Source of the DNA: a virus
Strand: one strand, 5' to 3'
Virus record (IMG/VR): IMGVR_UViG_3300036846_000165
Coordinates: 1-29,672 of that record
DNA length: 29,672 nucleotides
Shown: one piece after another, positions 1-29,672 of the stretch
How the letters are laid out: the number at the start of each line of letters is the position of its first letter
Numbering within the stretch: the first letter of the stretch is position 1
Position numbers and translations under genes: made by a program
Notes under the pieces: generated by a model
What the model was told of the DNA's origin: nothing
Seen by the model: only the letters and a program-made list of their open reading frames with translations
Databases searched by the model: none

Positions 1-1359
1 GCCCGCCTGTACCGCGATGAGCGCCTTCGCGTTATACGTATCGAGCGAGTCGGAGACGCCGAGCGTCGCATTATCGAGCGCGATATTCGCGTCGCGGGTA
101 CCGAGTATCGCGTCGGTCTCGGTCTGCTGCGCCTTCGCGTTCGCGGCTGACGCCTTCGCCGCCGCCTTATCCGCCGCGGTCTGCTGCTGCTGCGCGCCCG
201 TCGCCGTCGTCGCCGCCGCGGTCAGACCATCGGTAACCGTCTTCGCTTCCTTCTGCGCGTCGGTATATGCCTGACGGTCGTCGTATGCCTTGCGCGATTG
301 CGTATCACCCGCGGCGAGATCGTCTGCGTACGCCTGCGTCGCCGCCGAGAGCCGTTTCTGCGCCTCTGCGGCCGTGTTCGTCGACTTACTCGAGTCTTCG
401 ATCTTGCGTCGGAATTCGTCGAGACCGAGCGACAACACGTCAGACGCGACGCGCCCGAGATTGATATGGATAGCGTGCGACGCGGTGTCTAGACCGTTGA
501 GCGCGATGGTCACACCACCCGCGAAATTGGAGAGCACCGGGATCAGCTGATTACCGATCGCGACCTTGAGATCGGTCGTCTCCGCCTTCATTACTGCGAG
601 CTTGCCTGCGTACGTATCGGCGTACTGCGACGCGGCGCCGCCAAAAGCTGCGTTGAGTTTCACGACCGCTTCCGCGGCCGTGATCGTGTGACCGCTCGCG
701 TCTTTCGTCGCGATCCCGAGCTTGTTTAGACCTTTGAGGCGGCCGCCCTCGACCGCGACGAGCAGCGACGTCGCGCCGTCGAGTGTCATATTCCGAGCGC
801 GGGCGACGTCGGTCGCGACGCCGAGCAGCGTTGTCGCCTTCCCGACGTCGTGCGTCACCGGTACGAGCTTGGCGAGCGCGCCCTCCGTATCGGCGGAGCT
901 GAAACCGAGTTTCTCGAGCTTCGAGTCTGCGCCCTCGATCGTGCCGCCTTCGGTCTTCATGGACTCGCCGACGTTGCCGACCACGACCGCGAGCCGCTCG
1001 TGCGCCTTATTGAAATCCTCCGCCGCCTGTATGGACTCGCGCGCGAATTCGACGGCCGCCGCGCCCGCGACGCCCATACCCGCGGTCATCGCGCCGCCGA
1101 TACCGGCGCCCGACGTCACGCCTGCCTGCTCGAGATTGCCGAGCTCGCCTTGCATCTTCTTCGCGGCGCCCGAGAATGGCAGATTGAACGTACCGAGCAG
1201 CTGCCCGACCTTCCCGAAGGCGCCGCCCATCTTCTGCCCGGCGCCCTCGATCTGCTTCCCCGCGCCGCTGACCGCGCTACTCGCGGTCTTCGTCGACCGC
1301 ACGAGCGACGTCGCGTCGCCGATCCACCGCACAGTGAGCGAGCGAATGTCGGTCGCCAT
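1..1359 (-). CDS. Tape measure protein, copy A (3' end beyond window)
   Basis: The tape measure protein spans the tail tube lumen, sets tail length and is ejected ahead of DNA. About 453 codons are present and the reading frame stays open to the left edge, so the C terminus is missing. The start MATDIRSLTVRWIGDATSLVRS matches copy B almost residue for residue. The ATG shares one base with the TAA of the preceding gp10-like gene. The protein is Ala-rich and helical, with a hydrophobic Gly/Ala segment near residues 85-105 (GGAMTAGMGVAG) and long coiled-coil stretches after it. Copy A and B are close at the N terminus and drift in the helical middle. No tail assembly chaperone pair precedes it. 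The family assignment rests on size, composition, gene order and the matching complete copy B. Confidence 0.9.
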   Translation of the reverse strand, partial: MATDIRSLTVRWIGDATSLVRSTKTASSAVSGAGKQIEGAGQKMGGAFGKVGQLLGTFNLPFSGAAKKMQGELGNLEQAGVTSGAGIGGAMTAGMGVAGAAAVEFARESIQAAEDFNKAHERLAVVVGNVGESMKTEGGTIEGADSKLEKLGFSSADTEGALAKLVPVTHDVGKATTLLGVATDVARARNMTLDGATSLLVAVEGGRLKGLNKLGIATKDASGHTITAAEAVVKLNAAFGGAASQYADTYAGKLAVMKAETTDLKVAIGNQLIPVLSNFAGGVTIALNGLDTASHAIHINLGRVASDVLSLGLDEFRRKIEDSSKSTNTAAEAQKRLSAATQAYADDLAAGDTQSRKAYDDRQAYTDAQKEAKTVTDGLTAAATTATGAQQQQTAADKAAAKASAANAKAQQTETDAILGTRDANIALDNATLGVSDSLDTYNAKALIAVQAG

Positions 1360-1829
1360 TACACGACGCCGCCCGTCGCCCAACGCGCGCCGAGCGCGTC
1401 GAGCGCGTGCAGATACTCGAGCGTCGCAGCTGGCCCTTGCGCCCGCAGCGTCGGGAATAGGAAATAGCCGTCGCGGCCGCGGTGCGGCAGAAACTGCATC
1501 GTCTTCGGACTGCCACGGCCGCCGAATTCGGCGCCGAAGATCAGCACGCCGACCGGTGTCTTACGTTTCCCGACGCGCTTCGCGCCGCCGTACAGCAGCG
1601 ACGGCACCCGATCGGAGGTCGTGCGCAGCGACGTCGCCGCGAGCGCGGCTTGCCTGCCGACACTCGCGCCGAGCTGCTGTGCGCCGTCGACGGCGCGCTG
1701 CGCGACGGCACGCGACGCGGTGCGCAGCTCGGCGTTCGCCTCGCTGCCGTACGTGTTGAACGCGCGCAGCAGCGGCGCCAGACCTTCGACGTCGATCGCC
1801 ATAGCCGAGCTGCGGACCGTCGCCGCCAT
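1359..1829 (-). CDS. HK97 gp10-like head-tail/tail completion protein, copy A
   Basis: A 156-residue protein resembling the HK97 gp10 family, small proteins acting at the head-tail joint or tail terminus. The C-terminal half carries the family-like pattern GAEFGGRG...QFLPHRGRDGYFLFPTLR, followed by an Ala-rich helix. The first ATG is chosen because copy B keeps it (MAATVRSSALAIDVEGL), whereas the internal Met10 of copy A is Leu in copy B. No clear Shine-Dalgarno is seen; it starts 4 bases after the major tail gene's TAA, so translation is probably coupled. Its position is unusual: gp10-like genes normally precede the major tail gene, but here it follows and directly abuts the tape measure, where chaperone genes usually sit. 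Family moderately sure, exact role not. Confidence 0.75.
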   Translation of the reverse strand: MAATVRSSAMAIDVEGLAPLLRAFNTYGSEANAELRTASRAVAQRAVDGAQQLGASVGRQAALAATSLRTTSDRVPSLLYGGAKRVGKRKTPVGVLIFGAEFGGRGSPKTMQFLPHRGRDGYFLFPTLRAQGPAATLEYLHALDALGARWATGGVV

Positions 1830-1833
1830 CGGT

Positions 1834-2313
1834 TTACGCGCTCGCTGCTGCAGGCACGCTCGAGCGGCTCGAGCTGCTCGACGCGTCGCTCTCGTCCGCG
1901 GCGAGCGTCGTCATGTATGTCGGCGCGCCGATCAGCGGTAGCGACACAGTGAACACTGCCGCCTGTGCCTGCGTGCCGCCAACCTGACCGGGAACGCAGA
2001 CGACCGTACCGCTCCACGTCGGATTGGTGACGCCTACGGGCGAGTCTTTACAGAGCAGCGTGAACGGCTGCTGTGTCCGCGCATTCGTGAACAGATACAT
2101 GAGCAGATCGGTCGCGCCGTACGCCTGAAATCCGTCGAGATCGAGTGTCCACTTGATATCGCCGGGCAGCTCAGCCGGTCCGCACAGCGAACCGACGTCG
2201 ATCATCGTGATATTCGGCGTCAGCTCCGCCTTCGAGAGTTCGCACGTCACGTCGGTCGGTGTCGATCCGATCGTGACAGTCGGATTGACGAAAATAAACG
2301 CAGGGTTCGCCAT
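1834..2313 (-). CDS. Major tail (tube) protein, copy A
   Basis: A 159-residue protein that most likely polymerises into the tail tube. It begins MANPAFIFVNPTVTIG, and residues 20-110 alternate strand-like segments, typical of small siphovirus tube proteins (DVTCELSKAEL, PGDIKWTLDLDGFQ, LLMYLFTNARTQQPFTLLC). The C-terminal tail is Ser/Ala-rich and low complexity, probably exposed. GGAGG lies 7 bases before the ATG and is part of TAGGAGG, so the previous gene's stop codon overlaps this ribosome site. Copy B encodes a near-identical protein with the same start and differs mainly in the Ser-rich tail. Assignment follows position after the connector genes, size and beta-rich character; no catalytic motif is expected. 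Confidence 0.8.
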   Translation of the reverse strand: MANPAFIFVNPTVTIGSTPTDVTCELSKAELTPNITMIDVGSLCGPAELPGDIKWTLDLDGFQAYGATDLLMYLFTNARTQQPFTLLCKDSPVGVTNPTWSGTVVCVPGQVGGTQAQAAVFTVSLPLIGAPTYMTTLAADESDASSSSSRSSVPAAASA

Positions 2314-2323
2314 CGGTTGCCTC

Positions 2324-2746
2324 CTAAAAGACGATCAGGGTCTCGCAATCTGCGGCCGGGAGCTCTTGAGATCCGCGCAACACGAGCACCGCGGTCGTAC
2401 GCACCGGGCGTACGTCGGTCACGACGCCGCCGAGCGTGCGATCGGCGAGCAACGCCGACGCGTAGACCGTCTGCAGCTCGTCGAGCGCGAGCTGCGCCGG
2501 TCGTTGCGCCTGCGCGCCGACCACGAGCTTGACGATCACGGCCGCGGTCGGCAGCGCCGCATACGCGGTGTCCTCGAACGTGATCGAGAATGCGCCGACG
2601 AGCGCGCACGGCGGCGCCCACGTATCAGCCAGCCACGGCGCGACGCGCAGCGGCGCACCCTCGAAGGTCTGCGCCTCGAGCGCCTGCGTGAGCGCGACGC
2701 GCACCGCCGCGAGGTCGATATCGACGCAGCGGACGGTCGCGCTCAC
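2324..2746 (-). CDS. Tail terminator / head-closure-like protein, copy A
   Basis: A 140-residue protein conserved at the same length in copy B. It starts with GTG overlapping the connector stop (GTGA). The sequence alternates helix (VRVALTQALEAQTFEGAPLRV) and strands (AALPTAAVIVKLVVGA, TTAVLVLRGSQELPAADCETLIVF). This fits the alpha/beta fold of tail terminator proteins that cap the tail tube, or a head-closure protein. Only this gene and the connector lie between capsid and tail tube, so it may carry work normally split between two proteins. I do not recognise a diagnostic motif; the role is inferred from position and size. Confidence 0.6.
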   Translation of the reverse strand: MSATVRCVDIDLAAVRVALTQALEAQTFEGAPLRVAPWLADTWAPPCALVGAFSITFEDTAYAALPTAAVIVKLVVGAQAQRPAQLALDELQTVYASALLADRTLGGVVTDVRPVRTTAVLVLRGSQELPAADCETLIVF

Positions 2747-3339
2747 GAGAGCACCACGTCACGCCACGGCGACTCGAGCGCGTCAATATCGACGTCGAAA
2801 CGCGGGACACGAGCGACGCCGAGATCACCTAACGGAATGATCCCCTCCGGGCTGGCACGCCGGGCGTACAGCCGGGCGCCGCGCTGCTGCGCGGCGAGCA
2901 TCACGTCGTACGGCACCGCGAGTACCGCGCTGCCATCGGCGACGGCCGCGGTCAGCGGTACGTCGAGCGACAGCGACGCGAGCACGACGAGCGCGCCGGT
3001 CGCGTCGGGTGCCTCGAGCGTCGTCGCATACGTGCCTGCGGCGTCGTATACGTGACCGATCGCGGTCTCGCCCGCGGCCGTCGTCGCGTCGGGCATACCG
3101 TCACCGAACGTCCACGTAAACGGTCCGACGCCGTAGCCGTAGGCGTCGAAGACGACGCCGAGCTGCTCGAAGGGTGACGGCTGCGCCCGGTAGAACGTGC
3201 CGCTATACGCGTCGGCGCGCAGGCGTGCGAATTGTTGCGCCTCCACCGCGTCGCAGATCGACTGCAGCAGCGCGTCGTCGATCGTGTCGGTAATCCGCAG
3301 GTACTGCTTCAAGAGATCGAGCGTCAGATACAGACTCAT
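2743..3339 (-). CDS. Head-tail connector (HK97 gp6-like) with inserted PKD/Ig-like domain, copy A
   Basis: A 198-residue protein whose two ends match the 126-residue connector of copy B. The N terminus (LDLLKQYLRITDTIDDALLQ) is the helical start of gp6-type connectors, which form the ring below the portal. The C terminus (ARLYARRASPEGIIPLGDLGVARVPR) is nearly identical between copies. Residues about 62-126 are not aligned with copy B and carry a PKD-type pattern: WTFGDG at 76-81 and HVYDAAGTY at 96-104, followed by a strand. This is an in-frame Ig-like insertion of roughly 72 residues. No Shine-Dalgarno precedes the ATG; a strong hairpin begins 11 bases upstream of it. Connector role well supported by position and copy B; the PKD call rests on the two motifs. 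Confidence 0.8.
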   Translation of the reverse strand: MSLYLTLDLLKQYLRITDTIDDALLQSICDAVEAQQFARLRADAYSGTFYRAQPSPFEQLGVVFDAYGYGVGPFTWTFGDGMPDATTAAGETAIGHVYDAAGTYATTLEAPDATGALVVLASLSLDVPLTAAVADGSAVLAVPYDVMLAAQQRGARLYARRASPEGIIPLGDLGVARVPRFDVDIDALESPWRDVVLS

Positions 3340-3350
3340 CGCGGGTGGCG

Positions 3351-3380
3351 CCCGGCGCCGTGCGCAATTACGGCGCCGGG
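3351..3380 (-). terminator. Strong hairpin between capsid and connector genes, copy A
   Basis: A perfect 11-bp inverted repeat, CCCGGCGCCGT and its complement around an 8-base loop, starts 14 bases after the capsid stop codon and ends 11 bases before the connector ATG. There is no U-run. It may attenuate transcription after the highly expressed capsid gene, stabilise the capsid mRNA, or limit connector translation. Copy B keeps the hairpin and lengthens the stem by one pair with a change on both sides, which supports a structural role. Confidence 0.65.
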
Positions 3381-3394
3381 TACGCCGTGCCTCC

Positions 3395-4786
3395 CTATCT
3401 GCTCGCGCGCGAGCGGCCGCCGCTCACGCCGCCGTCTGCGGGCGTCTCGTCGTCTGCGGTCGGCTCGTCGAGACCTTCGACCTCCGCAACCGCGGGCATC
3501 GTCGTAATCACGATCGACCGGAACGCGCTCGGCGCGGGTGTCGCCGACGCGAAATAGCCGTAGTACGCGACCTGATACCCGAGAATCGACGGCTCGGTAA
3601 TGCTGACGAGACCGCCGATCTGCTCGTAATACTCCGTCGCGCTCGACAGACCGACGATCGCGGTCTTTACGCCTAGGTTGTTGTCGACGATCAGCCGCAG
3701 ACCAAACGGGTTCGCTGCCCATTCGCCCGGCTGCATCGTGCCGTCTGCGTTGATCGGACCGAGCACCGGAAACAACGGCCGCCCTTGCGTGTCGCTCAAC
3801 ATTCCGAGCGCACGCCAGACGTCGGTACTCACCCACAGCGTGTCAGGTAGCCGGTTCGCGGTGCTCGCCGCGATCGACGACGCCGCCGAATAGATCGCAC
3901 CCAACCATGCCGCGGGTTGCGTCGCATCGGCGAGCGCGATCGTCGCCGTGACGGCCGCCTTGAATGCGGTGCACGCCGCGGCGTCGGTCGCGTACGCATA
4001 CTCAGCTGCGAGATCCTCAATTACGATCTGCAGAATTGCCGGGTCGGTCCAGTCGCGATCTTGGAAGCTGATATCGAGCGTGCCGCCGTAGGTGCCCTTG
4101 GTTACCTGCAGCGGGTTGATCGTCATTTTCTGCGACGGCAGCGCGACTTTCTCCGCTGATTGCGGTCCGACCGTTGTGTGTTGCGCGACGACCGGCCGGG
4201 AGAATGTCTTACCGCTCGCAGGCATCGGCCGCGACGCGATCGACCCTAGGAACGGCCGGACGGTCGGCAGAAAGGTAACGACCGGTCCGAGTATCGGCGT
4301 CGGCAGCAGACCGGGCGTATCGCCGGTCGTCTGATCGGCGCGGTCGAGCGCGCGGGCACGCTCGAACCGCTGCCGGGCGCGCTCGGCGTCACGCTCTGAG
4401 CCGTACCCGAGATCGTGACCGTGCGCGATCACGTAGTCCGCGGCGTATTCGCCCGCGCTGCGCCAGATCTCGGTTACCTCGAGCCGTTCAGGTTCGCGCT
4501 CGACGCGCCGGGTGCCTTGCGCCTGCCCGGAACGTGCGAGCGCGCCGTGCACGCGGTTACGGATCTCGTCGCCGCCCGCGCGCGTCTCGAGCAGCTCGGT
4601 CCATTCGGTTGTACTCGACTGCGCGCGCTCGAGCGTCTGCCGGGCGTCGGTCAGCGTCTGCTGCTCGATCTCGGTCGGCTCGCGGTCTTCGTCGTTGAGT
4701 CGTTCAAGAATTCCGTCGATCGTGGCGAGCGCGCCGTCGCGTTGACGCTCGAGGCGCTCGATAAATCCGGGTACGGGCGTAGGCAT
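3395..4786 (-). CDS. Major capsid protein, HK97 fold, copy A
   Basis: A 463-residue HK97-family capsid precursor. Residues 5-80 form a charged helical coiled coil (IERLERQRDGALATIDGILE), the delta/scaffolding region usually removed by the prohead protease encoded just upstream. The shell domain probably begins around residue 155-165 (TPGLLPTPILGPVV) and includes PVVAQHTTVGPQS, LDISFQDRDWTDPAILQIVIEDLAAEYA and a C-terminal YQVAYYGYFAS...FRSIVITT. A longer open frame extends upstream, but the ATG of MPTPVPGF is chosen: GGAGG lies 9 bases before it and copy B starts at the same place. The acidic C-terminal tail (EGLDEPTADDETPADGG) is low complexity. The processing position is inferred. Confidence 0.93.
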   Translation of the reverse strand: MPTPVPGFIERLERQRDGALATIDGILERLNDEDREPTEIEQQTLTDARQTLERAQSSTTEWTELLETRAGGDEIRNRVHGALARSGQAQGTRRVEREPERLEVTEIWRSAGEYAADYVIAHGHDLGYGSERDAERARQRFERARALDRADQTTGDTPGLLPTPILGPVVTFLPTVRPFLGSIASRPMPASGKTFSRPVVAQHTTVGPQSAEKVALPSQKMTINPLQVTKGTYGGTLDISFQDRDWTDPAILQIVIEDLAAEYAYATDAAACTAFKAAVTATIALADATQPAAWLGAIYSAASSIAASTANRLPDTLWVSTDVWRALGMLSDTQGRPLFPVLGPINADGTMQPGEWAANPFGLRLIVDNNLGVKTAIVGLSSATEYYEQIGGLVSITEPSILGYQVAYYGYFASATPAPSAFRSIVITTMPAVAEVEGLDEPTADDETPADGGVSGGRSRASR

Positions 4787-4823
4787 GGTCGTAGACCTCC
4801 GTAACGCAGGGATTGTCTGCGCC

Positions 4824-4894
4824 GGGTGTCTGCGCCTGATCGCCGGGTGTCGCGAGCGCGCCCGCGGGTGTCGACCGTCAGCCGTCAGGGTGTC
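4824..4894. repeat. Four GGGTGTC direct repeats phased at 21-22 bp, copy A
   Basis: GGGTGTC (GACACCC on the coding strand) occurs at 4824, 4845, 4866 and 4888, giving steps of 21, 21 and 22 bases, close to two helical turns. The repeats lie in the protease-capsid gap and reach into the last codons of the protease gene. The same array with the same spacing is present in copy B. Regular phasing suggests a protein-binding array on one DNA face, perhaps controlling capsid expression; an RNA role is also possible. Confidence 0.6.
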
Positions 4895-5486
4895 GGCTAT
4901 CGGGCGTGAGCGTAAGACTGCGCCGCCATTCGGTCCAGTCATTCCGCCAGCTGCGCGCGCGGTCGGCGCCGGGCGTCGAGCTGCTGCGTACTGCGAGCGG
5001 CTCGACGGGCGGATACGCAGGGTCGGGCACGAGCGCGACGTGGAAGAGCTGCCGTACGGTCTGGCGCACGCGCAGCACGCGGCCGTCGCGGCGTAGCTCG
5101 CGGGTGGCGCCCGGCTCGAAGGAGACGCTCAGACCGGGCAGCTGCCCGTCGCGGACCTTGTAGGCGACGAGCGCGGCGTCGGGATGCTCGGCCGGGTCGT
5201 CGAGCCGCCAGCGCCCCCATAGGCCGCGCTCACGCTCGACGAGCTCGAGCGTCTTCCCTACCCACCCTGCGAGGTCGCGGCCGTGCGGGTACCGCAGCTG
5301 CACGACGCGCGGCGCCCGCACGACGTGCCGGAACGAGCCGCGATCGAATTGCTCGAGGTACGGACCGTCGCCGTCGTCGACCTCCGCCGCGACGCCGTAC
5401 GGCACCGCGTACCCGGTCAGCGTGCGGCCGTCGCCGTCGACCTCGAGCGCCGCTTGCCGCACGTAGTGCTCGAGCATCGGTCTCAC
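4878..5486 (-). CDS. Prohead protease (HK97 / S78 family), copy A
   Basis: A 202-residue serine protease predicted to cleave the capsid delta domain during prohead maturation. Family features are the N-terminal GYAVPYG near residues 25-31, DRGSFRHV at 48-55, the candidate catalytic His in LRYPHGR (His68) and the candidate catalytic Ser in LPGLSVSF (Ser120), followed by VALVPDPAYP. The GTG start is preceded by GGGAGG with 5 bases spacing and lies 1 base after the portal stop; an internal ATG three codons later is less well spaced. The C terminus differs from copy B after TLTP through a local frame change and reads into the repeat array. It lies between portal and capsid as usual. Catalytic residues assigned by pattern only. 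Confidence 0.88.
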   Translation of the reverse strand: MRPMLEHYVRQAALEVDGDGRTLTGYAVPYGVAAEVDDGDGPYLEQFDRGSFRHVVRAPRVVQLRYPHGRDLAGWVGKTLELVERERGLWGRWRLDDPAEHPDAALVAYKVRDGQLPGLSVSFEPGATRELRRDGRVLRVRQTVRQLFHVALVPDPAYPPVEPLAVRSSSTPGADRARSWRNDWTEWRRSLTLTPDSRHPDG

Positions 5487-5487
5487 G

Positions 5488-6822
5488 TCAGCCTCCCACG
5501 ATCGACGCGAACGGCAGCACGCCCGAAACCTGCGCGGCGAGCGGCGCCGGTACGCCCGCCGGCGCAGCCGGCGGTACGACGTCAGACGATGCGGTCGTGC
5601 CTGCCTGCGCCGCGGCTAGCTCGTCCGATGCCTGCGGTAGGTCGATCATCGCGCGCGCCTCGTCAAGATCGATCACGCCCGCGCTGTAGAGCGCGATCGC
5701 CTGCGTCGCGCGGTCGTTGACGTCGGGGCGTAATAGTCCGACCGGATCGAACCGTGCGCTTAGGTTGCGCGGCAGTGTCTGCGCGCTCAGCTGCTGCTCG
5801 ACCGGCAGTATGTACCGCTGCACGGTCGTCTCGATGAATTGCTGATTCGCTTGCGTGAGGTTCCGGTAGATCATGCCGGGTGCGTCGAGACCGAGCATGG
5901 TGGCGGGTACGCCGAGCGCGAGCGCGAGCGCCTGATTGTTCCACTTGCGCGCCTCGACGAGCTGCGCCGCCACCGCGTCATTGGGCAGCACCGTAATTTT
6001 CGTGCCCATCGGCGTTACGACCGGCTCGCGCGACCCTGCGACCGACGCGAGAAATTTCGATTTGAGGTCGTCGGCTTGTGTCTGCGTGAGGTCCGGGTTC
6101 GGGTGCTCGACGTGCACGCTCGGTACCGCGCCGGTCTGGAAATACCGCGCCGCGAACCGTTCCGCCATGACTGCCGCGGCGACGAGATCCGAATTGCCGG
6201 TCAGCAGACCGCGGCCGATCAGCTCACCGGTCCCGCGGTTGATCGCGACGTGGAAGATCTCGCTCGGGTCGTAGTCGTCGCCGCCGATGCGGTAGATAAC
6301 GCGGCCTTGCTCGACGACGATCGCCCACCATCCTGCGCGGATCGGATACATGACGCGCGGCCAACCATCCCACCCGAGATCGCCGAGCACCGCGACGTAG
6401 TTCCCCCAGAGGCCTAGATCGCGTATCACCTCGTCTTCCCAATCGGCGAGCGTGAGACCGGTCGCGCGCGGGTCACCGGTCGGCGCGCGCAGGATGGGCG
6501 GAGTCGGTACGACCGGCTGCGCGGGTACCTGCGTCTCGTCGAGCGCCTGCAGCGGCATCTGCACGACGAACGCGGAGATCAGCGACAGCGACGCCGAGAC
6601 CGAAGGGATCGCGAGCACCTCAGACTCTGAGATCGGATACAGCGGCGCGCTCGAGGTGCCCATGCTCGGCGGTACGCCGCCTGCGCCGCCGTATACGCCG
6701 GCTGCGATCGCCGCCCAGAGCATCTCGAGGCCGCCTGCGCCGCCGATCGGCAGCGTCGGCGCGGCTGCGACCTGCGCGCGGGTATCCGGCAAGGGTGGCG
6801 GTTTCGCACGCCACAGTCGCAC
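5488..6822 (-). CDS. Portal protein (HK97-type), copy A
   Basis: A 444-residue portal subunit; twelve form the ring through which DNA enters and leaves the capsid. Recognisable portal-family stretches include LADWEDEVIRDLGLWGNYVAVLGD, GWPRVMYPIRAGWWA, GDDYDPSEIFHVAINRGTGELIGRG, the long helix before VPSVHVEHPNPDLT, and WNNQALALALGVPATMLGLDAPGMIYRNLTQANQQFIE with the crown-side helix after it. The frame is open six codons further to a TTG, but the GTG before RLWRAKPPPLP is preferred because copy B has an ATG at exactly this residue and because it ends the 12-bp inverted repeat. No Shine-Dalgarno is visible, consistent with leaderless translation. In copy A it directly follows the divergent control region; in copy B two extra genes intervene. 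Confidence 0.92.
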   Translation of the reverse strand: MRLWRAKPPPLPDTRAQVAAAPTLPIGGAGGLEMLWAAIAAGVYGGAGGVPPSMGTSSAPLYPISESEVLAIPSVSASLSLISAFVVQMPLQALDETQVPAQPVVPTPPILRAPTGDPRATGLTLADWEDEVIRDLGLWGNYVAVLGDLGWDGWPRVMYPIRAGWWAIVVEQGRVIYRIGGDDYDPSEIFHVAINRGTGELIGRGLLTGNSDLVAAAVMAERFAARYFQTGAVPSVHVEHPNPDLTQTQADDLKSKFLASVAGSREPVVTPMGTKITVLPNDAVAAQLVEARKWNNQALALALGVPATMLGLDAPGMIYRNLTQANQQFIETTVQRYILPVEQQLSAQTLPRNLSARFDPVGLLRPDVNDRATQAIALYSAGVIDLDEARAMIDLPQASDELAAAQAGTTASSDVVPPAAPAGVPAPLAAQVSGVLPFASIVGG

Positions 6823-6902
6823 GCCCGGAGTTTTCCACAACTAGTCCCCAGACGCCTAGTCACTAGTCGCAGGGTGCCGAGCCGTGCGATACTCCGGGCG
6901 TG
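6820..6902. promoter_or_regulatory. Divergent control region with 12-bp inverted repeat, copy A
   Basis: CACGCCCGGAGT at 6820-6831 and its exact complement at 6891-6902 bound this region, and each arm ends in a GTG start codon: portal on the minus strand, the coiled-coil gene on the plus strand. On the plus strand GATACT at 6888-6893 lies 7 bases before its GTG, with TAGTCG 18 bases upstream, giving a leaderless promoter. Three CTAGTC repeats (6841, 6856, 6863) and TTTTCCACA, one mismatch from a DnaA box, lie between the arms. The stretch from the left arm through the last CTAGTC is identical in copy B. The binding protein is unknown. Confidence 0.6.
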
Positions 6903-7061
6903 AGCACCCCGGTCGACCCGGACGAGAAACAAGACGAGCTGCAGGCACGAGCCGCGGCGCTGCGCGCGCAGGCGGCCGACCTCGAGGCGCAAGCCGCGCA
7001 CGCAGACGCCGACGCGGCGCAGCTCGACGTCGGCGCACCCGATAGCGACGTCGGCGACTGA
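6900..7061 (+). CDS. Small coiled-coil protein on the opposite strand, copy A
   Basis: A 53-residue acidic, Ala-rich protein, MSTPVDPDEKQDELQARAAA..., one of very few plus-strand genes. Leu14, Leu21 and Leu28 are spaced by seven, giving a coiled-coil helix over about residues 10-42, followed by an acidic tail. Coding is supported by comparison with copy B: apart from a three-base Lys-to-Arg change and TGA versus TAG, every difference is a silent third-base change. The GTG start appears leaderless, 7 bases after GATACT. It converges with terL, whose stop codon is one base away. Function unknown; a moron-type or regulatory/packaging partner is possible. Confidence 0.8.
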   Translation: MSTPVDPDEKQDELQARAAALRAQAADLEAQAAHADADAAQLDVGAPDSDVGD

Positions 7062-7062
7062 G

Positions 7063-8502
7063 CTAGTAGGCGGTCCAGCTCGCGACGCGGCCGCGGACGT
7101 CGGTCGCCGCGAACCGTGCAACCGTGATCGCACCTAACGGGCAGATATCCGCAAGCGAACGGCGCGCCCATACCCAGACGTCGCCGATCGTGCGCCGGCG
7201 CGCCGCGGTCACTGCGTCGTCGAGCACGAGCTGCGTGCGGTGCACGAGCCGGGTCGCGGTTACGTCGTCGTACAGCCCGGCGCAGGCGTGGGCGTAGTCG
7301 CGGCCGCCGACGACGACGACCGGTACCTGCACGGCCGCCTCGAGGTCGCGTGCGAGCGCGCCCGCGGGTCCGCCCGGATCGAGCGCGACGCAGCGGGAGC
7401 GGTGCTGCGCGGCGAGTTGCGCGACGCGGGGCACGAGCCAATCGACGCCCGGCCGGTGCTCGACGATCTCGACGTGCACCCGGCCGTCGCCCCGCACCGC
7501 GCACGCTGCGATCGCGCCCCGATGCCGCTCCGGTGTCACGTCGACACCCCAGCTGATCGACGTGCCCTCGTCGATCGTCGACGCGTCGTCGACGCACGCC
7601 GCCCACGCCTCGAGCGGTATCGCCTGCGCCACGATCTCAGACGGTCGCGGCCAGACATTCAGGTACGACCGCTCGAATTCGGCGGTCGAGGTTTTCGTCG
7701 CCCACAGCACCGCGAGCTCGTCCTCGCGGAATCCGTACCCGAGCGAAGGGTGCGACGCCCGCCACACCGCCGGGTCGGCCGGGTCGTAATCGGCTGCCTG
7801 ATCGTCAGCGGACCACTCGAAATAGGCGACGCCTTGCGCGCCTTGCCGCCCTAACGTCATCCACCGATCCAGCCACGTTGACTCGACCGTGCCGCCCGCG
7901 GACACGATCCACAGCTGCCGCCACGGCCGCGTGAGCTGCGCCGGGCGTGCCGCGGCCTCGAGCGCGTCGCCTTGCAGCGTGTCGAACGCCCACGCCTCGT
8001 CGAAGACGACGAGATCGGCATTGTGACCGTGCAGCGCGGTCTCGGTCGGAGGGAAAATCTGCAGGCGCGACGACCCGCGCCGCGCCCAAACGCCCTCTTT
8101 CCCGGCGCCGCGATACAGCCGAAATTGCGAATCGAGCAGGTCGCTCGACGTGATCGCGGGCACCCACTCGTCGCGGAACGTGCGCGCCGCGTCTTCGCGT
8201 CGCTGCGCCGTGTACCAGGCGCGCAGGTCACGCTGCCGTCGAGCGCCCGCCAGCCCGCGCGCCAGCGTGAGCAGTGTCTTCCCCGCACGGCGCGGCACGA
8301 CGAGCACGACGATCGGATACGCGTACCCGACGCCTGACTCGTCGATCTCGCCGCTGACGTCGCCGACGAGACGCTGCCAGGGATACGGGCGGCCGCCGTT
8401 GCGCAGCAGCGCCAGAAACGTCGCGACCTCGAGCCCGACCGTCGCCCGGTCGCTATTCCTGCTCGTCGCGAAGCGAGGCAGACAAACGGGCAAACGCGGC
8501 AT
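7063..8502 (-). CDS. terL: Terminase large subunit, copy A
   Basis: A 479-residue packaging motor. The N-terminal ATPase shows the P-loop VPRRAGKT at about 69-76, Walker B DLVVFDEA at 163-170 and the coupling motif VSAGGT at 200-205. The C-terminal nuclease has the expected acidic residues in WGVDVTPERH (Asp321), VALDPGG (Asp375) and VLDDAV (Asp429). ATP hydrolysis drives DNA into the prohead through the portal and the nuclease cuts concatemers. The frame extends further 5', but the ATG (MPRLPVCLPRF) is conserved in copy B and has GGTGAGG about 10 bases before it; it overlaps the end of terS by 50 bases. Length and both domains are complete. Confidence 0.95.
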   Translation of the reverse strand: MPRLPVCLPRFATSRNSDRATVGLEVATFLALLRNGGRPYPWQRLVGDVSGEIDESGVGYAYPIVVLVVPRRAGKTLLTLARGLAGARRQRDLRAWYTAQRREDAARTFRDEWVPAITSSDLLDSQFRLYRGAGKEGVWARRGSSRLQIFPPTETALHGHNADLVVFDEAWAFDTLQGDALEAAARPAQLTRPWRQLWIVSAGGTVESTWLDRWMTLGRQGAQGVAYFEWSADDQAADYDPADPAVWRASHPSLGYGFREDELAVLWATKTSTAEFERSYLNVWPRPSEIVAQAIPLEAWAACVDDASTIDEGTSISWGVDVTPERHRGAIAACAVRGDGRVHVEIVEHRPGVDWLVPRVAQLAAQHRSRCVALDPGGPAGALARDLEAAVQVPVVVVGGRDYAHACAGLYDDVTATRLVHRTQLVLDDAVTAARRRTIGDVWVWARRSLADICPLGAITVARFAATDVRGRVASWTAY

Positions 8503-8752
8503 CCCACGAATCCTCACCGGTCGGCGCGACCGGTCCGCCACGCAGCTGCTCGAGCACCGCCGCCAGCCGCCCCGCCAGCGTCGCCGTGATGTACCGACTG
8601 CCGCCCGGCTCGGCGTGCTCGTCGTCGATCTCATCCGCCAACGTGCGAGCGAGACCGATCAGCGCCTCGTCGACCCGCTCGAGCCGCCCAGCACGCCGCA
8701 GCGCCCGCACGGTCACGTCCAAAGAGCGTCGCACGCGACGTACGCCTGCCAC
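8453..8752 (-). CDS. terS: Terminase small subunit, copy A
   Basis: A 99-residue helical protein in the position of the small terminase, the subunit that recognises the packaging site and hands DNA to TerL. The sequence VRRSLDVTVRALRRAGRLERVDEALIGLARTLADEIDDE and the helix TATLAGRLAAVLEQLRG resemble the short small-terminase-type proteins of actinophages. The basic N terminus (MAGVRRVRR) could bind DNA. The GTG start is shared with copy B and no Shine-Dalgarno is seen. The gene overlaps the terL start by 50 bases. The invariant block upstream is a natural candidate for its target. No definitive motif, so the call depends on gene order. Confidence 0.72.
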   Translation of the reverse strand: MAGVRRVRRSLDVTVRALRRAGRLERVDEALIGLARTLADEIDDEHAEPGGSRYITATLAGRLAAVLEQLRGGPVAPTGEDSWDAAFARLSASLRDEQE

Positions 8753-8826
8753 GGTCAGAGCGTGACAGATCGAGCCAGAGCGCCGCTAGCGGCCGTCTGG
8801 CGCTTCGAGGGTCCACGCGGCGCCGT

Positions 8827-8933
8827 GGAGAGAAACGTTGGCGGACGACGATCAAGCGCGGCACCCCGCCCCAAAAAACGCGCCGTCGGCTGCAGCCGCC
8901 CGAGCTGCGCGCTGGCACGCCGTCTGCCGCGCC
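8827..8933. other. Nearly invariant 107-bp block upstream of terS, copy A (candidate cos/pac)
   Basis: These 107 bases match copy B (29566-29672) with one difference, at 8837, whereas I counted nine differences in 120 bases inside terS (8461-8580). The block holds CCCCGCCCCAAAAAACG and, just outside it to the left, a GCGCC...GGCGC inverted repeat in both copies. It lies in the 240-base gap between the small basic protein gene and terS, the usual place of the terminase recognition site. A plus-strand frame starting TTG at 8838 with GGAGAGA before it is open for 72 codons, but lacks synonymous variation, so DNA-level constraint is preferred. Confidence 0.5.
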
Positions 8934-8992
8934 CGGCAGTGCCGGATTGCCGGTACCGCGTTTGGTTCTACTTGTTGGCAGCGCCAGCGGTG

Positions 8993-9238
8993 CTACTTGT
9001 GGCGGCCGAGCTTGCCGCCTGTACGTGCGTGCGCGACTTTCGCCATCTTGGCGTAGCTGCCGCCTGTCTTGCGTTGCGCGGCTCGGCTCAGCGCGTTGCG
9101 GTGCGTGCGCATCCGTTGTGCTTCGCTGATCCCGGCGCGTCGTGCTTGCGCCTTCGTCGGCATCGGGTAGGCGCGTCGGCTCGGGATCGCGAAGGCTGAG
9201 CGCGGGAGCGCGGCGCGTTGCCGTGCGGTTAGTGCCAT
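8993..9238 (-). CDS. Small basic phage protein, DUF6582-like N terminus
   Basis: An 81-residue, strongly basic protein. Its start, LTARQRAALPRSAFAIPSRRAYPMPT, resembles the short conserved motif (LPxSAFAIPxxRxYPxP) of DUF6582-type proteins common in actinophage and actinobacterial genomes, whose function is not established. The C-terminal half is rich in Arg, Lys and His (TGGSYAKMAKVAHARTGGKLGRHK) and could bind nucleic acid. The ATG is preferred over an upstream in-frame GTG because GGTGAGG precedes it by about 9 bases. It lies between the HNH nuclease and the gap before terS, so a packaging-associated role is possible. Family resemblance is from the N-terminal motif only. Confidence 0.65.
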   Translation of the reverse strand: MALTARQRAALPRSAFAIPSRRAYPMPTKAQARRAGISEAQRMRTHRNALSRAAQRKTGGSYAKMAKVAHARTGGKLGRHK

Positions 9239-9248
9239 AGGTCTCACC

Positions 9249-9518
9249 TCACCATTGTCTCGACGGTAGGCCGAGCGTGCGGCGTGCTCGGCGGGCGTGT
9301 GCGAGGCGGCCGCCGTCGCCGTAGTTGCAGCGTCGGCAGCGGGCCCGCAGGTTCGCCGGGTCGTACGGTGCGCCGCCTTCGACGCGCGGTACGACGTGGT
9401 CGACGGTATCGGCGTAGTTGCCGCAGGCGCAGCGGTAGCGGTCTCGGCGTAGGACGAGCGGGCGTAGGCGTTGCCAGCGGCTGCCGAGTCCGCGCTCGGT
9501 CGTGGTCGGTTGCCTCAC
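9249..9518 (-). CDS. HNH endonuclease
   Basis: An 89-residue HNH nuclease. The beta-beta-alpha metal site is visible: Cys30 and Cys32 in RCACGNY, Asp40-His41 in TVDHVVPR, Asn56 in PANLRARC, and Cys61/Cys64 with Asn65 in CRRCN. In many phages an HNH protein lies beside the terminase and is needed for cos cleavage, and here it precedes terS with one small gene between. The GTG start overlaps the stop of the MerR-like gene (GTGA). Its first bases, GTGAGGCAACC, are the same as those that start the GIY-YIG nuclease gene. The equivalent gene of copy B, if present, lies beyond the right edge. Confidence 0.87.
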   Translation of the reverse strand: MRQPTTTERGLGSRWQRLRPLVLRRDRYRCACGNYADTVDHVVPRVEGGAPYDPANLRARCRRCNYGDGGRLAHARRARRTLGLPSRQW

Positions 9519-9820
9519 GGTCTGAGTATTACCTCGAGGTGCACGCCGGGCGCGAGCTGCACGCGTACGGTCTCGACGTCGTGGAGGTCGTGCGCGGTCG
9601 CGGCGGTGCGTGCTGCGCCGGCGGCTGCGTCGAGTGTGAGACCGGCGCGGACGAGCCGACCGATCAGCGCGACGACGCGCAGCTCGCGTTCTGGCCAGCG
9701 GCGCGCGACGCCTGAGCCGCTGCCGTTGCCGAGCGGGCGGACGAGACCGAGCCGTGCCCAGTAGTCGAGCTGCCGGTAGGTGACGCCCGTCGCTCGAGCG
9801 ACGCCGTGCGTCGTCGTCAC
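9515..9820 (-). CDS. MerR-like winged-helix DNA-binding protein
   Basis: A 101-residue protein with a MerR-type N-terminal winged helix: THGVARATGVTYRQLDYWARLGLVRPLG (about residues 4-32) is a helix-turn-helix of the kind that begins MerR regulators, followed by the ARRWPERELRVVALIGRLVRAGLTLDAA segment. The C-terminal part (VETVRVQLAPGVHLEVILRP) is short and beta-like, with no effector domain or metal-binding cysteines. A longer frame exists upstream, but the GTG overlapping the methyltransferase stop (GTGA) fits the operon pattern. It is the only regulator-like gene in the non-structural block other than the excisionase, so it could control early/late switching or lysogeny. Target unknown. 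Confidence 0.75.
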   Translation of the reverse strand: MTTTHGVARATGVTYRQLDYWARLGLVRPLGNGSGSGVARRWPERELRVVALIGRLVRAGLTLDAAAGAARTAATAHDLHDVETVRVQLAPGVHLEVILRP

Positions 9821-10464
9821 GCGATCATCTCGACGTATGCGAGCAGCTGCTCGCCGATGAATTCGGTATACGCGGGCGGGATCGCTCGATTCAATTCGGC
9901 GCGTGTCATCCATCCGATCCCCATCGCGGCGCGCGCTTCGCTGAGTCCTCGCGGTTTGCGGTGACCTGGCCGGCTACCGCCGGCGAGCGGTCCGCCTCCC
10001 GTCACGTCGACGGGTTCGGGTTGCAGATAATGCGCGCACGGCGGTACGAGCAGCGCGAACGACGTAGCGAACAGTCGATGCCGGCGGACGCCGAGCCCGA
10101 ATGACGAGCCGCATAGCGTCACCCATGCGCCGCCCATCTCGGCGCGGGCGCCGCCGACGTTCTCTACGATCCACGGCGCGCCGTGCGCGGCGAGCCGGTC
10201 GAGCGTCGCGGCGAGTAGCCAGCCGGTGCCGTGCGCGTTGTACGTACTCCGTAGGGTCGAGTGATCGTGACAGGGTGGCGACGCGTGCACGACGTCGTAG
10301 CCGTCGAGCGGGTACGTCAGCGCGTCAGCTACGACCGACCGGAACGGGTAGTTCGGCTGCCGCGCGATATCGACGCCCGTCACGTCGAATCCGGCGAGCC
10401 AGTAGCCGACCGCGCCGCCGCCTGCGCCGCAGTAGAGGTCGAGCAGGCGCGGCCGGGTCGTCAT
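9817..10464 (-). CDS. C5-cytosine DNA methyltransferase
   Basis: A 215-residue cytosine-5 methyltransferase. Motif I is LLDLYCGAGGGAVG (residues 7-20) for S-adenosylmethionine binding; motif IV with the catalytic cysteine is SPPCHDHS (Cys65); motif VI is WIVENVGG (98-105); motif VIII-like is GVRRHRLF (125-132); and motif X-like is IPPAYTEFIGEQL near the C terminus. The protein is short for the family and the target recognition region between VIII and X is small, as in other phage-borne orphan enzymes. It probably protects phage DNA from host restriction. It sits in a chain of overlapping genes, ATGA with the gene before and GTGA with the MerR-like gene after. No obvious cognate restriction enzyme, though a GIY-YIG nuclease is two genes upstream. 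Confidence 0.88.
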   Translation of the reverse strand: MTTRPRLLDLYCGAGGGAVGYWLAGFDVTGVDIARQPNYPFRSVVADALTYPLDGYDVVHASPPCHDHSTLRSTYNAHGTGWLLAATLDRLAAHGAPWIVENVGGARAEMGGAWVTLCGSSFGLGVRRHRLFATSFALLVPPCAHYLQPEPVDVTGGGPLAGGSRPGHRKPRGLSEARAAMGIGWMTRAELNRAIPPAYTEFIGEQLLAYVEMIA

Positions 10465-10682
10465 AGCGGCGCGGTATCGACGGCCGCGCTCTGCCCGCTG
10501 ATCGTGCCCGGACAGTCGCCGTCGCTGCAGTACGGGCAGACCTCACCCGCGAGCACGAGCAGGTCGTGCTCGGCTGCCTCACGCTCTAGGAGGAGCTCGA
10601 GCGCGGTGCGGCCGTTCGCGCCGTTGTGCGCGGTCACGGCGCGGGCGTACCGGATCGCGGCCACCTCGAGCGCCGTCATCAT
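10461..10682 (-). CDS. Small protein with CxxC...C zinc-like motif
   Basis: A 73-residue protein not recognised as a known family. Residues 1-45 are helical (MTALEVAAIRYARAVTAHNGANGRTALELLLEREAAEHDLLVLAG), and the C-terminal part has VCPYCSDGDCPGTISG, with three cysteines that could form part of a metal site. It lies in the overlapping gene chain: its ATG overlaps the stop of the preceding gene, and its stop overlaps the methyltransferase ATG. Similar short helix-plus-cysteine proteins are common in actinophage early regions; function not established. Confidence 0.65.
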   Translation of the reverse strand: MMTALEVAAIRYARAVTAHNGANGRTALELLLEREAAEHDLLVLAGEVCPYCSDGDCPGTISGQSAAVDTAPL

Positions 10683-10888
10683 GGCGCGATATCGACCGAG
10701 ACGACGAGCGTCGTCGCCGTACGCGGATTACGGACCTGCACCGCATTACAGAACCTCGAGCCGTCGTGCAGCATCTCGACCTCGAGCTGCCCCAGATGCA
10801 ACAGCACGCCCGTCACGAGACCAACGACCATCGTCTGCAGCCGCACCGCGTCGAGCTGCTCCACGTCCGCCGTCGTTACGACGTCCAC
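10679..10888 (-). CDS. Hypothetical 69-residue beta-rich protein
   Basis: Unrecognised. The frame MDVVTTADVEQLDAVRLQTMVVGLVTGVLLHLGQLEVEM... reads through alternating strand-like segments to ...NPRTATTLVVSVDIAP. It begins with a GTG whose first base is the last base of the GIY-YIG stop codon, and ends in ATGA overlap with the next gene, so it fits a polycistronic, translationally coupled operon. A longer open frame upstream overlaps the nuclease gene and is not used. No membrane segment or catalytic pattern; it may be a small subunit or an anti-host factor. Confidence 0.6.
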   Translation of the reverse strand: MDVVTTADVEQLDAVRLQTMVVGLVTGVLLHLGQLEVEMLHDGSRFCNAVQVRNPRTATTLVVSVDIAP

Positions 10889-11274
10889 TAGGTATCTGCC
10901 TCGTCGTAGAGCTTTTCCAGCTCGTGGAGCAGGTCTTCGATTGAGCCGCGCAGCTGCACGACCTCGCAGACGCGCGGGTCGTCGCGCGGTGCGTAGTAGC
11001 CGGCGGCCGGGTCGTCGCGGTTGTGGCGGCCGGGCGCCCTGCGCAGCTCCGCCCGTTCCGCCGCATTCGCGGCCGCTTCGGAGTCGTGCCACTGCACCTC
11101 GATCACGTCGACGTGTACCCACCACCATTTGTCGCTCGCGTGCTGTTGGCACCGCTGCTTCGGATTGAAGGTGCTGCCGACGTACAGCAGCGCGTCGTGC
11201 TCGTCGTACAGCCAATAGACCGCCCGCGCGCGAGGTCCGCGGCCGTCGTGACTACCCCGCACAGGTTGCCTCAC
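10888..11274 (-). CDS. GIY-YIG nuclease
   Basis: A 128-residue protein with a GIY-YIG-type core: VYWLYDEHDALLYVGSTFNPKQRCQQH corresponds to GIY (VYW, residues 19-21), YIG (YVG, 31-33), the catalytic Arg41 and His45. A WW pair (51-52) follows, then Glu73/Glu76 in NAAERAE and Asn85 in GRHNRDDP, candidates for metal binding. Such small nucleases act in phage recombination, DNA repair or homing. The C-terminal helix (SIEDLLHELEKLYDEAD) may be an oligomerisation segment. The GTG start overlaps the preceding stop (GTGA), and its leader sequence GTGAGGCAACC is shared with the HNH gene. Confidence 0.8.
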   Translation of the reverse strand: MRQPVRGSHDGRGPRARAVYWLYDEHDALLYVGSTFNPKQRCQQHASDKWWWVHVDVIEVQWHDSEAAANAAERAELRRAPGRHNRDDPAAGYYAPRDDPRVCEVVQLRGSIEDLLHELEKLYDEADT

Positions 11275-11723
11275 GGTTTCGGTCCGAAATGCTGCGTGCG
11301 GGTGGCGAGTCCAGCCGCTTTCGCGCGGGCGCGCTCGTCGTCGTCGAGCGGCGGGATATCCCACGCGTCGCGCGTCGTTCTCGTCGCGTCGTCGCGCGTC
11401 GCGTCGTCGCGCGTCGTTTTGTCGCGTGGCGGGGTGAAGGGGGGGCTATAAAGCCCCCCCACCCCAACCCCAGCAGCCAAATTTTCGGGGTTTTCCGCGT
11501 CGCGCGCGTCGTTTTCGGGCGCGTCGTTTTGTCGTTCGCGTGCACTAGCGCGCCATCGTTTCTGACGCGCCCGCCGCGCCCGTTTTCGCGGGTCGATCCG
11601 CGGGTCTGTCAGCGCGTACGTCTCGGGCGCGATCTCGACGGCCTCGAGATCGCCGTCTAGGTACCGTTTGAGCGCGCCGGCGAGGTCGTCGCCGGCTTCG
11701 CCTTGCACGAGGTGCCACGGCAT
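11271..11723 (-). CDS. Hypothetical 150-residue charged protein with low-complexity linker
   Basis: Not recognised. The N terminus (MPWHLVQGEAGDDLAGALKRYLDGDLEAVEIAPETY) looks folded, followed by a strongly basic helix (DPRKRARRARQKRWRASARERQ) that could bind nucleic acid. Residues about 80-125 are low complexity: GVGVGGLYSPPFTPPRD, then a perfect 15-bp tandem duplication (11386-11400 and 11401-11415) coding DDATR twice. The ATG is chosen from ATGA overlap with the upstream zinc-finger gene; a longer frame upstream would run through that gene. The linker DNA holds a 9-bp hairpin and G-rich runs. Its position after RecT and exonuclease suggests DNA metabolism, for example a small replication or repair factor, but that is inference. 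Confidence 0.6.
   Translation of the reverse strand: MPWHLVQGEAGDDLAGALKRYLDGDLEAVEIAPETYALTDPRIDPRKRARRARQKRWRASARERQNDAPENDARDAENPENLAAGVGVGGLYSPPFTPPRDKTTRDDATRDDATRTTRDAWDIPPLDDDERARAKAAGLATRTQHFGPKP
11439..11471. repeat. Strong G/C hairpin with adjacent G-quadruplex-like tract
   Basis: A perfect 9-bp stem (GGGGGGGCT and its complement, 4-base loop ATAA) lies at 11439-11460. On the minus strand it is preceded by GGGGTTGGGGTGGGGGGG, a pattern able to form a G-quadruplex. Both lie inside the coding region of the 150-residue protein, where they encode the GVGVGGLYSPPF linker. No U-run follows, so it is not a classical terminator. It could pause polymerase or replication, or simply reflect tolerance of the linker. 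Confidence 0.5.
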
Positions 11724-12004
11724 CACTGCAGCCTCACGAGGTCGATTCGGGCGCCGTGGTGCGTGTCTGCGTGCCGTTGCGCAGGCGCCCACGCGGTGAA
11801 GGTAGCGCCGCAGGTGTGGCAGCGGTAGCGGTCCGGTCGGGTTCGGTTCCGCGGCTCTGTTACGGCGCCGCAAGCATCGGAGCGCGGCGTCGCTCCAGCC
11901 GATGCGGCCGCGGAACCGACCCGACGTCGCCGCGGTCCCGCCTTGCCAGCGAGCGCAGCGACGACTTGGCGACGATCGTCGGCCGGGAGGTCGGCGAGTC
12001 TCAC
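11723..12004 (-). CDS. C2H2-type zinc-finger protein
   Basis: A 93-residue protein. The N terminus (LADLPADDRRQVVAALAGK) is a short helix pair, followed by a basic, flexible middle (GPRRRRVGSAAASAGATPRSD). The C terminus has a C2H2 finger, YRCHTCGATFTAWAPAQRHADTHHG, with CxxC and HxxxH/H spacing and the hydrophobic core Phe. Such single-finger proteins occur in actinophage early regions and probably bind DNA. GTG start overlaps the previous stop (GTGA); stop overlaps the next ATG. A longer frame upstream is not used because it would cover the preceding gene. Confidence 0.72.
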   Translation of the reverse strand: MRLADLPADDRRQVVAALAGKAGPRRRRVGSAAASAGATPRSDACGAVTEPRNRTRPDRYRCHTCGATFTAWAPAQRHADTHHGARIDLVRLQ

Positions 12005-12216
12005 GGCGTCGCCTCGTCCGCGAGCAGCAGCGCAGGCGCGCACTGCTCGAGGTACAGGCCGAGATCGTGTCCGGCGTAGATCAGCGCGAGCGGGTACGGC
12101 TCGCCGTCGTCGCTGACGTCGTAGAGCACGAGCGCGCCGTCGACGCTCGAGCGGCGTAGCTGCCAGGGTCCGGGCGTGACGTATTGCGCCAGCTCGCGTA
12201 GGCGGCCGACGTTCAC
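12001..12216 (-). CDS. Hypothetical 71-residue protein with TPGPW motif
   Basis: Function unknown. It reads MNVGRLRELAQYVTPGPWQLRRSSVDGALVLYDVSDDGEPYPLALIYAGHD..., and the TPGPW motif followed by strands and a C-terminal helix (LGLYLEQCAPALLLADEA) resembles the uncharacterised small Ead/Ea22-like proteins found in many phage early regions. The GTG start overlaps the stop of the membrane-protein gene and the stop overlaps the zinc-finger GTG, both in GTGA fashion. The resemblance is to a motif and length pattern, not a proven family match. Confidence 0.6.
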   Translation of the reverse strand: MNVGRLRELAQYVTPGPWQLRRSSVDGALVLYDVSDDGEPYPLALIYAGHDLGLYLEQCAPALLLADEATP

Positions 12217-12383
12217 CGGTCGCCTTCGGGTCGGGTGACGTCGCCGAGCGCCTGCTGGTGGTCGTGCCACGCCACGAGGTCCGCCCAGGCGTCGTCGCCG
12301 CGGTGGCGGTGCCGGGCGCCGACGATGAGCACGACGACGACGAGAGCGACGGCTAGGGCAGCGAGAACGAGCGCGAGCGTCAT
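12213..12383 (-). CDS. Small single-span membrane protein
   Basis: A 56-residue protein with an N-terminal membrane segment (MTLALVLAALAVALVVVVLIVG, residues 1-22) followed by a basic stop-transfer stretch (ARHRHRGDD) and a soluble tail (AWADLVAWHDHQQALGDVTRPEGDR), predicted N-out, C-in. Its ATG overlaps the RecT stop (ATGA) and its stop overlaps the next gene's GTG, so it belongs to the same operon. It is between RecT and the TPGPW protein; a role in superinfection exclusion or membrane attachment of early proteins is possible but not shown. Confidence 0.65.
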   Translation of the reverse strand: MTLALVLAALAVALVVVVLIVGARHRHRGDDAWADLVAWHDHQQALGDVTRPEGDR

Positions 12384-13381
12384 ACCGGCAACGTGCCCGG
12401 CTCGTCGGGCGGTGCGGGCGCCTGCTCGGTCTCGTCGTGCGCGTATGGCGGCGCGGGCTCGAGGTGCTCGAGATAGTCGATCACCCGGTCAGCCTCGATC
12501 TCGGTCAGCTCTTTCGACGTCGTGACCGTGCGGCCGATGATCTCGCACGCGAGCGCGAGCCGGTCCGCGCGGTCGCCGATACCGCGAGTCCGCATAAGTG
12601 ACTGCAGGCGGCGCAGCTGCCGCGGTTCGATCAGCTGCGCCGCCTGCTCGTCGTCGCGGGTCGCGTCCGCTAGGTCGACCGCCGCGACGTCGGTCTCGCC
12701 GGGTAGTGGCGGCAGCTCGGGCGCCGTCCCCGGACCGGGGTCAGGTGCCACGACTGCCGCCGCTACCGCTCGCCGACGCGACCGAGTGGTACGCGGCGCG
12801 GGCGTCGCCGCGCTCGAGGTCGCGCCGTCGAGACCGTCGTCGCCGTCGTATTCCTCGATCGCGCCGAGACCGTGTATCGCGTCGGCGAAGATGGCGCGGC
12901 ACAGCTCCGCCGACGCGCGGGCGCTCAGCATTTGTTCGGGGTAGCTGCGCCAATTGGGTTTGCCGTCGAGCCGTGCCCGGCGGGCGCGGTCCATCGTCCA
13001 GACGATGCGCGTCACCTTCTGTCCGCCGGCGCGTACGCCTGCCCAGCAGGCGCGCACGCTCGTCGATTCCTCGAGCACGATCTCGTGCCCGGCGCGCAGC
13101 ACGAGCGCCCGCTGCGCCTCCGCCGCGATAAAGACTCGACCCTCGATCACGAATATCTGATTGACCGCGACGAGCGGTCCGAGTCCGATTTCGTCGCCGT
13201 ACAGGATCGCGGCGGTGATCGCGGGCGGGTTGTTGCGGTAATTGCGCGGCACGAAATCGGTCGGCGCGATCGTGCGTGCCAGCTCCGCCGCGGGTGCGAG
13301 CAGGTCGATCCACCCGCGCGCGCTCGGGAGCTGTACGCCTGCGCGCGCGGGCGGGTCGGCGACACGCACAAGCGCCGTCAC
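12380..13381 (-). CDS. recT: RecT-family single-strand annealing protein
   Basis: A 333-residue RecT-type annealing protein. The conserved core runs from about residue 25 to 185: helices around LAPAAELARTIAPTDFVPRNYRNNPPAITAAILYGDEIGLGPL, then the beta-rich VNQIFVIEGRVFIAAEAQRALVLRAGHEIV and the C-terminal core RSYPEQMLSARASAELCRAIFADAIHGLG, typical of RecT proteins. Residues 190-245 are a flexible Ala/Pro/Thr linker, and residues 250-333 carry a charged helical extension (RQLRRLQSLMRTRGIGDR...) that may bind a partner. It acts with the adjacent exonuclease in phage recombination: the exonuclease resects, RecT anneals. GTG start overlaps the exonuclease stop (GTGA), showing coupling. Confidence 0.88.
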   Translation of the reverse strand: MTALVRVADPPARAGVQLPSARGWIDLLAPAAELARTIAPTDFVPRNYRNNPPAITAAILYGDEIGLGPLVAVNQIFVIEGRVFIAAEAQRALVLRAGHEIVLEESTSVRACWAGVRAGGQKVTRIVWTMDRARRARLDGKPNWRSYPEQMLSARASAELCRAIFADAIHGLGAIEEYDGDDGLDGATSSAATPAPRTTRSRRRAVAAAVVAPDPGPGTAPELPPLPGETDVAAVDLADATRDDEQAAQLIEPRQLRRLQSLMRTRGIGDRADRLALACEIIGRTVTTSKELTEIEADRVIDYLEHLEPAPPYAHDETEQAPAPPDEPGTLPV

Positions 13382-14154
13382 GACGCGACCTCGAGCGACG
13401 GCGGAGGATCGAGCGCGTCGCCGATCGTCGCGGTGCGCGGCAGCGCCCGGAATCGTGCGACCTGCTGCGCGTACAGAAACGACCGAAACGTCTCGTCGCT
13501 GACGTCGACCGGGTGCACGCTGTACCCGTCCGCCCGGAGGTGCACCGCGTACGCGTGTGCGATCGGCGGGAGCGGCTGCTCGGCGTCGTCGAGCACGATT
13601 GTCTCGGCGTGGGCGTAGGCGGCGAGCTGCAGCGCGGTTTCCGGCCAGACGCCGCTGGCGCCGGTTTTCCAGTCGATCAGCGAGACGCCGTCAGCCCCCC
13701 CCCCCCCGTCGACGTGCGCGAGCAGGTCGAGTGTGCCGGCGTAGTGCCAGCGGCGCGAGAGCACCATCGCCTCGACCGCGATCTCTTCGACGTGCCACTG
13801 CTCGACGAATTGCAGGTACGCGTCGACGTGACCGAGTAGCTCGTCGGGCACCTCGACCTCTGCGCCCGCGGCGAGCTTCGCGGCGAGGTCGTGCACGGCG
13901 GTACCGCGGATCGTGCCGCGCCCCCACGTCTCGAAGCGGCCGCGCTCGATCGCGTGCAGACGCTTCGCGAGCGGCTGCCCGGCGAGATCGTCCCAATGCT
14001 CGAGCGCGTACGCGGCGGTCTCGCGTGCGGCTGCGTCGATCAGGTTCGGTTTCGGTACGCCGTCGCCGATCACCTTCGTGACGCCGTCGACGGGTTCGCC
14101 GTCGTCGTCGACGTAGCGGTGACCGGACCCGGCGCGTATGCGGCGCCAGCTCAC
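13378..14154 (-). CDS. PD-(D/E)XK exonuclease (Cas4/RecB-like), partner of RecT
   Basis: A 258-residue nuclease. The nuclease core includes GTAVHDLAAKLAAG (His88), EAMVLSRRWHYAGTLDLLAHVD with the catalytic Asp of GTLDLLA, LIDWKTG with the D-x-K pair, and the QLAAYAHAE helix with its Gln. These are the motifs of the Cas4/RecB-like PD-(D/E)XK group, used in phages for 5'-3' resection with RecT. The GTG start follows the excisionase stop by 4 bases. Between strand motifs the gene contains a 13-base cytosine run (coding GGGG), so a slip of one base would shift frame just ahead of LIDWKTG and destroy the active site. Confidence 0.83.
   Translation of the reverse strand: MSWRRIRAGSGHRYVDDDGEPVDGVTKVIGDGVPKPNLIDAAARETAAYALEHWDDLAGQPLAKRLHAIERGRFETWGRGTIRGTAVHDLAAKLAAGAEVEVPDELLGHVDAYLQFVEQWHVEEIAVEAMVLSRRWHYAGTLDLLAHVDGGGGADGVSLIDWKTGASGVWPETALQLAAYAHAETIVLDDAEQPLPPIAHAYAVHLRADGYSVHPVDVSDETFRSFLYAQQVARFRALPRTATIGDALDPPPSLEVAS
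13695..13707. repeat. 13-base cytosine homopolymer in the exonuclease gene
   Basis: An uninterrupted run of 13 C (G on the coding strand) encodes the Gly-rich loop in HVDGGGGADGV. It lies between the catalytic GTLDLLA motif and LIDWKTG. As a homopolymer it is prone to slippage during replication, and a change of one or two bases would truncate the nuclease. It could be a phase-variation switch or a sequencing/assembly-sensitive spot. Confidence 0.75.
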
Positions 14155-14158
14155 GCTG

Positions 14159-14356
14159 CTAGCTCGCGCGTTCGGTCGCGCTGGCGTCGAGCCGCTCGAG
14201 GCTGGCGCGCGTGATCCTGATTCCTCTGCGGCCGCCAGTGCGTATCGCGTCGAATTGGCCGCGCTGCACCATCTGGCGCACGGTTCTTTCGGCGCAGCGG
14301 AGGTGCGCGGCTACCTCTGGGACGGTTAGGTACGGACTGCGGTCGTCGTCGCTCAT
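14159..14356 (-). CDS. xis: Excisionase / MerR-type small DNA-binding protein
   Basis: A 65-residue HTH protein of the excisionase (HTH_17) type: LTVPEVAAHLRCAERTVRQMVQRGQFDAIRTGGRRGIRITRASLERL holds the winged helix-turn-helix. Such proteins bend DNA at the attachment site to favour excision by the integrase. It lies directly next to the integrase gene across the candidate attachment/operator region, and its stop is 4 bases before the exonuclease start. ATG start; only a G-rich weak Shine-Dalgarno (GGGGG, 12 bases upstream). It could also act as a regulator of the early operon. The assignment follows the HTH plus location. Confidence 0.75.
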   Translation of the reverse strand: MSDDDRSPYLTVPEVAAHLRCAERTVRQMVQRGQFDAIRTGGRRGIRITRASLERLDASATERAS

Positions 14357-14441
14357 GGCGGCGGTACCCCCTAGGACGGTCGTGCGAAATTCTCAGCCGC
14401 CCGGCTGCAGCGCCCGCGGTCCCGCGCGCCGTCGAGCGTCG

Positions 14442-14470
14442 AACATACGCTCACGGCCGCTATCGGTCCA
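14442..14470 (-). promoter_or_regulatory. Candidate promoter of the excisionase-recombination operon
   Basis: On the minus strand TGGACC, 17 bases, then TATGTT gives a sigma-70-like promoter (4 of 6 matches in each box) about 79 bases before the excisionase ATG. Its spacer contains one copy of the ACGGCCGCT motif that recurs twice near the integrase stop codon, so a protein binding that motif would block this promoter. Assignment is by inspection only. Confidence 0.4.
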
Positions 14471-14587
14471 TAGGCTGCGACCTGCCAATACGCGCGACGC
14501 GTGCCGTATAAGTAGCCGACTGTCGCCGTATAAGTAGCTAACGGCCGCTCACGGTCTGATAGTCGACTCTCAGATACGGCCGCTCAC
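14453..14587. other. Candidate attachment/operator region between integrase and excisionase
   Basis: The 213-base gap between excisionase start and integrase stop holds ordered repeats: ACGGCCGCT at 14453, 14541 and 14576 (the last two extended to ACGGCCGCTCAC), and GCCGTATAAGTAGC at 14503 and 14525, a direct repeat with 22-base period. Repeats of this kind beside int and xis are typical of integrase arm-type or Xis sites, and the ACGGCCGCT copies could also be operators. If the two units are tandem prophages, their shared attachment junction should lie here. The core crossover cannot be identified without the host junctions. Confidence 0.45.
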
Positions 14588-15727
14588 TGCGTGCCACGTC
14601 GCCTCGAGCGCGGAGGTCGCGCCGTCGTCGACGCCGCTCACGACGTGCGCGTAGCTGTCGAGCATCGTCTGCGACGACGACCACCCGCGCGCCGCCGCGC
14701 TCACGACGTTCACGCCGCCCGCGAGCATCGACGTCGCCGAGACGTGCCGCAGGTCGTGAAATCTGACGTCGCCGACCTTCGCCGCCGTGCGCGCCCGGCG
14801 CCACCGCTGACCGAGCGACCGCGGGTCGACGTGACCGCGCTCGAGCACGACCGAGAGCACCGCACGGTCGCCGAGATCGTCGTCGACGTCGAGACCGGCG
14901 TGCGCCGCTTGCTCGAGCTGGCGGGCGTAGCGGTCGGTCAGCATGGCGACGCACGACGCGTCGACGCGGACGTGCCGCGGCCGCCCGGTTTTCGTCGGCT
15001 TGCGCACGAGCTGCGTCTCGCCCCGTGCGCCCTTGAGCGCGGCGCGGGTCACGGTCGCCTCGATCCGCACGACGCCGCCGAGCAGGTCGACGTCACGCCA
15101 GCGCAGCGCCGCCAGTTCGCCTTGCCGAGCGCCGGTCGCGATCGCCAGCTGCACGATCTCGCGCACCTCACGGTCACCCGCCGCGAGCACCTTCGCGACC
15201 TCGCCGAGATCGAGCGTCTCGTGCGCACGCTGGCGCGGTGCGGCGCCGAGCACGCGGGCGCTCTCGTACTGCTCGCGCTGCACCCACCGCAGCGGCGGCC
15301 GCGCGACGTCATTGAGCGCGGCGCGGATCAGCGCCCGGATCAGGCGGACCGAGCGCGTCGAGAGCACGCCGGCACCGGGTGCGTCGCTGCCGTCGAGCAG
15401 CTGGGAGTAGTACCGCTCGAGCAGGTCGACGTCGAGGCGGTCGAGGCGCGTCTCGCCGACCCACGAGCCGCGCACGCGGCGCGCCTGCTGCCCGTAACCG
15501 AGCCGCGTATTCGGCGCGAACCGCGGACCGTGCAGCGAGAGATACCGCTCGACCGCATCTGAGACCGTCATACGGTCCGCGGCCGCGGGGCGTGCGCGCA
15601 GCTGCCGCTCGCGCGCCTGCGCGTCTTCGAGCGTGTCCTCGGTACGGCAGACGCGTTCGCGCTTGCCGTCGTGCGAGCGCCGCTCGACCGTCACCTTGTA
15701 CCGGCCGTTACTGAGGTGCTGGATCAT
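14570..15727 (-). CDS. int: Tyrosine recombinase integrase
   Basis: A 385-residue site-specific recombinase. Residues 1-50 form an arm-binding beta domain (MIQHLSNGRYKVTVERRSHDGKRERV...), 50-165 the SAM-like core-binding domain, and 170-385 the catalytic domain. The catalytic residues visible are Arg201 (ATGARQGELAALRW), a lysine in the PTKTGRPRHV strand, His324 and Arg327 (FHDLRH), Trp349 in the place often held by His (ARGWSSSQTML), and the nucleophile Tyr359 (MLDSYAHV). It inserts and excises phage DNA. A longer frame exists upstream, but the ATG is preferred with an AAGGG ribosome site about 12 bases before it. The last codons overlap one of the ACGGCCGCT repeats. Confidence 0.92.
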   Translation of the reverse strand: MIQHLSNGRYKVTVERRSHDGKRERVCRTEDTLEDAQARERQLRARPAAADRMTVSDAVERYLSLHGPRFAPNTRLGYGQQARRVRGSWVGETRLDRLDVDLLERYYSQLLDGSDAPGAGVLSTRSVRLIRALIRAALNDVARPPLRWVQREQYESARVLGAAPRQRAHETLDLGEVAKVLAAGDREVREIVQLAIATGARQGELAALRWRDVDLLGGVVRIEATVTRAALKGARGETQLVRKPTKTGRPRHVRVDASCVAMLTDRYARQLEQAAHAGLDVDDDLGDRAVLSVVLERGHVDPRSLGQRWRRARTAAKVGDVRFHDLRHVSATSMLAGGVNVVSAAARGWSSSQTMLDSYAHVVSGVDDGATSALEATWHAVSGRI

Positions 15728-15756
15728 TGTGCGTGTTCCCTTCGGAGTGAGGTGCG

Positions 15757-15906
15757 CTATCGAGTGAGGTAAACGAGCGCCGCCAGCGGCACGAGCACCG
15801 CGCAGCAGACGATCAGCGACGGCAGAAAGTGCGGCAGCTCGTCGGCGCGGTGCTCGCCGCCGACGAGCCAGACGTACCACCGCGGCCGGAAATTGTTCGC
15901 AGTCAT
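15757..15906 (-). CDS. Small membrane protein upstream of the integrase
   Basis: A 49-residue protein, MTANNFRPRWYVWLVGGEHRADELPHF..., with a soluble N-terminal half and a C-terminal membrane span (LIVCCAVLVPLAALVYLTR). CGAAGGGA lies about 5 bases before the ATG, and the same CTCCGAAGGGA element precedes the integrase gene, so both are probably translated from one transcript. It is 29 bases upstream of int. The family is not recognised. A lysogeny-linked membrane protein such as a superinfection exclusion factor is one possibility. Confidence 0.6.
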   Translation of the reverse strand: MTANNFRPRWYVWLVGGEHRADELPHFLPSLIVCCAVLVPLAALVYLTR

Positions 15907-16029
15907 TGCTGTCCCTTCGGAGGTGTCCCGTCCCGGTATGTCCGGGTGGCGGACGAGGTGGCGCCGCCCCAGTCGGGTGGCGTATCTAACGGCCGTAACG
16001 GTACCTACGTGCCGCTATGTCTGCAGGTC

Positions 16030-16058
16030 AGGGTACGTGCGTCCCGTCCGCGACACAA
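16030..16058 (-). promoter_or_regulatory. Candidate promoter for the membrane protein-integrase operon
   Basis: On the minus strand TTGTGT, 17 bases, then TACCCT could be -35 and -10 boxes, placing a start near 16023 and a leader of about 117 bases before the small membrane protein gene. The ACGGCCGT palindrome lies in that leader and might be an operator. The match to consensus is weak in the -35 box. Confidence 0.3.
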
Positions 16059-16199
16059 TCGGCAGTTATACGCGCCCGACGTGCTGACCTGCGCAAACGC
16101 GCTCTCGCAGGTGGCGCGCAGGTGGCGCGGCTCCGCTCAGACGCACGATCTACCCTTCGCGGTCGAGCGTGCGCGCGGGTGACGCCCGGCGCCGTAGGT

Positions 16200-16221
16200 G
16201 GCAACCTTCGGAGCGGTTGCC
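16200..16221 (-). terminator. Hairpin downstream of the lysis genes
   Basis: GGCAACC and its exact complement GGTTGCC around an 8-base loop, 19 bases after the last lysis-cassette stop codon. There is no U-run, but actinobacterial terminators often lack one. Its position between the late transcript and the integrase operon fits a terminator. The loop carries the CTCCGAAGG sequence also used before the two downstream genes. Confidence 0.5.
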
Positions 16222-16239
16222 GAGCCGCCCGCGCGCCGC

Positions 16240-16329
16240 TCAGCGCAGCAGCCACACGAGCAGCGCCACCCAGCAGACGAGCGCCACCGCGGCGAGCGTC
16301 GTCAGCTCGAGCGCCTCGAGCGCGTGCAC
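16240..16329 (-). CDS. 29-residue membrane peptide at the end of the lysis cassette
   Basis: Reads MHALEALELTTLAAVALVCWVALLVWLLR, essentially a single membrane span with a short acidic N terminus. The GTG start is 20 bases after the holin stop. It is short for a gene, but its position, hydrophobic character and good fit to a membrane helix suggest a second holin, antiholin or pinholin-like peptide working with the holin upstream. No copy A equivalent is in the window to test conservation. Confidence 0.5.
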   Translation of the reverse strand: MHALEALELTTLAAVALVCWVALLVWLLR

Positions 16330-16349
16330 CTCGAGACGCCCGGACGCGG

Positions 16350-16538
16350 CTAGTGCGTGAGAAACGCGGCCACGAGACCGAGCAGCGCGACCGCGATCAG
16401 CGCCCGGTACAGGTCGCGTGCCATCCCTGCGACGACCGCCGCGACCGCGCACAGCACCGCGGCGACGATCAGGTATACGAGCACGACGCCCGCGGGTTTG
16501 TTCGCAAGGTACGACGCGGCCACGAGCGCGGCCGTCAC
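16350..16538 (-). CDS. Holin-like two-span membrane protein
   Basis: A 62-residue protein with two strong membrane segments, VVLVYLIVAAVLCAVAAVVAG and LIAVALLGLVAAFL, separated by the charged turn MARDLYR, plus a weaker hydrophobic N terminus. This size and topology directly after the endolysin gene fit a class II-type holin that opens the membrane for the amidase. The GTG overlapping the endolysin stop (GTGA) is chosen over an upstream GTG because it follows the overlap pattern of the operon. Assignment by topology and context. Confidence 0.72.
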   Translation of the reverse strand: MTAALVAASYLANKPAGVVLVYLIVAAVLCAVAAVVAGMARDLYRALIAVALLGLVAAFLTH

Positions 16539-17269
16539 GACGACCACTCGAGCAGATATGAGCCGGTCTGATTGTTGCCGAGATCGAACAGTGCGACGAC
16601 GCCGCGCCCGTCCGGGCGCCCGCCTGCGTCGACGGTCGGCGCGATATCGAGCAGCCGGCTCCCGGCCGCCTTGACCGCGGCGTCGGTCGACTGCCAGACC
16701 CGATTACTGCCGCTCGCCTTGTCGCCACGCAGTGATGCGCCGTTCTCCAACAGGATGCACGCGAGCGCCGGTACCGGCCGCGCGGTCGGTACGCGCCCGG
16801 CCGGGTTCGGCCGCTGATTACTGGCCACGGTTGTCAAGAGATCACCTCCGGTAGTAGGCGGCGCGCTCGTGCTCGAGCTGCCGGTGCACGCCGCGACGAC
16901 CTCAGACCATCGTTGCATCGTGCGGTCGCCAGGGCAGACCGTGCCGCTACCCGGTGAATCCTTGTGCGCCCGCACGGTCGGCGCCGAGACGACGTACCCG
17001 CGCGCCCTCGCGTCGGCGCACGCCGCCCGGATCGACGCGAGATCGTCGTCAGTCACCGCGTGGTCCATACGGTTACCGCTCAGACACAGATCGAGACTGA
17101 CGCCGTTGTAATCGAGCGTCGCGTATGACGCCCAGACGTCACGCAGCCGCGCCCACGACCCGAGACCGAATCCGTACGTGTAGCCGCCGTGCGCGTACCG
17201 GCTCGGGTCGGCAGTCGGCGCGCCTGCGCCCTCGTGGTGCACGGTCACGAGCGAGACCGGCGCCGCCAC
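16535..17269 (-). CDS. Endolysin, N-acetylmuramoyl-L-alanine amidase (Amidase_2)
   Basis: A 244-residue peptidoglycan amidase. Residues 5-130 form the Amidase_2/PGRP domain, with zinc ligands His11 in VTVHHEG, His102 in RAHKDSPG and Cys112 in TVCPG; FGLGSWARLRDVWASYATLDYNGVSLDLCLSGN and MDHAVTDDDLASIRAACADARA are the family strands and helices. It cuts the amide bond between N-acetylmuramic acid and L-Ala. A Ser/Thr/Pro linker (130-150) leads to a C-terminal region of about 90 residues of unknown type, probably wall binding. No signal peptide is seen, so it depends on the holin. The GTG start directly follows the TAG of the acidic peptide gene. No mycolyl-arabinogalactan esterase is nearby. 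Confidence 0.88.
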   Translation of the reverse strand: MAAPVSLVTVHHEGAGAPTADPSRYAHGGYTYGFGLGSWARLRDVWASYATLDYNGVSLDLCLSGNRMDHAVTDDDLASIRAACADARARGYVVSAPTVRAHKDSPGSGTVCPGDRTMQRWSEVVAACTGSSSTSAPPTTGGDLLTTVASNQRPNPAGRVPTARPVPALACILLENGASLRGDKASGSNRVWQSTDAAVKAAGSRLLDIAPTVDAGGRPDGRGVVALFDLGNNQTGSYLLEWSS

Positions 17270-17392
17270 CTAGTCCGCCTCGTCGCTCTCGTCGTGCTGC
17301 TCGTGATCGCGCTCGCCGCGGGCGTCGTCGGCTGCCTCGCGCTGCTCGTCGGTCTCGCCCTCGTCGTGCTCGTTCGGTTCGGTCGGAGTCAT
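17270..17392 (-). CDS. 40-residue highly acidic peptide upstream of the endolysin
   Basis: Reads MTPTEPNEHDEGETDEQREAADDARG..., about half Asp, Glu and His with no hydrophobic core, so probably unstructured. A clear Shine-Dalgarno GGTGAGG ends 2-3 bases before the ATG. Its TAG stop abuts the endolysin GTG with no base between, so it may act as a leader whose translation controls lysin synthesis, or a cofactor of lysis or tail assembly. Unrecognised; support comes from the ribosome site and the abutting stop/start. Confidence 0.6.
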   Translation of the reverse strand: MTPTEPNEHDEGETDEQREAADDARGERDHEQHDESDEAD

Positions 17393-17406
17393 AGCCTCAC
17401 CTTTCG

Positions 17407-18018
17407 TTATGCGGTTGCGAGTGAGTCGCCGATCCGCAGCAGTGACAACCGCACGACGCTCGCGCTCGTCGGCGCGTTCGCGGTCCAGACGACCCGGAAC
17501 GTCTGACTATCCGCGCACTGCCGTAGCCAGCTCCCCTGCTGGTAGACCGTCTGCGATGGCGCGGTCGAGATCATATTGAGCGCCATACCCAGCGGCGCGT
17601 TCGAGCTGTCGCGCAGCTCGGCGCCGTTCAGGATCGCCGCCGACAGGTAGCCGATCTGCAGCGAGATCTGATACAGCCCACCCGCGCCGACCGGGATCGT
17701 GATCGTGTTCGCGGCGAGCCATCCTGCGGCGCCGCCGATCACGGTCGCGAGCGGCATCACCGCGCCGACCGCGGGACTGCCACTCGCGCCGCTCGCAATG
17801 ATTCCGCGCGGGGTACCGAGCGGTACCCACGCGGTGCCGTTGTACGTCTCGAGCCCGGCGCCCTGCACGTAACAGACCGCGCCGATCGGCGGAGTCGGCC
17901 ACTGCGAGTCGCGCTGCGCCGCGGACGTGAATTGTGCGACGACCTGCGACTGCAGAAACGCGTTCTGATCGGCGGACGTCACGCGCTCGAGGTACGCCCA
18001 TGTCTTCATTCCGGGCAT
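17407..18018 (-). CDS. Tail fibre / minor tail protein with C1q-like C terminus
   Basis: A 203-residue protein. The N terminus (KTWAYLERVTSADQNAFLQSQVVAQFTSAAQRDSQW) is helical and probably attaches to the tail tip. PTPPIGAVCYVQGAGLETYNGTAWVPLG is a motif typical of siphovirus tail tip/fibre proteins. Residues about 75-203 are strand-rich (ITIPVGAGGLYQISLQIGYL, ALNMIS, VVRLSLLRIGD) and resemble a trimeric C1q/TNF-like receptor-binding head. GGAGG lies about 8 bases before the first ATG. It follows the tail-tip gene and precedes lysis. It resembles in layout the second fibre of copy B between terL and portal. Function inferred. Confidence 0.7.
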   Translation of the reverse strand: MPGMKTWAYLERVTSADQNAFLQSQVVAQFTSAAQRDSQWPTPPIGAVCYVQGAGLETYNGTAWVPLGTPRGIIASGASGSPAVGAVMPLATVIGGAAGWLAANTITIPVGAGGLYQISLQIGYLSAAILNGAELRDSSNAPLGMALNMISTAPSQTVYQQGSWLRQCADSQTFRVVWTANAPTSASVVRLSLLRIGDSLATA

Positions 18019-18031
18019 AGCTGCTGCCTCC

Positions 18032-19306
18032 CTATCCGAGCCGCACGAGATCGAGCTGCGAATTGTTCGGGTCGTCGAGAATGAACGGCGCGAAACCCGC
18101 CGTCGATGAGAGCGCGTAGGTGACGGTCCAGCTCACCCGGTCGAGTGTCACCGCCCAGCCGCGCACGAGCGCGTCGGTCGAGATCGCGACCGGGTGCACG
18201 GCCGGGTCGACGTCGACGTGCCAGCGGTCGAGATACGCGGTCGCGAGCACGATCGGCCACAGGTGCGCCGGGTCGACCTGCGGCGTGACCGTCAGCGCGT
18301 CGACACGACGAAACGGCACGCTTGAGGTCTGCAGCACGAGCGACGCCCACGCCTGCACGTCGCCGTCGGTATCGAGCGCGAGATCGTTCCGCCCCCAGCG
18401 GTGCGGCAGATACTTAGAAACCGACGCGCCGTCGCGTGCGGTCTGCTGCGTGCCACTCGGCCGTGCCGCGTCGACGATGTTCTTGAGCAGGGTGTCATCG
18501 CTCGCGGTGACGACGTCCTCGTAGCGGAGCTGGGAGGCGCCCGGACCCCAATCCGCGACCGGCGCCGCGGACGAGACGATCGCGCCCATAACCGTCTCGC
18601 GGGTCCGGAACGTCGCCGCACCTGACGGCGCGATAAACACGGCGCCGAGCTCGGAGTCGTTCACTAATAGCAGCTCGGTCCACGCGTCATTGGCGAGCGT
18701 CGTCGCGGCCATGATCCGCCCGCCCGCCTGCAGGTCACGGGCGCCGGTCCACTCCGCCTCGGTCAGTATCCGGTCGACGCGCTGGCTCGCGGTGTCACCT
18801 TCGCCGAGCGGCGACTGCGCGGGCGCGTTGTACGCGGAGAGCAGCGCGGTCGCGTCGGTCGACTGCAGCGTGACCGTGCAGTCGAGCGTGTGCGGGTCGA
18901 AGGCGAGCAGGTACGCGTTCACGTACCCGGTAAACAACGGCACCCACGCGCCCACGGTCGGCTGCACGATGCGCGCCTGCACGTCGAGACCGATCATCGG
19001 CACGAGCGGCGTATCGTCGCCACCGATCGGATACTGCGCGTCATTGTTATCGAGCACGACCGTCGCCGACGCGGCTTCCCAGCGGGTCAGCACGCCATCG
19101 GTCCGCGTCGCGCCCCACCGGTACGCGACCTGCCGGACGTCGCACGTCACGTCGACGTACGGCGCCGTAGGCGAGCCGAGCACCGCGTAGTCGAGCTGGC
19201 TGAATGTCGGATCGTCGAGCGTGAACGTCGGGTCGGCGCCACTGCTCGACCCGATCGCGAGCTGCACGCGGACCTCGACCCAATCGGACCACAGCGCGTC
19301 GATCAC
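18032..19306 (-). CDS. Minor tail / tail-tip protein
   Basis: A 424-residue protein placed after the tape measure, the site of tail-tip (Dit/hub-type) proteins. It has alternating strands with segments typical of siphovirus tail-tip proteins: DVTCDVRQVAYRWG, ASATVVLDNNDAQYPIGGDDTPLVPMIGLDVQARI, and PLFTGYVNAYLLAFDPHTLDCTVTLQSTDATALLSAY. A 15-residue motif LDDPxxSQLDxxxLG occurs near the N terminus (30-44) and again as the last 15 residues (410-424). The GTG start overlaps the tape measure stop (GTGA). Hub, distal tail or other role cannot be separated by inspection. Confidence 0.75.
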   Translation of the reverse strand: MIDALWSDWVEVRVQLAIGSSSGADPTFTLDDPTFSQLDYAVLGSPTAPYVDVTCDVRQVAYRWGATRTDGVLTRWEAASATVVLDNNDAQYPIGGDDTPLVPMIGLDVQARIVQPTVGAWVPLFTGYVNAYLLAFDPHTLDCTVTLQSTDATALLSAYNAPAQSPLGEGDTASQRVDRILTEAEWTGARDLQAGGRIMAATTLANDAWTELLLVNDSELGAVFIAPSGAATFRTRETVMGAIVSSAAPVADWGPGASQLRYEDVVTASDDTLLKNIVDAARPSGTQQTARDGASVSKYLPHRWGRNDLALDTDGDVQAWASLVLQTSSVPFRRVDALTVTPQVDPAHLWPIVLATAYLDRWHVDVDPAVHPVAISTDALVRGWAVTLDRVSWTVTYALSSTAGFAPFILDDPNNSQLDLVRLG

Positions 19307-21252
19307 GCCGCACCGCGCCAGCTCGAGCCGTTGCGACGCTCGTAGGCGCGGATCGCGTCGACGACCGCCTTACCGGTCGCGGCCGGATCAGCGCCCGGCG
19401 CCACGTTGACCGTAATGCTGTAGTTATTGCCGCCACCGCGCCGCTGCTCGGGTGTCAGTACCTCTTCGCCGCCGTGCACGATCGCCGGTACCGGCGCGCC
19501 GACCGGACCGGGCACGACGCCGCCGTGCTGAAAGAGGCGCACGCTGCCGGGCGTGTTGACCGATTGCGTCGACGGGTGAAACACGATCGCGCCCGCAGGT
19601 CCGCTCGCGATGATCTGCGCGTGAAACGTCTCGGTCCGCGGTGCCGCCGCCCGGTCGAGCTGCGCGATCAGCTGATCGAGATACGACCGGAACGGATTAC
19701 CGGGCGCGATCGTGCCGCGCAGCTTCTCGAGCGCGCCCCGCTCGGCGTCGGTCTCGTGCGCGACGCTGTGCGCCTTCCCCCGCAGATCATCCTGCTGATC
19801 CGCCGCCGCCTTCGCCGACGACGCCACGCCGTCGATCGAGCCCTTGACGTCGTTGCTCGCCTTCTCCCAATCGCGGTTAGCTTGCGCGTTCTTGCCGCCC
19901 GCCTGTACCGCGATGAGCGCCTTCGCGTTATACGTATCGAGCGAGTCGGAGACGCCGAGCGTCGCATTATCGAGCGCGATATTCGCGTCGCGGGTACCGA
20001 GTATCGCGTCGGTCTCGGTCTGCAGCGCCTTCGCGTGCGCCTGCGATTCTTTCGTCGCGGCTTTCTCGGCTGCGGTCTGCTGCTGCTGCGCGCCGGTCGC
20101 GGTTGTCGCCGCCGCGGTCAGCCCATCCGTTATCGCCTTCGCCTTCGCCTGCTCGGTATTGAGCGCCTTTCGGTCGTCGTATGCCTTGCGCGACGTCGTG
20201 TCACCCGCGGCGAGATCATCGGCGTATGCCTGCTGCGCCGCCGCGAGCTTCTTGGTGACGTCCGCGGCGGTGTTCTGCGCCTTCGAGTCGGCCTCGATCT
20301 TGCGTCGGAATTCGTCGAGACCGAGCGAGAGCACGTCGGACGCGACCCGCGAGAAATTGACGTGCATATGTTTCGACGCGGTGTCTAGACCGTTGAGCGC
20401 GATCGTGGCACCACCCGCGAAATTGGAGAGGATCGGGATCAGCTGATTCCCGAGCGCGACCTTGAGATCGGTCGTCTCCGCCTTCATCACTGCGAGCTTG
20501 CCTGCGTAGCTATCGGCGTAGGTTGACGCGGCGCCGCCGAATGCCTGATTGAGTTTCACGACCGCTTCCGCGGCCGTGATCGTGTGACCTGACGCGTCTT
20601 TCGTCGCGATCCCGAGCTTGTTCAGACCCTTGAGGCGGCCGCCCTCGACCGCGACGAGCAGACCGGTCGCCTCGTCGAGCGACATATTGCGGGCGCGGGC
20701 GATATCGGTCGCGACGCCGAGCAGCGTCGACGCCTTCCCGACGTCGTGCGTCACCGGTACGAGCTTCGCGAGCGCGCCCTCCGTCTCGGTCGAGCTGAAA
20801 CCGAGCTTCTCGAGCCTGCTATCCGCGCCCTGAATTTTGCCGCCCTCAGTCGTCATACTCTCGCCGACGTTGCCGACCACGACCGCGAGACGCTCGTGCG
20901 CCTTGTTGAAATCCTCCGCCGCCTGGATCGCCTCGCGGCCGAATTCGATCGCGGCTGCGCCCGCGACGCCCATACCCGCGGTCATCGCGCCGCCGATACC
21001 GCTACCGCTCGTGACGCCCGCCTGCTCGAGATTGGACAGCTCGCCTTGCATCTTCTTCGCGCTGCCGCTAAAGGGCAGATTGAACGTACCGAGCACCTGT
21101 CCGAGCTTGCCGAACGTGCCGCCCATCTTCGAGCCCGCGGTCTCGATCCCTTTCCCGGTCTGCTTCACCGCGGATTCTGCGGCCTTCGTCGACCGGACGA
21201 GCGACGTCACGTCGCCGATCCACTTGACGGTGAGCGACCGGACGTCTGCCAT
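19303..21252 (-). CDS. Tape measure protein, copy B
   Basis: A complete 649-residue tape measure protein. A short N-terminal region (ADVRSLTVKWIGDVTSLVRSTKAAESAVKQ) is followed by a hydrophobic Gly/Ala segment near 88-105 and long Ala/Lys/Glu-rich coiled coils at about 300-510. The C terminus from about 593 has HGGEEVLTPEQRR...NYSITVNVAPGADPAATGKAVVDAIRAYERRNGSSW, the common closing motif of siphovirus tape measures. At the usual 1.5 angstrom per residue it would imply a tail near 100 nm. The ATG is one base after the gp10-like stop. The frame is open further upstream, but copy A starts at the same residue. It is short for the class and lacks a peptidase or lysozyme domain. Confidence 0.92.
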   Translation of the reverse strand: MADVRSLTVKWIGDVTSLVRSTKAAESAVKQTGKGIETAGSKMGGTFGKLGQVLGTFNLPFSGSAKKMQGELSNLEQAGVTSGSGIGGAMTAGMGVAGAAAIEFGREAIQAAEDFNKAHERLAVVVGNVGESMTTEGGKIQGADSRLEKLGFSSTETEGALAKLVPVTHDVGKASTLLGVATDIARARNMSLDEATGLLVAVEGGRLKGLNKLGIATKDASGHTITAAEAVVKLNQAFGGAASTYADSYAGKLAVMKAETTDLKVALGNQLIPILSNFAGGATIALNGLDTASKHMHVNFSRVASDVLSLGLDEFRRKIEADSKAQNTAADVTKKLAAAQQAYADDLAAGDTTSRKAYDDRKALNTEQAKAKAITDGLTAAATTATGAQQQQTAAEKAATKESQAHAKALQTETDAILGTRDANIALDNATLGVSDSLDTYNAKALIAVQAGGKNAQANRDWEKASNDVKGSIDGVASSAKAAADQQDDLRGKAHSVAHETDAERGALEKLRGTIAPGNPFRSYLDQLIAQLDRAAAPRTETFHAQIIASGPAGAIVFHPSTQSVNTPGSVRLFQHGGVVPGPVGAPVPAIVHGGEEVLTPEQRRGGGNNYSITVNVAPGADPAATGKAVVDAIRAYERRNGSSWRGAA

Positions 21253-21253
21253 C

Positions 21254-21718
21254 TCAGCCGCCCGCCGCCCAGCGCGCGCCGAGATCGTCGAGCGCGGCGA
21301 GCCATACCGCGGTGGCGGCGTGCCCTTGCGCACGCAGCGTCGGGAACAGGAAATAGCCGTCGCGGCCGCGGTGCGGCAAGAATTGTTGCGTCGTCGGCTG
21401 CCCGCGGCCGCCGAATTCGGCGCCGAAGATCAGCGTGCCGACCGGTGTCTTACGTTTCCCGACGCGTTTCGCGCCGCCGTAGATCAGCGCCGGTACGCGA
21501 TCCGACGTCGTGCGCAGCGACGTCGCCGCCAGCGCCGCCTGCCGGCCGATACTCGCGCCGCGCGTCTGCGCCCCGTCAACTGCGTACTGCGCGACCTTCC
21601 GCGACGCGGTGCGTAGCTCGGCGTTAGCTTCGCGGCCGTAGTTGTTGAAGGCGCGCAGCAGCGGCGCCAGACCTTCGACGTCGATCGCGAGCGCCGAGCT
21701 GCGGACGGTCGCCGCCAT
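21254..21718 (-). CDS. HK97 gp10-like head-tail/tail completion protein, copy B
   Basis: A 154-residue equivalent of the copy A gene, with the same MAATVRSSA...IDVEGLAPLLRAF start and the GAEFGGRGQPTTQQFLPHRGRDGYFLFPTLRAQG block. Changes cluster in the C-terminal helix. It lies 6 bases after the major tail gene and one base before the tape measure ATG, so again no room exists for a tail chaperone gene. Role at the tail end or head-tail joint is inferred from the family resemblance. Confidence 0.75.
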   Translation of the reverse strand: MAATVRSSALAIDVEGLAPLLRAFNNYGREANAELRTASRKVAQYAVDGAQTRGASIGRQAALAATSLRTTSDRVPALIYGGAKRVGKRKTPVGTLIFGAEFGGRGQPTTQQFLPHRGRDGYFLFPTLRAQGHAATAVWLAALDDLGARWAAGG

Positions 21719-21724
21719 TCGGGT

Positions 21725-22195
21725 TTACGCGGTCGCTGCTGCAGGGGCGCTCGAGCGGCTCGAGCTGCTGCTCTCGTCCGCGGCGAGAGTGATCGACGGT
21801 ACCGGGTCGCCGATCAGCGGCAGCGACGCCGTGAACACTGCCGCTTGTGCCTGCGTGCCGCCGACCTGACCGGGCACACACACGACCGTACCCGCCCAGC
21901 TCGGATTCGTCGCTGACACTGCCTCGTCTTTGCAGACGAGCGTGAACGGCTGCTGCGTCCGCCGATTCGTGAACAGATACATCAGCAGGTCGGTCGTCGC
22001 GTACGCCTGGAATCCGTCGAGATCGAGTGTCCATTTGATATCGCCGGGCAGCTCCGCCGGTCCGCACAGGCTGCCGACGTCGATCATCGTGATGTTCGGC
22101 GTCAGCTCCGCCTTGCTCAGCTCGCACGTCACGTCGGTACCGGGCGTGCCGAGCGTGACGGTCGGATTGACGAAAATAAACGCGGGGTTCGCCAT
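21725..22195 (-). CDS. Major tail (tube) protein, copy B
   Basis: A 156-residue tube protein matching copy A through ANPAFIFVNPTVTLG, ELSKAELTPNITMIDVGSLCGPAELPGDIKWTLDLDGFQ and PGQVGGTQAQAAVFTASLPLIG. The two differ mainly in surface loops such as CKDEAVSATNPSWAG and in the Ser/Ala-rich C-terminal tail. The ribosome site GGAAGG lies about 8 bases before the ATG and overlaps the stop of the previous gene (TAGGAAGG). Confidence 0.8.
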   Translation of the reverse strand: MANPAFIFVNPTVTLGTPGTDVTCELSKAELTPNITMIDVGSLCGPAELPGDIKWTLDLDGFQAYATTDLLMYLFTNRRTQQPFTLVCKDEAVSATNPSWAGTVVCVPGQVGGTQAQAAVFTASLPLIGDPVPSITLAADESSSSSRSSAPAAATA

Positions 22196-22207
22196 CGGGT
22201 GTCCTTC

Positions 22208-22630
22208 CTAAAAGACGATCAGGGTCTCGCAATCTGCGGCCGGTAGCTCTTGACTGCCGCGCAGCACGAGCACGGCCGTCGTACGGACCGGGCGGACGTC
22301 GGTCACGACCGCGCCGAGCGTGCGGTCGGCGAGCAGCGCCGACGCGTAGACCGTCTGCAGCTCGTCGAGCGCGAGCTGCGCCGGCCGTTGCGCCTGCGCG
22401 CCGACCACGAGCTTCACGGTCACGAGCGCGGTCGGCAGCCCGGCGTAGGCGGTGTCCTCGAATTGGATCGAGAATGCGCCGACGAGCGCGCACGGCGGCG
22501 CCCACGTATCCGCCAACCAGGGCGAGACGCGTACCGGCGCACCCTCGAACGTTTCCGCCTCGAGCGCGGCCGTCAGCGCGACGCGCACCGCCGCGAGGTC
22601 GACGGTCACGCACCGTACGGTCGCGGTCAC
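22208..22630 (-). CDS. Tail terminator / head-closure-like protein, copy B
   Basis: The 140-residue counterpart of the copy A gene, identical in length and with the same ending (ELPAADCETLIVF). Substitutions are mostly conservative (VDLAAVRVALTAALEAETFEGAPVRVSPW). GTG start overlapping the connector stop. Conservation of length and register between copies shows it is a constrained structural gene; the role is inferred from position between connector and tube. Confidence 0.6.
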   Translation of the reverse strand: MTATVRCVTVDLAAVRVALTAALEAETFEGAPVRVSPWLADTWAPPCALVGAFSIQFEDTAYAGLPTALVTVKLVVGAQAQRPAQLALDELQTVYASALLADRTLGAVVTDVRPVRTTAVLVLRGSQELPAADCETLIVF

Positions 22631-23007
22631 GAGAGCACCACGTCACGCCACGGACTCTCGAGCGCGTCGATATCGACGTCGAAGCGCGGGACGCGGGCGA
22701 CGCCGAGATCACCGAGCGGGATGATCCCCTCCGGGCTGGCGCGCCGGGCGTACAGCCGGGCGCCGCGCAGCAGCGCCGCCTCGAACAGGTCAGCCGGTAC
22801 GTCGCTGACCGGCGTCGGCGCCGCGGGTGGATAGTCGAGCGGGTTCACCTCGAGCGCCAGCTGCTCGAACAGTGACGGGCAGCGGGCGTACTGCTGCTGC
22901 ATGACTGCGTCGACGATCCCCGCCAGTAGCGCGTCGTCGATCGCGTCGGTGATCCGCAGATAGGTCTTCAGGTCGTCGGTCGTGAGATACGCGAGCGTGA
23001 TCGTCAT
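22627..23007 (-). CDS. Head-tail connector (HK97 gp6-like), copy B
   Basis: A 126-residue connector of ordinary family length: LTTDDLKTYLRITDAIDDALLAGIVDAVMQQQYARC at the N terminus, a short middle (LALEVNPLDYPPAAPTPVSDVPADLFEAALLRG) and the conserved RLYARRASPEGIIPLGDLGVARVPRFDVDIDALESPW end. It has no PKD domain, so it serves as the uninterrupted reference for the copy A insertion. As in copy A, the ATG has no Shine-Dalgarno and sits just downstream of the capsid hairpin. Confidence 0.8.
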   Translation of the reverse strand: MTITLAYLTTDDLKTYLRITDAIDDALLAGIVDAVMQQQYARCPSLFEQLALEVNPLDYPPAAPTPVSDVPADLFEAALLRGARLYARRASPEGIIPLGDLGVARVPRFDVDIDALESPWRDVVLS

Positions 23008-23018
23008 ATCGGGTGGCG

Positions 23019-23049
23019 CCCGGCGCCGTCGCGCAATGACGGCGCCGGG
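23019..23049 (-). terminator. Strong hairpin between capsid and connector genes, copy B
   Basis: A perfect 12-bp inverted repeat, CCCGGCGCCGTC and its complement, with loop GCGCAAT. Compared with copy A, one C is gained on the left and one G on the right, adding a base pair rather than breaking the stem, while the loop stays similar. It occupies the same interval between capsid stop and connector start. No U-run. Likely attenuator or mRNA-stability element. Confidence 0.68.
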
Positions 23050-23065
23050 ATTCGCCGTACCTCCC

Positions 23066-24457
23066 CTATCTCGTGGCGCGGGCGCGTCCGCCGGTCACGC
23101 CGCCGCTCGGCTCGTCTTCGGGTGTCGGCTCGTCGAGCCCTTCGACCTCCGCCGCCGCGGGCATCGTCGTAATCACGATCGACCGAAACGCGGACGGCGC
23201 GGGTGTCGCCGCCGCGAAATAGCCGTAGTACGCGACCTGATAGCCGAGAATTGACGGCTCGGTCACGCTCACGAGCCCGCCGATCTGCTCGTAATACTCG
23301 GTCGCGGTCGAGAGTCCGACGATCGCGGTCTTGACGCCCAGATTGTTGTCGACGATCAGGCGCAGCCCGAACGGATTCGCAGCCCACTCGCCCGGCTGCA
23401 TCGTGCCGTCCGCATTGATCGGACCGAGCACCGGGAACAGCGGCCGCCCCTGTGTGTCGGACAGCATCCCGAGCGCCCGCCACACGTCGGTCGAAACCCA
23501 CAGCGTGTCCGGCAGCCGGTTCGCGGTTGACGCCGCGATCGACGCCGCCGCGGAGTAGATCGCACCCAGCCATGCCGCGGGTTGCGTCGCGTCCGCGAGC
23601 GCGATCGTCGTCGTGACCGCCGCCTTGAACGCGGTGCACGCCGCGGCGTCGGTCGCGAACGCGTACTCCGCGGCGAGGTCCTCGAACACGATCTGCAGAA
23701 TTGCCGGGTCGGTCCAGTCACGATCCTGGAACGAAATATCGAGCGTGCCGCCGTAGGTGCCTTTCGTCACCTGCAGTGCATTGATCGTCATTTTCTGCGA
23801 CGCGAGCGCCGTCTTCTCCGTCGATTGCGGCGCGACGGTCGTGTGCTGGCTGACGACCGGCCGCGAGAACGTCTTACCGCTCGCCGGCATCGGCCGCGCC
23901 GCGATCGACCCTAAGAACGGCCGGACCGTCGGAAGAAACGTGACGACCGGACCGAGAATCGGCGTCGGCAGAACGCCCAGGTTGTCGGCCGTGGTCTGAT
24001 CGGCACGCTCGAGCCGAGCCGACGCGGCACGCTCGAATCGTTGCCGGGCGCGGTCGTAGTCGCGATCGGACCCGAAGCCGAGATCGTGACCGTGCGCGAC
24101 GACGAAATCCGCGGCGTATTCGCCCGCCGAGCGCCAGACCTCGCCGACCTCGAGCGGCGCCGGGTCGCGCTCGACGCGCCGTGCGCCTTGCGCCTGACCG
24201 GACCGGGCGAGCGCGCCGTGCACGCGGTTACGGATCTCGTCGCCGCCCGCGCGCGTCTCGAGCAGCTCGGTCCATTCCGTCTGTTGGGTCTGCGACCGCT
24301 CGAGGGTTTGGCGGGCGTCGGTCAGCGTCTGCTGCTCGATCTCGGTCGGTTCGCGGTCGTCGTCGTTCAGTCGTTCGAGAATTCCGTCGATCGTGGCGAG
24401 CGCGCCGTCGCGTTGACGCTCGAGGCGCTCGATAAATCCGGGTACGGGCGTAGGCAT
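23066..24457 (-). CDS. Major capsid protein, HK97 fold, copy B
   Basis: A 463-residue capsid precursor, the same length as copy A. It has the N-terminal coiled-coil delta region (IERLERQRDGALATIDGILERLNDDDREP), a variable linker around 130-160 and a highly conserved shell domain (PTPILGPVVTFLPTVRPFLGSIAARPMPASGKTFSRPVV onward). Differences concentrate in the linker and the acidic tail (GLDEPTPEDEPSGG), which are regions expected to be removed or exposed. GGAGG is 9 bases before the ATG. It follows the GGGTGTC repeat array. Confidence 0.93.
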   Translation of the reverse strand: MPTPVPGFIERLERQRDGALATIDGILERLNDDDREPTEIEQQTLTDARQTLERSQTQQTEWTELLETRAGGDEIRNRVHGALARSGQAQGARRVERDPAPLEVGEVWRSAGEYAADFVVAHGHDLGFGSDRDYDRARQRFERAASARLERADQTTADNLGVLPTPILGPVVTFLPTVRPFLGSIAARPMPASGKTFSRPVVSQHTTVAPQSTEKTALASQKMTINALQVTKGTYGGTLDISFQDRDWTDPAILQIVFEDLAAEYAFATDAAACTAFKAAVTTTIALADATQPAAWLGAIYSAAASIAASTANRLPDTLWVSTDVWRALGMLSDTQGRPLFPVLGPINADGTMQPGEWAANPFGLRLIVDNNLGVKTAIVGLSTATEYYEQIGGLVSVTEPSILGYQVAYYGYFAAATPAPSAFRSIVITTMPAAAEVEGLDEPTPEDEPSGGVTGGRARATR

Positions 24458-24492
24458 CGTCGTAGACCTCCGTAACGCAGGGATACTGCGCC

Positions 24493-24564
24493 GGGTGTCT
24501 GCGCCTGATCGCCGGGTGTCGCGAGCGCGCCCGCGGGTGTCGGATCGTCAGCCGTCAGGGTGTC
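24493..24564. repeat. Four GGGTGTC direct repeats phased at 21-23 bp, copy B
   Basis: GGGTGTC at 24493, 24514, 24535 and 24558, steps 21, 21 and 23. The array occupies the protease-capsid gap like the one in copy A and overlaps the protease stop region. The core heptamers are kept while the flanking bases and the protease C-terminal reading frame differ between copies, which suggests the repeats are constrained as DNA or RNA sites. Confidence 0.6.
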
Positions 24565-25160
24565 GGCTTACCGGGCGGGAGTGTAAGCGCGTCACGCCAC
24601 TCCTGCCACGACGCCCGCCAGCTGCGCGCCCGCTCCGCGCCCGGCGTCGAGCTGCTGCTGCGTACTGCGAGCGGCTCGACCGGCGCGTACGCGGGATCAG
24701 GCACGAGCGCGACGTGATGCAGCACCTTGACGGTCTGGCGTACCCGCACGAGCCGGCCGTCGCGGCGTAGCTCGCGGGTCGCGCCGGGCGTGAAACTCAC
24801 GCTCAGACCGGGCAGCTGCCCGTCGCGGACCTTGTAACCGACGAGCGCCGCCGCGGGGTGCTCGTCCGGGTCGTCGAGCCGCCACCGCCCCCACAGTCCG
24901 CGGTCGCGCTCGACCAGCTCGAGGGTCTTTCCGACCCAGCCGTCAAGGTCGCGGCCGTGCGGGTAACGCAGCTCGACGACGCGCGGCGCCTTGACGACGT
25001 GCCGGAACGCGCCCCGGTCGAACGCCTCGAGGTACGGACCGTCGCCGTCGTCGACCTCCGCGGGTACGCCGTACGGCACCGCGTAGCCGGTCAGGGTGCG
25101 GCCGTCGCCGTCGACCTCGAGCGCCGCTTGACGCACGTAATGCTCGAGCATCTCGGTCAC
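24555..25160 (-). CDS. Prohead protease (HK97 / S78 family), copy B
   Basis: A 201-residue protease, closely similar to copy A: GYAVPYGVPAEVDDGDGPYLEAFDRGAFRHVVKAP, the candidate catalytic His in LRYPHGRDLDGWVGKTLE, the Ser in LPGLSVSFTPG, and VALVPDPAYAPVE. The GTG start (MTEMLEHY) with GGGAGG spaced 5 bases lies one base after the portal stop. The C terminus is GKPTP, reading a different frame from the copy A end, so this tail is not conserved. Confidence 0.88.
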   Translation of the reverse strand: MTEMLEHYVRQAALEVDGDGRTLTGYAVPYGVPAEVDDGDGPYLEAFDRGAFRHVVKAPRVVELRYPHGRDLDGWVGKTLELVERDRGLWGRWRLDDPDEHPAAALVGYKVRDGQLPGLSVSFTPGATRELRRDGRLVRVRQTVKVLHHVALVPDPAYAPVEPLAVRSSSSTPGAERARSWRASWQEWRDALTLPPGKPTP

Positions 25161-25161
25161 G

Positions 25162-26493
25162 TCAGCCTCCCACGATCGACGCGAACGGCAGCACGCCCGC
25201 AACCTGCGCCGCGAGCGGCGCCGGTACACCCGCCGGCGCAGCAGGCGCTACGACGTCGGTCTGCTCGGTCGTGCCTGCCTGCGACGCGGCCAGCTCGTCG
25301 GATGCCTCGGACAGGTCGATCATCGCTCGTGCCTCGTCGAGATCAATAATCCCCGCGCCGTACAGCGCGATCGCCTGCGTCGCGCGGTCGTTCACGTCCG
25401 GGCGCGTCAGACCGACCGGATCGAACCGCGCCGCAAGATTGCGCGGCAACGTCTGCGCCGAAAGTTGCTGCTCGACCGGCAGCATGTACCGCTGCACGGT
25501 CGTCTCGATGAATTGCTGATTCGCCTGCGTCAGGTTCCGGTAGATCATTCCCGGCGCGTCGAGTCCGAGCATCGTGGCGGGTACGCCCAACGCCAGCGCG
25601 AGCGCCTGATTGTTCCACTTGCGTGCCTCGACGAGCTGCGCCGCCACCGCGTCATTCGGCAGCACCGTAATTTTGGTGCCCAGCGGCGTCACGACCGGTT
25701 CGCGCGTGCCGGCGACCGACGCTAAGAATTTCGCCTTGAGGTCGTCGGCTTGGGTCTGGGTCAGGTCCGGGTTCGGGTGCTCGACGTGCACGCTCGGCAC
25801 CGCGCCCGTCTGGAAATACCGCGCCGCGAACCGTTCCGCCATCACCGCCGCCGCGACGAGATCCGAATTGCCGGTCAGCAGACCGCGGCCGATCAGCTCA
25901 CCGGTCCCGCGGTTGATCGCGACGTGGAATATCTCGGACGGGTCGTAGTCGACGCCGCCGATCCGGTAGATAACGCGGCCTTGCTCGACGACGACCGCCC
26001 ACCATCCCGCCCGTATCGGATACATGACGCGCGGCCAGCCATCCCAGCCGAGATCGCCGAGCACCGCGACGTAGTTCCCCCACAGACCGAGATCGCGTAT
26101 CACCTCGTCTTCCCAATCGGCGAGCGTGAGACCGGTCGCGCGCGGATCACCGGTCGGCGCCCGCAGGATCGGCGGCGTCGGTACGACCGGCGCGGGTGGA
26201 GTCTGCGTCTCGTCGACCGCCTGCAGCGGCATCTGCACGACGAACGCGGTAATCAGCGACAGTGACGCGCTCACGGCCGGGATCGCGAGCACCTCAGACT
26301 CGGAGATCGGATACAGCGGCGCATTCTGCAGCCCCATACCCGATGGCACGCTGCCGCCGCCGTATACGCCCGCCGCGATCGCCGCCCACAGCGTCTCGAG
26401 CCCGCCCGCGCCGCCGATCGGCAACGTCGGCGCCGCCGCGACCTGCGCGCGGGTATCCGGCAAGGGCGGAGGTTTCGCGCGCCAGAGTCGCAT
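25162..26493 (-). CDS. Portal protein (HK97-type), copy B
   Basis: A 443-residue portal, nearly collinear with copy A. It starts with ATG (MRLWRAKPPPLPDTRAQVAAAP) exactly where copy A has GTG, fixing the N terminus for both. Core motifs are the same (WEDEVIRDLGLWGNYVAVLGDLGWDGWPRVMYP, DYDPSEIFHVAINRGTGELIGRG, NNQALALALGVPATMLGLDAPGM). Variation is in the N-terminal loop around GGGSVPSGMGLQ and in the C-terminal Ala/Pro-rich tail. The ATG lies one base after the stop of the fibre gene, so portal expression in copy B is coupled to the inserted cassette. Confidence 0.92.
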   Translation of the reverse strand: MRLWRAKPPPLPDTRAQVAAAPTLPIGGAGGLETLWAAIAAGVYGGGSVPSGMGLQNAPLYPISESEVLAIPAVSASLSLITAFVVQMPLQAVDETQTPPAPVVPTPPILRAPTGDPRATGLTLADWEDEVIRDLGLWGNYVAVLGDLGWDGWPRVMYPIRAGWWAVVVEQGRVIYRIGGVDYDPSEIFHVAINRGTGELIGRGLLTGNSDLVAAAVMAERFAARYFQTGAVPSVHVEHPNPDLTQTQADDLKAKFLASVAGTREPVVTPLGTKITVLPNDAVAAQLVEARKWNNQALALALGVPATMLGLDAPGMIYRNLTQANQQFIETTVQRYMLPVEQQLSAQTLPRNLAARFDPVGLTRPDVNDRATQAIALYGAGIIDLDEARAMIDLSEASDELAASQAGTTEQTDVVAPAAPAGVPAPLAAQVAGVLPFASIVGG

Positions 26494-26494
26494 C

Positions 26495-27181
26495 TCAGCC
26501 CGTCCCGAGATACGAGACGTCGAAATACGTGCGGTCGAGTCCGGGCGTCCCGGTCAGCGCGACCGACGCGTAACACTTGGTTATCAGCCGCGTACCCGCG
26601 GCCAGATACTGCCGGCCGGTCGCGGGTACCGAGACATTCCCGGCGCCGCCCGCGAGCGCGAGCGCGGTCAGCCGATCCGGTGCGCCCGACTGCGAGACGA
26701 CGCCGAAGACTGCGGTACCGGCCGCGGGTGACGCGGCGCCGATAGAAACCGTGAAGCCGTACCAGCCGCTGACCGGCGCCGTGAAATTTCCGGCGCCGTC
26801 ATAAAGCCCGTAATCGTCTTTCGCTTTCGTATCCATCGCGAGGATGCTCTTCGACGCCGCGACCGTGAACGCCGCGGTCCGGTACCAGTACGCGTGGAGC
26901 ACGTCGCGGCCACGTTTCCATGCGCCTGCGGATATGTCACCGCGTGCGATCCACTGCTCGCCGGTCTCGTCGACGTACGCCTGCAGGGTCGTACCGGTCG
27001 CGGGTGGCGGCAGCGCGACCGGCGCGCCCGGCGCGCCCGCAGGTCCGGGCGGTCCGGGCGGTCCGGGTATGCCCGACTGCACGCCGACCGTCAGCGGCGG
27101 CGGTGCGGTCACGGTCACGTCGAGCGGTTGCGGCGCGGTGACGGTCACAGTCTCGGGCGGAGGCGCGCTGACGCTCGTCAC
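26495..27181 (-). CDS. Collagen-like / C1q-like fibre protein, only in copy B
   Basis: A 228-residue predicted receptor-binding fibre. Residues 1-36 repeat the pattern VTVTAPxPL; residues 37-54 are six Gly-X-Y triplets (GIP GPP GPP GPA GAP GAP), a short collagen-like trimerisation stalk; and about 60-228 are strand-rich with TTLQAYVDETGEQWIARGD, AAFTVAASKSILAMDTKAKDDYGLYDGAGNFTAPVSGWYGFTVSIGA and a DVSYLG end, resembling a C1q/TNF-like trimeric head. The GTG start overlaps the adaptor stop (GTGA). Fibre genes usually lie downstream of the tape measure, so a place between terL and portal is unusual, and copy A lacks it. Confidence 0.75.
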   Translation of the reverse strand: MTSVSAPPPETVTVTAPQPLDVTVTAPPPLTVGVQSGIPGPPGPPGPAGAPGAPVALPPPATGTTLQAYVDETGEQWIARGDISAGAWKRGRDVLHAYWYRTAAFTVAASKSILAMDTKAKDDYGLYDGAGNFTAPVSGWYGFTVSIGAASPAAGTAVFGVVSQSGAPDRLTALALAGGAGNVSVPATGRQYLAAGTRLITKCYASVALTGTPGLDRTYFDVSYLGTG

Positions 27182-27588
27182 GGCCGCGTCACATCGGCCG
27201 TCATCGTCACCGCGCCGTGCACGATCGTACGCACGTCGCCGGTCGAGCTAGTGAGCTGACAATCCCAGACCGCCGACGAGGGCAGCGTCGCCGTCACCGC
27301 GTGCGCGAGCGTCAGCGTCACGACGTTCGCCGCGATCGAACAGACGAACGCGCCCGCGGCCGGATCCGCCGCGCCCGCCGTCGCGCGCACCTGCGCGGTA
27401 GCGGTCTCGCCGGTCAGATCCGCGGGTGAGTTGTCGGGATTCGTGACCGTGACCGCCAGCATGAAATCGTCGCCGGCGTACAGCGCGAGGTCGACGGTCT
27501 GCGGTACCGCCGAGATCGCGCCGCTCGTCGCGTGCGGCGCCGCGGTCCGCGTGACCGGCCGCGCCGGTTGACGCTCGAGCGCCTGCAC
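27178..27588 (-). CDS. BppU-like / Ig-like fibre adaptor protein, only in copy B
   Basis: A 136-residue strand-rich protein with a pattern seen in BppU N-terminal-type baseplate proteins: TVDLALYAGDDFMLAVTVTNPDNSPADLTGETATAQVRAT, then VVTLTLAHAVTATLPSSAVWDCQLTSSTGDVRTIVHGAVTMTADVTRP. It would attach the downstream fibre to the virion. The GTG start ends the left arm of the conserved inverted repeat, at the same place the copy A portal starts; an in-frame TTG six codons upstream is less likely. No Shine-Dalgarno, fitting leaderless expression. The protein family is a resemblance, not proven. Confidence 0.65.
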   Translation of the reverse strand: MQALERQPARPVTRTAAPHATSGAISAVPQTVDLALYAGDDFMLAVTVTNPDNSPADLTGETATAQVRATAGAADPAAGAFVCSIAANVVTLTLAHAVTATLPSSAVWDCQLTSSTGDVRTIVHGAVTMTADVTRP

Positions 27589-27667
27589 GCCCGGAGTTTT
27601 CCACAACTAGTCCCCAGACGCCTAGTCACTAGTCACCGGGTGCCGTGCGTGCGATACTCCGGGCGTG
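27586..27667. promoter_or_regulatory. Divergent control region with 12-bp inverted repeat, copy B
   Basis: CACGCCCGGAGT at 27586-27597 and its complement at 27656-27667, each ending in GTG. The plus-strand promoter reads TAGTCA, 17 bases, GATACT (27653-27658), 7 bases before the GTG. The stretch from the left arm to the third CTAGTC is identical to copy A. Here the left GTG begins the fibre adaptor gene instead of portal, so the same control region drives different genes in the two copies. Confidence 0.6.
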
Positions 27668-27826
27668 AGCACCCCGGTCGACCCGGACGAGCGTCAGGAC
27701 GAGCTGCAGGCACGAGCCGCGGCGCTGCGCGCGCAGGCTGCGGACCTCGAGGCGCAGGCCGCGCACGCGGACGCGGACGCGGCGCAGCTCGACGTTGGTG
27801 CACCCGATAGCGACGTCGGCGACTAG
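27665..27826 (+). CDS. Small coiled-coil protein on the opposite strand, copy B
   Basis: The 53-residue counterpart of the copy A plus-strand gene, MSTPVDPDERQDELQARAAA..., keeping the Leu14/21/28 heptads and the acidic end. Besides Lys10 to Arg, differences are silent (for example CAA/CAG, GCG/GCT, GTC/GTT, GGC/GGT). Its TAG stop overlaps the terL stop on the other strand in the palindrome CTAG, so the two genes converge with no gap. Leaderless GTG after GATACT. Function unknown. Confidence 0.8.
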   Translation: MSTPVDPDERQDELQARAAALRAQAADLEAQAAHADADAAQLDVGAPDSDVGD

Positions 27827-29262
27827 TAGACCGTCCAGGTCGCGACGCGACCGCGCACGTCGGTCGCCGCGAACCTGGCGACCGTGATCGCACCGAGCGG
27901 GCAGATATCGGCGAGCGACCGGCGTGCCCAGACCCAGACGTCGCCGATCGTGCGCCGGCGTGCCGCGGTCACTGCGTCGTCGAGTACCGGCTGCGTACGG
28001 TGCACGAGCCGACCCGCGGTCACGTCGTCGTACAGCCCGGCGCACGCATGCGCGTAGTCGCGGCCGCCGACGACGACGACCGGCACGGCCACGGCCGCCT
28101 CGAGGTCGCGTGCCAGCGCGCCCGCAGGTCCGCCCGGATCGAGCGCAACCGACCGCGACCGGTGCTGCGCGGCGAGCTGCGCGACGCGTCCCACGACCCA
28201 ATCGACGCCCGGCCGATGCTCGACGATCTCGACGTGCACCTTCCCGTCGCCCCGCACCGCGCACGCCGCGATCGCGCCCCGGTGCCGCTCGGGTGTCACG
28301 TCGACGCCCCAGCTGATCGACGTACCGTCGTCGATCGTGCTCTCGTCGTCGACGCACGCCGCCCACGCCTCGAGCGGTATCGCCTGCGCCACAATCTCAG
28401 ACGGCCGCGGCCACACGTTCAGATACGACCGCTCGAACTCTGCGGTCGAGGTTTTCGTCGCCCACAGCACCGCCAGCTCATCTTCGCGGAACCCGTACCC
28501 GAGCGACGGATGCGACGCCCGCCAGACCGCAGGGTCGGCCGGGTCGTAATCGGCCGCCTGATCGTCAGCCGACCACTCGAAATAGGCGACGCCCTGCGCG
28601 CCCGCCCGCCCCAGCGTCATCCAACGATCGAGCCACGTCGACTCGACCGTCCCACCCGCGGACACGATCCACAGCTGCCGCCACGGCCGCGTCAGCTGCG
28701 CCGGCCGCGCCGCCGCCTCGAGCGCGTCGCCCTGCAACGTATCGAACGCCCACGCCTCGTCGAACACGACGAGATCGGCATTGTGACCGTGCAACGCCGT
28801 CTCCGTAGGCGGGAAAATCTGCAGCCGCGAGCTGCCGCGCCGCGCCCAAACGCCCTCCTTCCCGGCGCCGCGATACAGCCGAAATTGCGAATCCAGCAGA
28901 TCGCTCGAGGTGATCGCGGGCACCCACTCATCCCGGAACGTACGCGCCGCATCCTCACGTCGCTGCGCCGTATACCACGCCCGCAGATCACGCTGCCGGC
29001 GAGCGCCCGCCAGCCCGCGCGCCAACGTCAGCAGCGTCTTACCCGCACGACGCGGCACGACCAGCACCACGATCGGATACGCATAGCCGACGCCTGACTC
29101 GTCGATCTCGCCGCTGACGTCGGCGACGAGCCGCTGCCAGGGATACGGCCGATCGCCGTTCCGGAGCAGCGCCAGAAACGTCGCGACCTCGAGACCGACC
29201 GTCGCTCGGGCGCTATTCCTGCTCGTCGCGAAGCGAGGCCGACAAACGGGCGAAGGCGGCAT
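27823..29262 (-). CDS. terL: Terminase large subunit, copy B
   Basis: A 479-residue packaging ATPase/nuclease, nearly identical to copy A. P-loop VPRRAGKT, Walker B DLVVFDEA, VSAGGT coupling motif and nuclease Asp residues in GVDVTPERH, VALDPGG and VLDDAV are all kept. Differences are scattered and mild (for example GRVAQLAAQHRSRSVALDPGG and AGRLVHRTQPVLDDA). The ATG follows GGTGAGG and overlaps the terS end by 50 bases. Its close similarity to copy A contrasts with the divergence of fibre and tape measure genes. Confidence 0.95.
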   Translation of the reverse strand: MPPSPVCRPRFATSRNSARATVGLEVATFLALLRNGDRPYPWQRLVADVSGEIDESGVGYAYPIVVLVVPRRAGKTLLTLARGLAGARRQRDLRAWYTAQRREDAARTFRDEWVPAITSSDLLDSQFRLYRGAGKEGVWARRGSSRLQIFPPTETALHGHNADLVVFDEAWAFDTLQGDALEAAARPAQLTRPWRQLWIVSAGGTVESTWLDRWMTLGRAGAQGVAYFEWSADDQAADYDPADPAVWRASHPSLGYGFREDELAVLWATKTSTAEFERSYLNVWPRPSEIVAQAIPLEAWAACVDDESTIDDGTSISWGVDVTPERHRGAIAACAVRGDGKVHVEIVEHRPGVDWVVGRVAQLAAQHRSRSVALDPGGPAGALARDLEAAVAVPVVVVGGRDYAHACAGLYDDVTAGRLVHRTQPVLDDAVTAARRRTIGDVWVWARRSLADICPLGAITVARFAATDVRGRVATWTVY

Positions 29263-29512
29263 CCCAAGAATCCTCACCGGTCGGCGCGACCGGTCCGCCG
29301 CGCAGCTGCTCGAGCACCGCCGCCAACCTGCCGGCCAGCGTCGCCGTCACGTACCGCGACCCGGCCGGGTCGGCATGCTCGTCGTCGATCTCATCCGCCA
29401 ACGTCCGAGCCAGACCGATCAGCGCCTCATCGACCTGCTCGAGCCGCCCAGCACGCCGCAACGCCCGCACAGTCACGTCCAGAGAGCGCCGCACGCGACG
29501 CACGCCTGCCAC
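29213..29512 (-). CDS. terS: Terminase small subunit, copy B
   Basis: The 99-residue counterpart of copy A terS, with identical start (MAGVRRVRRSLDVTVRALRRAGRLE) and end (WDAAFARLSASLRDEQE) and a few substitutions such as EPGGSRYI to DPAGSRYV. Expected to bind the packaging site upstream. GTG start, no visible Shine-Dalgarno. Confidence 0.72.
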   Translation of the reverse strand: MAGVRRVRRSLDVTVRALRRAGRLEQVDEALIGLARTLADEIDDEHADPAGSRYVTATLAGRLAAVLEQLRGGPVAPTGEDSWDAAFARLSASLRDEQE

Positions 29513-29565
29513 GACCCGAGCGTGCCAGACCGCAGCAGCGGCCGCTAGGGCGCCGCTGGCGCCAC

Positions 29566-29672
29566 GGAGAGAAACATTGGCGGACGACGATCAAGCGCGG
29601 CACCCCGCCCCAAAAAACGCGCCGTCGGCTGCAGCCGCCCGAGCTGCGCGCTGGCACGCCGTCTGCCGCGCC
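29566..29672. other. Nearly invariant block upstream of terS, copy B (runs to window edge)
   Basis: Matches 8827-8933 with a single difference over 107 bases and reaches the right edge, so its full extent is unknown. A GGCGCC hairpin lies just to its left (about 29550-29564), like the GCGCC...GGCGC pair in copy A. Candidate packaging recognition or cos site of copy B. Confidence 0.5.

Follow-up and report, generated by a model that had tools for sequence, protein, structure and literature searches.

The minus-strand open reading frame at 2743-3339 encodes a head-tail connector (adaptor) of 198 amino acids that carries a PKD-type Ig-like domain between its helices 2 and 3. The window, that is, the whole stretch of 29,672 nucleotides of viral DNA that was analysed, holds a second connector gene; we call the two gene sets copy A and copy B. 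The connector of copy B, which appears to come from a sibling strain, has no PKD domain, nor was one seen in the examined relatives; the connector core of copy A was predicted to be intact. Our preferred reading (probability about 0.55) is that this protein is an adaptor whose PKD domain, present in 12 copies and optional, is an accessory surface domain on the neck and perhaps binds weakly to the host surface. The features concerned are the following.

2743..3339, minus strand: head-tail connector (adaptor) A, 198 aa, with the PKD insert (ORF translation, Pfam, phrog_5938)
3205..3321, minus strand: connector helices 1-2, residues 7-45 (AF2 model, copy B match)
2920..3219 (approximate), minus strand: full extent of the segment additional to copy B (residues ~41-140 with the linkers; length of the helix 2-helix 3 loop)
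2959..3162, minus strand: core of the PKD (Ig-like) beta-sandwich, residues 60-127 (model; Pfam match 2992-3120)
2746..2910, minus strand: connector helix 3, hairpin loop, helix 4 and C-terminal tail, residues 144-198 (copy B match, AF2, structural match, phrog_5938)
2324..2746, minus strand: tail terminator-like protein A (profile match, A/B comparison)
3395..4942, minus strand: major capsid protein A (ORF; the likely start is an internal MPTPVPGF common to copy B)
5488..6822, minus strand: portal protein A (profile matches, A/B comparison)
22627..23007, minus strand: connector of copy B, 126 aa, without PKD (search of the window, phrog_5938)

A first-pass annotation had proposed a PKD domain at 2950-3160, based on the motifs WTFGDG and HVYDAAGTY in the extra region of the connector. 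Both motifs were found in the translation, and the position proved accurate when compared with the modelled sandwich and the profile match listed above. Two Pfam models (PF00801/PF18911) scored above their curated cut-offs, PKD_4 with 30.3 bits (E 4.4e-7, cut-off 27) and PKD with 28.7 bits (E 1.4e-6, cut-off 23.5); the best stretch spans positions 37-74 of 85, the C-terminal half of the profile. In the whole record, PKD_4 matched the insert of connector A only. The top matches of the insert in a PDB sequence search were collagenase PKD domains (E 8.5e-5), and a scan of bacterial genomes with a PKD alignment returned 74 loci, many of them actinobacterial. The insert reached 41.0 bits with a PKD HMM, while the best of 2000 shuffled inserts reached 9.5 bits; this HMM was built from PKD domains collected using the connector A sequence, of which the Pfam models are independent. 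The pair W-x-FGDG and HxY...G-Y, which we take to be the PKD signature, forms the most conserved columns of the PKD alignment (A11), and both are present in connector A. An assembly artefact, in which foreign PKD DNA was fused into the connector gene, is highly improbable: although the contig is itself a probable join of two strains, the insert shares its reading frame with the connector sequence flanking it at either end, and its base composition (GC 0.71, GC3 0.87) is near that of the flanks (0.65 and 0.80) and of the window (GC 0.70).

The connector family phrog_5938 matched both proteins (E 5.5e-9 for A, 1.8e-10 for B), in connector A at residues 139-188. Phage_connect_1 remained under its cut-off of 21.2 bits for both (A 17.3, B 20.0), and TIGR01560 was also below its cut-off. 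The gene sits between the capsid and terminator/tail genes, as expected for an HK97 gp6-like adaptor, and the predicted fold is that of the class, a helical core that bears a hairpin and a C-terminal arm. The overall order (TerL, portal, protease, capsid, connector, terminator-like protein, tail) is the usual one and is much like that of the small actinophages RRH1 and GRU3. Among named phages, the nearest connectors come from genomes of about 14-18 kb, most of them of Arthrobacter phages. The phage is a small one of siphovirus type, probably of ~20 kb and temperate.

The structure of full-length connector A was predicted with AF2 from 47 connector rows. Helices were obtained at residues 7-14, 22-45, 144-162 and 183-189, with two short strands within 167-177, and mean pLDDT was 84-97 in blocks over residues 1-40 and 76-91 over 141-180. 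The connector helices were thus predicted intact, while the insert was left unmodelled in this full-length run (pLDDT <50 at 62-95 and 115-133), and the linker stretches flanking the PKD domain were also of low confidence. The sandwich was obtained only when the insert was modelled from 61 rows, of which 60 were PKD domains; it then formed six strands with a mean pLDDT of 80, a partly circular result because PKD rows in the alignment favour a PKD outcome. The N-terminal strand of the sandwich was absent from this model. Searched against the PDB with Foldseek, the model gave collagenase PKD domains as the top five matches (E 1.5e-3 to 1.1e-2), and by VIA-align FN3 domains (Z 8.7) were on par with PKD domains (7.4-7.6). 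With the full connector model, Foldseek gave no match at E <= 10, and VIA-align found one chain, the Douge connector 8zdj_a (Z 8.4, rmsd 4.2, 94 residues), aligning model residues 2-191 with residues 2-100 of that chain. This match is consistent with an undisturbed connector core, although for a helical protein a Z of 8.4 is not strong by itself.

The two connectors align at both ends, as the first-pass annotation had noticed: residues 3-40 (68% identity) and 123-198 (76% identity) of connector A match that of copy B. It had spoken of copies A and B, but two copies within one genome are the less simple reading. Positions 1-8933 align with 19897-29672 at 86-90% nucleotide identity over the shared parts, and the homology reaches both contig ends; this disfavours duplication within one genome and fits a genome of ~20 kb that wraps around into a second strain. 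The simplest view is that copies A and B represent two strains of a single ~20 kb phage joined in one contig; alternatively, the contig holds two tandem related prophages, an integrase being present. Protein identity between the copies was 96.1% for TerL, 92.8% for the portal, 90.0% for the capsid and 91.4% for the terminator-like protein, and 84-86% for the protease, the major tail protein, the next gene and the tape measure. When the partner proteins were compared by sequence, no change answering to the presence of the PKD domain was seen. Because copy B, without the domain, has capsid, portal and terminator-like proteins 90-93% identical to those of copy A, the PKD domain is probably dispensable for assembly, assuming that copy B represents a viable phage. 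Both connector genes look functional: among the last 52 codons, 40 are the same, 9 differ synonymously and 3 non-synonymously.

In connector A, helices 2 and 3 are separated by a loop of 100 residues; in all 46 short-form relatives that were aligned, among them copy B, this loop has 6-33. The count comes from the 47 rows of alignment A6, namely 44 hand-chosen non-redundant sequences from 80 loci, plus P0001, P0002 and L037. No PKD domain was found at any of 134 other loci (L004-L136 and L218, including near-duplicates and mere stretches of records), and a search for the PKD family in 100 records of relatives gave no match. The locus with the nearest other connector, L037, is without PKD. A scan of viral contigs for the PKD domain of connector A yielded no relative, and a scan with an alignment of two PKD domains returned 5 loci, none in a recognisable connector. 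Small PKD proteins were seen in two other viral contigs (L142 1483-2118, 211 aa; L143 2650-3144, 164 aa; both stop-to-stop), and among the nearest PKD domains of named phages is that of a minor tail protein of Curtobacterium phage Eevee (L138 1625-2683; 43.5% over 46 residues, E 0.4). Scans with the capsid and portal proteins yielded one close relative, L040, whose contig does not extend as far as the connector; the only further match, to the portal of L218, was distant. The capsid scan of genome contigs found none. Because a single PKD-bearing connector has been identified, nothing points to selection on the domain itself. The domain could be a recently acquired or decaying passenger with no selected function, since it was found once and is missing from the sibling strain and relatives, but we judge this quite unlikely, as both PKD motifs are retained in the open frame and its scores exceed the Pfam cut-offs.

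The domain had been described as spliced into the connector. The extra segment is real, but gain in copy A is only one of two possible histories. A PSxFEQL stretch of the insert recurs in the short linker of copy B (18/20 nucleotides), and 21 of 2000 codon shuffles did equally well; the outgroup L037 has neither the PKD domain nor this stretch. Copy B may thus have lost the domain, a weak hint that chance could also explain.

In the model, the extra beta domain lies between helices 2 and 3, placed as in the T5 adaptor p144, whose helix bundle (1-45 and 111-170) is split by an attachment domain at 46-110 (PMC11313276; statements on this and the following systems refer to excerpts of the reports cited). 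By analogy, the insertion site is not random, because the T5 adaptor bears its attachment domain at the same split and the RcGTA and R4C adaptors bear one as well. In another connector lineage, whose members are longer (about 200 residues), the segment between the N- and C-terminal conserved parts is a different one and looks rich in strands; the profiles of short and long connectors aligned in the C-terminal part only, and equivalence of the site rests on motif order. The long-form profile matched the RcGTA adaptor weakly (E 0.087), while the short forms had no sequence match to it.

In our reading, the PKD domain sits on flexible linkers between helices 2 and 3, and the helical core keeps the usual adaptor fold. 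If the copy number of other adaptors applies, 12 PKD domains would ring the head-proximal neck; they would be optional, since sibling strain B appears to manage without them using near-identical partners. Less certainly, they may add weak adhesion to glycans or proteins of the host surface, a role that Ig-like domains have at other places on phage virions; the capsid and tail-tube Ig-like domains of Douge, for example, bind the mycobacterial surface (PMC13033339). The first-pass annotation had proposed that the domain would project outward at the neck and might form whiskers or bind polysaccharide of the host. A possible but less favoured role is that of an attachment domain like those of RcGTA, R4C and T5, which would brace the adaptor ring on the capsid floor or portal and stabilise the neck where the symmetries do not match. 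The position of the domain in the protein is that of T5, the attachment domain of the RcGTA adaptor Rcc01688 binds capsid proteins (PMC7296036), that of R4C is Ig-like and touches the capsid (PMC10276861), and in the long-form relatives, too, additional sequence lies between the conserved N- and C-terminal parts. The R4C authors argue that their neck domain serves local stability and not adsorption (PMC10276861), which speaks against surface adhesion. Against bracing, copy B lacks the domain although its partner proteins are so similar, the 46 aligned short-form relatives have none, and the linkers are stretches of low model confidence. Of the two roles, we favour surface display with weak adhesion over bracing.

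Between terminase and portal, copy B has ~1.09 kb (26493-27588) that copy A lacks; judged by ORF spacing, L040 lacks it too. One product of this stretch is an LtfC-like beta-sandwich protein (26.7 bits, cut-off 27; phrog_1084, E 7.7e-24); another is collagen-like, with a weak Pfam match, and its C-terminal head presumably resembles C1q. It is conceivable, though unlikely, that the strains swap surface modules, A having 12 neck PKD domains and no fibre genes and B, without PKD, a collagen-like protein and an LtfC-like anchor, with the helix 2-helix 3 loop serving as a general slot for appendages. Here an adaptor gains or loses an entire Ig-type module from one close sibling to the other, and comparing two otherwise near-identical particles would make the role of a neck Ig domain, adhesion or bracing, directly testable.

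Ig-like domains had been said to decorate usually capsid, tail tube or fibre proteins. PKD domains are indeed present in the T4 decoration protein Hoc (PMC13370021) and named in a capsid decoration protein of Sf14, but Ig-like domains on adaptors are already known from R4C (PMC10276861); a PKD domain in a connector is unreported in the open-licence papers searched. The PKD domains of clostridial collagenases and actinobacteria share motifs and predicted fold with the insert, but they are modules of cellular proteins, whereas the insert belongs to a predicted virion ring. The Douge adaptor 8zdj_a resembles connector A in its helical core, hairpin plug and C-arm; in contrast, the excerpts describing it mention no inserted domain. 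RcGTA Rcc01688 likewise combines a beta attachment domain with a helical tube domain, but its beta domain binds capsid, and the excerpt does not mention PKD (PMC7296036). In T5 p144, as in connector A, an inserted domain interrupts the helix bundle after residue ~45; the 65-residue attachment domain of T5, however, is portal-anchored and not described as PKD in the part of the report considered (PMC11313276). The R4C adaptor vBDshSR4C_004 is a dodecameric adaptor protein with an Ig-like domain, as connector A would be, but its domain is N-terminal (1-106) and outside the named phage Ig families, whereas that of connector A is an internal PKD domain (PMC10276861).

Follow-up and report, generated by a model that had tools for sequence, protein, structure and literature searches.

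A 53-codon gene opposing the late operon, between terL and portal, in two diverged late regions of a probable actinophage

Genes oriented against a late operon are a frequent site of prophage-expressed functions such as superinfection exclusion and host modification, and genes as short as 53 codons are easily overlooked by annotation. Among described systems, the phage morons, known from lambdoid and other phages, are cassettes of one gene that lie between two genes lacking them in close relatives, have their own promoter and a terminator downstream, are expressed from the repressed prophage, and usually, but not strictly, differ in composition from their neighbors (definition as in PMC4378225). 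In Actinobacteria, it is common for genes to be leaderless, with a -10 box located some 12 bp ahead of the start codon (PMC3160421, PMC3898074).

The gene described here, referred to as the microgene, resembles the morons in being a lone small gene whose two flanking genes stand without it in a close relative and in having an orientation independent of the operon and possibly a promoter of its own. It differs from them in that no terminator was found after it in a simple scan of positions 6600–7300, which would miss terminators without T-runs, in that its codon usage is typical of the phage and gives no mark of recent acquisition, and in that its start region is a palindrome common to the divergent late gene. 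With no terminator found and no foreign composition, the microgene is not formally filed as a moron; the comparisons presented below argue for a real, lineage-specific, anti-oriented accessory gene that would be moron-like in its working.

The window and the terL-portal slot

The window, the whole 29.7-kb virus record that was analyzed, has a G+C content of 69.6% and contains one phage late region as two diverged copies about 20 kb apart on the same contig, at positions 1–9000 (copy A) and 19300–29672 (copy B), with nucleotide identities of about 75–90% depending on the gene. The late genes are on the minus strand in the order terS, terL, portal, protease, capsid, and tail genes. A single integrase gene lies between the copies together with a gene that we take, from reading its sequence, to be endolysin-like; two late regions with one integrase between them would correspond either to two related phages integrated as prophages in tandem or to a chimeric assembly. 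The best matches of TerL, at ~33–35% identity, are small actinophages of Rhodococcus, Gordonia, and Arthrobacter, and the source is a small temperate phage, probably an actinophage. Two genes, one LtfC-like and one collagen-repeat/C1q-like, are present in copy B only, and in that copy the leader of the microgene adjoins the start of the LtfC-like gene in place of portal. The features discussed are collected in Table I.

Table I. Coordinates in the window of the microgene, its neighbors, and the elements of its leader
Feature	Position	Strand	Remarks
Microgene, copy A	6900–7061	+	53 aa, GTG start, TGA stop
Microgene, copy B	27665–27826	+	53 aa, K10R, GTG start, TAG stop
terL, copy A	7063–8499	-	phrog_9, E 6e-53; convergent with microgene
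portal, copy A	5488–6822	-	Phage_portal, E 7e-42; divergent from microgene
Two extra copy-B genes (LtfC-like beta-sandwich; collagen/C1q-like)	26495–27588	-	Between palindrome and portal
Near-palindrome, copy A	6820–6902		83 bp, portal GTG to microgene GTG, center 6861
Palindrome, copy B	27586–27667		LtfC-like gene GTG to microgene GTG; 19-nt outer arms 84% complementary
Extended -10-like TGC GATACT	6885–6893 (copy B, 27650–27658)	+	Ends 6 nt before microgene GTG
Mirror extended -10-like TGG AAAACT	6829–6837	-	Ends 6 nt before portal GTG
Mirror extended -10-like box, copy B	27595–27603	-	Before LtfC-like gene
CTAGTC repeats at 6841, 6856, and 6863	6840–6868		Include two ACTAGT palindromes 22 bp apart; candidate operator

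As described in an earlier sequence-only reading, the same 53-residue frame is present in both copies, on the strand opposite to the late operon and in the slot between terL and portal. The copy A peptide is MSTPVDPDEKQDELQARAAALRAQAADLEAQAAHADADAAQLDVGAPDSDVGD, and the copy B peptide is identical except at residue 10. The microgene and terL are arranged tail-to-tail; their stop codons are separated by a single base (7062) in copy A and overlap in copy B, in the CTAG at 27823–27826 that the reading had pointed out. The exchange of stop codon that it also listed is real (TGA versus TAG) but arises from a 5-bp indel (TGAGC) and not from a base swap.

The gene had further been called conserved, which is correct for the two copies on this contig but does not extend to the collections searched or to the nearest relative. 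No homologue of the microprotein was found outside the contig among viral contigs, genome contigs, phages, and plasmids. A search of genome contigs with terL gave no relative, and a search of viral contigs with portal gave only contig L003 and one distant match. L003 is the closest relative, with terL and portal 85 and 78% identical, and the microgene is absent from it without trace; its terL-portal slot is occupied by an unrelated 35-codon sense ORF (2871–2978) that reads as a membrane peptide. Because of this absence, the microgene is not a core packaging regulator of the phage group, and the role as a regulator of packaging suggested by the sequence-only reading is possible but unsupported.

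Small ORFs are also found in this slot in other phages. In eight related contigs (L003, L011, L014, L016, L017, and L020–L022), terL is followed by a sense ORF of 35–68 residues, unannotated in the collections searched, with the appearance of a single-span membrane peptide, and the slots of Decurro, EricDab, and RRH1 contain other small ORFs. The microgene shares the slot with these and is of similar size, but they are in the sense direction and most of those on contigs are hydrophobic and membrane-like, whereas the microgene is antisense and its product acidic and helical; no sequence similarity between them was found. The terL-portal slot is a variable accessory site.

Coding evidence and the product

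The comparison that bears on coding is between two homologous sequences, both on one contig. The peptides differ by the single Lys/Arg change noticed before, in a codon that differs at all three bases (AAA/CGT). Nine silent codons had been counted, of which eight are sense codons and the ninth is the stop codon; the silent divergence itself is real. By the Nei-Gojobori method, dS is 0.25 and dN 0.021, giving a dN/dS of 0.084, as compared with 0.078 for terL, 0.154 for portal, and up to 0.47 for other genes. When the 11 observed base changes were redistributed at random, one or fewer amino acid changes resulted in none of 200,000 trials, and in 3 of 200,000 when the Lys/Arg codon was held fixed. 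The codon-usage score of the microgene is +20.7 in one copy and +20.6 in the other, with a mean of 15.9 for true genes and means of -2 to -25 for wrong frames. A greedy gene call by codon usage over the whole window picks the microgene in both copies and gives no other convincing plus-strand gene; the one further plus-strand pick, at 29375–29548 and antisense to terS, scores 8.2. The coding signature claimed for the microgene is thus seen in its divergence pattern, in the randomizations, and in its codon usage, and because the divergence is biased to silent sites, the randomizations rarely reproduce it, and the codon usage is phage-like, we conclude with high confidence from these comparisons that the microgene is a real protein-coding gene.

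Long spurious ORFs are numerous in GC-rich DNA, and the frame might be one of these, kept open by something on the other strand. However, the divergence, randomization, codon-usage, and gene-call tests all disfavor such a chance frame, and each of the remaining five frames either differs by 8–10 replacement codons or is interrupted by stops in one copy; the next best of them, an antisense frame, scores 9–13 for codon usage yet has eight replacement codons. A chance origin is therefore extremely unlikely.

The stop-to-stop convergence and the lack of an identified terminator mean that plus-strand transcription could enter terL, and the transcript might act as an antisense RNA on the terL mRNA with the ORF being secondary. 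Against this, the microgene has changed at its silent sites at a rate close to that of terL (8 of 40 versus 111 of 383; Fisher p 0.27) while replacements are suppressed, a codon-periodic pattern that an RNA function does not predict. The silent-site divergence indicates that it is the peptide, rather than the RNA, that is selected, and on this ground antisense RNA is rejected as the main function; we regard the idea as very improbable. The pattern of substitutions shows the frame to be kept by purifying selection on its peptide in both of the diverged copies.

The microprotein has a mass of 5.4 kDa and a pI of 4.05, with 13 acidic and 3 basic residues, no cysteine, and no aromatic residues. 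The heptad pattern reported previously is present, with Leu14, Leu21, Leu28, and Leu42 at d positions and Ala18, Ala25, Ala32, and Ala39 at a positions, so that hydrophobic a/d heptads of the kind that define a coiled coil extend over four to five heptads of a helix. AlphaFold predicts for the monomer one confident helix, residues 7–44, with pLDDT values up to 96. The only family found in a Pfam search is DUF6381 (PF19908), a weak likeness over 27 residues of the helix (E 0.1); membership is rejected because its 12.8 bits fall far below the cut-off of 26.6, at noise level, and the same model also gives sub-cut-off matches in 10 of 14 control genomes. The only PHROGs matches have E values of 0.25 and 0.68, and NCBIfam gave no match. 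Profile and PDB searches revealed neither a helix-turn-helix nor any other DNA-binding match; the PDB matches that were obtained (RNA polymerase beta' and designed coiled coils, best E 0.09) are attributable to helix composition and were discarded as noise.

The start-to-start palindrome

An addition to the earlier observations is that the interval between the microgene and the divergent late gene is a near-palindrome that ends precisely with their start codons, in copy A the portal GTG (6822–6820, minus strand) and the microgene GTG (6900–6902, plus strand). It is the top-ranked inverted repeat of the window, with 41-nt arms that are 71% complementary and separated by one base, and its outer stem is a perfect 12 bp. 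Two other inverted repeats were observed elsewhere in the window: a near-perfect 28-bp palindrome (GCCAGAGCGCCGCTAGCGGCCGTCTGGC) at 8774–8801, immediately ahead of the copy A terS, that may be a control site of the late operon, and an inverted repeat with perfectly matched 16-bp arms and a loop of 12 nt at 12604–12647, inside a coding region (12380–13381) that is presumably RecT-like, as judged by reading.

The leaders of copies A and B have only four differences in the 77 nt between the start codons, three substitutions and one 1-bp indel, as compared with about 22 expected at the silent-site rate of terL (P ≤ 9e-7; for up to five differences, below 1e-6). Because silent sites of the microgene drift while the leader is nearly frozen, the peptide and the leader are both under selection, as separate objects. 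A search of Rfam gave no match, and exact matches to leader patterns in three viral contigs (L037, L038, and L039) were dismissed as unrelated chance matches.

Read outward, both arms of the palindrome have the form TGN-(G/A)A(T/A)ACT-CCGGGC-GTG. They are alike at 17 of 22 positions in copy A and at 16 of 22 in copy B, and 14 matches in the 19 upstream positions are reached by random pairs of GTG codons in 0.026% of draws. The promoter that the sequence-only reading assigned to the microgene is plausible but has only partial backing: a simple sigma-70 scan finds nothing and no clear -35 element is seen, but the extended -10-like TGC-GATACT precedes its GTG in both copies. The same kind of -10-like arm also faces in the opposite direction, toward portal; the motif TGN-NANANT at 5–7 nt before an ATG or GTG occurs at only four sites in the window, which are the microgene boxes of the two copies and their two mirror images. 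No Shine-Dalgarno sequence precedes the microgene GTG, whereas sites of the AGGAGG or GGAGG type precede capsid and other genes. In lacking a Shine-Dalgarno and in placing a -10-like box some 12 bp ahead of the GTG, the arrangement TGC GATACT CCGGGC GTG thus resembles leaderless actinobacterial genes, in which 6–7 nt separate box and start codon, but the box begins with G and is not of the form TANNNT. Given this spacing and the missing Shine-Dalgarno, divergent leaderless promoters are plausible on sequence grounds; leaderless initiation is here assumed from the kin of the phage.

The near-frozen leader could instead reflect an RNA structure. It is possible, but rather unlikely, that a hairpin in the late-strand RNA at the terL/portal boundary is the main selected intergenic feature and that the microgene is a passenger at its edge; the hairpin might serve as a terminator, a processing site, or a translation lock on the portal GTG, roles that are compatible with a moron-like microgene. 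The late-strand RNA has a predicted fold of -48.4 kcal/mol (z -4.6) with the portal GTG included in the stem, and the RNA folds computed for the element span -47 to -48 kcal/mol with z -4.6 to -5.7. An unrelated 14-bp hairpin (z -4.5) is found in the same slot of L003 (2983–3027) and an 11-bp hairpin (z -4.2) between orf3 and portal of Rhodococcus phage RRH1 (L033:2334–2369), and hairpins may thus be a recurrent feature of this boundary, in sequences that are mutually unrelated. However, none of the three is followed by a T-run, those of L003 and RRH1 are located away from a start codon, and no hairpin above chance was found in 11 other relatives tested. The differences between copies A and B are, moreover, all in one arm and none in the other, so that no change is compensatory. 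Divergent leaderless promoters and an RNA hairpin are both possible, and we make no firm choice between them.

The center of the palindrome raises a further alternative, corresponding to the regulator of packaging proposed earlier: a switch in which occupancy of the palindromic CTAGTC block, by the microprotein or by a phage repressor, sets transcription of the late head genes against that of the plus strand. The mirror-image -10-like arms at its two sides, the conservation of the leader, and the presence of the paired ACTAGT palindromes despite a scarcity of CTAG in the window (27 observed versus about 83 expected, a three-fold depletion) are consistent with such a switch, and ACTAGTC occurs in the window only in the two leader intervals and at the copy B stop. 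On the other hand, the peptide is acidic and lacks DNA-binding matches, L003 does not have the arrangement, and CTAGTC is at no other promoter of the window, unlike what would be expected of a phage-wide repressor site. We therefore consider the switch quite unlikely. The fullest form of the idea, in which the 83-bp palindrome would be a symmetric divergent promoter-operator giving leaderless mRNAs in both directions, with the microprotein helping to set the terminase/head-gene switch, is speculative and improbable.

Proposed expression and action of the microprotein

The reading that we favor, and hold to be rather likely, is that the microgene is a moron-like, anti-oriented accessory gene that encodes an acidic helix with Ala/Leu heptads and is expressed apart from the late operon. 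Its transcript would start at or beside the GTG, from the extended -10 in one arm of the 83-bp palindromic interval that it has in common with the divergent late gene, and its product could be made while the late operon is silent. Expression independent of the late operon is likely, and expression in the lysogen is a reasonable guess. The acidic helix may act through protein-protein contact, either by self-pairing or by engaging a partner helix, and may do so in the lysogen or at an early stage of infection.

The coding evidence for the microgene is unusually clear for only two sequences, and a palindrome that spans exactly from start codon to start codon is an uncommon arrangement. The locus provides an example of how, in a tiny gene, selection on the peptide can be told from selection on an RNA or a promoter, even if no function comes to be assigned to it. 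Should the symmetric divergent promoter-operator prove true, with the microprotein taking part in its switch, the locus would be a decision module of minimal size within the late operon.
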